NCBI RefSeq assembly: GCF_030445035.2
Contig: NC_080695.1
Span: forward strand, 51,229,954 to 51,293,953
DNA length: 64,000 nt
Source: Dasypus novemcinctus
Lineage: Eukaryota; Chordata; Mammalia; Cingulata; Dasypodidae
Direction of reading: 5' to 3'
Shown piece by piece: positions 1 through 64,000 of the stretch. Each line of letters begins with the position of its first letter. Position 1 is the first letter of the stretch. The position numbers were made by a program, and so were the translations under genes. The notes below the pieces were generated by a model that saw nothing but the letters and a program-made list of their open reading frames with translations, searched no databases and was not told the origin of the DNA.

Positions 1-2744
1 TTTGTAAATAGTTTCGTAAAGTGTCCATAGCCTTTATTGTTATTGTGTTATTGTGTTCATTATCCTCATCATCACCATTGGTATTATCATTTTCTAAGCT
101 TTTAATGGCCAAACAATGGCACCGATATCAACAGTTGATAACCACAAAAATGTGAATGTTAGGTATTTGGCTTCCTTCTCCCTCCACCAACATACTAACC
201 TAAACCTTCTAAATTACACTTTGTTTGACACATTAAAACATTTGATTTTACATTAAAGCATTAAGTGAATAAAATAACCTGCATATTTCAGTCTTATAGA
301 ATTACATTTATCCCCTTTTTATATAATGCCCAACTCCTTAGCACTGGCTTAGTTTGTAAAATTTCTCCTATACCGTAATTCCTATTTTTTTGCTTAAAAA
401 AATTTTTTTTGCATGTTCCTGAAAAAAACTGAGTAAGAAACATAAACCAGTTAATTTTGTCTGGTATCACTTCATAAATAAATCAATGTAGATGAATTTT
501 TAAATTCCTGGATATAAACCTGTGCCATTTCCGATTATCTCAAATTTTAATTATGAGTAAACCTTCTGACACAAAATAAAGTGCAATTGGATATTATGAA
601 TCCTCATGCCATCTCCTTTGAGATAAAAGACATGGGTCCAGACTGCTGCCACCCCTGCCCCACACACCATATTCAGGTGGTCCTTCAAAAGGGAATAACC
701 TAAGTATTGGGGATTCTGTTATTTTGAATTTGTACATACCTAAAAGAACTCATTAAAAAAACACACCCAGATTTCAGTATTACCTTTTATTAACTTAGGT
801 AAGGATAAATTTATTGCTTTTGTTTAATCCTTCAAATTAGTTAATGTTCTGTTTTAAACTTCCTTATTTCTAGTAAAAATTATCACATGCCAACCTTTGA
901 AATGCACAAAGAATTTTGATGTAGAGAATTTGAATGCAAGAATATATAGCAAGAATAGTGCTGAGTCAGTGTAATTTAAATTCATTAGAATACATGCCAG
1001 GAGATGCACTGCTTTGAGATTAAGTATGAATAGAAAAATCTGAAGATTACAGTAGTATTTAATATTAGAAGTTAGGAAAGGGCGACATATCATTGCATCG
1101 TCATATATTTATCACAACATGTCATCTCACCATGGATCTGAAGCAAGCTTTCAGAAAGGGAACAAGGCTTATTGAATAGGGAGAACATTGCAAAAACACT
1201 GAACTCACAAGAAAATTCCACAATTAGCACTTGATTTTCAATGTATAAATAGATTCTGATAAACCTTTTAGTTTCAGTGTAGATTCACATATCATCTAAT
1301 ATTTTATGTGGCTTTCCTTCTTTATGACTCTCACAGTAAGGTAAACTTAATTTTAAACTCCAAACATACTTAGGGCAAGTATCTATTATCTGCAAATAAA
1401 ATATAAAAACTGTATATAAAACAAAATATAAGCCAATTGTGCATGATTCCCTGTTTGGGACTATTTCATTACAATAATGCTGAAACATTTATGAAAGCAT
1501 AAACTGTGACTCCTTTTCAGCACTTTAATCTCAGTATTAGCCACCAAACAAAGTAGCTAGCCAATAAGTATATGTTTACCAACTAGAAGTCATGATATAA
1601 CAATACCTATAAAACTAAAGAAAGTTTACATGCTATCTGTTTAATTAAGGGAGAATGGGGGGTGGATGCAAATTAGTTTTGTTTGGCCAAGCTATTCCTT
1701 TCTTTGTAATTTTAATTTGGAAAAGCTTATACTTTATTTGCATGAACATAAAAAGAGAAGTTCCTGACTTTTGTATATTTCCTGGCAAAAACTCTAAAAT
1801 ATTACCAATTTTGGGGTATTCATTATCTTCAATAACTCAGTGACTTGTACGGGATTTTGTCTCACAAGGAGAAGAGGTAACCCAAGACTAATGCTCCTCA
1901 GAAATTATTTAATACAAATTGCTTATGAACCTGAGGAATAATAAAATAACTGGAATACTTCAGTCCAATGCAGAAATATATCACTCTTGGATACACACAT
2001 CCACATACATATTTGTGTATATACACTCACATATGTATATATAAATATATATGTATACAAACTTGCTTATTATTAAACATACTTATTATCCATAAACAGA
2101 AGGGAAATCTTAGAATGCTACAATGCTACAATTTTAAAAATTACTCAGGATTTTCTTCAATAACTGTTCATCAATTGTAACAAATGTACCACACTAATCA
2201 ACACTTAATCAAAGATGTTGTTAATGGGGAAGAGTGGGGGGTAGGGATGGAGCTTATGGAAATCCCCTATATTTCTGATATAACATTTATGTAATCTAAA
2301 GCTTGTATGAAAGTATTAATAAAACTCTGAATTAGGTTTTCCATTGTTTATCTTTGCATCTAAAGTGTTCTGATTTATAGGATATGTACAGTACCTCACT
2401 ATTTCTTTCCATTGCTTTCCACTAACATCAAATAGGTCAGGTAATTAAAAAAAATAAGCCCATAGGATTTTATAGAAAATACTTTTAAAGGATAAGCAAC
2501 TCCTGAATAGATCTTTATTTCAAATAAGAATGGGGATGGTAAAGAGTTTCTTTTATTTCTCCATGAAATTTTTAAGAACTATTTGTATATAGGGGTATCA
2601 GAATATTCTGTGGAGGCTATAAGGGAAGTAAATTTAGTAAATTATTTACCCCTTATCATGTTGCTGAATTTTATCTTATATCCTACTTGGAGATTACTCT
2701 GAGGATTGGACAGTTGTTCAAAAAAGTGTGTCTCAGTTGTTTTT
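1..2744. other. AT-rich intergenic sequence, no gene seen
   Basis: This stretch is strongly AT-rich with many stops in all frames. The only open frames are under about 80 codons and have no coding character. An AC/AT low-complexity patch lies near 1985-2060. I recognise no exon, RNA gene or clearly classifiable repeat here, although old decayed repeats may be present. Confidence 0.6.
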
Positions 2745-3600
2745 TTAATTATCTCAAACTCTTCACACTATTAAAAATATATTGAGGACTCCAAAGCCCT
2801 GTTGTTTGGACATTATTTACCATATTTTATATTCACACAGAAAATTTAAATTGTTTATTATTTCATTTAAAAGAATAAAGATGTTAATATAAATAATGTA
2901 TCTCTGATGAAAAATAATTACATTTTCTAAAACAAAAAGTGGTAAGAGTGGCATCGTTTTACATTTTATATAAATTCTTTAACTCTGTGGCTTAATATAT
3001 GGTAATTAGATTCCCATGTCTGTTTCTGAATTTAGCCTATTATAGTAATGTTTTGACTTAAAATATTGAAGTAACTCTGGCCTCACAATTAAATGAAGTT
3101 GGAAAAGGGAAAATTATTTTAATAACCTTTACAATTAATGGGGGTATACTTCTTTGATATTACATCAAAATTTGACAAGTGGTAGTCTCATATATTAGTT
3201 GCACTGTGAAATCTGAAAACATATTGATCAATTTTTGCATACTATGTTACAATCAAATCCATTGCTGTACTTCACTCTTGAATGGCTCTTCAACTACAAA
3301 TTTTTTAGGAGTACCGGGGATTGCATCTAGGACCTTGTACATGGGAAGAAGATGCTCAACCACTGAGCTATACCTGCTTCCCTTGAATGGATCTTCTACA
3401 CACAAAATGCTTTTGTAGTATTATGCATTGGTCATTTTGAAAAATATTGGTTTTCTGAGTTTTGATGATCCTATAAATGTTAACACATTCAATTATAAAA
3501 ATTTCCAAAAATAGCCGTTATTAGTATCACCACCATTCTTATTAGAAAAGTGGTTAAGCATTGAGAAGCTATCAAGAGTGCAGAGGTGAATAAAAATCTC
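2745..3600. mobile_element. hAT-type DNA transposon fossil, interrupted by a SINE
   Basis: The text from about 2745 (isolated AT-rich arms, then 'ttgaggactccaaagccctgttg' type wording) resembles the widespread mammalian non-autonomous hAT element whose relatives end in inverted repeats of the CAGTGGTTCTCAAA type. It is heavily mutated. A tRNA-derived SINE sits inside it at 3301-3382, and the fossil resumes afterwards to about 3600. The superfamily is recalled from memory of human relatives. Exact family and ends are uncertain. Confidence 0.5.
3301..3382 (-). mobile_element. tRNA-Ala-derived SINE head (DAS type), minus strand
   Basis: Read on the minus strand this starts GGGAAGCAGGTATAGCTCAG, which is the A-box region of a tRNA-Ala-like gene. 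A B-box-like GATGCAATCCCC follows and the element ends in a short A-run (T-run on plus). It is flanked by imperfect direct repeats of about 23 bp (3278-3300 and 3383-3406, both beginning ttgaatgg), the hallmark of target-primed insertion. The mismatches in the duplication indicate an old event. It is not an intact tRNA gene because the arms do not pair. Confidence 0.75.
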
Positions 3601-3884
3601 AATTGTAAATTTTGCATGTAAGTTCAACAAATTTTCAACACATACCCTTAGTCATCTTCACTGAAGTGATAGGCATACACTTCAAATTTTGAAAAAAATT
3701 TGTCTGCTATATATATCCAGGTCCAAATTAGCATAGATTGTCAGCCAAAATTTCAAGTAAAAATGATGTTCGGTGGAAAAAAGCACCAGGCTCAGCTTGC
3801 AACTCAAATCATGGAACAACAGATCATACTCTGGTATGTATCTGGAGTGTACTATATACGCTTGTCATTTTGTCACACAGAATA

Positions 3885-6690
3885 TTAAAATGTGTGAGAT
3901 TGCGGGAAGATGGCAGAGTAGGAAGTTTCAGGAAGAAGTTCCTCCATCAGAACAATGATTAAACATGCATAACTTTCTGAATCAACTATTTTCAAACTCT
4001 GGAATCTAGAACAACATTCTGTTCTTCCAGGGAATATCTGAAGAAGATGCCAGGAAATCACACTAAACACTAGCGAGTTGCACTCTCCAGGCAGTGGCTA
4101 CTGCCACCCATCTCTCAGACTCATGGCAGGTAGCAGTAAGGTACACAACCCTGGCACTTTGTGCAATTTTCTGGTGCCAGGGTGGGATAAAAGACCAAGT
4201 TCCCCAAGATCTAATGGTGTACGATCTGATAGCTGATCACTGCTTTTGATTAGCTACTCCAGATCACTGGGGTGCCTAATTCTGATGGCAGCCATTCTTC
4301 CAACCTTCCCAGGCAAGAGCTGAATGAGTATTAAAGAGCCTTCTTCAAAACTACAGAAAGGAGTCAAAGGGCTGCATTTACCAGGGCAAGTGTTAAATCA
4401 AGAAAACACAACGTTTAAACCATGGGAGGAACACCTGGTGATGGCCCCTCCCTCACACTCTCCATAGGGCAGTGTGAAGCTCTCCAGCATTCCTTTCATG
4501 GGTTGCCAGTCTCCTTGCAGATGAGAAAGACTGGCCTGGGAAACTCCTCTTCAGCTTGTCCCTCCTCCCAGCATCTGCTCTCCATGCAAAAGCAGCTTAG
4601 ACAACAAAAGCAGAGTAAGAAACAATTAAGTCTGGCAGCCTGGGGCAAAGGCTTACCTGCCCTAAGTCCTGAGGTGAATCCCTGGGAGGGAAAGGATTGT
4701 TTTCTGGGGCAAAGAAGGGGCATTCAAATTCCTGTAAACAGGGATCTCCTAAGGACACTACAAACAAGCCAAGAACAAGACCAGGCCCAAAAAAGACAGG
4801 GAGGACCCTGCACCTTGCATTTACCTTGGGCAGACCTTCTTGAATGTTCAAAGAAAATACAGGCCATCACAAAGTCAATTTGCAGCACTGTGGTAGGTGA
4901 CTTTTTTACATTGGTTTATTTGGTTTTTATTAGTTCTTGGCCCTCAAGAAAATATATTTCATATCACTAACTAGATAGGAGGTACTCAAGAAACAGCTTA
5001 GGAACTAAATTTCAGAATTAACATTTTAAAATATTAAAATGTACATTGTACAACAAAAGATTACAATATAAAGAAATAGGAAATGTCAGCCCATCCAAAG
5101 GAAGAGGATCAAAACAGAAAATATCAAAGAAGACCCGCCTGTGGAATTACCAGACAAAGAGTAAAAAAAAAAAAATCCTCAGTATGTTCATGAAAATGAA
5201 GTAAAATACAGTAGACTAACTAAAGAATATCAGAAAAACTCTAAAGGAACAATATGAGAAACTCAAAAGGGAGATAGAAACTTTAAAAAGGAACTGAACA
5301 GAACTACTGGTTGAACACCTGGTAAATGAAAAATTACCAGGATGATTTCAACAGCAGATTGGAACTGGCAGAAGAAAGAAACAGTGAACTGAAAGACAAC
5401 TGAAATGCATCATGCTGAGGAGCAGAAAGGAAAAAAAAAGCAAAAATAGCCTGAGAGATCCCTGGGACATCATTAAGTGTACCAATACATGCATTGTAAG
5501 TATCCCAGAAGAAGAAGAAAGAACAAAAGGAATAGTCAAAGAAACCATGACAGAGAACTTCTAAAACTTAGCAAACAATGGGAATACACACATTCAAGGA
5601 TCCCAAAGAACATCAAATAACATAAGCTTGGAAGAAACATAATGTCCCATTCCATAATGATCATAATGTTGAATGCAAAGGACAAGGAGAATGTAGTAAA
5701 AGCTGCAAGAGAAAAGCATATCAAAAGATGACTAACATCATTCATTAAGGCAATTCAAATCAAAACCAAAAGAAGGTGCCATTTCACACCCACTAGAATG
5801 GCTACGATTAAGAAAAGTAGAAATTTACAAGTGTGGGAGAGGATGTGCAGAAATAGTGGATGTTCATTAATTGTTGGTGGAATGTAAAATGGTGCAGTTA
5901 CTGTGGAAACAGTTTGGCAATTCCTCAGAAATTTAAGTACAGAATTACTATTTGATTCAGCAATCCTACTTCTAAATATATATCCAAAAGAACTTAAAGC
6001 AGGGATGCAAACCAGTATTTGCACACTGATGTTCATAGAGGAATTATTCACAACTGCAAAGGATGGAAACAACTTAAGTGTTCATCAAATGATGAATAAA
6101 GTGTGATATATACATACAATGGGATATTAATCAGCCACAAATATTAATGAAGTCCTGATAAACGCAACAATATGTTGAGTATAATAAACCAGACGCAAAA
6201 GGACAAATATTGTGTTATCTCACTAATATGAAATAATTAGCATAAACAAACTCATAGAGTCAGACGCTAGAATATAGATTACCAGGAGCCAGGGTGGTGG
6301 TGGAAAACGGAGATTTAATGCTGACATTCCACATTGTTTCTATTTGGAAGACTGGAAAAATTTTTGTAATGAATGGTGGTGATTGTAGCAAAACATTGTG
6401 AAAATAATTAACAGCACTGATATGTATATATAAAGGTGGTTTTACATTTTAAGTTGTATATATGTTACTAGAATAAATATAAAATAATATCCATAGCACT
6501 GTACAACACACTGAACCCTATTATATTTATAATATGTAATTATAATAGTATAATTATAAAAATGCTGTTTCATTATTTGCAGCAAAAATACCACACTAAA
6601 AGCAAGGTGTTAATAATAGGGTAGTTTATGGGATTCCTGTATTTTCTGTATGCTTTTTCTGCAAACTTACAACTACTCTTATAAAAAAAG
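3885..6690 (+). mobile_element. LINE-1 with 5' and 3' ends but a large internal deletion
   Basis: The element begins near 3890 with the L1 5' UTR motif 'gaagatggcagagtagg' and continues through 5' UTR and ORF1-like sequence to about 5720, where 'agctgcaagagaaaagc' marks the late ORF1-type region. It then jumps to the far 3' end of ORF2 from about 5728, readable as the L1 words for amplifying a primed sample ('aatcaaaaccaaaag', 'ccatttcacacccactagaatggc'). The 3' UTR runs to about 6690. Essentially the endonuclease and reverse transcriptase regions are absent. The 182-codon open frame at 4422-4970 lies in the 5' UTR portion and is not a gene. Confidence 0.75.
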
Positions 6691-8599
6691 GAAAAAATGT
6701 AAGAACACATGCAAATAAATATGCTGATTCCCAAGTATTAGTAGTTCACTTCTGAGTTTGTGTAACATTTCAAGAGAAGACTCAAAACCAAGTGAAAACA
6801 AATTTTTGTCTTTGAACATTTTCTTAATAATACCATTACTTTTAAAATAAGTTTGAATGCATGCTTTAAACATACAAATATATATACTCATGGGCCAATA
6901 TTTAATAATATTAATAATTTTTACTTCCTTATAAAGGATATTTTTAAGTGAGACTGTCTTTTGTTTCTTCCAAGATTGTGTAGCAGTGCAGAATAGAAGT
7001 CCTAGTAATAGTTGGTACTTGATTCTTTGGAAGGCACCCCAGTTTTACCCACCATTGCTTTTGCAACATCAGAGAAAATGTCAGCACCATGAAAAGGGCA
7101 AGTGTCATTATTACTTATTTTTGTATTTTAATGAAATAAAATTATTATGAGAATTATTGTAAAAATAGATTTGGCCTCAACAGGCTACACTTACATTACC
7201 TAGGGAATCCCCAATGGTATATAAGCCATAGACAGAATGGCTAGTTTATGGTATTTTGTTTAGCACTTGTGCTTTAATACAAGGTATTAAATCTGGAACT
7301 GAAAAATATTATAAGAAATAATTTTCTGGGTGTGTAGGTGATCACTCCTTTTTATTTTCTCCTAATACATCCAATAAATAATTATAAAACTGAACCATTA
7401 ACACTTTGCAGACTTTTATCTATCTGCCTCTCATCATGAAATCATAAACCCAAGTGAAGAGAAAATTGCATTTCAAATGACAGTATCCCAGCACATTGCC
7501 AGGCATTTAGAATATATTTAATAAGCAATTATTTGAATGAATTGATAAATAAATGACTAACAATAGTAGAATAAACATGATTTAGAGTCATTAATCTGCA
7601 TTCTTTATTTCACCACATTTCAGCTTCTTGATATAGACATCACATCTTTTTATTTTTGAGATGAAAATTTAACAGACTCAAGTATACATAATGACTCTCA
7701 AAGATACTTGCTCTCTGATGAAAACCAGCATTAATTCCTTAATTCACTCCACTAAAAGCAATTATCTACCAAGAAATCCAAATCAGCATCCATTTATTTG
7801 TCATTATTTACTTTAATTTAGATATTCTGGTGTTGTTAAATCTCCTACAATAGTGGCAGGGTTAAAAAATGTGAATGATATCCAGGCAGTTATCTAAAAT
7901 CTTTCTTACTCTGCAATGTGGTAGATAGTGATAAGCAAATTAATGGATTAATTCAATAGTCAAACATATAAAACATTTTTCCTTCAGCATTAAAGTGGTC
8001 AACTTTAGTTTTTTTTTGTAAACTGAATTATCACAGCTAACATTCTAAAGACAGGAAACATGATAAGATAGCATCTAATACTGTAGAATAGTTGAAATGA
8101 GATATCCCTTCTATATTAATGATGGGGAAAATATAGCAATATGTCATAAGTAAGGAAAATGAGTTGCTGTTAATAAGAAAAATGTTAAAATTGGTAATAA
8201 AACTAGAAATTTTAAAGAATAGAAATTGAAAATCAAATAAATAAATATTCAGAAAAAGCAAATTAAGATAGTAATAGATAAAAATAAATATTGATTGCAC
8301 TGAGTATTTAATGAATGCCAGGTATGTAGAATTTTTTCTCAGCACACTTATACTATATAAAAAATTAAAAGGTGTCCCTCACACCGAAAGAAAATGATAC
8401 CAGATGAAAAAGAGATTATGAAAAGGAAAGAAGAAGGCCAGAAATGATAAATTCATAGGTAAAGGTAAAATATCTTTCATATTATTAAAATCTCTTCAAG
8501 ACAATTCACCTTTTAAATAAATATTAAATAAGTGGAGTGTGGCATTTATAATACAGATTGAAAATAAAATAGTTGAAAACAATGACAAAATAGCTGGGA
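6691..8599. other. AT-rich intergenic sequence with a small L2-like 3' end
   Basis: No gene is seen. A short L2-like 3' terminus is recognisable at about 7480-7560 ('gccaggcatttagaatatat' followed by an AATGAATTGATAAATAAATG tail). The rest is AT-rich and unassigned. The minus-strand open frame of 102 codons near 8037-8345 is phenylalanine, isoleucine and serine rich, as expected of AT-rich noncoding DNA. Confidence 0.5.
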
Positions 8600-9003
8600 G
8601 GAGAGGAAATGGAATAAAAGTATACTATTTTAAGTGAACATTTAATTATGTACTATCTCTTGAATGTAGATTGTGATAAGTAAAACATGTATATCATAAA
8701 CCTAAAACTGCCATTAATCCACAAAACAAAGGGCCACAAAGAGATGATAAAGTGAATCAAAATTAATGTAAAGACAGAGAAAGATACAAAACTAACAGAT
8801 AGGAAAAATAGAAAACAAATAGAATATTATATTTTAAATCTTACATATCAATAATAACACTAAATATAAATTGTCTAGACATCCCAATTAAAAGGCAAGG
8901 ATTCTTAAGATAGATAAAAATTGGAAAACCCAAAAATATGTTGCATACAGGAAAAACTCATTAAATACAAAAACAGCATAAATACTAAAAGAAAAATAAT
9001 TGA
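8600..9003 (+). mobile_element. LINE-1 ORF2 fragment, left part
   Basis: From about 8780 the text matches the region of L1 ORF2 just inside the endonuclease domain: 'aataataacactaaatataa', 'cccaattaaaaggcaaggat', then 'gttgcatacaggaaaaactc'. Stops and frameshifts are abundant, so it is an old truncated copy. It breaks at about 9003 and resumes at about 9460, which shows that a later repeat inserted into it. Confidence 0.65.
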
Positions 9004-9459
9004 AAAATATACACCCCCTGAATCAGGGTGCTCCAGAGAAAGAGAACTAATCATATATAGATATGGAGAGAGAGAGAAATAAAAAGATAAATAGATATAG
9101 AGACTTATGTAGGGACACATAGGTTTATTTTAAATAATTGGCTCATACAAGTGAGGATTGAACTTTTAACATTTGTATGGCAGGCCAGCTGGATGGAAAC
9201 TTAAGCAAGATTTTATGTTGCAGTCTCAAGACAATCTTTGTAAAACCTGAGTTTTGCTCTTAATTAAGCCTTTCAACTTATTAAATGAGACTACCCACGT
9301 TATTGAATCACCTTTATTTAAAGTCAACTGATTTTAGATGTTAACTACATCTACAAAATACCTTAACAACACCTAAGTTGTTTCATTGCATACAATTATC
9401 ACACCATGATAGCATTCAACAACAGAACACAGAAGTGGTTTAATACATACCAGATTACG
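9004..9459. mobile_element. Ancient interspersed repeat inserted into an L1
   Basis: This segment starts 'ccctgaatcagggtgctccagagaaagag', has an internal GA-rich microsatellite (about 9066-9078), and continues 'aggtttattttaaataattggctcatac'. It resembles a common mammalian repeat whose human copies begin 'gttctccagagaaacagaac'. I cannot name the family with confidence. Because L1 ORF2 sequence is continuous on both sides, this element is younger than the L1. Confidence 0.5.
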
Positions 9460-9760
9460 TAGACTAGAGAGCAAAATCTATTACAAGATGTAAAATGGTA
9501 AATTTATAATGACAAAAGGACAAAGGTATCAATTTATCCAGAAGAAATAACAATTCTAAATATTTCTAAATCTAATAATAGAAGTTTAAAATACATGAAG
9601 CAAAAACAGAGAGGATATAAAGGAGATTTACACAATTCCTCAATTATAGTGAGAGATTTCAATATCCTTATCTCACTAATTGATAATACAAGTAGGAGAT
9701 TTATCAGGAAATATAGACAGTCTTCACATTGCACACTTTCAATACACAAATATTTCAGGT
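9460..9760 (+). mobile_element. LINE-1 ORF2 fragment, right part
   Basis: This continues the L1 broken at 9003. Recognisable endonuclease-region wording includes 'aagaaataacaattctaaat', 'aaaatacatgaagcaaaaac' and 'attatagtgagagatttcaat'. It ends near 9760. It is disrupted by stops and not functional. Confidence 0.6.
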
Positions 9761-11149
9761 TCCATGGTTTAGCGAAATGATGAGTTCTTCAACAACTCAG
9801 TTCAGTTAAGTTACTATGGCTTTTTAACTGTGAGTTATTTAGTAAACTCAAATTTTACTAATACTAACTCTTGAGTTCACAAATCACTATATGGATAACA
9901 GAGACCCATCATGACCTGTGACAAGTCACATCACTTCTTTCAAAGTCTGTCAGTGACATGTCATGGTTCCTATGTTTTCAGTTCCTACACTGACAGCAAA
10001 GAATGTACATGTATTGCTTCCTTATCGCCCAGTGAAACACATTTGACAGTTTACAAAAATAAATAGGTAAAGTGGGAGTTGGCAAAGATGTAAGAACAAC
10101 AAAGAATCAAAAGTTGATTATGCAGGAAGAAGAACGTGACTTTGAAAATGGCAATATTAAGCAAAGATAGAACTAAACTTTGACCTGCATGAAGATATAG
10201 TATGAAACTTATTGAAAAGCATGACAGATATTAAATAAAAAGGAAATGTCATTTCAACATATTTCAATTTAAATTACTGGAGGGTAGGAAAGCCTTTTAT
10301 GGTTGAAGTGGAATGCAGTTACTTTTTTGTACTGATTATCATAATTTTGGCTAGCATTCGTAGAGAAGTATCAAATTATTTGCCATATTGCAAGAAAACA
10401 GTAATTACAAAGAGACCAAAGAAGAACATTTTACTTCCAATAGAGACTGGGTTCATTAATTCAGAAGTTGACACAAATTGATTAATGTTTAATACCTGGT
10501 AAACCTACTAGGGCAGATAAGGATGCTGCAGTGAACTGTGCCCTAGATTCTAAGGTGTTATAGAAGAAAGAGCTGACCATGAGAATACTGACTTTGCTGC
10601 CATTCGAGAGATTCTAGAGACACAGCTAGAAGAAGTTAGTGATGGAAAACTTCTTGAAATAAATGAGGAGAGTGATTGTGATAACTGATGTGAGAAAGTG
10701 TTTAAGGTTTTGACAAAAAGTTTTAAATGTTGTGGCACAATTGCATGCTTTTGCCCTTAAGATCTCTTTGCACTACTTCAGCTTGCAAGGTGATTTGTGT
10801 GGACCTGCACTGAAGTTTAGAGTGAAGACATGTGTATTAGCAGATATAAACCACGTAAGTAATCAACCTGAACTAACCAACATCAACAACACAAAACACA
10901 TCCGGTTCAAGTGCACTCTCAGGATTTACCAGACAGACATATCCTGGGTCATAACACAAGTCTTAACATATTTGAAAGGATTCACATTATTCTAAGTATA
11001 TTATCTGAGCACAATGGAATTAGGTGAGATGTTCCTAACAGAAATAGCTAACATTTTTTCTAATATTAAGAAGCAGTATAGCATATTATGGGACAAAGAA
11101 GAAATTAAAAGAGAAATTAGAAAATACGTTGAGGATATGGAGGGCTAGA
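9761..11149. other. Unassigned AT-rich sequence
   Basis: No gene is supported. The short open stretch at about 10530-10690 reads with a run of acidic residues (E, D, N) but is interrupted by a stop and a frame break. It might be a decayed transposase or pseudogene remnant that I cannot classify. The rest carries no recognised feature. Confidence 0.4.
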
Positions 11150-11790
11150 ATGATCATAGAATTCTTGTGGGAATTAAAGATGGTATAACTACTTTGGAAC
11201 CTTTTGGCAGTTTCTTAAAAACTGACATGTATATCTCCCTAAGATCTAGCCATTCTGCACATCAGTGATAACACAAGATAAAGAAAATAATAGTAATCAT
11301 GTGTTCATACAAAGAACCCAAATATTCATCAGCAAGTAAATGGATAAACAGATTGTGGTATATCATTTAATTGAAATTGGTCACCAATAAAAAGGAATGA
11401 ACTGTTGATGGAGAAAACACCACTAATGAATCTCTAAATTATTATCAATGAAAGAAGCCAATAACAGAGCATGTGCTCCATGATTTTATTTATATAAAAT
11501 TCTAGAAATTGCAAATTAATATATAGTGACAGATAGCAGATTGGGGTGCTTGAGATTGTTGGAAGGTAAATAAATGGGTGAGTGGAGTGGGTAACAAAGA
11601 GATTATCAAGGGGCAGAGGAGCAGAGGGAAACTTCTGAAAATGTTTATGTTCACTATCTTGATTGTAGAGATGATTTTATGAAAAAATGTAAAAATGTAT
11701 CACATTATACACTTTAAATATGTGCAGCTTTTATATGTCTTTTACCCTGTAAAACAGTCTTTAAAAATCAAAATACACTTAAGATTTTCT
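11150..11790 (+). mobile_element. LINE-1 3' end (ORF2 tail and 3' UTR)
   Basis: The text carries the degenerate C-terminal ORF2 wording ('tcatacaaagaacccaaata', 'aagtaaatggataaacagat', 'aataaaaaggaatgaac') followed by a typical L1M-type 3' UTR ('ttatacactttaaatatgtg'). The copy is 5'-truncated and strongly mutated. Confidence 0.7.
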
Positions 11791-12399
11791 GTTTGCTATG
11801 TCTTCTACCTTAGGACCACACGCAAGATACTAAGCAACCCAAAAAAGCTATGCTTAACTCTTTGGATATCACAAGGAAATTTCACAGGAAAAAAAAATGC
11901 CTGACATGATTTTTGAAGGGCTGCTAGGCCAAGTTTGTGGTATAGAAAGAATATACAATGTGGTACAACCCAGAAATGAGGGAAGCCATGGTTAGGTAAT
12001 GGAAATTCAAAATTGGGAACTAGACAAAGAATGTGAGAAGACTTGTGTTTATGGAGACCACCCAAAATGGAAAAAAATCAAAGTAGTAACCAATAACTGG
12101 AGATAAATTCTAGATATAATCATTCAGAAAAAGGCAGCATTTTTTCACTGCTTTCCCTTCACTCCAAGGCTATGGACAGAATATTTAAAAATACTCAAAG
12201 ACACCAACCTGATGATGATTTTTCATCGAAAATTGAGATATTTCTAGAGAAACTGAAATGTGTCTATTACTAAAATCCTTGGATTTACCAAGAGGATATG
12301 GGTGCTTTAGCAAAATAAGAAAGTAAGTCTAAAGACAGGGACCTTCGTTAGCATCATGAAGATTTTTGAGATGCATACTAAACTTGTGAACATTTATCT
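11791..12399. other. Unassigned sequence
   Basis: No gene, RNA gene or clear repeat is recognised. Open frames are short and shaded by AT richness. Confidence 0.4.
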
Positions 12400-12693
12400 G
12401 GATGTTGCCTGCTGCCTTAGCTTTTTGGGCTGATATGAGAAATGCCATGCAGTGTGTTAGCTTAGCAACATGGCTCCTGGTTTCAGCAGCAAGAAGGCTT
12501 GCCTCCTTTCAGGTCTGCAGTGCTCTGGATGGCTGTGGTTCTTGGGTTCCTTGGCTTTCCCATCTCAAGAAAACAGCTTCTTCTCTCTCCCTCAGCTTCC
12601 AGTGACTTCCAGCTTCTGTCCTCCCAGAGCCTTCTCACTATACCTGCATTTCCTCTGCTTATGAAGGACTCCAGTAATCTGGAGTAAGACCAA
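12400..12693. mobile_element. Interspersed repeat, left half, split by an L1
   Basis: This piece ('ggctgtggttcttgggttcc', 'cttccagcttctgtcctcc', 'aaggactccagtaat') is related to the repeats at 25530-25940 and 25980-26430. The remainder of the same repeat resumes at about 13555, after an L1 3' UTR. I recognise it as a common mammalian repeat type but cannot name the family with certainty. The overlapping plus-strand open frames here are shadows of the repeat. Confidence 0.5.
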
Positions 12694-13553
12694 ACCTCTT
12701 AACAACATAAATGAAAGAATGCTCTTCTTTCACAAAGTGCTAAGACTATGCTGACACACGGGGAAAATTACAACTAATGCAGCTTATGAATTATATTTAA
12801 CAGTGAGAAGATATTTCATTTTGAAGGAACAATAGGGGGCATAAGGGTATGGGATTTTTCCTTTTGGAGTAATGAAAATGTTCTAAAATTGACTGAGGTG
12901 ATGACAGCACAACTCTGTGAGGAAAATGTGAATCACTGAGTGTACACTTTGAATGGGTTGTACAAAGCACGGGACTATATGTGAATCCTGTGGTGGATGA
13001 TGGACTGTGGTTAACAGAACAAATATGAGAATGTTCTCTCATGAATGATAGCAAATATATAATATTAATACAAGGTGTTAATAATTGGGTGGGCAGGTAG
13101 ATAATACACCAAATATAAGATATGGGCTACAGCTAGTAGTATTATTTTTACTTAAAAAAATTTTAAAGTACATTTAAACATTACATAAATGTTGTATAAA
13201 AAATATAAGGGATTCCCATATGCTCCACTCTCTCCCCCTCCCATAATTTCCCACATCAACAACATCCCTCATTAGTGTAGTACACCCATTACAATTGATG
13301 AATACAAGTTGAAGCATTGCTACTAACGATGGATTACAGTTTACATTACCATTTACACTCTCTTTCATAGTTTGTAACAAATGTTTCACAACAATGCCAG
13401 GTATTGGAGGTGGGTAGCTGTATGGGAGCCTTGTAGGATGATATGTGTGTTTTATTTGTAAGTTCACAATTTTTAATATATATTATCGTTTATGTATGTT
13501 CTTATATGAATGATATCCTTCAATAAAATTTCATTTAAAAATTAAAAAAATAA
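12694..13553 (+). mobile_element. LINE-1 3' UTR insertion containing an inverted L1 segment
   Basis: The sense L1 3' UTR runs from about 12720 ('ttctaaaattgactgaggtg', 'gagtgtacactttgaatggg') to about 13145, and again from about 13340 ('catagtttgtaacaaatg') to the A-rich tail at 13535-13553. Between them, about 13148-13335 reads as the reverse complement of an L1 3' UTR starting at its T-run side. The whole block interrupts the repeat of 12400-13700. Similar short words (taagacc and taagact) flank it and may be the remains of a target-site duplication. Confidence 0.65.
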
Positions 13554-13700
13554 AAATAAGACTCTATCTCATTCAACTTGTCTACAACCTAACTAGGAAT
13601 AACTTCTTGAAGAGATCCTTTTTATAATGAGTTCAAACTGATAGGAAAGCAGACCAAGTTCAAGAACTTATCTAATTGGTGTAGACAATTCAATCCACCA
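13554..13700. mobile_element. Interspersed repeat, right half
   Basis: The text 'ttataatgagttcaaactg' here corresponds to 'ttacaatgagttcagaactg' at 25907, so it completes the repeat begun at 12400. It is separated from its left half by the L1 insertion. Confidence 0.5.
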
Positions 13701-15279
13701 AAACTACTGTCAAATCTTTCATCTCTCTGGTAAGATTGCTTCTCTTTTAAATGTTTTCATGAATAGAAATGTTTATTACTTTTCTCATTAATACTGGGAT
13801 GAAAATACTTGTATCATACATTAAAATTTCCTGTAAGAATATATATAAACATACAATCATAATATAAATAATATAAAATAAACCTATAACTTAAAAATCT
13901 TATATATGCTCTAAGACATATGTGGATTTTTATAGATTTCCATGTGCATTTGCAAAATATAGTTTTAGTATATGAACTCAGATATGTGTGCATATTTGTA
14001 CAACTTATTAAGAATATTCAGCCAGCCAGAAGAAAAATAAAACAAGTTATCAAAACCATGAAATGAACAGACAACTATAGCAATAAAATAAGCACATTTT
14101 AATCACGATTGCAGTCTAAGGATAATACTGAGAATCATTAACTGATGAGTCTACTCATTGAAATTTTTTATTGTCTATTTCAAAATCTCATTTGCATGTA
14201 TTTAATTAAGAAGTAGTATATTTTGTATTAATCTTGAGAGCCCCAAAGAAGAATATTCATATATTAGTGAGCTCCAAGGAAGGGATAAAAAGAAATGTGA
14301 AACAAACAGCAACAACAGAAGAAAATTTAAACAAACCCTTTCCTTCAATATCTTACTTGCTCTCATAGTTCGTCTTGGTAGGCAACCTGTTTCCGACAGT
14401 ATCAGGAAGGGTCACCTAGAGCTCTTGTCTCAACACAGAAGAAAGGCTACGTGACCTTGGGATCAGCCTAGGGACAGAGATTGGAGGTGACTAGTTAGGT
14501 CCATGACTAGTGGGTTGAGAAACCTTGACCAGTTCAATGTTACAGAAACACAGACACCTGAGAAAACTTCGGGGTATTTGCCTGTAAACAAAACTCCACA
14601 TAAAGTGTTCTACCTAAATGAACATTAATTTTTGTAATTGAAGCCACTAAAAGCAAGTATATAGCTTCTCTAGAACTAGGTGGTTTTCTGTTACTTTGAT
14701 GTTCCCTGCTTCCAGAATTTTAAAAAAGATCACCATTTTTCAATAGTGAAAAAGTCAGCATATTTTGAGTTTTGCTTGGGCGGAGGTGAATACAAAGTGC
14801 ATATTCTCAAGCAAGTGTAATTTATTTTTATATTACATTGGTTTCAATGATGTTGTTAAAATCCTAATTAGAGAATGTGCTATTTCCCAATAAATTCTTT
14901 TTAAGTTCTTTCCAATCATTATCTGACTACAAAAATGGGATGCCATTCAATATCTGCATTGGCATAAGCTTGTTAAATTTTCAGATCATTTATTCACATA
15001 CAGTAAATGAGGGATCAGAGTTGAATCCTACCAGATGTCTTAAAACTAAATTATTTATTATGTATTTATATATTCCCTGGGATTGATAATGGCAGGCATT
15101 AAACTTTTTAATGTATTACACTACATGAACAAGTGATAAGGTTGTGACTCAGAGCTGTTATAATTGTGTTATCAACAACAGTGATTCGCTGGATTAACTA
15201 AGGGGAAGTCTTAAATTTTTTGTGAATATATGCCATACGGATGGACACAAATGTTGGCATCTTATTTACTTTGTTACTG
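13701..15279. other. AT-rich sequence, no gene seen
   Basis: No coding region, RNA gene or clearly classifiable repeat is visible. Short open frames lack codon bias. Confidence 0.45.
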
Positions 15280-15560
15280 GTGCTGTTTGACATCCTACCC
15301 CATCAATCCTTGCTTTCTCCTTTATTCCACCTTTCTGACCCTGACGAGCCCACTCTGCACTTACATGGCATTGCTCATGCTTCTCCAAATGTGTGGAATT
15401 CTCTTATCTCAGTTGATGGTTCCAAATCTATTCATACTTCAATCCCAGCACAAACGTGGCCTCCCATATGAAGCCTTCACCAGTTCTGCTGGTATAGACT
15501 TGATCCCCTTCCATGTCTGTATGTTTACAGTGCATGGCATTTGCTTATAAACCCACTGTA
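15280..15560. mobile_element. L2-like LINE remnant
   Basis: The pyrimidine-rich wording ('gtggaattctcttatctcag', 'cacaaacgtggcctcccat', 'gaagccttcaccagttctg') follows the pattern of the mammalian L2 element. The overlapping 106- and 76-codon open frames are by-products of this repeat. Assignment is by memory of the consensus and the copy is diverged. Confidence 0.5.
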
Positions 15561-16826
15561 ATTCTCATTACAATTTTATTCTTTTCTGCTACACATAGTT
15601 GTTAACTTTAGATTTAAAGTTACATAAAATTTGCTGTAAATAAAAAAAGATGCTTTTAATAAAGTTTATTATTCTTTCTTATTTTGTTCCTTGTGTCAAA
15701 GGAAACTAGTTGTTTGTTTGTATTTCATAAATCCAGACTTTAAATTGCTAGATCCTGGAGTAAGACAAAAAGAGGAAGAAAAAAATCCTAGCCTGATATT
15801 TGTTGATTCAACCAAACTTTAGTGAGTATATATTCCAACTGCTTTCACGTACTATTTACTTTTTAAAATTCTCACAAACCTATTAAACCTTTTGATCTCC
15901 AGTTTCCAGAGGACAGACACATGACCTTAAAAGATGTGGCTAAGGTTACTCAGCTGGGAAGTGACAGAGCGAAGATTCAAAGAGATCTTCAGTAAATCAC
16001 AACTGGCCTCACAACGCGTCACCATGGAGTAATGAATGAGATTTGCCATTGTAAGACTACTGTGTCCAACTATCATATCATCCTTTTACGGGTAAAGTGG
16101 AGGGTTTTATTTATTTGATTGTGTTTACCTTACCTCAAAACTAGCATTTGCTAAGAGGAAAATAAAAACAGTTTTTCCTACTCAAGTAATGTATAGTCTT
16201 TCCACATACATATATAAGTAAACTGTGATACTTCAACATAGTTCCCTAGAACATATCTAGGAGAACTCCTGTCCTCTCATCTGGATTTCCTGAAGTCAAT
16301 ATCATTTGATAATATGTGCTATGACAGAACATAAAGAGTTAAAGCATGTCCTGCTATTACAATTTGTTTTTATCAAATCTTTATTTATACATGCCATGTT
16401 TAATCACTGTCCAAGTGGAAATTAGTTACATATATTCAAGTGAGGTTTTCAGGTTTCTCTAGGGAGTAATTATCAATAGTCTCTAAGTTACTACCTTAAA
16501 GGAATTCAAAGTTATAATTCCAAACAATCTAGGTATATTGGTAAGTATGAAGATATTTTTCTGGTCAGAAATAGTTATGTTTGACATAGCATTCCCCATG
16601 GCATCTTATCATGCTGTAAAAGCATAGATATGTTTACAAGTGCCTCTGACAATTTAGCCAAAGTTGAGCTAAGAAAACAAGAGTGTAAAAGCTAGAATTA
16701 GTTATAAATTCCATGGACCAATTGCACATTAACATGGGATAAATTCACACTAAAATTGAGTGCCTATTTATCATGTGAATTCAATAAGATATGGGTTCTC
16801 CCTGAAGCACCAGTCTCTGAGTGCAG
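15561..16826. other. Intergenic sequence with one MIR
   Basis: Apart from the MIR at about 15830-15990 no repeat or gene is clear. The segment around 16010-16030 has a locally CpG-bearing patch but no island. Confidence 0.4.
15830..15990 (+). mobile_element. MIR SINE remnant
   Basis: MIR core wording is visible: 'tactttttaaaattctcaca' (for the 'catttaatcctcaca' core), then 'gatgtggctaaggttactcagctgggaagtgacagagc', which matches the MIR 3' half 'aaggtcacacagctagtaagtggcagagc'. Divergence is high, as usual for MIR. Confidence 0.65.
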
Positions 16827-16899
16827 AAACCATGGAAGAAAATGAATATGATGGGAAGACTGTTCCTCCCAGCACCAGCAAGGAAACTGAAAAGAAAAG
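16827..16899 (+). other. Candidate short exon with start codon (unproven)
   Basis: A pyrimidine-containing tract ending CAG at 16826 is followed by AAACCATGG, a good Kozak context, with ATG at 16832. An open run of about 22 codons rich in Glu, Lys and Ser ends at AAAAG|GTCTGT, a possible but weak 5' splice site. The peptide begins MEENEYDGKTVPP; I do not recognise the protein. It could be a first coding exon of an unknown gene or chance. Conservation across mammals would decide. Confidence 0.2.
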
Positions 16900-18649
16900 G
16901 TCTGTTTTTGAGCTTTTTTAAATTGTGTCTTTTAAAATTGTATATGGTTTTATAAATAATTCCTGGGTCATAACCATCTTTATCCTGAACTGAGATTTAA
17001 AATCGGTTTGTTCTAAATTTTTAGCCTCATGAAATACTTAAGCCATTACAAATCCTTCCATTAAGTTAGAAATTAGTTTCTCCATTGATGGGACAAGCTG
17101 GTGAAATGTAGGAATTTTGTAACTACAAATTATATAGAATACAGAGCCCCTTGAAAGCAGATAAACCTCTCTGGGGAACTCAAAATCTTTCAGTGATTAA
17201 GGAGATGAAGGAAGATTTAAAATTTTCAGTTTAATAGCAGGAAGAAATCACAGGACTAGAAAAATATCCCAGTGACCCCAAAATTCATAATTCTGAATAT
17301 TTCAGTAAAACTCTGTACAAGTGCATCATCGTGGGGATCAAACAAATATACCAGGCAAATTAGGATATGCTTCTAAATAGACTAAGCACTAACTTATTCA
17401 CATAATGAGGATTATAGGTATAAATACTGCAAGTGTACAATCCATACAATTCATGTTTCTGAAATTAATTACATGAATTAGCCATGTCCAAATTCAGTCT
17501 TTGATCTCCATTGAATAGCAAATTCAATGTTTTCTAAGGAATCACAAATGCACATGAGTGGAATAAAAATAGCAGTTGTTTCTATATTGACATTCCAGCC
17601 AATTACATGGGAAATCATTTGCCTATTTAATGTAACCCCTGGAATCCAATCATCTTACCCCTCAAACCTCTAGAGCTCATTTTGTTTGCTTTAGTGTTCC
17701 CTGAAACTCCCTTTCTTTTGTTTCATTTTCATATCAAAGTTACCAAAAGATACATTCTTTTCTTTGCATGTTAAAGTGTAAAGGGGATTTGGCAAAATAT
17801 AATGGCTTAGTCTGATTCTAGTGTATTTTTTATTTTTAAATGAAGCAGAACAGGGCTTCGAAAATGTAACTACTATTTGCTAAATGTCACCCACTTTCAG
17901 AGGATCTTTGAACATTTGGCAGCTGACATGAAATGCATATTGGTCCTCAGAGACAAAATAAAAGAAGCAAATTTTATGCAAAAGTTAACAAAGAAAGAAT
18001 TTATGCTTCCATATTTTGGTAAGGAAAGAACAGATGGGTTGTGGAGAACTCTGGAAATGTGAAAATGCTGTGCTATTTAATAGATTAGGAAGAATCAGAA
18101 GAATGGGAGGTAATGATGTAAAAAGGGACTTCTAATATCGAAGCTTATCAAACCATATACTTCTTCCAATTCTTCATAATTATGATAGTACAACAAATTT
18201 CTTAGGGTAAATAAGTGTCTGAAGTTTCTGTATTGGGGAATCCTCCCTTTAAAGGGCTTATGTTAAAAAGCTGAGTCTCTAGCTGCCCTGGATTTACCTG
18301 ACCATACTCTATGGCATTTTGCACCTTGTATGCCTTCCTTAAAATAGCCTAAATACACAGCATTACTCAGCTGGCACTTTGCAGGTTTATAGGGGCCTGT
18401 TGACAACTGGAAAGTCTGCCCAGCAAAGACTGCATTGAGAGCTAGAAAGAAGAAGAGAAATCCGATCAGTACATTTCCTCCCTAGAGGCTTTTATCAAAA
18501 TCTGCACTTGGCAGTTAATATCCACCCAACGCTGAATCAATCTGAGAACTGTATAACCTTTAACAAAAAGTATTGTACATTCCCCACAATAACCAAAGGG
18601 TTTTATTCTTTCCCTTGGAACTGGAAGAATTAGAAAATAAAAAGTAGGG
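16900..18649. other. AT-rich sequence, no gene seen
   Basis: No coding or RNA gene signal is recognised. Around 18280-18450 the composition is more balanced but no feature can be named. Confidence 0.45.
18634..18649 (+). repeat. Left target-site duplication of a DAS SINE
   Basis: The 16 bases aaaataaaaagtaggg are repeated exactly at 19022-19037, directly flanking the SINE between them. This is the signature of L1-machinery insertion. Confidence 0.85.
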
Positions 18650-19021
18650 AAACGGACTTTGGCCCAGTGGTTAGGGCATCCGTCTACCATATGGGAGGTC
18701 CGCAGTTCAAACCCCGGGCCTCCTTGACCCGTGTGGAGCTGGCCATGCGCAGTGCTGATGCGCGCAAGGAGTGTCGTGCCACGCAAGGGTGTCCCCCGCG
18801 TGGGGGAGCCCCACGCGCAAGAAGTGCGCCCGTGAGGAAAGCCGCCCAGCGTGAAAAGAAAGAGCAGCCTGCCCAGGAATGGCGCCGCCCACACTTCCCG
18901 TGCCGCTCACGACGACAACAGAAGCGGACAAAGAAACAAGACGCAGCAAATAGACACAGAGAACTGACAACCAGGGGAGGGGGAAGTTAAATAAATAAAT
19001 AAATCTTAAAAAAAATAAAAT
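18650..19021 (+). mobile_element. DAS-type SINE (armadillo), full length
   Basis: The tRNA-like head starts near 18650 ('gaaacggactttggcccagtgg', A box) and contains a B-box-like 'ggtccgcagttcaaacccc'. A GC-rich body with many CpGs follows, then 'ggggaagttaaataaataaa' and an A-rich tail to 19021. Exact 16-bp direct repeats flank it. The good CpG retention and perfect duplication indicate a young copy. The 107- and 142-codon open frames across it are by-products of the GC-rich body. Confidence 0.9.
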
Positions 19022-19037
19022 AAAATAAAAAGTAGGG
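19022..19037 (+). repeat. Right target-site duplication of a DAS SINE
   Basis: Exact repeat of 18634-18649, marking the 3' boundary of the SINE insertion. Confidence 0.85.
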
Positions 19038-19639
19038 GAAAGAGTTCCATGGAATCATGCAAATGCCTTTTCTGTCTAGTTTCATGGTATTTTTACTCAT
19101 TTTACTGCTCAGTAGCGCTGTGGTGGCAATACGTCATGCATACCCTAATCCTCTTCCTCATAGGGTTAGCCAATCATTCATCAATCGTGCATATTGAATA
19201 CTGGGAAAGAGTTTGAACTCACTTGGCATATTCATGATGGTTTTAATCAAGTGACTTCTTACAAAACTCTATAGATATGATGATGTTTTTCCTTCTTACC
19301 TGGTAGCAGCTGTTTAGCCCACAAAATTTAAAATAGTGAAGAAAAAAAATTCTTAGCTTTCACTTCAGCTTCATGTTAAGTGGCCATGAGCTACACTGGA
19401 CAACACAATCCTGAGGAGCAGTGACTGACAGCAGCTGATAATGACATGGACTCCCCATCTGCCATGCATGTTAATAGAAGGTGGACAGGACACAAAGAAC
19501 AAAGAATGTGTGCTGAAAAATTGTGCTAAAACTCTGGTAAAATGCCATAACTTCCAATGGAAAGGTTTTATCTCTAAGAGGCCCTTTAGCAGAAATTTTC
19601 AACAGTGAGCATTTGGAGAGAGACTTCCTGGATCTGCTG

Positions 19640-19800
19640 CCTCCTCATCACCTGCGGAGGAAATTTTTTAACCTTTCTGTGCCAGATGTCACCCTCTATA
19701 AAAAAGACAAATAGAAGTACCTTTGTTTTGGGTCAATATAAGGACTAAGTGGGTTAACATATAAAATGGTTATACTGCAGTCTGGGGCCTATTGAGCACA
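19640..19800 (+). mobile_element. MIR-like SINE remnant
   Basis: The order 'tttaacctttctgtgccaga', 'ctctataaaaaagacaaata' and 'ggtcaatataaggactaag' follows the MIR phrase for 'cctctctgtgcctcagtttcctcatctgtaaaatggg ... ttgtgaggatt'. It is strongly diverged. Confidence 0.45.
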
Positions 19801-20264
19801 ATGTAAACATTAGTTAAATAAAGAAATAAATTTGTTAAAGATGGGATTTTCCAAAGTAAAGCAACAAATTGGTGTGCATGTGTGTGTGTATCGTTTAACC
19901 ATAAAAGATAGGATTATTGTGAGAAAGTGTATATCCAATACAAGATATAATAATTTGTAAAATGATTCAGTCAGAGACAATGGCATTTAGTACTGCGTGC
20001 CCTGGAAGAAGCACTCATTTAATTCATTCTTTAGATCTGCAAAATGGTCATAAAAATACCTATTTTCTAGGCTTATTGAAAGTGTAAGACCAACATTTAT
20101 GAAACATCTGACCCATTCGAAGTTCTTAATGGCTGACCATCATGTTTTTGCTGAATAAATCTTAGCTTACAATTAAAATATGGATAGTAAAGCACGTTTG
20201 GGAATTTAGGTGGGTGATGGATGGCATTTCTTTTCAGAAACCCATGTGTAATACAGTAATTATT

Positions 20265-20460
20265 GACTACTTACATGGACCAGTTACCTTATTAAGTACT
20301 TTGGAAGTCTTGCTTCATTTGATCTGGAAAGAAACCCCAAAGATAGGTACTCTGATGAGCTACATTGTACATGTGAGGAAACGGGGGTAAAAAAGGTTAA
20401 GTAACTTGCAAAGGTTTCACATCTTGTGGGAAGAAGGATGGCAGATGAGTGCCCGCTCTG
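20265..20460 (+). mobile_element. MIR SINE remnant
   Basis: Clear MIR core: 'taccttattaagtactttgg', 'acatgtgaggaaacggggg', then 'aggttaagtaacttgcaaaggtttcaca'. These match the MIR phrases for 'tttacagatgaggaaactgaggc' and 'gttaagtaacttgcccaaggtcaca'. Confidence 0.75.
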
Positions 20461-22271
20461 GGCTCCCGAGCACTGCTCACGGGGCTGCCTTAGCAGAAGT
20501 GAGGGAGGCAGGGGGTGCAGTGCTCAAATAGCTCTCCTTTAAACCAGTGACTCCAGCCCAGGACTGCCAACCGCAGGCATCATTCCAAAGTGTCTGTGAG
20601 GGAGGAAGAACCCTGACATCTTGGTGACTGCCAGTCCCCCTGTTAATTGGTTCATGTAGATTTGACCGAACCTTTCACAAATGACTCAGTTCAGAATTCT
20701 GACATTACAAAATTAATTGGCTCTGCTCAGTCTGAAGTGTAGCCTCATCCTGAGGGAGTTTGCACTGTGCTCTGAATTTAAAACAAACAGAAAAAATTCA
20801 CCCTAGAATCTGGAAATCTGCCAACTTTATGTGAAAATAAAACATGAAATTGTGTGTTTCTAAAACTGTTGAGTGTTTTCTCCTCAATAATTTACTCTCT
20901 GATAATGTTAGGCACAATTAGGGACCCTTCATTCCTGTAATTCCCAATCTATTTGTCTATAAAGATGTATCTTCCCCTATGCTATGTAATAGTGACAAAT
21001 GCCCTTTCTAACATTTTATGTTTTCTCTTTACATATTTATAACACTGTGCAGTACCATTGGCCATATGTCAAGGAATTTTTCTCCAATACCATTGCAGAA
21101 TTGATAATGAATTTGTATAGATTAACCTGAAAACTTTATAAGATAAAAGTAAATATTCTGCTGAGAATGGGGAAGTAATCTGGAATAGATGATATCAGTA
21201 ATTTCAGCTAATTCTATTAGTCACTCTTAGGTGGCTATTCCAACATCAACTTTTCCAAATTTTTACATGGTGGGGGCAAAAGCTGTTTAGATAGACATAG
21301 AAAGTTGACATTAGGGCACTATGTGTGACAAGTTATGACCAGGCCAGAAAGGGAGTAGCTATTTTCACTGGCCATAAGGAAGATGGGCCAAACAGCATCA
21401 TGTTTCTTAGCATGTGGGTAACTTATTTCCTTTGTCTGCTGTTAAATTTCTAGAAATACAACACCGTGTTCTTACTGGAGATGAGGATCAAAAAGTGGTC
21501 CATTTCTTTATGAATTAAGTATTCTTCCTGTGCAGTGAAGCCTGTGGTAAAGGATGTGGAGAGTTTTCACTGTGGATGCACTCACAAAAAGGAGCGTTCA
21601 GCTCAACACGGAGAAGAGTTGTGCTGCCGAAAACACAGAGGCTTGGCTGTGCCCTGTGTGAAACCAAGAGTGTTGTCCGCGGATTGGGTGCAGCTGCTCA
21701 GAGGTGCTAGGAATTAACCGAGCACAAGCACTTGGATGTGACCCCACTGGCCTTGTTGTTCTGATTACGTCACCCAAATCAAAGAAGACCTGCATTTATG
21801 AAGCCTATTAGGGAGTAACTCATCTACCGTATATACATACATGTTAATGCAGTTGAGTTTCACACATGAATTATTATGAAAAGAATTGACAAATAGGACC
21901 AACCACATTTTTCAGTTCAATCAAGAAGATGAATCCTTTGATTCTAATTTGGGTGTTTGCACTGATTTTATTTTTACAATATGTATATATTTGCTATCAT
22001 TTTTGGGTTATTCCTCCTCCAAGAGTGGCTGAAGCTGCTGACATGGGTATTTTTCAGAATTTAGGCCTTTGTTAATTACATTTATTCTTTGACTTAAGCT
22101 CCCAAGCAAGTTTACATGTTGTCATTAAGGCAAAATTTCAGCATTAAAAACAAAAAATTTTAACTTGCCATTTTTCACTAACATTACCTCAGAAAATTTA
22201 TTTTAAAAATATTCTCTTGCCTCTGTTAGTAACTCTCAGCCACATTTCTTTAGAGGGAATGGTTTACTTGC

Positions 22272-22829
22272 TGTAGCAGTTTGATATGTTTATGAATTCC
22301 AAAAATAGATATTGGATTGTGTGTATAATCTGGTCTGTACCTGGGCATGATTAAGTTATGATTAGGGCTTTGATTGGGTCATGTCATTAGGATGTTGAGT
22401 CTATGCCCCTTTGTGGGTGGGGACTCACAGATAAAAGACATGACAAAAGACAGAGTTGAGGGGTTTTGATGTTGGAATTTGATGCTGCAGCTTTAAGCTG
22501 GAGCCCAGGGAAGTAAGCTCACAGAGGAAAGAGAAGCCAGTCCCAGGAAGAGAGGAACCCTGAGCCAGAAAGAAGCAAGCCCTGGGTAGAAAGGAACCTT
22601 GAACCTGGAGAGCAGCAAGACCCTGTAAGAGAGGAACCTAGGAAGCCTGAACCATTGCAGCAGTCAGCAGCCATCTTGCTCCAACACATGGAAATAGACT
22701 TTGGGGAGGGAAATAACTTACGCTTTATGGCCTGGTAACTGCAAGCTCCTACCCTAAATGAATATCCTTTATAAAAACCAACCAATTTCTGGTATTTTGC
22801 ATCAGCACCCCTTTTGCTGACTAATAAAT
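22272..22829 (+). mobile_element. Solo LTR-like element, copy A
   Basis: The element begins TGTAGCAGTTTGATAT and ends near 'gctgactaataaa', with a late region 'ccttatggcctggtaact'-type wording, 'tataaaaacc' and 'tttctggtattttgcatcagc'. It is the same family as 44042-44645. Flanking words cttgc (22267-22271) and tttgc (22830-22834) agree at 4 of 5 bases, suggesting a 5-bp duplication. Structure fits an ERVL/MaLR-type solo LTR of an ancient endogenous retrovirus-like element. No internal region remains. Confidence 0.65.
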
Positions 22830-25529
22830 TTGCTTTTCTGATACTAGAACTTGAAATGAAATTATAGTAATTTTTGTGACTTGCATTTAGCACTGCCACA
22901 CAACTAGCTTTTATTACCACCTAGATTCTATCTCTTCATGAAAGTTTATCTCATTTACCTTAAGTCAGTATTCTATAAGGAGGTGTCTTCCAGGTTGCTT
23001 TGTCCTGCCAGCTTATGGTGGGCTTGTGATGGGGTCCTCCATACTGCAATGGACAGAGCAGCTAATCAGCACTTGGAGGCTTTCAGCAGAGAGATTGACC
23101 CAAAATATGGCAGAGTACTGGGGTCTATATCAGGGTATCCAAAGACAGCTGAAAACCAGTGAAAGAGTCAGTGACTGTGGCAACAAGCTTCTGTACCAGA
23201 AAATGACACACCAAGTAAATAGAGAACACAATCAAGAGGGGAGCACATCTTTTGGAAACGACCAGAGAGCAGCATCCGCACTCAGAAGTGGAATGGGACA
23301 TGCTAACCTCTTCTCACACCAGCCTCACTACATTTTGCTCCTTTATAAATATAACAGGCATTTTAGAATGCTCACATCTCATCCCATTTTATTTTTCTTT
23401 AAATGCATTAAAAAAATAAACTCTAACAGACAACTATTGTGACATAGGTTTTATTTCATTAAAATGTAAACAGGACCAAATGAGGGTAACATTCTTCCCA
23501 GGCATGGTTCTAGTTTCTATAGCAGGGAATTAACAAGTTATTGTTGATATCCTTGGTGTGAAAAAACTCAGCTCAAGAACTGCTTCTTCTCAAGTGGGTG
23601 TTTCAGTGTATAAAATACAGAATCACATCTCATGGCCATATACCAATATAAGTCTTTTTTTTGTTGGACAGTTGTAAGGATAATAATGCCAGGCAAAGAC
23701 AGCTGCTGAGCTGTTTTCCTTAAAAGCTCACCCACCCCTGGTTTAGGCCATGGAGACTGAATTTGTTGCCTGTAACATACACAGATAAATATTTCTGGTC
23801 AGGATGATGTCCTCAGGAGGGCTGCTGTGCTGCTACCCACTGGAGCTCCATGTCTGCCTGTCTGAATATTGTGTCTCATCAGCCTCTTAACTCTCTTCAT
23901 AAAATATTCAATCGAATATCTGTGATTCTATGCTAATGCCAGACTTCTCCACTAAATTTCAGGCTCTATGAGAATAGGTACCACGATTGGCTTATTCCTC
24001 ACAGCAGCCCCATAATTTTCAGGGGGCCAGACATCTATCGGAATTTAAAGGAAAATATATTATCTGATTAATGCACTAATACATAAGAGAAATTCTTTGT
24101 CTTGGGTAATTGCAAAAATTACACAAGGATTTGTTGAGAATGACTATGTCCCACCCACTTTAATAAAAACCATATTCATTTCATTGTGGTGTTTATATTG
24201 AAAATACCACAAAGAATGGAAAGTTTGATTCAGATATCAGTGGCCAGGTCATCCTCATCAAGGAAATGGTGAGGTAGTGGTTTTGAATTATTCTCTTTGG
24301 CTCTCTTTCTGTGTGTCCTCCCTGTTTCCTACAACCCACAGTTGTGGAGTCCTATTTATTACAGACACGTATTATCAGCTACAGAGGACACTTGAACATT
24401 GCTAACATACTCAATAAATTATACAGGCTTCAAGTACTATAATTGACTTTGGTGTTGGATATTTTTTTCCATTCCTATAAAATATTCTTGAGCTCTTTTC
24501 TGGGATGCAGATAAATTACTCAAATACACTTTGATCCTTTTGGTCCTTTTTTTAAGATTTGTTAGGTAGAACGTCAGTTTGCAGTCTATTGGTAATTGTT
24601 CTCCACTATTTAGGTGCAACCTCTGAATCAAGAGGCTTCGCTACCCTGGGAGGTGGTAGTGGGCGCTGCACTCAGTGCTGTGTGTGAGGTGGCCACTGCT
24701 ATCTTTGATCCCTTCAGGTGGTTCTTTTCTTGGAGAGTTTCATCATGTGCATGTGTTCATCAGACCAAACCTTTTTTAAGTGCCAAGTATGGTAAAATGT
24801 CCCAAAGGGGGAAATGGCTGAAAAATGTCCACTATAATCTGTGGTTCACTTTTTCCAAAATGTTAGACTTACAGTCATTGCTGCTTCTGTGGCTCTGATA
24901 TTTTTAAAGAAGTGATTTTTAATTTTATCTGGTTTATCTAATTCTTTTCCATAGGAACATTGTTTGGCCATAGACTATTCTGTTTTCTCTAAAACAGTCT
25001 ATCTGCAGAAATTCATATGATTCATAATTTATAAAACTTATTGGTAGATAATAAATGTATATGATTTACCAATGATATAGTCTCAAATTTATTTTATAGA
25101 TTGTGTGGGCAATATAAAATTTTGTTTAACCAGGGCTTTTGCAGTAGCCAGATAAGAAATAGCTTTTGATTTGACCAGAGAAATAAAAGTGAAGGTCATA
25201 AAAATCAAGGAATTTAGAAGATATTTTGAAGAGAGATAACAGTACTAGTTCATGGATTGATCTGGACCCAGAATAATAAAAGCAACATTCTGGTTTAAGT
25301 CTAGGCAACCGGGTTGATGGCTATGCCAATAATAGAATATAAAATATTATGGGAAGAATTGGGTTGAATATATGTTCTTACAAGAATTCCTTTAATAGCT
25401 ACAAATTTTAGACATTACCTAAAAATATTTTCTGTTAATTTTAACACTGTGGATATGTTAATGTACTTTATCAGTACTGTCCTAGTTTCCTATCTGCTAA
25501 AAGGAATATCATGCAATGGGTTGGTATTT
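22830..25529. other. Intergenic sequence with L2 relic
   Basis: A plus-strand open frame of 138 codons at 23026-23442 has a plausible composition but no domain, motif or splice context that I recognise, and I do not call it. An L2-like 3' end lies at about 23940-24090. The remainder is unassigned. Confidence 0.4.
23940..24090 (+). mobile_element. L2 3'-end remnant
   Basis: The text 'caggctctatgagaataggt' and 'gcttattcctcacagcagcc' follows the L2 tail phrase 'ctgtaagctccttgagggcagggac ... tgtatccccagcacctagcac'. It is diverged. Confidence 0.5.
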
Positions 25530-25940
25530 TAGTTTCCTAGGCTGCTTAAGCAAGTACCATAAAATGGGTTGGTTTAAGCGATGGTCATTTATTAGCTTTT
25601 GGTTTTTAGGTTACAAGACAGTCCAAATCAGGGCATCCTCAAGGCGGTGCTTTCTTCCTGAAGGCTGTGGTGTTCTGTGCTGGCTGCCCACTTCCTTGGC
25701 TCCTGTGTCACTTGGCAAGGCACATGGCGGTATCTCCTGGTCTCTCCCTTCTCATCTGGGTTCCTCTAATGTGGTCCTTGCTTCCTTTGACTTTCTCTCT
25801 CTCTGAACTTCATTCTCTTATAAAGAACTCTAGTAACAGGATAAGACCCATCCTGATTGAGGTGGGCCACACCTTAACTGATGTATCCTCACCAAGAGGT
25901 CCTACTTACAATGAGTTCAGAACTGGAATGGATTAAATTT
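25530..25940. mobile_element. Interspersed repeat of the 'agtttcctaggctgct' type, first copy
   Basis: It begins 'tagtttcctaggctgcttaagcaagtaccataaaatgggttgg', like a very common mammalian repeat, and ends near 'gagttcagaactggaatgg'. A related copy follows at once (25980-26430), and an interrupted third lies at 12400-13700. The 96-codon plus-strand open frame is inside the repeat and is not a gene. The family name is not assigned because I am not sure of it. Confidence 0.6.
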
Positions 25941-25979
25941 AAGAACACGTTTTTCTGGAGTACATACAGCCTCTTACCA

Positions 25980-26430
25980 CCACAGGTGCCTTAAACAATG
26001 GGAATTTATTGGCTCATGGCTTTGAAGCCAGGAGAAGCCCCAAATCGAGGCATGAGCAAGAGGAGGCTTTTGCCTTAACAACTGTGGTATTCTGGGACTG
26101 CCTCTAGGTGACCTTGGTCATTGGCTTTTTCTTGGACCTTAGATTTTCCACACATGGCAGCATCTTCCTCTTTCTCTTCCAGGTTTTATTGACTTCACCT
26201 TCTTTTTGCTCCCCATGGCTGCTGCTTCTCTGTCCAATTTCCTTTGCATATAAGGACTTCTGCCATATTGGATTGAGGCCCAGCCTGATTCAGCTGGCCA
26301 CACCTTAACAAGAAAAGACCTCATCAAAAGGTCCCACGTACAATGGGCTTACACCCACAGGACCAGGGTTAAGACCCGAACTCACCTTTTGTGGGGGACA
26401 TGATTCAATCCACAATTACCTAAAACATGA
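25980..26430. mobile_element. Related interspersed repeat, second copy
   Basis: Shared wording with the first copy includes 'ggctttgaagccaggagaag' versus its 'ggtttttaggttacaag' region, the block 'gattcagctggccacacctt', and a tail 'gacatgattcaatccacaat'. It has the same orientation as the preceding copy. Two copies back to back may reflect two insertions or a diverged tandem arrangement. Confidence 0.55.
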
Positions 26431-26439
26431 TATAGGAAA

Positions 26440-26570
26440 TATTACCTCCATTTTCAGAAGAAAACGGTTTGATATGGGATATATTAAGTAACTTTCTCTA
26501 AGTCACATAGAAAATAAGTGGTAGAGCTAATATGATATCCTAGCTCCTAATTCTAATATATATCACGTAT
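26440..26570 (+). mobile_element. MIR SINE remnant
   Basis: Phrases 'tacctccattttcagaagaa', 'ttaagtaactttctctaagtcacat' and 'agtggtagagctaatatg' align with the MIR core. Confidence 0.6.
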
Positions 26571-27679
26571 GTGGAAAATGTTAACTAAATAGTTGGATAA
26601 ATATGTCTGCTTCCCAAGGGAATAGTCAGGGTTGGAGACATAGATTTGAAAATCATGAGTGCATATATGAGAATTAAATCCATGAGATAGGATCAGACCA
26701 GTAAGGAAGAAAAGTATAGAAGAATTTGTTGTACAATGTTAACTTCTTAGTATGTAAAAAAACATTGAGTTCTGCTATCTGGATCTTCCAATGGGATATT
26801 CATCTCCATTTTATTGTGTATTTCATCTCTTTCATATATTACCATCTATTGTTCCTTAAATTAAAAATCTATGCAGGAAAGAAGTGACTATGTAAGATAA
26901 GGAAAAATGAAAAAAAAAGAAAAAAGAACACTGAATGCATAGGATTTTAGCCTCAAGCATAAATGAAAGATTAAAATACACTCATTATGCTATCCCATCA
27001 GCAAGAGTCAGGCAGTCATTTGAGCTCAGGGTTGTTGTGTACTAGTAGTGAAAGTCATTCAATTGTGTATGCTTGTCATTAGAAATTAAATTTTTAATCT
27101 CTGTTTCTAAACACAGCACTAAATATTAATAATTTTACTTTTATTAGTTATGAGTTATACCACTATGTCCTTATAATACCTATTACAAACTTTCATCCTA
27201 CTTTGCAAGTTCTCTGTACATCTCTAGCTCCCTGTCCCAGCAGATAACTTTCCCTATAAATTCAGTTTAAAACTTAGGTAAAATTTTCCAATTCCTGATC
27301 CTCTAGTCTATTTCCTACTGCCTTTTCCACCTAAATTAAATCTTTTAATTTTATTAATATTCCCTAGTTTATGCTCAATAACATTGATTCATCTATTAAT
27401 CCATTGTCAATTTGTTTTTTCCAGTAGTTCATGCTTCTCTGTTTTCCCTCAGTATATACTGGAATTTCTTACAACTGGTAAATGGGAGAGGATATAACAA
27501 AAGAAAAACCTCCCTCAATCCAACAACTCCTTTTTACCAGTCTTTCTTATTGTATTTCTCACTTCAACAGTCAAGCTTCTTGAAAAAGTAGTTTATAAAT
27601 TTTTTTCAGTTTACTTATTTTCTTACCTTCACACATCAAACATCAACTTATTCCCTCTTAAAATGTGCATGGCATGTCC
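26571..27679. other. AT-rich sequence, no gene seen
   Basis: No coding, RNA or classifiable repeat signal is visible. Confidence 0.45.
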
Positions 27680-28100
27680 CCCAGCTGCAGGTATAATCTA
27701 TATTTTCTTTCTCTTGAATCTGGGCTGGCTTTAGGACTTGATTAACCAATTGAATGCTAAGGGTATGTTGGCATTTTCAAGGGTAGTATATAAGGAACCT
27801 TGCAGTTTCCAGCGAGGCTTGTGGGAACACTTGTGTGTGGAGCTAGCTACCATGTCTGAAGTCAGACAACCCTGAGACTTTTAGGCTGTGACAAGCCAAA
27901 CCACTTGGAGAGGCCATGAAGGATAAGAGGCTATGCCCAGAGAAAGAGGGTGGTCAGAAGGGCCAGGCATGTGAGTGAGGTGGCCAGCTAGAAGATCCAC
28001 CAGATCCAGCTACCCCTACATGAACAAAAAACAAAGTGCACAGCAGAGTCCTCCTCAAATCCTGACCTCAAACTCTTGAGCAAGTTTCTTAAGTGTTCCA
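27680..28100 (+). mobile_element. MLT1-like LTR remnant (MaLR)
   Basis: The segment follows the MLT1 LTR plan: 'ctgggctggctttaggactt', 'agtatataaggaaccttgca', 'cttggagaggccatgaagg', then 'gccaggcatgtgagtgagg' and 'agatccaccagatccagct'. It is a solo, strongly diverged LTR from an ancient retrovirus-like element, without internal sequence. Confidence 0.65.
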
Positions 28101-29609
28101 GGTGACTTAACATTTAAATGTAAATCAGACTGACTTCTCTTCAAACTGCACTTAAATGTAACAAACAAACCAAAAGAAGGTTGTTTGTCCTAACTTAATG
28201 TGAGTAGCTAGTTAAGGTCTTTGGAAAATTTTCTGAATCTAGGAAGCACATTTCCAGTTGTAAAAAAGGAGACAATTATAAATAAGATCTAGTCAGGGAA
28301 TGTGAACAATTCAAGGTAAAAACATGAACAAATATAAGGCTCTTAATAGTTGCCCAAAAGCTTCAATGGACACAAACCAAGAGGAAAACTAAAGGGGTGG
28401 CCAAAATTGAGGTGAACACTCTGGAACCCAGCTATCTTCAAACAATGTGGGAGTTTGTGAAAGGCATTAATGACAATAAGAGACTTGTAAGTAAGGCAAG
28501 AGTTTTACAGATAGTTGCTTTTTAGGAAGGCAAAGAGCCAAATTCCAGGAATGAAATGATTGAAGTTTACAGGTGGAGCTAATTAAGAACACCTGGTTGG
28601 AACAGAAACTAAGAAGCTAGAGAGGGAAGGTAGTTCCTGACACCTGCATTTAGTTCTGTGGACATTTTAGAATTTTATAAACCACTATCAAGGATGTGAG
28701 GCATACACTGAGGCTGTGTTTTAGCGGACTGTCCCACTTACATTAGTATATCATTAAAATAAGTAATTTTCATAGTAAATCTACTTCTTTGTTACATGCT
28801 ATTTCCAAAATGTTTAGACTATGTTTTAAAGCAAAGTACAAGTGACAATTTTGCTAAAACCCTTTCTCTGTGTTTTAAAGATTTTTTGAGATTTCTACTC
28901 ATAAAAAAGCACCTGGAGTTGTAAATTGTTAACATGTTATAAAATGTACTTGTTTCACTGCAGTTCCTTTTGCTAATTGTCCACCAAGGGCTGATGGAAG
29001 CCTTTGGAAACTTTTCTGCAATTCAGCAGTTAAGCAAGATTTCCCACAGGCTCGGCCAATAAGGGGTCCCCTGCCTTCAACACCAAAATCCATATTGACA
29101 ACTTGCCATCGGCCTCAGGGCTAAACCTAAATAGCAGAGCTTCATTTCCCAAAATAAATTCATGCAATCTAAACTTGGCTTAAAATGACTGAACTCTTAA
29201 AGAACACATTTTTAGAAATTCTTATTACAAAGTGAGTGGCTTTGATTATGTACTCTTGTCAGGTTTTCTTGTACTTAGGAACTATCCAAGTAAAGCTTCT
29301 GTTGAGATACTGACAACCCAACTCTCCCTTACCATGACACACAAGACTCTTCAAATTCTGATCACTACCTCCTTGTCCAGACACATCCCGCGCTTCCCTA
29401 CACACGTCAAAACTGAAGGACCTATATGCCTTGAGAGTATATAAATAAGCATATGTGTGCATGTCTACCTGATTACACACCAGTGTGTCCATTTGAAATG
29501 CTCTCTCCTCACTAATACATCTGTGAGCCTCCCATAATGTAATAATTAGACCAAAAGCTGTAAAGAAACAAATATTTAGGGAACACATTCCACGTGAGGA
29601 TGTTATGTA

Positions 29610-29800
29610 CTTCTAATAGTTTGCCCCACTTCAATCCTTCAGAACCACCTTGAAGTAGTATTTTTTCCATCACGTCTGAGGAAGTGGGGGCTTAGGGCAA
29701 TTAAGGAACTACTCAGGGTTAGACATACACTAAGTAACAGAACTGGAACGTGAATCCAACCTATCTGACTTTTTGCCATAGCTTCCCAATATTCTTTATC
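29610..29800 (+). mobile_element. MIR SINE remnant
   Basis: MIR phrases are seen in order: 'ccttcagaaccaccttgaag', 'cacgtctgaggaagtggggg', 'gcaattaaggaactactcag', 'agtaacagaactggaac'. Confidence 0.55.
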
Positions 29801-30399
29801 TTTTTCTACAGTCTTCATTTAACGCTAATAGCAACGAAATAGGTTTAAACAGAATGGAAGTCCAATCTTGATATAACTGCACCATTCTCATTTTCACACT
29901 TTAGATTCTTATGTAAGACAAAGATAAAATTTCAGTTTGCCTTGAATTCTTGCAAGAGTTGAGTCATTTTCATATGTGAAGAGTACTTTCCTAAAATAAG
30001 AAACAAGTGCCCATTCCTTTTGTGACTCTTTTCTGGTGTCCCAGACTTGCTAATTAGCTCTACCAAGTCTTGTGGGCATTTTCTTCTCACAGGGCCACAA
30101 TGACTCATACACAAAATTCTCTGATTAAAATGGTGATGCACAGAAGGACAGACATTAATGAAATATAATTTTTTTTTTCAAAATAACTGAATACTGTAAT
30201 TCTATCTGCATTAATGTTCTAGTGCTATTATCTTTAGAAGGAATCACCTGTCATGGCACATATATTAAACTTGGCTCTTTTACTGTAAGCCACATTCACC
30301 TGTAACATTGCTCATGCAGTAAACATTGAATAGAGGCATCAAAAGTTATACATATCCACTAAATCATACATATTTTGTTGGCAAGGACAAAAATAATAG

Positions 30400-30640
30400 G
30401 GGCTGCTATTTATCAGATATTTTCAATATGCCAGTATTGACGGTGTATGTGTGCCTTCTAACTTTATTCTTACAATATACCTAAATTTTATTTTAGCAAG
30501 TAAGGAAAAGGGAAAAATAAATAAAACAGGAGTTAAGTAATTAGCCAAAGGCTATAGGATTCTAAGTTACGTGGCTGAATTCAAACCTAGTTTCTTCTGA
30601 CTCTAAACATATGGTAAATATATTGCTGCCTTTCTGAAAA
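30400..30640 (+). mobile_element. MIR SINE remnant
   Basis: The 'gctatttatcagatattttc' start, 'caagtaaggaaaagggaaaa', 'gttaagtaattagccaaagg' and 'gtggctgaattcaaacctag' follow the MIR consensus order. Confidence 0.6.
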
Positions 30641-30734
30641 TTGCATAAGCCTCTTTCTTCTTAGGCGATTGGTCAAAGTGCAGATTTCCTCTAGGTAGTT
30701 ATCATGGAAGGTAACTCGACTATGTCTGTTAGAA

Positions 30735-31830
30735 CAGTAATTTCCAAAGCTTGGTCTGCTGACCCCTAGGCATCCCAGAAATCCTTAAAGGGAGCCTGAA
30801 ATGTCAGTGAAATTTTCTTAATAATACTAGGACATTTTTGGCCTTTTTCACTGCGCTGACATTTGCAATGATGGTATACAAGCAATTGCAGTGAAACTGT
30901 TGGCGTCTTAGCATGAATCAAGGCACTAGAATCAAGTTATTATTTCATATCCCTCACTTCTGTGTACTTGCAATAAAAATAAACAAATACAAGCAAAACC
31001 AGTTTTGCCTAAGAATGTTCTTGGTAAAGCAGGAAAAATGTATAAATTTCATTAGTTATCAATCCATGAGCACACATTTTTAAACATCCATTGTGACAAA
31101 ATGGAAGTATGTGTAAAGCACTTCTGCTGCATACCAGAGTACAAGGTTATGTCCAGGAAAAGCACGTGCAGCACGATTGCTATGAGTTGTGGGATGATCT
31201 AGTAGCTTTATTCATAGAACAACATTTTTATATAAAAGAATAACTGAGAGACCATGGACTCTCAGAACAAGTTATCTGGAAGCTATGTTCTTAAAAGAAA
31301 TCAGGTGAACCTGTCATTTTAAGGGAAACAACTGACAATATTTGTGGCTAATTGATGAGATTCAGGCTTTTGAGAAAATTATAATTTTGGAAAATTTGTT
31401 TTAGCCATCATGAGTTTAATAGTTTCCTGAGAGAGGCCATTTGTTTTAAAGTAAGAGCACAAAAAATTAATTGATGAGGTTTCAGATTTCATGTTTTAAC
31501 TAACCATTAGAAACCGTTATTTAAGGAAAGTTGAATGTTGGTGTAGTATCAAAGAAAAATGATCATGATCTGGAAAGTTTGTCAAAATATTCCTTTCTTT
31601 TCCAAATACATATCTGATTGAAACTTGATTTTCTTCATGTACTTCAATCAAGGCAGCATAGTAAAACAGATTGAAAGAAGCAGCAGATATGAGAATCCAG
31701 GTATTTTCTATTGAATCAGACATTAAAGACCTTTGTAAGGATATAAAAAATCATTGTCACTCTTAGCACTAATTTTTTGGAAAATATAATATTTTGAGAT
31801 ATTAAACATACATGTATTTTGACAGACTGT
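30735..31830 (+). pseudogene. hAT-family transposon relic with decayed transposase
   Basis: The left end CAGTAATTTCCAAAGCTTGG at 30735 resembles the terminal repeat CAGTGGTTCTCAAA of mammalian hAT elements. Downstream, conceptual translation in shifting frames shows transposase-like text. Near 31590-31740 it resembles the C-terminal hAT dimerisation region (a 'FPFPNTYL' stretch, then 'NRLKEAADMRIQ'). Stops and frameshifts break it everywhere, and the N-terminal half (zinc finger and DDE core) is largely missing. It is a dead cut-and-paste element, not a host gene. The exact family (Charlie or Zaphod-like) is not fixed. Confidence 0.65.
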
Positions 31831-31844
31831 GTATTTTACCATTT

Positions 31845-32051
31845 TTAATTAATATTTTCAGATAAGTTGTAGATGTACAGAAATGTACTACATAAAATAT
31901 ATAAAACAAAAGGTTCCAATATACCAACCACCCTATTATTAACACCTTCTGTTAGAGAGGTACATTTGTTATAATTACCGGATGAACGTTTTTAGAGATG
32001 TATTATTAACTCTAGTCCATTGTTTACAATAGGGTTCATTGTGTTATTGAA
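31845..32051 (-). mobile_element. Antisense LINE-1 3' UTR adjoining the first 5S island
   Basis: On plus this reads as the reverse complement of an L1 3' UTR ('agttgtagatgtacagaaat', 'ttccaatataccaaccacc', 'tattaactctagtccattg', 'caatagggttcattgtgtt'). It ends abruptly at about 32051, where GC-rich 5S spacer begins. Similar antisense 3' UTR text occurs at 13148 and 51515. Confidence 0.7.
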
Positions 32052-32496
32052 GTTGGGTAGGGCCTGTCCCCTGCGCTCAGGGGACCACGGGAAGTCTGTG
32101 GCCTGGGGCCCATCTGCGTGGCTCAAGGTAAGGCAGGGAAAGGCGAGAAGGGGCAGGCCCGGTGTGCACGGTTCCAGGGCACGGGCCAGAGGCAGGGCCC
32201 GCCCGACGCCGACAGGTCTAGCGGGCCTGGGTTCTTGGGCCCAGGCGCAGTGGGCGCGGGCCCCCGCGGGCCCCAGCCAGGTGTGGGTTGGTGCGGGACT
32301 GCGAGCTCCAAGGAAGGGCTGGGTGGCCGCAGCCTGCGTGGCTGCCTGCGTGGCTGCGCCGCCAGGGAAGGGCGCGCGCGGTTTGGGGTTGGTGCCGGGG
32401 GCCGGGGGCCTGCATACCTGGCCCTGAGGGCTGCGGGGAGCCGGGCTCGGGGCGGGCAAAAGGAGCGCGAGCGAGAGGGAGGGGACGGAGCGTGGC

Positions 32497-32500
32497 AAAA
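32497..32500 (-). terminator. Pol III terminator, T4 on the minus strand
   Basis: AAAA on plus is TTTT at the 3' end of the minus-strand 5S copy, in the context GGCTTTTGCC. Four Ts are the minimal RNA polymerase III stop signal. Confidence 0.6.
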
Positions 32501-32617
32501 GCCAGAGCACCCGGTATTCCCAGGCGGTCTCCCATGCAAGCACTAAGCAGGCACGACCCTGCTTAGCTTCCAAGATCAGACGAGATGGGGCGCGTTCAGG
32601 ATGCTATGGCCGTCGAC
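32498..32617 (-). rRNA. RNA5SP: 5S rRNA-like sequence, likely pseudogene (copy 1)
   Basis: The minus strand matches mammalian 5S rRNA over its whole length (120 nt against 121). Box A (about nt 50-64) is intact. By eye about 11 positions differ, including T4G, C14G, C17T, G31C, C46T, G65T, G71C, A77G, G82C and an indel near the 3' end. G71C and G82C fall in the intermediate element and box C of the internal promoter. The 3' indel plus T4G break helix I without compensation. RNA would not fold as normal 5S, so I regard it as a pseudogene although it could still be transcribed weakly. Confidence 0.85.
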
Positions 32618-32637
32618 GCTGGCTGCGGCCGGCGGCA

Positions 32638-32649
32638 GCCTCAACAGCC
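32638..32649 (-). promoter_or_regulatory. D-box-like element upstream of 5S copy 1
   Basis: The minus strand reads GGCTGTTGAGGC at -21 to -32 from the 5S start. The mammalian 5S D box, as I recall it, is GGCTCTTGGGGC at the same position. Two mismatches are present here against one in the second copy. Confidence 0.6.
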
Positions 32650-34379
32650 CGCTGCGCGCGGCCACGCTGCCAGCCGCCAGCCTCCCGCTCCCGCCCGGCC
32701 CCCGGAGGCTGAGGGCGGCCGCCTCCGGGACCGGCCTTTCAGCCCGCCGCCACCGCCCGCCGCTCTGGCCTCGAGCGCCCCCTGCCCCGCACGCCACTGG
32801 CTCCCGAGACCCCCGCCGCTCGCCTGCCCACACATCACCGCCCCCTGCTCCGCCCTCGGGCCCACAGCGCGGCCCCCGCGCCACCGACGGCTCAGTCGGT
32901 GGACGGCGCCCTGCGGACCCCCGACCGCCACGCGCACCCCTGGTGCCAGGCCGGCCGGCCCCCGACTCTCCCGCAGCGACCGCCTCAGGCGCGAGCGCCG
33001 GCGCCCCCTGCCGGCCGGCCCTGCCTCACCACCCCGCGCCCGGGCCAAGCACCTGCCACCACGCCCAGCCGGCGCCCGTGAGCCGGTACCGCCCCGGCCC
33101 AGGAGGCGGGGCCAGCCCCAGTCCCGGCCTGCCGCCCACGCGCCCGCACGCCTCCGGCCGACCCGTCCCCACACACACACACGCCCCCACCCCGCACTCC
33201 TTACCCCCGAAGCTCGGGCCCTGGGTCCTCGGCCGTCGCAGCGGGTCCTCGCATCCAGACCTCGCGCTCCCGGCCGCGCGCAGGGCTCGGCCCTCGGCCG
33301 CCGGGGCCACTCCCAGGAGCCACGCCCACGCGGAGGGCGGGGGTCGCCCCGCACGCCGCCCGGCCTTCACGCCACACAGCCGCGCCCTGCGCGGGAGCGG
33401 CCGCTCTCCCTTGGAGCGGCGGCCGCGAGCCGGCGTCGGATGCGGACGGCCGCGCTGGCTGCAAACGCCGACCGCGGGGCCAGGTGGAGAGCGGCAGGTG
33501 GCCGGATCGGGGCCAGGCTGTCCGCAGGCCTGCGCAGCTGGGGCCAGAGCAGAGGCCCTTGCACCTGGCACCGGGGGCTGCCCAGCCGCAGCGGGAGGCC
33601 CCGAGGCGCACGCAGCGGAAGCGCCCCCGGGCCGCGGCGGTGGGCGTGGCCTCGGTGCCCGCGCACCTGCGCCTGGGCCCTGCCGGGCTGCCGTGGGCAC
33701 GGGTCTCTCCTCGCAGAGGCCCTGGGCCGCAGAGCTGGAGCCCCGGCCCCCTGCCCTGCCACCCCGAGCCCCTCCAGGCGTCCCGGCCTCAGCCGGCCTA
33801 GGCCTCGCTGTCGCCAGCGCCTGCTGACGGCAGAGCTCGCCCAGCTCCTGCAGATGCGCCTGGCGGGAGGCGAGGGCGACAAGGCCGCCCGCTCGGCCAG
33901 ACCTTCCAGAAGGCGCCTGGGCGCTTGCCGCCGGCGGGAGGGACCCTTGCAACCCGCGCCGCGCGCCCCGTGGGGGAGATCCCCTCGGGAGGCCGCTTCC
34001 TTCAGGTCTCCCGCTAGCGAGACCCGGCCTCCGCACACCTGCCCGCCGCCAGTGACACCCTGCACCGCTGGGCCTCGGTCTCCCAGCCGCGAGCCCAACT
34101 GGACGCGGAGCCGGGCTGCCAGGACCAGCGCCTCTGCTCGCCGTGCCCTCGTGTGCCCTCGTGCCCCGAGCACAGATCCTGTCCGACGGGCCCTGCCGTC
34201 CCCCCCGGGGGAAGGAGGCCCCGGGCTGCAGCTGTGGCCAGAGAGGCAGGGGCCAGAGGCCTCGCGGGCAGCGCACCGTCGGGTGTCCACCGGGCAGGGC
34301 AGGGAGCTCTGGTCCGAGCGGGCCCGCGTGGCGCGTGCTGGTGCTTGGGCTGGACCCGGCGGGGAAGGCACGGGCCCGA

Positions 34380-34405
34380 GACCCGGGCTCAGCCAGGGGA
34401 GACCC
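34380..34405. repeat. Single 21-bp spacer repeat at the right break of island 1
   Basis: The unit GACCCGGGCTCAGCCAGG at 34380-34397 is followed by a damaged start of the next unit (gaccc at 34401-34405), where the island stops. The same repeat is present three times at 54707-54769. Confidence 0.7.
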
Positions 34406-34475
34406 CCATTTCCATTAGTATGTACACTTTAAACGTTTTATGTAATTCTGTAATAAAATTCATTAACATCCACCT
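34406..34475 (+). mobile_element. Sense LINE-1 3'-terminal scrap adjoining island 1
   Basis: The text 'agtatgtacactttaaacg', 'atgtaattctgtaataaaattcatt' follows the terminal phrase of L1 3' UTRs ('tgtacactttaaatggg ... tctcaataaaa'). It is short, so the assignment is moderate. Orientation is opposite to the L1 on the left side. Confidence 0.5.
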
Positions 34476-37067
34476 CCTTCCTAGTGACACAATTCAAATG
34501 CCAAAGAACTGAAGCAAGATTAAGTTTCAACAGGTAGGTCCCTTATAGGATTATGAGCTCAGAATTCTGGCTAGCTACATGGACTGAAAAGTTAACTAAA
34601 AACAGGGATGGATGCAAACCATCTTTTCTTTGTTTTCCCCATTCTTTGATTTGCCAAACTGCCTCAGTTCAGTGAATATTCTGTGATGCAATACAAGTCT
34701 TAATATTGATTTCTGTATATGTATGACACATAGAGTCAAATAATGTTCTATTATATTTGAAGCACATTCATTAGCTTCAAGCAGCTTGCAGCCAGCCTCA
34801 TGGTGGAAATGCTTGATGAGTTGCTATAGAAACACAAATCAAAATAAGGTATAAAAGAAAGTTTCTTAGAAGAGATGACATAATTTGAGTTTTGTAGAAG
34901 ATAAGTTAAGGATATAAAGGAAAGTTCATTCCCATCAGAGGCCTAACAGGATAGGAGTATATACCTTGACTGGAGTTTTTCAGAGGAAAAATGTGGCGAC
35001 AGGCATGGGAGGTAGTTTAAGGGGAATTACATATTATGCTAATGTGGTTGAATATTACTTTGAATAGTATGGGGAGATTGAAGAAATTTAAGCCAGAATG
35101 AATATATCACCTATGGAGGTTAAAATAATTCCTTTAGGAGAAATATGGAATATATATTGCAGGTGAGAAAAATGTCAGGATAGCAGGAGAAAAACCATTT
35201 AGTAATAGTCAGGGGGAAAGGGTTGGATTTTATAGGAGGCAAGAGATAGACTCAAGCTATTCCTTGTCAGTCTCATAGGAATTTCTTCATGAAATGCTCT
35301 CCATTCCCTGACATTTCTCTCCCAGGATGTCTCTTCACTCTATTTGATATCTAGGGTTAAATGATGTGGGCTGCCTCACAGGACAATCAGAATTTGTGTG
35401 TACTGTCATTACTCTGCATAGTCCTTATAGAAAGGTTTTGCTGTTACATTCATTCACATTCTATGTACTGACTTCTAGGCAAGGCTCAATGTATTAAGAA
35501 TTATGGTATAAAAACCAAAGTTATAGTCATGATAGGGCATGATGCTTGCCCTTGTGGTTCTCAAAATAAAAGAGAGAGAAGGCATGTGGAAAACGTGTGT
35601 TAAGAGTATGGACTACATTTAAGGACAAAATTCACAACAGTAGGTGATCTCTTCCCCAGGGAGTGAATAGGAATCCACCTGAGATGTTCGGTTTGAACAA
35701 AGTTAAAAAGTGAACATGATAACCACGGAAGAGAAAGACTTCTTCTATAAACAGAGGTAGAGTAATATACAGGGGAAAGAAGTATAGCACAATGGATTGT
35801 TTGGGCACTGGGTTTGTGTTAGGAGTACCGAGTTTTAATGTACATTTCTCCTCTGGAATGTCACTTCATGTTATAGAAGAATTGATGCTTCAATCTCAGC
35901 CTTGTTCATTAGCATATAATGTGTCATCAAATGCCTATACATCTGTCCTTACATCCAACAAAACATCATTTCAGTGTCCGGAATGAGAAGAAAGTACTAT
36001 CGATAGTCGCACGTCTACCTACCTGACGGCTCTGCTCCGGCAGCAAGTGAAACACTGGCCTGCTGAAAATATCAATCTGCACATTTATGCACTTCCAGAA
36101 CAAACCTACCTCAGTTTGGGAGATCACAGCCCTTCAAGGTTATCCAGAAGACCCTGTGTTTCTCTAACCCCAGCTTCAGAGGGTGAGGGGCAGGATTGGA
36201 GGGCAGGAAAAAAGGTGATTATTGTCATTCCCTTGCCTAAGGACATCTAAGTACAAAGGATGAAGAAATCGGGCTTGCTCTATGTTGTTTATATAGCATT
36301 TAAAAGCTGTTCATAAAAAATCCATTGAGGAACCAATTAGTTTCCAGCTCATTTCATGTTTAAATACTTTGCCAACAATTTACCCCATATTTCATTTAAG
36401 CTGAAGTTGAATATCAAAAAGAAAATCACTTCGGGCATGGGTTTGATGCTAATTAACATCATTATGTTTCTTTCCTCGTTCTTTTAGCTAAAGGGTTCAG
36501 AGGTGCTAGGTGCATACAAAGTCAGTCAGACACCGTAATACCATTTGTTTTTTGAACAACAATTTACTCTAGCTTTAAAAAGAACATATTGTGAATGGGC
36601 TTTGCCAGTACTGCTTTCGGATGTGATTAGGTTTACATGGGTTATGGCAAGATGGATAATGGAAGAGTATATTTGGATTAAAAAACAACTCGAATGTATC
36701 ATCATTTCTCCACATCCATGTTTCTAACTAAATATTCCCTTTACCATAATAACGAATTGACAATGCATTTCAATTTAAAAGCAGCTTTGGAGTTGATACA
36801 GTTATAGTGGTGAAAACATAGATAACAGCAGGCTAAAAGCTTTGTGGAAATTGAAATGCTGGCAACCCCATTTAAATAATTTTGGTTCTACCCTGATTTG
36901 TCTTCCTTATATTAGAATAAGACTTATTCACCTTAACTGTTGCCGATTTGGAAAGCTTAGCTGTTCTCTCTTGTGTTTTTTTTCCTTCCTTTTTTTTTTT
37001 TATTAAACAGTTATTATGTGCCAGACACTGGATGAAATGCTTGCTTTCATTTTTATTTTATTTTTAG
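34476..37067. other. AT-rich sequence, no gene seen
   Basis: No coding or RNA gene. A weak MIR 5'-like phrase is present at about 35775-35890 ('tagcacaatggattgtttgggcactggg'). A CpG-bearing patch at 36000-36035 is unexplained. A T-rich tract with a MIR scrap precedes the SINE at about 36980-37060. Confidence 0.4.
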
Positions 37068-37478
37068 TTTTTTAAAGATTTATTTTATTTATTTCTCTCC
37101 CCTTCCTCCCCCTCCCCAGTTGTCTGTTCTCTGTGTCTATTTGCTGCGTCTTCTTTGTCAGCTTCTGTTGTTGTCAGCGGCAAGGGAATCTGTGTTTCTT
37201 TTTGTTGTCATCTTTGTTGATGTCAGCTCTCCATGTGTGCAGCGCCATTCTTGGGCAGGCTGCACTTTCTTTCATGCTGGGCGGCTCTCCTTATGGGGTG
37301 CACTCCTTGCTCGTGGGGCTCCCCTACACGGGGACACCCATGCGTGGCACGGCACTCCCTGCGTGCATCAGCACTGCATGTGGGCAGCTCCACATGGGTC
37401 AAGGAGGCCCAGGGTTTGAACCGCGGACCTCCCATGTGGTAGGCAGACACCCTATCCATTGGACCAAGTCCGCTTCCC
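37068..37478 (-). mobile_element. DAS-type SINE, minus strand
   Basis: It starts on plus with the T-rich tail 'ttttttaaagatttatttta' and ends with the tRNA-like head (reverse complement GGGAAGCGGACTTGGTCCAATGG, and the B-box-like 'ggtccgcggttcaaaccc'). Compared with the copies at 18650 and 46781 it carries an extra segment near 37190-37230 ('ttgttgtcatctttgttgatg'). The 120- and 99-codon open frames across it are not genes. Confidence 0.85.
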
Positions 37479-38340
37479 TAGCTGCTCTCTTTTGACGCCA
37501 AAAAAAATGCTTAGGGAAACCCCCAGGACTTAGTAAATATTAATTTAACAAAAACAAAGAAAAGTAATATTTTTTCTGAACCAAAGAACCAAGTTATGCT
37601 TTATCATTGTTATTTTCGAGAATGTTTCAAACCCAGTAAGTGTGCTATAGAAGAAGATTATGAAAAATACTACTGTACAAATACATATAGAAATAAGATT
37701 ACTGTAAGAACAAATTCTATTTTTATGACATTTAATAATCTAAGTATAAAACGAAGGGAAAAAACCTATTTCAAGTGTGTATTTAAATACCAACTGAATG
37801 TGAGGAAAATCAGGTGTTAAACATCCTTTAAATGCAATGATGTCTTTTATTTTAATTTGAGCTCATGTTGAACAAGTGTTTTAATATCTGATGCCTAGTA
37901 GACTCCATCAAGTAGTTAATTATGGTCATCTGGCCCTGACAACACAGGCACTCCAGCTATATACTCATTAGTTATATGGAAAATACAAACAGTAACCAGT
38001 GAACCAAGTCAACTCAAAACTGGAGGACAGCAGTTTTAACCAGAGCCATAAAGATGATTTAGTGAAACCTCCACATATGTAGGATGATAATCTATGTATT
38101 TTGGCTTTTAGATCATGTTTCCTTTCACACTGTATCATAATACTAGCCAAATTTGTCTCTTGTTGAGATCCCTGATTTACTATTTTGCCCACATACTCTC
38201 TCGGTTTCTCTAAATATTACTTTATTCTCTCCTCCTATCAAAGTCTACTCTCAGGAACAGAGTACCTTCATTTATATAAAGAGTCTATTCTAGTTTTTCT
38301 CCTGAATCTTTTTTTTTAAGAGAAAATATTCAAATTAAAG
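37479..38340. other. Unassigned AT-rich sequence
   Basis: No gene or repeat is recognised. The 74-codon frames on both strands lack coding character. Confidence 0.4.
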
Positions 38341-38553
38341 AAGAGTTCTGTTTCCAGGTAAGTTAGAGAAACTATTTGAGGATTCTGGGGGAATAAAAAC
38401 AGATTCTGGATTGAGGGAAAATACAGAATTCAGCTATAGAATTCAAGAGGAGTTCTGTTTCCAGGTAATTTAGAGAAACTATTTGAGGATTCTGGGGGGG
38501 AAAAAAAGCAGATTGTAGATTGAGGACAAATACAGAATTTAACTATAGACTAT
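38341..38553 (+). repeat. Tandem duplication, period about 107 bp
   Basis: The block beginning 'gagttctgtttccaggtaag' at 38343 recurs at 38450 ('gagttctgtttccaggtaat'). Both are followed by 'ttagagaaactatttgaggattctgggg', a purine-rich stretch and 'acagaattcagctatag' or 'acagaatttaactatag'. Identity is high by eye. A smaller direct repeat of 'ctatgactaccagggtag' follows (about 38548 and 38582). The surrounding sequence resembles an L1 3' UTR. Confidence 0.75.
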
Positions 38554-38760
38554 GACTACCAGGGTAGGAATTGGACAATGACTATGACTACCAGGGTAGT
38601 GATTTTAAGGGAATACAGTATTAGAGGTTTTTGTGATGATGGAACTTTTCCTGGATGCTGATTGTGATGATAGTTACATAAATCTAAAATTCATAGAGGG
38701 GAAGTACCAACAAAATCAATTTTACATATGCTGACTTAATATTTTAAGTGTAGTAAAAAC
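38554..38760 (+). mobile_element. LINE-1 3' UTR-like remnant
   Basis: Wording such as 'gggaatacagtattagaggt', 'tgatgatagttacataaatc' and 'taaaattcatagaggggaag' fits an L1M-type 3' UTR. It is diverged and without a clear tail. Confidence 0.4.
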
Positions 38761-41439
38761 ATGGGAAAATACAAATGAGGGAACTGAAGTCCCAAGTAAT
38801 GAAAGAGCACTTCATCCTTAAATTAATTCAGTTTTTAGGTCAACCATATCCAGGCAATAATAAAAATTGTTAGAGGTATAAGAATTGTTCAAAGAAGACT
38901 ACAGCCATATAAAAGTGGCCCACATTTTTTTTGAATTGGGTATACATGGTACCGATAATTAGAGACTGGTAAACTTGATATTGTTGCAGTGTAATCTTAG
39001 GAGAAAAAAGTAAAATAACAGTAAATTGTGATTGATTACAAAAGGAAACTATCAGTGGTATTCTTTTATCTAGTTAGAACTATATTTCATATCAGAATAG
39101 TCTCAATTTCTTTTTTGATTTCTGGGCTGATAGGTCTGGGAACAACCATAGACAATGTCTATTGACTTAGCCTTCATAATAGATGTAAAGCTCACAGAAA
39201 CCCACAGCATTCTACCATGGACAGAGATTCCTAGAGCATGAGGTCCAGGTCTCAGCACCACATTTTAAACAGAATAAATAAAGACATGGGTACACTTAGA
39301 GTGATGGATTTGGAGAATTAGCAAAATCAAAATAAACCCGATAACAATTACCAATTAATAAGACTGTGGTAGGAGTAAACTCATTACCTGCTGTCAGGTA
39401 CGCAATATTGTTGATGTGTTCATAGAACTTTATAGCTCACAACACTCTCAAGACTTTGAGAACTGTTAATAACTTGCTCTAGGTTATAAAGTAAGTTTCC
39501 AAGTTAAACTAAACTGTTTTTTCCCATGACCATTCTACTAAATCTCGCTTAAAATAGGGATGATTAAGTAAATGGGTGTATTTAAACTATGGGAGGTGGT
39601 ATTTACGGAGAGATGAGGGCGTAAGAAAGCAGTCTTCAGATATTTGCAGCACCTGAAGAGAACATGGAGATGGATTTAGTTCTTCAAATCCTGATTCACT
39701 GAGAGGATGATTACCAAGTGACTTCACTATGTTAGCATTGGAAGCAGTAGGAATGAAATGAGAAATAATGTAGCAGCCTAATTCCAAGGGGGCAAAAAGA
39801 GGATAAAAACACAAGTTTTCTGAAATAGATCTACTAATATCGGGATTTACTTTTCCAAAAACTAAGATTACACAAAAACAGATTTATCTACCTTTAAAAA
39901 TTACTGGATTACCTACTGCTAGAAATGTAGATTTAAAAGGAAAGAATAAAAGCTACTTCCTTCCTTTTGAAGATGAATGTAACTTTTTCATGGTTGTATA
40001 GTTTTTTAAGATGATACTAGTTGTGAAAGAGAGTGAGCACACCTAGCAGACCTAGAATTAGAATGCTAATCTTCATGTTTATTTATTTCAAAAATACTCC
40101 TAAGAGACCTATTCTCTGCTAATAATACATCGAAAGCCATGGACTGGATTAAATAAAATGAAGTGTCCCTGTAAATTACCTACGATTGCCCATGACAAAA
40201 TAAAAGTTTGTAGTGTAGTTATCATTGTTTATAGTTTTAGAAAATGATAAGCCAAAAAATGCAAGAAAAAGTAATAAAACCACCACCAGTAGATCCTCAG
40301 GTACCCTGTATTCAAATTTTTAGTAGCCTTATGTGAATAAATGTGAGAATATGAATCCAAATAATTAAAAATAATATCTGTATCATTGGAATTCAAAAAA
40401 GTTGTTTAGATCATACATTTGTAAAGAATTCGTAAACAAAGTAGCCAGTGGACCAAATAGAGTCAACACGTCTGTTCCCTAACATAGACCTATTTTTGGA
40501 GAAGTCCGTTGAAAAGACCGTGTCACGTTCCACTCTCACCCCAGGTCAGGACCCCATGGTGTCCTGAGCACTGTCATCAGCCAACAGTTCACTACGGTTA
40601 TACCAGCTGCTACTGAAAGGAACTGCCTGTGGCCACCACAAGCCTCTTCACCTACCACCACAGTGAATCCCAAAGCTTCAGGAGGGGGACACGTGAGCAG
40701 ACCCTGGAAACGCCAGTCATTTATTCAAACTAGAAGTGCGCATCCATTTTTTTCACCTGATCAGATATTAGGGGATCTTTACTTGCCACTTCCATTCGCT
40801 GGAAACCTCCTGAGAATTTTAGTATCAGTGTGAACTCCTCCCTGAAAGCACATTTAAATTCAGCTCTTAATCTTAGCTCACAAAACCACATCCCTAATGG
40901 GTCATTTTGGCAGAGAGGTGACCCTGCATCCTACTTCCCAAAACATACTTCAGAAGGCAGGAGGTTTCTAGATCTTGAATTCGTTGCCATCCCTCCTTCC
41001 TGGTTCCTTGAGATAAACTGCCCTGGCTCCTGGAGCCCTGGCTCATTGCCAGCACTGACACAACCCGACATCTGTGCCCCAGGCGGGTGCAGTGCCAGGA
41101 GCAGGAGCAGGAGCAGGAGCTGAGCCGGGACAAACCGCTGTGCCCGTTGTCACAGAACTGATGGTCTAAGAGGGAAGGCAGTAAGCAAATAAACGTGCAC
41201 GTAAATAACTGCAGATTGAAATACGTATGCCAAAGGAAAGGAGTGGCTTGTCCAATGGGAGAATCTAAGAAAAAAAAACTAAAAAGCTGATAGCTCTATG
41301 TTTTCAGCAGTTAACTAGGTGAGGTGTTCATCTGGTTAGGGAGGTAGGGTTGGTTCTGACCCAGCAGAAAACCTGAGCAGAGGATTCATGGAAGGAGGGA
41401 AGATTTTTTTAATTCTAAAAAAATAAAGTATTTAAAAAT
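38761..41439. other. Unassigned sequence with a GC-richer stretch
   Basis: From about 40500 to 41150 the composition rises in GC and a 97-codon plus-strand frame (40830-41123) is open, ending in an SR-repeat caused by the hexamer below. No domain, splice pair or start context supports a gene. A MIR-like phrase may be present near 39420-39530. Confidence 0.4.
41097..41120 (+). repeat. Hexamer microsatellite (AGGAGC)4
   Basis: Four perfect copies of AGGAGC, making the serine-arginine repeat in one overlapping frame. Confidence 0.9.
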
Positions 41440-42035
41440 GTTTTAAAAATATATATGGGTTAGAGCGGACTTACTGATATTCTACTATAAAACTATTGTG
41501 ACTAGTAATAGAAGAAATTATAGCATTGAGGAGGAAAAAGTGGCCACAGTAGGTGCTAAGGGCCGGGAGAGGGAAGAGATGTGATGAGGGGGCATTTTTG
41601 CGACTTCGAGTTGTCCTAAATGATTTTGCAGGGTCAGGTGCTGGACTTTACATATCCTGCCTTAACCCACTGAATGTACTGGGGGAGAATGTGAACTACA
41701 GGGTGAACTATTATCTATGCGGTGCAGCAGTGCTCCAAAATGTGTTGACCGAGTGCGATGACTGTGCCGCAATGATGGGGGAGGTTGGTTGGTGTGGGAG
41801 GAGTATGGTGAGGGGGTGGGGGGATATACGGGAACCTGTTACATTTTTTAATGTAACATTGTTCTGTGTGTGATGTATATATCTTCCAAAAAATACAATT
41901 TACAAAAATGATGGGGTAGGGGTGGGGAAAGGAGTATATGGGAACTTCTTATGTGTTTTATGTTTTTTAATGTAACATTCTTTGTGATCTATTAACTTTA
42001 ATTTAAAAAGTGTAAAAATAAAAAATAAAAATAAA
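41440..42035 (+). mobile_element. LINE-1 3' UTR with internal duplication
   Basis: Xenarthran-looking L1 3' UTR text: 'aagaaattatagcattgagg', 'gacttcgagttgtcctaaat', 'tgcagcagtgctccaaaatg'. The terminal phrase (gggaac, then tgtaacatt) occurs twice, once at about 41829-41880 and again at about 41939-42000. An (AAAAT)n tail follows at 42010-42040. The 106-codon frame at 41553 belongs to this UTR. Confidence 0.7.
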
Positions 42036-42361
42036 AATAAACCTGAAAAAGAAAGAAGGAAATGAAGGAAATGTCATGGCTGCAGCTCGAGAAGGAGGCG
42101 GCCGGCTGCAGTCCTACAGGCCCTGGTGGACTCTCGAAGGACACAGCCCCTCTCATCGGAGTGGGGAGTTGTCGAAGGGCTTCAAGGTACAAGTGGCTGA
42201 CAGTCTGTCCTTTGCCTTTTTCCACCAGATACGCAGAAGATGTTGGAAGCTTGTCATGGGAGGCTGTGGGTATGGGAAGGAGTAAGCATGACAAAGAATA
42301 CTATGTAAATATGTAGGAGTACAATTTGTGTAAATACATTTATTAACAAGCAAATAAAGTA
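42036..42361 (+). other. GC-richer segment with own poly(A) signal, possible L1 3' transduction
   Basis: Immediately after the L1 tail the composition changes. An open frame of 69 codons with a Kozak-like ATG (42076-42285, start MAAAREGGGR) is followed by an AATAAA-type signal ('caaataaagtaatcc') and a short A-run at about 42375. This could be sequence carried along by L1 read-through, a fragment of a processed transcript, or plain unique DNA. I do not recognise the peptide. Confidence 0.3.
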
Positions 42362-43074
42362 ATCCTTGCTCTCAAAAAAATCTGCTTCTTCAAAATCTGA
42401 GTGCCCATGGACTCTACAAAAAGTGTATTTGCATAATTGAAGAAGCGCGTTGATGTATTACATTTCTGGAGCCCTCGAGGGCCCTTCCCAGGGGTCTAGC
42501 TAATGACTCCAGTTGCTTCTTTCCATCCAGGCACACTCCATAAACATTGTGGCTAATATGTCTGCCCAAGGTCTAAATATCTGAAGAGTGAAGCTGAAAT
42601 TTTGCCAGTATTCCTGTGGTTCTAAGGCTGCCTGAAGTTAACTGTGACAAACTAGCCATTTTAGTGAATCATCTGAGCAGTAGCCTCAGCAGCACTGGTG
42701 CAAATTTTTTCAAATTGACATGAAGGAAGTCATAGATCTCTGAGCTGAAACATGCTATTGTAGTTTTCTGTGTGCCAAGAAAGCTAAAGAAAATAAGTGT
42801 AGCAAGCCAGCGTGAATGCAGAATTCACAGCAGAGCATGAATATACGAGCTTCGCTTGCAGGATGGAGGATGGGTATATCTACATTTACAGGAGGCTGGA
42901 TTCTTGCAATGGGTTTTAAGTAATCTTAAAATCTATGGTTCATACTGGGAAATGGTAAGAAAACTTCAGGAAACAAAACAGGAGGAATGTTCATACTAAA
43001 TGTACAAAGGGCAAGTGACAGAAGTGACCTAAAAGCTAAATTGTCTGCAGTGTTGCATGAATTACCTCAGTTAA

Positions 43075-43225
43075 TAGTCATACCAGTTCTTGAAAGAGGT
43101 GGTACTATTATCTCTGTTTTACAAATGAGGCTATTGAAGAAGTAATTTGCCCAAGTAACAGAATTAGCAATTTATTCAGTTAGAGTCTGAGTTATGAATT
43201 AAGCTTAACCACAGTGCTGTCCCTC
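43075..43225 (+). mobile_element. MIR SINE remnant
   Basis: MIR core phrases 'ggtggtactattatctctgttttacaaatgaggctattgaag' and 'taatttgcccaagtaacag' are clear, followed by 'gtctgagttatgaattaagc'. Confidence 0.75.
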
Positions 43226-44036
43226 GGGTTAAAGTTGGACCCCGACTGCAGAAAGTGACCCCAAAAAAGGGAGACTCCCTTTCTGGTATATAGGAGACTT
43301 TCGGTTTAAAAAGATAGATTAAATACTGCAATTTGTTAAATTAGAAGTATCTACATTTAACTAGCCTCCTCCTAAAACTTATTTACAGACTCAAAGTAAC
43401 TGCAAAACCTGTTGTCAGTGAGAAAACGAGGGGAGACCTTGGACTGCCTACTGCCGATTGCACTCAGATATTAGGCCCCTAAGGCAGCATTTAGTAATGC
43501 ACATTTTTCAGGGAAAGGCAAAAATCCAAGGATGGCGCTATGCTGTACCTAACAAAAATAAAGGATTTTGAGAGTGTTACTTGACATAAGCTAAAAATAA
43601 AAAAACAAAAAAAAAAAGAGGGAGTTTTTTGCCACAGGAGGCACTTATTAAATATTTGGCTAAAGCACCACAAATTAAAAGTTCTGATGAAGTAAGTATG
43701 GGTCAAATCCTAAGGTCTGTCTTTTTCACCAAGTGAAAGACCTCCATTATCTGCTTGTTTTCCACAGAAATCGAGCCTCACCCTCAATCTGACTCCTACT
43801 GGCTAAGTTTATCTATTTGCCCTTTATAACCTTTCTTGATTCTCTTTGTCTTTGTTATTCTCCACTTGCCTCCCATTCCCCAGCTTCCACATGTACCCAA
43901 ATACATGCTTAGTTTACTTAATCTTTAATGTGATTTGTTTATTCCATTACATGCATGCTGCATATGCTGCATATTTTCTCTCCTTAGATTTGAGTGTTTA
44001 CCACTCTTCTACCCACCCCTGCCTCTCTCAGTCTTC

Positions 44037-44041
44037 CCATT
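44037..44041 (+). repeat. 5-bp target-site duplication, left
   Basis: CCATT directly before the LTR; repeated at 44646-44650. Confidence 0.75.
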
Positions 44042-44645
44042 TGTAGCAGTTTGATATTACTGGTGAATTCCCAAAAGAAATATTGGCTTGTGTTTGTTAA
44101 CTATTCTTGTCTTCTGGGTGTATAGACGTATTAGGGTGTGTTGGATTTGGAGGTTTTACTTTACTTGATGAAATAATGACTAAGCCTTTGATTGGGCCAC
44201 TTCAGTAGATGTTGAGTCCCCGCCCCCTCGGTGGATGGGAACTCACAGAGAAACTGCACCGCAGAGAAGGGAGGTTGGAGTTTTGATATTGGAGCCCAGG
44301 AAGTAAGCACACAGAGGAGCAGAACAGCTGAGCCCAGAGAGAATCGAGCCACGGGGAGAGAGACAGAGCCGGTATCTGATAGTCAACAGCTGGCCTTGTG
44401 GAGCAAGCAGGGCAGCTGAGCCTGGAGAGAAACAAGCTCCAGAAAGCGTGGAACCCAGGAAGCCTGAACCCTCACAGACGTCAGCAGCCATCTTGCTCCA
44501 ACACTTGGCGACAGACTTTGGTAAGGGAAGTAACTTATGCTTTATGGCCTGGTAACTGTAAGCTTCTACCCCAAATAAATACCCTTCATAAAAGCCAGCT
44601 GATTTCTGGTATTTTGCAGCAGCATCCCTTTGTCTGACTAATACA
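44042..44645 (+). mobile_element. Solo LTR, copy B, with perfect target-site duplication
   Basis: The element begins TGTAGCAGTTTGATATTAC and ends CTAATACA, so it has the TG...CA ends of a long terminal repeat. It is flanked exactly by CCATT on both sides. Inside are 'tttatggcctggtaactgta', 'aataaataccc' and 'tttctggtattttgcagcag', shared with copy A at 22272-22829. A 5-bp duplication suits an ERVL-class element. Recombination between two LTRs would have left this single copy. The 149-codon minus-strand frame is a by-product. Confidence 0.8.
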
Positions 44646-44650
44646 CCATT
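44646..44650 (+). repeat. 5-bp target-site duplication, right
   Basis: CCATT directly after the LTR end, equal to 44037-44041. Confidence 0.75.
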
Positions 44651-45468
44651 ATGCCGATAACTTACCATTTCAAGAAAGTCTTCCTGGACCAATCTGAAGG
44701 AATCTGTTATAACTATTCTAGTAGAGGGTTGTAGAGAAGAAATAAATCAAGCCAATAAATATATTTCTTCTTTCTCCTTTCAGTAGACCTCTGAAATAGA
44801 GAAAATTAGAATATCTGTGTACCAGTACTTGCATTCAGGCACACTACACACACACAAGCCAGTCACACACAGACATGAGCCAGAGAGAAGCATCCTGTTT
44901 AATTATACAAGTTGGGTTTTTTTATTTTTTATTTTTGGAGTTTTTAACCAACTATTAATTAACTGATATGAATGGAAAATGTGTCATTAATAATTTAACA
45001 CAAGTATTAGTTATTGGGGTTCTGGAAAACTAGTGAAACAGTTGTGCAAATATGTCCCTCAGAGAACGTGTAGACCTGCCGGAGGTAAAGAAAATGCAGC
45101 AAAGGGCTAATTTGGGGTCACACTCAAAACTTATTTACGATAGAAGTTAGAAGAGCAACCTCTGGGGGTGAGCAATTCCTGTGAAAACGGACTGGGAAGC
45201 CAGGGAAGGCCTTGTGGAGGTTGGGTCTCCTGACCTTGGCAGTTGTGTGTGTGCCTGTGTAACTTCCTCGAGTTTTGCACTTAAGATACGTGTGCTTTAC
45301 AGTATGTAGGTTATTTTTCAAGAAACATTTTTTAAGTTATCAAAAATAAAGACCCATAAGATAGGTTTACTATCAGGTATTAATTTCTTACTATGTCAGG
45401 TGATCTACACATTTTTCTTAAGCTCTTTGACGTTCTGGAAAAGTATATATAGTCCTTCTCTCTCTCTC
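44651..45468. other. Unassigned sequence
   Basis: A short CA-rich patch is seen near 44843-44870. No gene or clear repeat otherwise. Confidence 0.4.
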
Positions 45469-45701
45469 TTTTTTTTTTTTTTTTGAGGTACCAGGGCCAA
45501 GGATTGAACCTGGGACCTCATAAGTGGGAAGCCAGCACTCAACCACTGAGCCACATCGGCTCCCCTGAGCTGGTCTTCCCATTTGTTTGCTTGTTGTTTT
45601 GTTGTTGTTGCTGTTGTTTGTTTCTAGGAGGCATCAGGAACTGCACCTAGGACCTCCCATGTGAGAAGCAGGAGCTCAACCACTTGAGCCACATCCACTC
45701 C
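45469..45701 (-). mobile_element. tRNA-derived SINE, dimeric, minus strand
   Basis: Two tRNA-Ala-like modules lie in tandem on the minus strand. The right one (about 45623-45701) reads GTGGCTCAAGTGGTTGAGC then a degenerate B box. The left one (about 45481-45566) reads GTGGCTCAGTGGTTGAGTGC then GGTTCAATCC. A (GTT)n-rich linker separates them, and a T-run at the left marks the A-tail. The modules are more similar to tRNA than those of the long DAS SINEs. Confidence 0.7.
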
Positions 45702-46780
45702 TTGTCCTCTTCTTTTAATGAGAAATTATTGTTTAAAAAAAAGCTCATTTTATAAAGTCAACATGGAAAGAGCTAGTTGTTAATGTATTAAAATCTCAAA
45801 AATAAAAAGATAACCAAGGTTGCTCCCACCAGTAAAGCATGGTGAAGGAAATTATGCCCATCAATTTCTCTCCAATTCTTTTACCCCAAGCCTCAGGCAC
45901 AAGCTGAGAGCAGTTCATTTGTATCTAAGAAGGAAAATATCCCTTGTAGGAAATTAGGTATATATTCAAATATTCATTGACTATCTACTATAAGCAAAGG
46001 TAAATCCAAATTTAGGGACTTATAGTTAATAGAAGTACAGATGACTATTTAAAATAAAATGAATACATTTATGAATGCACAATTATTTACAGTCTATACT
46101 TATTTATGAGAGGGGAGATTATAATAAATTACAGAATTTAGCCATATTAAAAAACATCACAAATCTGGGGGAAAATTAATTAATTGCCTGACAACACCTC
46201 TAACATATATATTTGCCTGTATTTTCATCTGCATACTCTTTGCCAAAACTATTATGATATCTTTTGTAGAAAAAATAAAAGATGATTCTTGCCTCCAACA
46301 TTGTTGTCTGAAATGTGTTATTTATCAATAAATGCTTAGCACTGTTTTTTGTTCTTCATAACTTACAGGGAATATGAATTACATTTACTGGATTGTAAAA
46401 CTGGGGGGATGCTCTAAAGTGTGCTTTGAATATAAGCTGTAAGATTTTAGAATACTTCAATTATCTTGTGTGCTTGCTATCTGAAGTATTTTTTAAGTGA
46501 TATTGAATACCTAGTTTGTTGTCAGTGTCCTCACTGCACTGGCCTATTCTAGTTTTAGGTTATCTTGCTCAATGTCAGTGTTTTGTTTCATATGATCAGG
46601 AGATTGAAAATATTTCCAGTGGGTTCGTATGCTCTAATCCTCTTAATTTATTGGCTTATCAAACATCAAGAGTTTATTCACCAGGCAAAGCTCATCTCTT
46701 TCTCTTAATGTGTTACTGAACTTGTATGATCTGTTATTTTGGTTAAAATTTATACCAAAATATTGCCATGTTTCCATTGT
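45702..46780. other. AT-rich sequence, no gene seen
   Basis: No recognised feature apart from AT-rich tracts. Confidence 0.4.
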
Positions 46781-47155
46781 GTGTTTTTTTTTTTTAAGAT
46801 TTATTTATTTATTTAATTTCGCCCCCTCCCCTGGTTGTCTGTTCTTGGTGTCTATTTGTTGCGTCTTGTTTCTTGGTCCGCTTCTGTTGTCGTCAGCGGC
46901 ACGGGAAGTGTGGGCGGCGCCATTCCTGGGCAGGCTGCACTTTCTTTTCACGCTGGGCGGCTTTCCTCACGGGCGCACTCCTTGCGTGTGGGGCTCCCCC
47001 ACGCGGGGGACACCCTTGCGTGGCACGGCACTCCTTGTGCGCATCAGCACTGCGCATGGCCAGCTCCACACGGGTCAAGGAGGCCCGGGGTTTGAACCGC
47101 GGACCTCCCATATGGTAGACGGACGCCCTAACCACTGGGCCAAAGTCCGTTTCCC
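46781..47155 (-). mobile_element. DAS-type SINE, minus strand, full length
   Basis: The T-run and 'aagatttatttatttattta' tail start at about 46783. The GC-rich body contains 'cgtcagcggcacgggaagtg' and the head ends 'gggccaaagtccgtttcc'. It is very close to the copy at 18650. The word ccattgt occurs on both sides (46774-46780 and 47156-47162), consistent with a target-site duplication. The 153-codon plus-strand frame runs through the SINE and is not a gene. Confidence 0.9.
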
Positions 47156-49700
47156 CCATTGTTTTTTTTAAACTCATCTTTATACTTTTTCCATAATGCT
47201 CCTTTTATCTGAATTTTCTGTTTAGTTAATTGTTGGATACACATGTACTACTTAGGGTTTGGCTGGTAAATGAAAGACCATAAACGTTTTCTTCCTGTGT
47301 CCACGCAGGCGTCGGCCCTTTCTCCCGTGCTTGACTGACCTGCCCGCGTCCTGGGCATCTGAGCAGCGGCTCCTCCGCTCCCGCGTGAATCCGCCGGTGG
47401 CAGGTGCAGGAGGCTGAGTCAGGAAGCCCCCAGGGCACTTGTCCTTCAGCCTCAATCCACGTGCCAGGCAGGACCCAGGTGCATGGAGGACCTCCTGAAG
47501 GCGCTACCTTTAGTTAAGGGGTTGCCCGAAGGAATATGGGACCCCTTACTCCAGATCCCTGGAGAGTTTTAGGGGCGGGATAAATTCAGATACAGAGAAG
47601 CTCCAGGGAGGAGCGAGAAGTCAGCGAGCACAGGCAGAGCAGACGCAGGAGAAGTGGGCGAAAGCCTGGAGAGGGCGCGGGCCTGGCACTGCAGGGAGGG
47701 CACCGCCTGGGCAGGGCGTGGCCTGGCCAGCCCCTGGCCTTGGACTTCCAGCCTCAGTGACCTGGGACCTTCAGCCCCATTGTGCAGCCAGCGGGCGGCC
47801 TTTGTCCTGCGGCCCGGCAAGCCGCGAGCCATGCGCTTGTGTTCCTAAAAGCTCTTCTAATGCCAAGAGGACTGGGAATGACTCAACTGTACAGGAAAGT
47901 GACTCCGAAGTAAGGGAAGATATTCTACAAAGTCAAATGAAATAATTCAGCAAGTGAACCTGCCCTCAGCTCAATGGTAAAAGTGCCTGCGGCCCTCCAG
48001 GTCACCTAGCTAGAAGGGCAGGACCACGCGTGCTGAGATGAACGTGGGGAAGAGGCAGGCGTCTTACTGGTAGTGGATAAAATAGCTTCCTTTTGTAAAT
48101 TTTACAAAATCGCGTAACCTTGTGACTTAACCATCTATACTCAAATTTCTGAAGACTTCCTGTTGTCAAAATGAACCTGTAGCACAGGTGTCTGGGCTCC
48201 TTCCCTGGAGGTTCTGATTGGACAGGCTTAGAGAAGGCTCCTGGATGGTTCCGTGAGTGTCCAGGTGATTCCTGTCCTTAGAAAGGTTTGAGCACTACCG
48301 CAGCCTCCGCCAGGGACAGGTGAAGCGTAACACACGCGGCTACTCCTTCTTTGCACACCCGTGGCATGTGAGTCTAACTAACCTAATACGCAATCTGATT
48401 CACTGAGGCTACCACGTGTTTGTGCTTTTAGCATCAGAGCCTGGGCGCGCTGGGAAGTTCTGCAATTGCTGAAGAAAGTGCCGGGGACCACATCCCTGGA
48501 GAGAAATGCTGCCCTTTATGTGACTATCATAATTAAATGCATCCATCTTTGCATGCCTATTTACAACAATTACTGCTACAAAATTGTTCTCAATCTCCTA
48601 TCCCGTGTATTTCAGGACCTAGAAGTGATGTGAGCATCTTTGTTCCCTGATGCTGTTTCTGAATTAGCCAGAGTTCAGTCTGGGAGCACAACCTCTGCAG
48701 TTGCCAAGATTGATTACAGGAATCAGATCACACACAAATGTTAAGGAGGAGCTGGAGAAGAAAGTTTCTGCAGGGAGGAGTGAGAGGATCAGACAAAGCT
48801 ACGAGCCAGTTCTAAGTGATGGTGCAGGTGGACCAGGGAAGCTTATAGAAAAATCAGAGGGGCCATACACACCCAGTATCAAAGATGGAAGCGCAAAGAG
48901 GAAGCTTGTCCACAGGAACCTCCTACCTCCACGGCGCTACCATCCCTGCATCTGAGGCTCCTGCTGGCCAGCTGACCCGGGCGTCAGAAGGGGAGCCAGG
49001 TGTGAAGTGGGGGACGATGAGGATAAGCCGACCCAAGGGCACCTCAGGGGTGGCCTTCAGCTGCTCTGAGCACTGTGGCTTCTAGGGGTGAAGTCTGCAT
49101 GCATCACATCGGCCTTCCAGATAGCGTGCACGTTCATCTTTGGGCTGACTTTAAATCTAGAACCATCCAGGGACAGGGAGTCTAGGAAATTCACCAGCCA
49201 AACCACCTTGATATAGCACAATACGCTTCACTGAGGCTCTTGAAGAAATCCCTGTTCATTAGTGAATCCATGGAAATTTGTTAGTAAGTGGTATGCTGAT
49301 GAATGTTTAAATGCCTGCGTGGTAGAAAAAAAATAAGTAAATAATCAAGACTTCATTTATAGTTTCTGCCAAGCTCTATCTAAAAAATACTTCTTCCAAG
49401 GTCAATTTCAAGCATTACTATGATGTTCCTGAATGCCAGGTTAGGAAGAGGTGCTAAAATTTGTGTCTCCTTAACTAGTGTGAACCAGTTGCAGCCCTCC
49501 TGTTTACTGATGACAGCAGGTATACTTCTTTATCACTCTTCCTTGACTCAATTTAAGAATTAGCAAGAGGAATACAGGTTTTTCTCCTTCTACCCACTCT
49601 GCTGCGTTAAGACAGTTCTCAGTGACTAAAAAATCCATAGATCCTCCATTTTTCTTGATCTGTTTTTCAGGACAAATATTCATTCCTTCACTCTAATTCA
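47156..49700. other. GC-richer unassigned region
   Basis: From about 47280 to 47850, and less so to 49100, GC and CpG content exceed the surroundings without matching the 5S spacer or SINEs. Short open frames (up to 87 codons) occur on both strands. A pyrimidine tract ending 'tgtgtccacgcag' at 47309 could serve as a 3' splice site. It could be a decayed CpG island, an exon-bearing fragment or an unrecognised repeat. I cannot decide. Confidence 0.35.
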
Positions 49701-49725
49701 GTACTCAACTCATGATCATACCATT

Positions 49726-49850
49726 ACATATGTGTGTATATATATATGTAATATATATTTATATCATGCACACATATATACACACATCATTACATATAAA
49801 GACATATGTATCTATATTATACATGTGGTGTATATATGGGGACATTTCTT
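49726..49850. repeat. AT/GT-rich low-complexity tract
   Basis: Alternating TATA, TGTG and CACA runs (for example 'gtgtgtatatatatatatgt') interrupted by short words. This is a degenerate compound microsatellite. Confidence 0.8.
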
Positions 49851-51511
49851 CTCCACAGAAATGGCATGGCCTGTAGTTGTAACTTAATACACTTTGAAGT
49901 CCACTGTGCTGGGCCTAGACTAAGCCCTTTTAGTTTAGAGATTTGTGTTTATCAGGAATAGGAAATTGTATTGAATTAATCTATGATACTCTGGCTATGT
50001 GTTTCTCTCTTCATCTCTCTTCCTAAAACTCTTGCCTCTGTGCTGTAATCGATTTTTTGAAACTCTATTTTCCAAGGAAATTATTCCTTTCATTTAGGTC
50101 TTGGAAAGCATTTGAGTAGAGTTAGTTTTAATTAGTGTCATACTTTTACTCATAGTAATAAGTCTTTGAAATTATTTTACACGGTTTCCTAATTTGAGTT
50201 TTATAAATTTATTTCTGAGTAAAGTAATATATCCATTTGACAAACAAAGCAATTTAGTAACCAGCATGAAGCATTCGTGTACCTACTTAATATATTCAGA
50301 TACTAATTGTATGGTTTATAAGTGAAATCATTAGGTTCAAAACACATCTGGCTAATTGTGGTTTTTTTTAACTTCTGCCCTTTAAAATTTGTTGTGAATG
50401 ATATTTATTAGCAGTTAATGAGTGTCTTCAAAAATGCACTTGAAAAATCACTTTTTTGCTTGACATGTTTATTTTTTTTTTGAATTTTACTTTTAAAATG
50501 TGTGTCTCTTTAAATAGTCTGTTGAATTTTGTAAGATCATGGTATTGCCTTATATTATCAGAATCATCAAGATGCCCAGGTTTTCATTCATTTAAAATCT
50601 TTATTTTTTTAGCCATCATTTGCCAGATTATGGAAATTTATAATGTCAATTTAAACTCTAAATCTATGGCAACAAAGATCTGGAAATTCTGTTTCCAGAA
50701 AAATATGCAGAGTTAATAATGCAGACAAGGCTCTTTGCCTTAGTACCAACCACTTGGATGGCTGCTCTCATAATTTTGTAGTAAACTTATTTTCTATCTC
50801 TCTATTTCCAAGTTTTTTCTTCATTTCTTCCAAAGTTTCATAAATAAGTTTCAGATACTTCGTGTGAAATTACGTAAACCTTTGCAATCTGAGCAGAAAC
50901 ATATTGGGAAAGTGTATTATTTCTCTTGTAATCACCTAACACCCATTCTCTTTGTTCCCTCTTTCTGAAAGTCCTATCAGTTAGGTGTAGGAGAGCTAAT
51001 TGATCCTCACTGAAAAATGAGGAAGTAGGTTATAGTTTCTTTAATCTTCTTCTTGTCCTAAAAATGTGTTGTTGTGTTTTTTTCCTAGTAAGAAGCTAAA
51101 ACTAGAAGTACAATAAAATTTCACATGTAACAAAATCTCTAAATAAAAGCATTGAGGATTATATCCCATTCCCCCTCCGTGCTCTGAGAGCCGGGGCCTC
51201 CACTGGGCGGAGAGTGTGGATCTGCACCAGTGCCTGGAATGACGGGCTGCCTCCAGCAGGCGTGGAGGACACAGCATCAACCCACAGACGACACGCAGAC
51301 TTTGGGATCTAATGGAGCTTTCCCTGATATGTTTCAGACTTGCTGTTTTCCTTCTAATTTCTTCCTTCTGCAATGCAAATATCTGTCCTAAGACTAGTCC
51401 CATCATTGTGTGTTGGAAGCAAATATGTTGTTTTCCAGGTTTCACAGGTCTATCCACAAAAGGAAAGGAAGTTTGCTCCAGCATGGACCATACCTATAAC
51501 TGATTTTTTCA
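49851..51511. other. AT-rich sequence, no gene seen
   Basis: The minus-strand 147-codon frame at 51041-51484 is the only long frame. It has no domain I recognise, although GC rises near 51170-51270. No call is made. Confidence 0.4.
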
Positions 51512-54310
51512 AAATATGTTTTTTTTAAGGAAGTTTTGAACTTATAAAACAATCATGCACATGTGTCGAATTCCCATACAACACCCCTCCCCCAATACAC
51601 TACATTGTTGTGGAACATTTGTTACAGATTTTGAGATATTATCAGACTATTAAGACTAACTATGATCCATAGCACACATTTGGCATACTTTTTCCATCTC
51701 TCCTATTATTAACACAGTACATCTTTGGCATGACGCGAGAGTTTTACAGTATTGCTGTTAACTATAGTCCATAGGTTACACTAATTGTACTTTTCCCAAG
51801 CTTCTCCACATTCTCACCTCCTTGCAATAGTGACGTACACTTGTTCTAGTTTACAGGAGGGCATTCTTGCATTTGGACTATTAACCACAATTCTCATCCA
51901 CCTCTGGGTTCACTATGTCATTCAGTCCCTAGACAATTCTCTAGGTTTCTTTCAATTGACATTTACATCCCTAGACTATGCTTTTCAGCCACATTCCCAC
52001 TTAAAAAACAGCTTCATTAGTTCTACTCACAGTAATGTGTTACCATCAACTTCATCCATTTCCACATTTTTACAGTCAAGTTAATTAAAACAAAACCTTC
52101 TACATATATTAAGCCTCAGTATACCTTCTCAGCCTTCCTCTTATCTCCTAATAACCTACACTCTATGTTTTAACTCCGTGTGATTATTCTTCGTATTTAG
52201 TTCATGTTAGTGAGACCATGCAACATTTGTCCTTTTGTGCCTGGCTTATTTCACTTAGCATAATGTTCTCAGGGTACATCCATGTTATCACTTCTGTCCC
52301 AATTTCATTTATTCTTATAGCAGCATAGTATTCTATCATATGTATATAATTAGGAATAAACTTTTGTTTATCCATTCTTTCATTGATGGGCACTTGTGTT
52401 GTTACCACTTTGGGCAACTGTGAATAAAGCTGCTATGGACATCGGTGTCTGTGTCACAGTTTTCAGTTCTTCTGGAAATATTCCTAGTAGAGGAAATGCT
52501 AGATCATTCGGCAGTTCTATATTTAGCTTCCTGAGGAACCAGTAAACTGTGTTCCACAGAGGCTGCACCATATTACAATGCCACCAACAGTGAAGGAGTA
52601 TTCCTATTTCTCCACATGCTCTCCAGCACTTACTGTTTTCTGTTTTTTAAATAATGGTCATTCTGTGCAGGGTGAGGTGTTATTTCATTGCCGTTTTGAT
52701 GTGTGTTTCCCTGATAGCTAGGAATACTGAACATTTTTTTCATGTGCTTTTTTGGCGATTTGTATTTTCTCTTTGGAGAAATGTCTTTTTAAGTCTTTTG
52801 CCCATTTTAAAAATTGGATTGCTTGCTCTTTTATTGTTGAGTTGTATAATCTCTTTATATGAATGGAAATCAAACCCTTATTAGATATGTGGTTTCCAAA
52901 TACTTCCATTGAATGGGCTGCCTTTTTACTTTCTTGATGAAGTCCTTAGAATCACAGAAGTATTTTTGTTTGAGGAGGTCCACTTATCCATGTTTTCTTT
53001 CATTGCTCATGCTTTTGGGGCAAGGTTTAAGAATCCACCACCTACCACCAGTTCTTGAAGATGTTTCCCTACATTTACTTCTAGGAGCTTTTGAGTTAAT
53101 TTTTTGTATAAACTGTGAGATAAGGGTCCTCTTTTTTACTTTTGGATATGGATATCCAGTTCTCCCAGCACTATTTATTGAATAAATTGTTCTGCCCTGG
53201 CTGGGTGGGTTTGACAGCCTTTCAAACACCACTTGGCATAGATATAATGGTCTGTTTCTAAACCATCAGTTCTGTTCCATTGGTCTATGTGTCTATCTTT
53301 ATACCAGTACCATGCTAATTTTTTTTTTTTACCACTTTAGCTATGTAATAAATTTATAGTTCAGAAGTGAGAGTCCTCCAACTTTGCTCTTCATTTTTAA
53401 GATGTTTCTGGTTATTTGGGGCCCCTAACTCTTCCAAATAAATTTGATAATTGTATTTTCTGTTTCTTTAAACAATTTTTTGGGATTGCACTGATCTGTG
53501 TATCAATTCGGGTAGAAATGACATCTTAACAATATTTATTCTTCCAATCCATGAGCATGGAATGTTCTTCGATTTATTTAGTATTTTAAGTTTTGTTTAT
53601 TTGTCTGTTTTTACCAAGGCATTGTAGTCTCCTAGATATAAGTGCTTTATATCCTTGGTTAAAAACTTAACCTAAATATTTAATTCCTTGGTCACTATAG
53701 TTAATGGAATTTTTTTCCTGACTTCCTTCTCTGATTGCACGTTACTAGTGTATAGAAACACTACGGATTTTTGCATATTAATCTTGCATCCTGCCCCTCT
53801 GCTGAAATTGTTTATTAGTTCTAGCAGCTTTGTTACAGGTTTTTCAGGACTTTCTAGGTATAGGAGCATATCATCTCCACATAGAGATCTGGATGCCATT
53901 TATTTCTTGTTGTTGGCTGATTGGTCTAGCTAGAACCTCTAGCACTAAATTGAATAAGAGTGGTGACAGTGGGCATCCTTGTCTTGTTCCTGGTCTCTGC
54001 AGGAAAGCTTTCAGTCTTTCACCATTGAAGAAAATATATGGCCTTTACCATGTTTAGAAAGTTTCCGTCTATCCCCATTTTTGTAGTACTTTTATCAAGA
54101 AAAGATGGTGCATTTTATCAAATGTCTTTTCTGTGTCAATTGATAAGATCACGTGATTTCTCTTCTCTGGTTTATTAATGTAGTGTATTATGCTGACTGA
54201 GTTTCTTGTGTTGAACCAAACTTGGATGCCTTGTATAAAGTCCACTTTGTCATGATGAATAATTCTTTTTAATGTGTTGTTGGATTTAATTAGCAAGTAT
54301 CTCCCTAGGG
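51512..54310 (-). mobile_element. Antisense LINE-1: 3' UTR plus ORF2 C-terminal and reverse transcriptase parts
   Basis: Read on the minus strand, 51512 is the 3' end (T-run on plus at 51520) and the element extends rightwards into ORF2. At 53672-53899 the translation shows the reverse transcriptase catalytic region with the motif GDDM (for the usual FADD or YADD). At 54069-54290 there is the upstream block with 'HHDKVDFIQG' and 'SIDTEKTFDK', both known L1 landmarks. Stops and frame breaks are present, so it is inactive. The sequence is cut in the middle of the reverse transcriptase region at about 54300-54317, where 5S spacer begins. Confidence 0.85.
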
Positions 54311-54706
54311 ATGCGGTTTCCTTCAGGTCTCCCGCTAGCGAGACCCGGCCTCCGCACACCTGCCCGCCGCCAGTGACACCCTGGAACGCTGGGCCTCGGT
54401 CTCCCAGCCGCGAGCCCAACTGGCCGCGGAGCCGGGCTGCCAGGACCAGCGCCTCTGCTCGCCGTGCCCTCGTGTGCCCTCATGCCCCGAGCACAGATCC
54501 CGGCCAACGGGCCCTGCCGTTCCCCCCCCCCCCCGGGGGAAGGAGTCCCCAGGGTGCTGCTGGGGCCAGAGGGGCACGGGCCAGAGGCCTCGCGGGCAGC
54601 GGACCGGCGGGTGTCCGCCGTGCAGGGCAGGGAGCTCTGGCCCGAGTGGGCCCGGGTGGCGGGTGCTGGTGTTCGGCTGGACCAGGCGCGGAAGGCACCG
54701 GCCCGG

Positions 54707-54769
54707 GACCCGGGCTCAGCCAGGTGGGACCCGGGCTCAGCCAGGTGGGTCCCGGGCTCAGCCAGGTGG
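54707..54769. repeat. 21-bp minisatellite, three units, in the 5S spacer
   Basis: GACCCGGGCTCAGCCAGGTGG occurs at 54707-54727 and 54728-54748, and with one change at 54749-54769. The partner positions in the other unit ends hold one unit (57356-57376) or one unit plus a fragment (34380-34405). Confidence 0.9.
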
Positions 54770-55457
54770 CCCCCTGGCGGCCTCCGCCTCCGCCGGCGGT
54801 GTGTCCAGGCGCCTTGGGCTCTGAATGCCGCCAGCCCCGTGCGGGAGAAGCGATGGGCCCTGGGCACGTGTGCTAGTGTCCGTGCGTGCGTGCGCCTGTG
54901 TGTCTGCTTCGCGGGCTCCGGACCGTGTCCCGTTGGTCGGCACAGGGGTACCGACCGCACTGGCTGAGGGAGAGCCGCCCGCTTTCCCGCTGCGCGAGGG
55001 GCCACGGGGCGTGGGCGGCTGGTTGGGTGGGGCCTGTCGCCTGGGCTCAGGGGGCCACAGGAAGTCTGTGGCATGGGGCCCATCGGCGTGGTGCCAGGCA
55101 AGGCAGGGAAAGGCGAGAAGGGGCAGGCCCTGTGTGCACGGTTCCAGGGCACGGGCCAGAGGCAGGGCCCGCCGGACGCCGACAGGTCTAGCGGGCCTGG
55201 GGTCTTGGGCCCAGGCGCAGTGGGCGCGGGCCCCTGCGTGCCCCAGCCAGGTGTGGGTTGGTGCGGGGCTGCGAGCTCCAAAAAAGGACTGGGTGGCCGC
55301 TGCCTGCGTGGCTGCGCCGCCAGGGAAGGGCGCGCGCGGTTCGGGGTTGGGGCCAGGGGCCCGGGGCCTGCATACCTGGCCCTGAGGGCTGCGGGGAGCC
55401 GGGCTCGGGGCGGGCAAAAGGAGCGCGAGCGAGAGGTGGAGAGGGGCGGCGCGGGGC

Positions 55458-55461
55458 AAAA
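55458..55461 (-). terminator. Pol III terminator, T4 on the minus strand
   Basis: AAAA on plus gives TTTT at the 3' end of the minus-strand 5S copy, in the context TAGGCTTTTGCC. Confidence 0.6.
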
Positions 55462-55579
55462 GCCTACAGCACCCGGTATTCCCAGGCGATCTCCCATCCA
55501 AGCACTAACCAGGCCCGACCCTGCTTAGCTTCCGAGATCAGAGGAGATCAGGCGCGTTCAGGGTGCTATGGCCCTCCAC
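55459..55579 (-). rRNA. RNA5SP: 5S rRNA-like sequence, likely pseudogene (copy 2)
   Basis: The minus strand aligns with mammalian 5S rRNA over all 121 nt with about 8 differences: C3G, T4G, C6G, C14G, C30T, G37C, A77G and C91T. Box A and the intermediate element are intact, and only C91T touches box C, so transcription by Pol III is conceivable. C3G, T4G and C6G break helix I because the 3' strand (GCTGTAGGC) is unchanged. C14G and A77G are shared with copy 1 and may be common ancestry or the species' own 5S state. Loss of helix I argues for a pseudogene. Confidence 0.88.
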
Positions 55580-55599
55580 GCCGGCTGCTGCCGCCAGCA

Positions 55600-55611
55600 G
55601 CCTCAAGAGCC
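55600..55611 (-). promoter_or_regulatory. D-box-like element upstream of 5S copy 2
   Basis: The minus strand reads GGCTCTTGAGGC at -21 to -32 from the 5S start, one mismatch from the mammalian D box as I recall it (GGCTCTTGGGGC) and at the expected distance. It indicates that the spacer kept the promoter layout of a functional 5S gene. Confidence 0.7.
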
Positions 55612-57383
55612 CGCTGCGCGACGCCGCGCTGCCAGCCTTCAGCTCCCGCCCCGCCCCCGGAGGCTGAGGGCGGCCGCCTCCGGGGCCAACCCTTGGGCCC
55701 TCCGCCACCGCCCTGCCCGTCCGCCGCTCTGGCCCTACCTGGCCTCGAGCCCCCCCTCCCCCGCACGCCACTGGCTCCCGGGACCCCCGCCGCTCGCCTG
55801 CCCACACATCACCGCCCCCTGCTCCGCCCTCGGGCCCACGGCGCGGCCCCCGCGCCACCGACGGCTCAGTCGGTGGACGGCGCCCTGCGGACCCCCGACC
55901 GCCACGCGCACCCCTGGTGCCAGGCCGGCCGGCCCACGACTCTCCCGCAGCGACCGCCTCAGGCGCGAGCGCCGGCGCCCCCTGCCGGCCGGCCCTGCCT
56001 CACCACCCCGCGCCCGGGCCAAGCACCTGCCACCACGCCCAGCCGGCGCCCCTGAGCCGGTACCGCCCCGGCCCAGGAGGCGGGGCCAGCCCCAGTCCGG
56101 GCCTGCCGCCCACGCGCCCGCACGCCTCCGGCTGCCCCGTCCCCCCCCACACACACGCCCCCACCCCGCACGCCTTTCCCCCTGAGTTTCTCGGGTCCTG
56201 GGTCCTCGGCCGTCGCAGCGGGTCCCCGCGTCCAGACCTCCTGCTCCCGACCGCGCACAGGGCTCTGCCCTTGCCTGCCGGGGCCGCTCCCAGGAGCCAC
56301 GCCCACGCGGAGGGTGGGGGTCGCCCCGCATGCCGCCCGGCCTTCACGCCACACAGCCGCGCCGTGCGCGGGAGCGGCCGCTCTCCCTTGGAGCAGCGGC
56401 CACGAGCTGGCGTCGGATGCGGGCGGCCGCGCTGGCTGCAAACGCCGACCGCGGGGCCAGGCGGAAAGCGGCAGGTGGCCGGATCGGGGCCAGGCTGTCC
56501 GCAGGCCTGCGCAGCTGGGGCCAGAGCAGAGGCCCTTACACCTGGCACCGGGGGCTGCCCAGCCGCAGCGGGAGGCCCCGAGGCGCACGCAGCGGAAGCG
56601 CCCCCGGGCCGCGGCGGTGGGCGTGGCCTCGGTGCCCGCGCACCTGCGCCTGGGCCCTGCCGGGCTGCCGTGGGCACGGGTCTCTCCTCGCAGAGGCCCT
56701 GGGCCGCAGAGCTGGAGCCCCGGCCCCCTGCCCTGCCACCCCGAGCCCCTCCAGGCGTCCCGGCCTCAGCCGGCCTAGGCCTCGCTGTCGCCAGCGCCTG
56801 CTGACGGCAGAGCTCGCCCAGCTCCTGCAGATGCGCCTGGCGGGAGGCGAGGGCGACAAGGCCGCCCGCTCGGCCAGACCTTCCAGAAGGCGCCTGGGCG
56901 CTTGCCGCCGGCGGGAGGGACCCTTGCAACCCGCGCCGAGCGCCCCGTGGGGGAGATCCCCTCGGGAGGCCGCTTCCTTCAGGTCTCCCGCTAGCGAGAC
57001 CCGGCCTCCGCACACCTGCCCGCCGCCAGTGACACCCTGGAACGCTGGGCCTCGGTCTCCCAGCCGCGAGCCCAACTGGACGCGGAGCCGGGCTGCCAGG
57101 ACCAGCGCCTCTGCTCGCCGTGCCCTCGTGTGCCCTCGTGCCCCGAGCACAGATCCCGGCCCACGGGCCCTGCCGTCCCCCCCGGGGGAAGGAGGCCCCG
57201 GGCTGCAGCTGTGGCCAGAGGGGCACGGGCCAGAGGCCTCGCGGGCAGCGGACCAGCGGGTGTCCGCCTGGGAGAGCAAGGTGCTCGGGCCCGAGTGGGC
57301 CCGGGTGGTGGGTGCTGGTGTTGGGCTGGACCCGGCGGGGAAGGCACCGGCCCGGGACCCGGGCTCAGGCAGGTGGGACCCGG

Positions 57384-57675
57384 CATCAAAATAATACTGT
57401 TTTTGTAAAATATAAATTCAAATAAACTAGAGAGATGGAAACAGATTAGCAGCTGTGTATGGTATTGGAAGCACAGAGAGATTGAGAGGAGACGAGGTTT
57501 TTTTGGTTGGCTGTTTTTTAAAAATTTTTATCATTATTGTAATAGGGAAAATGCTCTAAAAATGATTGAAGTAATGAATTCACAACTATGCGATTACACC
57601 AAATACCACTGAGTGTATACTTTGAATGGATTCTATTTAAGAGTTTCATTAAAATTGGTTTGTTAAAAAAATGAA
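57384..57675 (+). mobile_element. Sense LINE-1 3' UTR adjoining island 2
   Basis: The text 'aaataaactagagagatgg', 'gaaaatgctctaaaaatgat', 'gtgtatactttgaatggatt' and the end 'attggtttgttaaaaaaatg' is a typical L1 3' UTR on plus. It begins right where the 5S block stops. Its orientation is opposite to the L1 on the other side of the block. Confidence 0.75.
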
Positions 57676-59224
57676 GATAGAAATTCAATTAAAATAATTT
57701 AGTTGAATGGAAAGAGTGTAAAATAAGATTATTTTATATAAATAAATTTTCTAACAACTTAGGAGTCAGCAAATTATAAAAATCAAACAACAAACTTAAG
57801 AGTCAGGCTCGCAATATACTTTCACATTCGCTTAACTTGAATTTCTTTAAATTTAAAACACATTCCCTTAAACAATGTGCATTCAATTTCAAATGGACAT
57901 TTTTTGAAGTTTAACACAGTACACGCATTTCTTAATTTAACATCAAAGGCTTAGATCATGGAGATCTTCAATAGGCAGTGATATATAATTTTTCTATGAC
58001 AAAGAAATTCAATTATGGACATTTCCGGGCTCTGAGACAATAATATTCTCGTGAGTGAGCCCATGTTAGCGGTTACTTTGCTTTGTCACTTATGTATTCT
58101 GTGAGAAAAAATACCTATGTGCAAGAGCCATGTTGATGAATTTGAGGTAGTTTATGGTTGTGGCCATTGTGGATGTCATGGTTCTATTTGCATGTTCAAT
58201 TAGAAAAAGTCATCATGAAAATCCCTTAATTTATATTCTCTTTACAATATAATTTTTCATGTAATATAATGGTAGTGGAAAAAAGAGTATTCATTGTCTC
58301 ACGTTGGTTGTCTGTCTTGGTCCATTGACAATTGGATTTTTGTGACTTTCTTAGTTTTATATGAAAATTTTGAGTCACTCTCTGCTTTTCCTCACTTCTC
58401 CCCAAGGGAAGAGGAATGGCCCTTCTGTTTAGTGAGAGTCTTATATTCATTGCATTGGTATATAATAAGCAGAGCCATTGTGGTGTGGTCCTGCCATTCA
58501 AACCATTATTTGAAGTCCTTTTTGTCTATTATTCTTATATGAATAGACCTCTCTCTTTCTTTCTTAATGTTTTGGCTGCTTACAGGTACCTTGGGAGTTC
58601 CATCTTTGGCCCTGCCACTTTCTGGTAAATGAATTTGGAATCTATTTTATGTTTATTTCACTCTGAATTTTGTTGCATGCATACCTCAGCATATAAATAA
58701 GTCCCAAGTTCTAACAGGATAAGAGAAAAAACAAGGCAAACAGGGCTTATTAAATTTACCCGAAGTCAGATTACCAACAGCCCTGCCTCTTTCAAGAGTT
58801 ATAAGTTATTTTTCCAAATTTAAAATGGGAAATTTCATTTCCCTTCTGGCTGGTGACCTTCTCTTTATTCATTATGGTCAGATCCCTGAAGCAGTGAAGA
58901 ATGAGAGTTTTAATGCCCTGTGAACTCAGCCACATTTCTTTATAATCTTAATTTCATGAGGGATAGAATGAATCTTAAAGTTTCATATTGGCTGACGTGC
59001 TCTTTCCATGTATGTATGGATGTGTTTGGCATAGTTAGGAACTGAGCAAGAATGCGGTTGAGTGTGCTGGTAGCTAGTAGGGTTGTGGGCTGAGGAAATG
59101 CCAGTGAAGCACATGCTTGGGAATTTTGTGAACAAAAAGAAAAATATGGAGGTTCACATGAACCAGATTTCTACCTGTCTGAGAAGAGCATTAGAAAAAA
59201 TAATTATTTTGCAAGTTCACAATA
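57676..59224. other. AT-rich sequence, no gene seen
   Basis: No coding region, RNA gene or clear repeat is recognised. Confidence 0.4.
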
Positions 59225-59515
59225 TCTGTAACAGAAATATATTTCAAAAATATAGTATGGTTTGGGGGAAAATACACCAAGTGTAAGATTAGGAATATAG
59301 TTGGTAGTAATATTTTGATGATGGATCTTGCATAGTTTGTAACAAATGTTTCACAGCAATGCAGAGAGTTGGTGGAGGGGTGAAATATGAGACCCCTGTG
59401 TGATGTTATATATGTTTATTTTGTAAGTTCGCAATTCTTACTATACACGTATTGTTTATGTGTGTTCATGTAGGAATGATATACTTCAATAAAAATAAAA
59501 ACAAAAAAAAAGTGA
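59225..59515 (+). mobile_element. LINE-1 3' UTR end
   Basis: Phrases 'gggggaaaatacaccaagtg', 'catagtttgtaacaaatg' and 'tatacttcaataaaaataaa' plus the A-rich tail at 59488-59525 identify an L1 3' end closely related to the one at 13340-13553. Confidence 0.75.
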
Positions 59516-60465
59516 AAAAAAGGAAAATGGCAAAGAGGAAGGATAGAATGAACCTCTTAGTGCTGTATTTGAGTTAGAGGCAATTTTGCATAAACTCATG
59601 GTTTTAATATTTTTAGATATTGAAATAAATAAAATGTGTGTATGTGTATCTGTGTGTGTGTACATGTATAATGTATTTCCTACCTCTGACTTGTAGGAGG
59701 TATAGAAACAGTAACAGCCTAGTGGCAATGAACAAACCAAGTACCCAAGTCTTTGTTCTTTCATATCACTGAAAACACCATTGTCCCTTAAACAAACAGC
59801 GTTCCTTGGAGAAATGCTGACTCCAAGACAGTGGCAGGACAAAAATACAAGATGAACAATTTTGTATAATAGAAATCTATGAAACCACGCTTATATAAAT
59901 GAATGAATGAATGAATTGGAGAAGAGTAAGTTTTCCTTATTATAGAATGCCACCTAATAAGTGTAGAAGGAAGATGGAATTAGATCACCATCATTTGATT
60001 CAGCACAGACTTTTAGCAGCTAAGGAAGCTAAAAATAGTGGGTAAAATTTTGATGAGGAACAGGACACTTACTAATCTCAATATATCACCCCATATCGTC
60101 AGAAGAGGAGAATAGTAACTTCGTAATACAGAAGAGGAGAATAGTAATTTCGTAATAGAGAAATCTGGCAGAAAATATCTTAGCCAAGAGGTTATGTTGG
60201 TAGCACCAAAAATGGGACATCATAATCAGTGGTTCATAGTTAAACCTGTTCTCAAAAAAAAGAAATCCAGATTTGTAGCATTTGTCATTTTTGTGGTGTA
60301 AGCATGCCCACCATGCCAGATTTCAAGACATCAATATAATATCAGTGAATACACAGTTAGGAGGAAATGTGCTGAATTAGCTCCTGCAAGCATTTACAAG
60401 CCAGCTTCTGAACACGATTGACAATGTGCCATATGATACAATGTCCTAAGAAACATACAGCTTCA
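59516..60465. other. Unassigned sequence
   Basis: A GT-rich patch lies at about 59635-59665 and a (GAAT)n tract at 59897-59920. No gene is seen. Confidence 0.4.
60100..60157 (+). repeat. Tandem duplication, 29-bp unit, two copies
   Basis: Unit 1 (60100-60128) and unit 2 (60129-60157) both begin cagaagaggagaatagtaa and differ at one base by eye. Confidence 0.85.
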
Positions 60466-60880
60466 GGAAGTGCATGTGGCTCAAGTGAAAGAGCTTCCGC
60501 CTACCATATGGGATGACCTGGGTTCAATCCCTAGGGCCTCCTGGTGAAAAAGAAGAGAAAGTGTGCCCACATGGCAAGTAGTGCCCGTGCGAGTGCACTC
60601 CTGGTGAGCCAGTGCCCCGTGCAAGTAAATCATGCAGGAAGATGATGACACATCAATAGAGAGTCAAGGGGAAGGTCAAGGTGAAGTGCAGCAGAAACCA
60701 GGAACTGAGGTGGCACAAATGACAGGGAACCTCTCTCCCCATCAGAGGTCTCAAGGTCGAATTCCAGTGAATCCTAGAGGAGAGAAAATGAGAAGACAAC
60801 ACAGACAGCAAAAACAGCAGGGAGGGAGGAGGGCAAAGGGTTAAAATAAATAAATAAATCTTCAAAGGAAAAAAAAAAGG
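60466..60880 (+). mobile_element. DAS-type SINE, older copy
   Basis: The tRNA-like head 'ggaagtgcatgtggctcaag' and B-box-like 'gggttcaatccctag' are followed by a body that is less CpG-rich than in the copies at 18650 and 46781, and by a tail 'taaaataaataaataaatc' with an A-run. The loss of CpGs suggests greater age or another subfamily. The 70-codon frames here are by-products. Confidence 0.8.
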
Positions 60881-63800
60881 AAAAATATAGCATCACATTT
60901 GTGATATCTTGCCAAAAGTACAGCTCCTAAATTTACTCATGAAGAACATGAGGCAAACTGAAATTGAAAAACATACCACAAAGTAACAGTTTGCATTTTG
61001 CAAAAGTGTCAAACTGATTAAAGACAAAGAATGAGGAAAAGAAGAGACATGGTATTAAATGCACTGGTTTTTTTGTAGGTTGAATCATTTTGAATAGAAG
61101 ACATTGTAGGCAGATTGGTGAAAAATCAATGTGGTCTGTGGATTAGATGGTTGTGTTATCCCAATGTCACCCTTTTTTTCTAGAGAACTTTATTTTAAGA
61201 AATACAAGGGAATTTTTAGGAATATTGGGTTATCATGACTGCAATTTGTTTGCAAATTGTTCAGTATAAAATCATTTTATATGATAGATGGACAGATAGA
61301 ATCAAGATGAATATATAGCTAGTAGATACATGGGAGTTGTTGTCTACTTGCAACTATTCATTTGAAAATTTTAAAAGAGTTTTAAAAAAACTCTTTATAT
61401 GGAAAAAATGACAAATCAGTCAGAATATTAAGCAATCAATATTTAAACATTTTGTTCTGACAAAATTGTTAAACATTCATGAAAGATAAATTAATCATAT
61501 TTTAAAAGTTAGTTGTTGAGTAAAATACAAAAAAAAGTAAGTCGGTGGCAGAGGTAAAGAATTCAGAACAAAAGATTGAGTTGCTGACAAACTCCTTTAA
61601 TCAGCTCTGTGCTTTGACTTTACATTTTCATTTGAGTAGTCCTATGTATCTGGTCTTTTATTGTAAGCCATTTAAAATCAAATTTGGAGGTAGACAGGTT
61701 ATAAATTATAATTGCAAAAAATATAGCAAAATTGGTGACAACTTGTAGCTGACAGTGTTAAGGAGAAGTAAATATTAGTGGGCTGAAGGTAGAATTTGTA
61801 GGGTTTATAATAAAATTTTCTCCATTTTCTTAGTTATTTGTCTTTCTAGGTCACAGTAAAACAACGTGATAAACAGATTCTGCGTCTGGCAATTTAAAAA
61901 AATCAATTTTATTTCATACGGCAGAAATAAGCTCTTTCTTACAGTCCACTCAGTTAAGAGCCCAAAGCGAAAATCCAATTTGAGGGGGTGGAGCAGGGCA
62001 TGCCCTCTGTCCAGCTCTGGTCTGGGTGCCCAGGTAGGCAGAATCCTCTCAGCCCTCCCGGGATACCTGCATGTCTTTACTACCACCTGAAGCATCAAGA
62101 CCTAGAATTTTTGTAGAATAGCAAATGATTATATGTTGTAATAGAAGTACACACAGGACTTCTTACGAGTTTTCTTGTTGCAATTAATAACAGTAGAGGG
62201 AGCATGATACTTTAAATATACACAATACTTTCATATACACAATTCATTTATTACAAATTCCTACAAGAGAATTATTATCATTTTATCGACGTAGGAATAT
62301 ATTTCAATTTTTTTAGTGACTTAGTCAAGGTTCCAGAGCTAATTTCCATATGTGCCAGGACTGGAAATAGGTTTTCTGATTCCCTATCCAGAACCCTTCC
62401 ACAGTAATGCAACCAAGGAAAATGAACAAACAGAACAGTCAAACAACCAGTGCATGTGTATTGAATACCTACATGTGTGAATTACTGAGCTGTGGGTTGT
62501 GGGCTTTCAAAAATAAAGATAAGTGAGGGTCTGATCTCCCAAAAAGGCTATATTTGAAAAAAAAAAAAAGAACCAAGTATAAAGCATTGTATGAGAAGTG
62601 GAAAGCTGTATCCTTCAATACAGAGAAAATATATCCCACTACAAACACGGGTGGCCAAGAGTTGTTTCTATGAGGAGGTGAGAACTGAACTGATTCTCAT
62701 CTCGGTAACAGGACACCCATAGTAGGAAAGCAAGGAAGGACAACATTTCTTACAAGGATTCACAGTTAATTAAAATATTTGAACAATGTGGTCGGAAAAG
62801 TCACAGATTAACACAAATCATAGGAAAGCCAGAAAAATGTAGTATAAATGGTACAATGGAAACTTTCTTGGTTAAATTACTTAGATCTATAGTAATTTTG
62901 TATTTTCTACAAAATCAGCCAAAATATAAAAATAAAACCTAGTGAAAGGACAAAAGGACAGCAAACATCATAAATAGATAAAGAACAGGTGTTTTAAGTA
63001 GATGTCTCTTTTCTTGGTATAGAATGGTTTAGAGCTGGTCCATCCACAGGCACAGTCCAGTTCTCCCTCACGTCCTTGCTTCTTTCCCTGGCCTGCGCAA
63101 GTCTCACTCTAAGTCCTTGGGATTCGTGGCCACAGAGTGGGCTCTATTATTCAGCTTGGCACCAGCAGTTTGCTTCTGGCAGAGGAGAGGGTTTGACTCA
63201 GGAAGATTGCTTCCTTGGGAACAAAGGCCTGGGCTCCCCCACTTACTGCATTGCCCCATGTGCTTCTGTTAGTTACTATGTAGCTGTCAGCAGTAGTCTC
63301 TCTGTATATTTCTGCTCACCAGCAGGGAGAAACTTACAGCTTCTCCTCCCAAACTATTCAATTAGAAGATATATTTACCAGGGTCATAAAGGGGTAACAC
63401 CTGAAGACATTTCAAAGTGTCTATCATTCGAAACACATTTTTTAGCGTTCTTTGGGTGAACTATGCACTAACGATGCAGGAATGAAAAGACTCCTGGAAG
63501 TCAACCCGCTTTGGCTGTGAGTAAATGGATTGCGGCACAAACCCTAAATCTCAGTCAGGAATCCCATTTCCAAAAGCCCCTTTCCATGCACATGTGTCAT
63601 CCACACAGGCTCACATATTATCTTCTAAGGAGTGGATGATACATATTTTTCTCTCCTTTTCTCTGTTCCTACTATACATGCTGATAATGGTTTGAGATTC
63701 ATAGTGTACTGATTGGCCAAAAATGCCAAAATGACTAGTTAAGTTTATATGTCCGAAATGTAGGTGAAACTTTTAAACCCAATGAAACATTTTTTTGTGT

Positions 63801-63934
63801 TAGTTGAACAAGAAGTCCTTAAGGTATTTTCAGAATGGAATTTTTAAAAAACTCATTTGCATTTGTGACAGGCTATACTATTGTGAAAGTGTTTGCGTCT
63901 CGCTCAACTGGTATTTTTCTCTTCTTCATTCCAG
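60881..63934. other. Intergenic sequence with one MIR
   Basis: A minus-strand 97-codon frame at 61805-62098 and a plus-strand 127-codon frame at 63076-63459 (cysteine-bearing, leader-like start) were inspected. Neither shows a domain or splice structure I can name. No gene is called. Confidence 0.4.
62215..62410 (+). mobile_element. MIR SINE remnant
   Basis: MIR phrases 'cacaattcatttattacaaa', 'attattatcattttatcgac', 'gacttagtcaaggttccagagct' and 'ccaggactggaaatagg' appear in order. Confidence 0.65.
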
Positions 63935-64000
63935 GAAGACTGCCAGATCGTTGTTAACATTTGGCTTGGATTAAAAGCAGCAGGTGTCCATTTTCTAGGG
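63935..64000 (+). other. Candidate exon start at the window edge (unproven)
   Basis: A strong-looking 3' splice context precedes it: a branch-like 'gctcaac' at about 63902, then a pyrimidine run and 'cattccag' ending at 63934. The 66 bases after it are open in one frame only (beginning EDCQIVVNIW) and closed in the other two. The window ends before a donor could be seen. It may be a real exon of a neighbouring gene or lncRNA, or chance. Confidence 0.25.

Follow-up and report, generated by a model that had tools for sequence, protein, structure and literature searches.

The window analysed here is a stretch of 64,000 nucleotides of armadillo (Dasypus novemcinctus) DNA, C37:51229954-51293953, and positions are given in its own numbering. 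Near its right end lies a block of 5S rDNA, B2 (54303-57388, minus strand), which holds about 1.15 units with a period of 2656 bp, and in which homology to the main 5S array begins at 54299 (unit counts of 0.15, 1.15 and 2.15 are nominal throughout). B2 is a direct repeat: 54303-54527 and 56959-57183 are 96% identical at a spacing of 2656, and the repetition continues through 54528-54739 and 57177-57388 at 91% identity. An earlier note on this DNA had reported a 5S gene on the minus strand, a period of about 2,656 bp and a direct repetition of 54318 at 56974. The strand and the period agree with our measurements and the repetition is real, but its start had been placed too late, the actual one being 54303/56959. 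The 5S pseudogene of B2 (55461-55579, minus strand; Rfam covariance match of 81.6 bits, gathering threshold 38) differs from the array gene on C43 by 8 changes. Upstream of it, at -32 to -21, stands the box GGCTCTTGAGGC (55600-55611, minus strand), identical to the array box, and at 55655-55685 a palindrome, CCCCGGAGGC-11-GCCTCCGGGG. A 21-bp tandem repeat of 3.1 copies occupies 54705-54769. GC content is 70-81% in 500-base windows within B2 and 26-38% over the adjoining 1.5-2 kb, so that the AT-rich setting described earlier holds. The Pfam scan of two ORFs inside the 5S blocks gave no match and, since DNA of 77% GC is expected to hold long ORFs, the coding potential of the blocks was set aside; a 182-codon open frame at 4422-4970 of the window had no Pfam match either.

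The position -32 to -21 is what we take to be that of the upstream D box of mammalian, including human, 5S genes. In the available parts of the literature on 5S, the 12-base sequence itself was not found, and "D box" was either a snoRNA term or absent. Two patterns from the spacer were also searched, one against viral contigs and another against prokaryote genomes, and neither had a match.

The block had been described as sitting alone. In fact, a second one, B1 (32052-34405, minus strand), lies in the same 64-kb window on the same strand, and about 40 blocks of three kinds are present on C37 among the matches listed, a tally that takes in two B2 remnants of 0.15 unit. B1 holds 0.89 unit and is 92.9% identical to B2. 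Its 5S pseudogene (32499-32617, minus strand; Rfam covariance match of 75.6 bits, gathering threshold 38) differs from the C43 array gene by 11 changes with one gap, or by 13 mismatches if aligned ungapped, and its upstream box GGCTGTTGAGGC (32638-32649, minus strand, again at -32 to -21) is one change away from the array box. In unit coordinates, B1 and B2 stop on the right within ~2 bp of each other, both inside the counterpart of the 21-bp tandem repeat; the chance that one pair of ends, left or right, would agree so closely is ~0.4%, and such a coincidence is not predicted by simple independent captures. Two independent captures at a shared hotspot were our early reading, which was replaced after the genome-wide comparison. 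The two blocks diverge most in the 5S zone and at the block edges, and private changes are dense at both right edges (9 and 13 in 145 bp, versus 4 in the inner copy).

A GC-rich SINE-like element, which resembles an armadillo SINE family, is present in the window in three copies (46784-47168, 18634-19019 and 37050-37480; 93.8% and 75% alike), in keeping with the armadillo origin suggested in the earlier note. CpG decay amounted to 28/295 in the 5S blocks and 4/27 in the most similar SINE pair of the window (p = 0.33), and to 12/26 and 13/26 in two older SINE pairs. Germline hypomethylation as a cause of the CpG richness of the blocks was dropped, given that the SINE control showed no significant difference.

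The genome-wide search (3.61-Gb genome; best 40 of 193 candidates scored) located an ordinary 5S array on C43, at ~33.19-33.31 Mb, with a spacing of ~2.8-2.9 kb. Twenty-three of 24 array rows were exact matches to the human gene; as two rows repeat units (L054), this leaves 22 distinct units, 21 of them exact and one with a single change. The B1 and B2 genes, in contrast, are degenerate. Over ~2.5-2.8 kb, spacer included, B1 and B2 are 85.8-85.9% identical to the array stretch L054 in the longest match, and the left part of B2 reaches 81.8% in a second match. The comparison with the species' own array that the earlier note had called for thus yields homologous spacer in both blocks (82-86%). 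It also upholds the view that array-type DNA moved and not a copy of the 5S RNA, since spacer, 12-base box and tandem arrangement came along. B1 and B2 are therefore orphons in the sense that they consist of array-derived DNA with flanking spacer and lie on C37, outside the main array.

B1 and B2 share three 5S changes that are absent from the array units read, so the degenerate lineage probably predates their separation. Position 77 is changed in every one of the 20 orphon 5S rows read (19 places, L028 being the same as L037), and 18 of these rows carry a further change at 14 or 4; L038 and L039 are unchanged at 14, with position 4 uncovered there. The simplest reading of these common changes would be that the orphons descend from one ancestor which degenerated once it was outside the array. 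Array-to-orphon divergence is ~8-13% over the regions compared, and a tree separates array from orphons, which would fit such an ancestor but could partly reflect homogenisation of the array.

On both sides, the blocks adjoin duplicated segments. From left to right, the window reads C42 (inverted), B1, C42 (20 kb), B2 and C40. The first segment (26500-32054) is inverted relative to C42 at ~4.856-4.862 Mb, was compared at 26500-28500 (96%) and 31754-32054 (91.7%), and ends at the left seam of B1. The second (34405-54300) corresponds to C42:4754317-4774272; its ends (34405-35406 and 51336-54300) were compared directly and the middle is assumed to follow, because the 19.9 kb between B1 and B2 equals the C42 distance of 19.96 kb, as expected of one segment. 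At its right end, 51336-54300 matches C42:4771273-4774272 at 92.8% over 3.0 kb and stops at 54300; beyond this point an L1 runs on uninterrupted in the C42 counterpart. The third segment (57387-62331) is an inverted match to C40, descending from 22256873; its three pieces, 88-91% identical, together span 4.9 kb, and it begins at the right edge of B2. The surroundings had been described as L1 relics; they are not merely that, but duplicated segments, from C42 on the left and C40 on the right, whose donors elsewhere match right up to the seams. The seams themselves have 0-3 bp common to both partners. Counted in 300-bp bins, divergence from the donor is ~4-11% for C40 and ~3-9% for C42, with 3.5-3.9% for C42 over 26500-28500.

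The C40-derived sequence beside B2 has other relatives on C37 and C40. Two younger C40 copies on C37 (at 50839558, L043, and 49226347, L044) are 96.5-97.0% identical to C40:22256780 (L042), compared with only 88-92% to C40 for the copy beside B2. C40 DNA thus arrived on C37 more than once, or moved back.

The mosaic has been multiplied. Between 41.8 and 51.9 Mb of C37, in both orientations, we found the left and right seams of B1 at least 16 and at least 15 times and those of B2 at least 14 and at least 15 times, respectively, among the best 40 of 1563, 88, 1539 and 1013 candidates. For window positions 26500-28500, all 24 candidates were scored: 16 are full-length matches on C37, the window included (97-100%), one lies on C42 (96%, the sole full match outside C37), and 7 are short, weak and unrelated. 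Spacer-bearing, array-related 5S DNA thus sits on C37 at seams with C42 and C40 segments, in a mosaic present in 16 copies. In their longest match, 10-kb stretches around 11 copies (9 of the B2 type, 2 of the B1 type) are 95-98.7% identical to the window, and further pieces of four copies with about two units are 91-92% identical, with one exception at 96%.

These counts bear on an assembly chimera, in which array reads would have been misjoined into an unrelated locus and which the earlier note had held to be the main alternative. Tandem arrays are, as a matter of general knowledge, hard to assemble. However, a scan of the window for N found none, and the 5S of the block is degenerate whereas 21 of the 22 array units are intact. 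Above all, the same seams recur at 14-16 places, in both orientations, among copies diverged by up to several percent, which excludes misassembly as their source; within this assembly the chimera is refuted, and its probability is practically negligible.

Four pairs of mosaic copies in this part of C37 face each other ~159-160 kb apart, like large palindromes. The copy at 42669355 has the left seam of B1 with no nearby B2 seam among the matches listed, and therefore seems shortened. A sex-chromosome origin of C37 was also considered: ZFX/ZFY-type domains were found at three places on C47 (27.55, 10.42 and 94.86 Mb), with a broken copy on C5 and none on C37, a distribution that led us to discard this origin and does not by itself prove C37 an autosome.

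The extent of B2 varies among the copies in steps of about whole units (2.5-2.66 kb). Among the matches listed, the left and right seam queries lie 444 and 446 bp apart in two copies; eight copies have distances of 2927-3100, three have 5603-5614, and a single copy, which lost more, has 4391. Going from the 3100 of the window to 444 takes away exactly 2656, and the step up, from 1.15 to 2.15 units, is 2503-2514. The 0.15-unit state needs two changes on the copy tree. One copy (L041) groups with the left unit in the second region compared (support 99/99) and with the right unit in the first (100/99), these regions lying on either side of the promoter region, and is therefore a recombinant that lost one unit.

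In another copy (L053), 5S DNA extends from the left B1 seam to the right B2 seam, and the intervening 20 kb are gone. Four further copies, to which L053 is 99.3-99.5% identical, still have the 20 kb and both seams, although B2 is down to 0.15 unit in one of them; the five form a clade with support 100/99. Being nested among copies that keep the 20 kb, L053 is a deletion by recombination. The opposite polarity, in which it would represent the ancestral state before the C42 insertion, was ruled out, as the four clade mates and copies outside the clade keep the 20 kb and the B2 seams.

B1 and B2 have also evidently exchanged sequence by gene conversion. The tract at 56467-57039 of B2 is 99.65% identical to B1 at 33490-34062 and includes 400 identical bases (56539-56938), while the longest identical run in 5000 shuffles was 177; in this region the other copies compared are at most 98.4% identical to B1 or B2 of the window. 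In the 5S zone, B1 and B2 are 84% identical, compared with 88-99% among copies of the same block and only 84% for the second units of L035 and L036.

A third block, B3, lies 7-10 kb to the left of the window (L055, ~2944-5553), on the strand opposite to B1 and B2, and is one unit long. Compared by eye, only ~34 bp of the unit are missing from it, and these are the counterpart of the palindrome at 55655-55685 (or its B1 equivalent) with its surroundings, the point at which B3 would have been opened. The palindrome is also missing, by a deletion of ~65-85 bp, from L038, L039, L041 and the second units of L035 and L036; its hairpin energies, calculated with RNA parameters, are -24.7 and -27.6. 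We searched with the joined flanks of B3 (best 40 of 4709 candidates) and found the site empty, with continuous flanks, in the C42 donor (90%) and in five C37 copies (92-93%), and filled in 11 C37 copies, whose flanks are 2480-2638 bp apart; the B3 sequence itself was read in three of these 11. In a tree of the 16 copies and C42, the 11 filled copies form one clade (support 99/96), so B3 was inserted once. The insertion cost ~13 bp of target, and its ends showed neither a target duplication nor poly-A.

B3 runs straight through the position at which B1 and B2 have their right ends and ends elsewhere. Of the 10 changes in its 5S, 8 are also present in the B1 gene, and B3 is 9-13% from the array rows and 3-11% from the other orphons, which makes the orphon lineage a likelier source than the array. 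The best source match is 93.6% in a 0.6-kb region and 96.9% in a 1.25-kb region; no close source is thus present among the sequences compared. A unit-length, permuted insertion into an otherwise continuous target is what a reintegrated circle would leave, and B3 is the only block with this form.

Taken as a whole, we consider it likely that the blocks are 5S rDNA orphons that lose and re-insert whole units at the DNA level, and we infer a circular intermediate. Array DNA would have been captured by end joining, in keeping with the 0-3 bp common at the seams, or by template switching during duplicative transposition. Recombination between the direct repeats of ~437 bp in the small B2 array, and also between B1 and B2, may account for the loss of units, and DNA of unit length, probably circular, would be set free in the process. 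B3 would be a released unit that was opened at the hairpin and re-inserted, and neither a transposase nor a reverse transcriptase would be required. Against this explanation, no circle was seen, and a linear unit cut at the two palindromes of a tandem pair would look alike; the unit-length insertion is a single event, B3, for which the comparisons gave no close source; and some of the B2 steps depart from 2656 (2503-2514, with a further copy at 4391).

Two origins can be conceived within this explanation. According to the first, a small 5S array already present on C37 was the landing place: it took up the segments from C42 and C40, and remnants of it were left between them. The common orientation of B1 and B2, the 5S DNA flanking the 20-kb C42 segment on both sides and the B2 copies that still hold up to ~2.15 units fit this course of events, and so does the larger distance of the orphons from the array than of the C42 segment from C42. 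An orphon-array divergence of ~8-13%, compared with 3.5-3.9% for C42 (to ~9% near the seams), speaks for an older 5S lineage, provided that GC-rich DNA does not evolve much faster here; the GC-rich 5S DNA may just evolve faster than the AT-rich segments. A simple insertion, however, would leave adjacent unit edges, and instead ~437 bp are present on both sides; moreover, the best 40 of 193 candidates included no untouched orphon array. We put this origin somewhat short of an even chance.

Alternatively, one catastrophe, in which C42, C40 and the 5S array were shattered and joined anew, could have made B1 and B2 together, followed by amplification, with only B3 arriving later. Such an event would place two 5S pieces in the same orientation at neighbouring seams with 0-3 bp of common sequence, and right ends within ~2 bp are what replication of a single break would give if each of the two sister ends then found a different partner. 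But a single event sits poorly with divergence that is unequal by donor (array to orphon ~8-13%, C40 ~4-11%, C42 ~3-9% and as low as 3.5-3.9% at 26500-28500), with the younger C40 copies on C37 (96.5-97.0% to C40) and with the three 5S changes common to B1 and B2, which probably place the degenerate lineage before their separation. A catastrophic origin is accordingly unlikely.

The shared right end of B1 and B2, within ~2 bp, might also be the defined end of a transposable element carrying a 5S gene. B3 passes through this very point and stops elsewhere, the two block ORFs have no Pfam match, target duplications are lacking and the repeat corresponds to the array unit, which together make an element of this kind very improbable. 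We judge retrotransposition by L1 of 5S RNA or of a read-through transcript to be equally improbable. Dispersed 5S pseudogenes are common in mammals, with more than 110 annotated outside the mouse array in the part of the source available (PMC3261910). The blocks, however, include spacer and upstream box and carry neither a target-site duplication nor poly-A, and B3 lost ~13 bp of its target instead of duplicating it. Direct repeats at the edges of B1 and B2 were scored as a possible trace of retrotransposition and this candidate was rejected, as the best score was 6 at both blocks, against a null median of 6 and a 95% point of 8.

The preferred account, DNA-level orphons that lose and regain whole units, can be set beside several known systems. 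Orphons, as Childs et al. reportedly described in 1981, are dispersed members of tandem gene families. The armadillo blocks resemble them in being dispersed array members, here with flanking spacer, and differ in that the 16 paralogous copies gain and lose whole units and that an insertion can be set against its empty site. Mammalian pericentromeric duplicons consist of segments from several chromosomes that were joined at an acceptor and copied as a block, with GC-rich DNA at the joins. The C37 mosaic is similar in its multi-donor segments, joined in one region and then multiplied, and in its GC-rich joins, the difference being that the GC-rich DNA is 5S rDNA. In human cells, extrachromosomal 5S rDNA circles in unit multiples were reported, and the authors proposed, in the portion available, that integration of such circles could make orphons (PMC3225859). 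There, according to that portion, the circles were shown, whereas here only the product of a unit-length insertion is seen and no circle. The dispersed mammalian 5S pseudogenes (PMC3261910) share with our blocks degenerate genes away from the array; in the available main text of that paper the word "spacer" is absent, whereas here spacer and tandem arrangement are kept. The literature available to our search on 5S rDNA in armadillo or Xenarthra, on orphons, dispersed copies and spacer held no report of such a case, which is weak evidence of absence as subscription literature fell mostly outside it.

More broadly, the 5S orphon might be a mobile unit that operates at the DNA level without a transposase: small arrays would shed circles, which would be opened at a palindrome beside the promoter and re-inserted nearby, and the blocks would in addition drive deletions and conversions in their host duplications. 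We put this generalisation forward tentatively and regard it as more doubtful than probable.

To our knowledge, most arguments about the dispersal of array genes have relied on cellular circles or on isolated fossils. For one and the same 5S DNA, the 16 paralogous copies on C37 display filled as well as empty sites, unit-wise losses, the product of a recombination and a tract of conversion, and because of these states the re-insertion of excised array units becomes testable by sequence comparison. They also allow 5S rDNA to be named as the join material of a duplicated mosaic, the seams of which are ready junction markers for related species.
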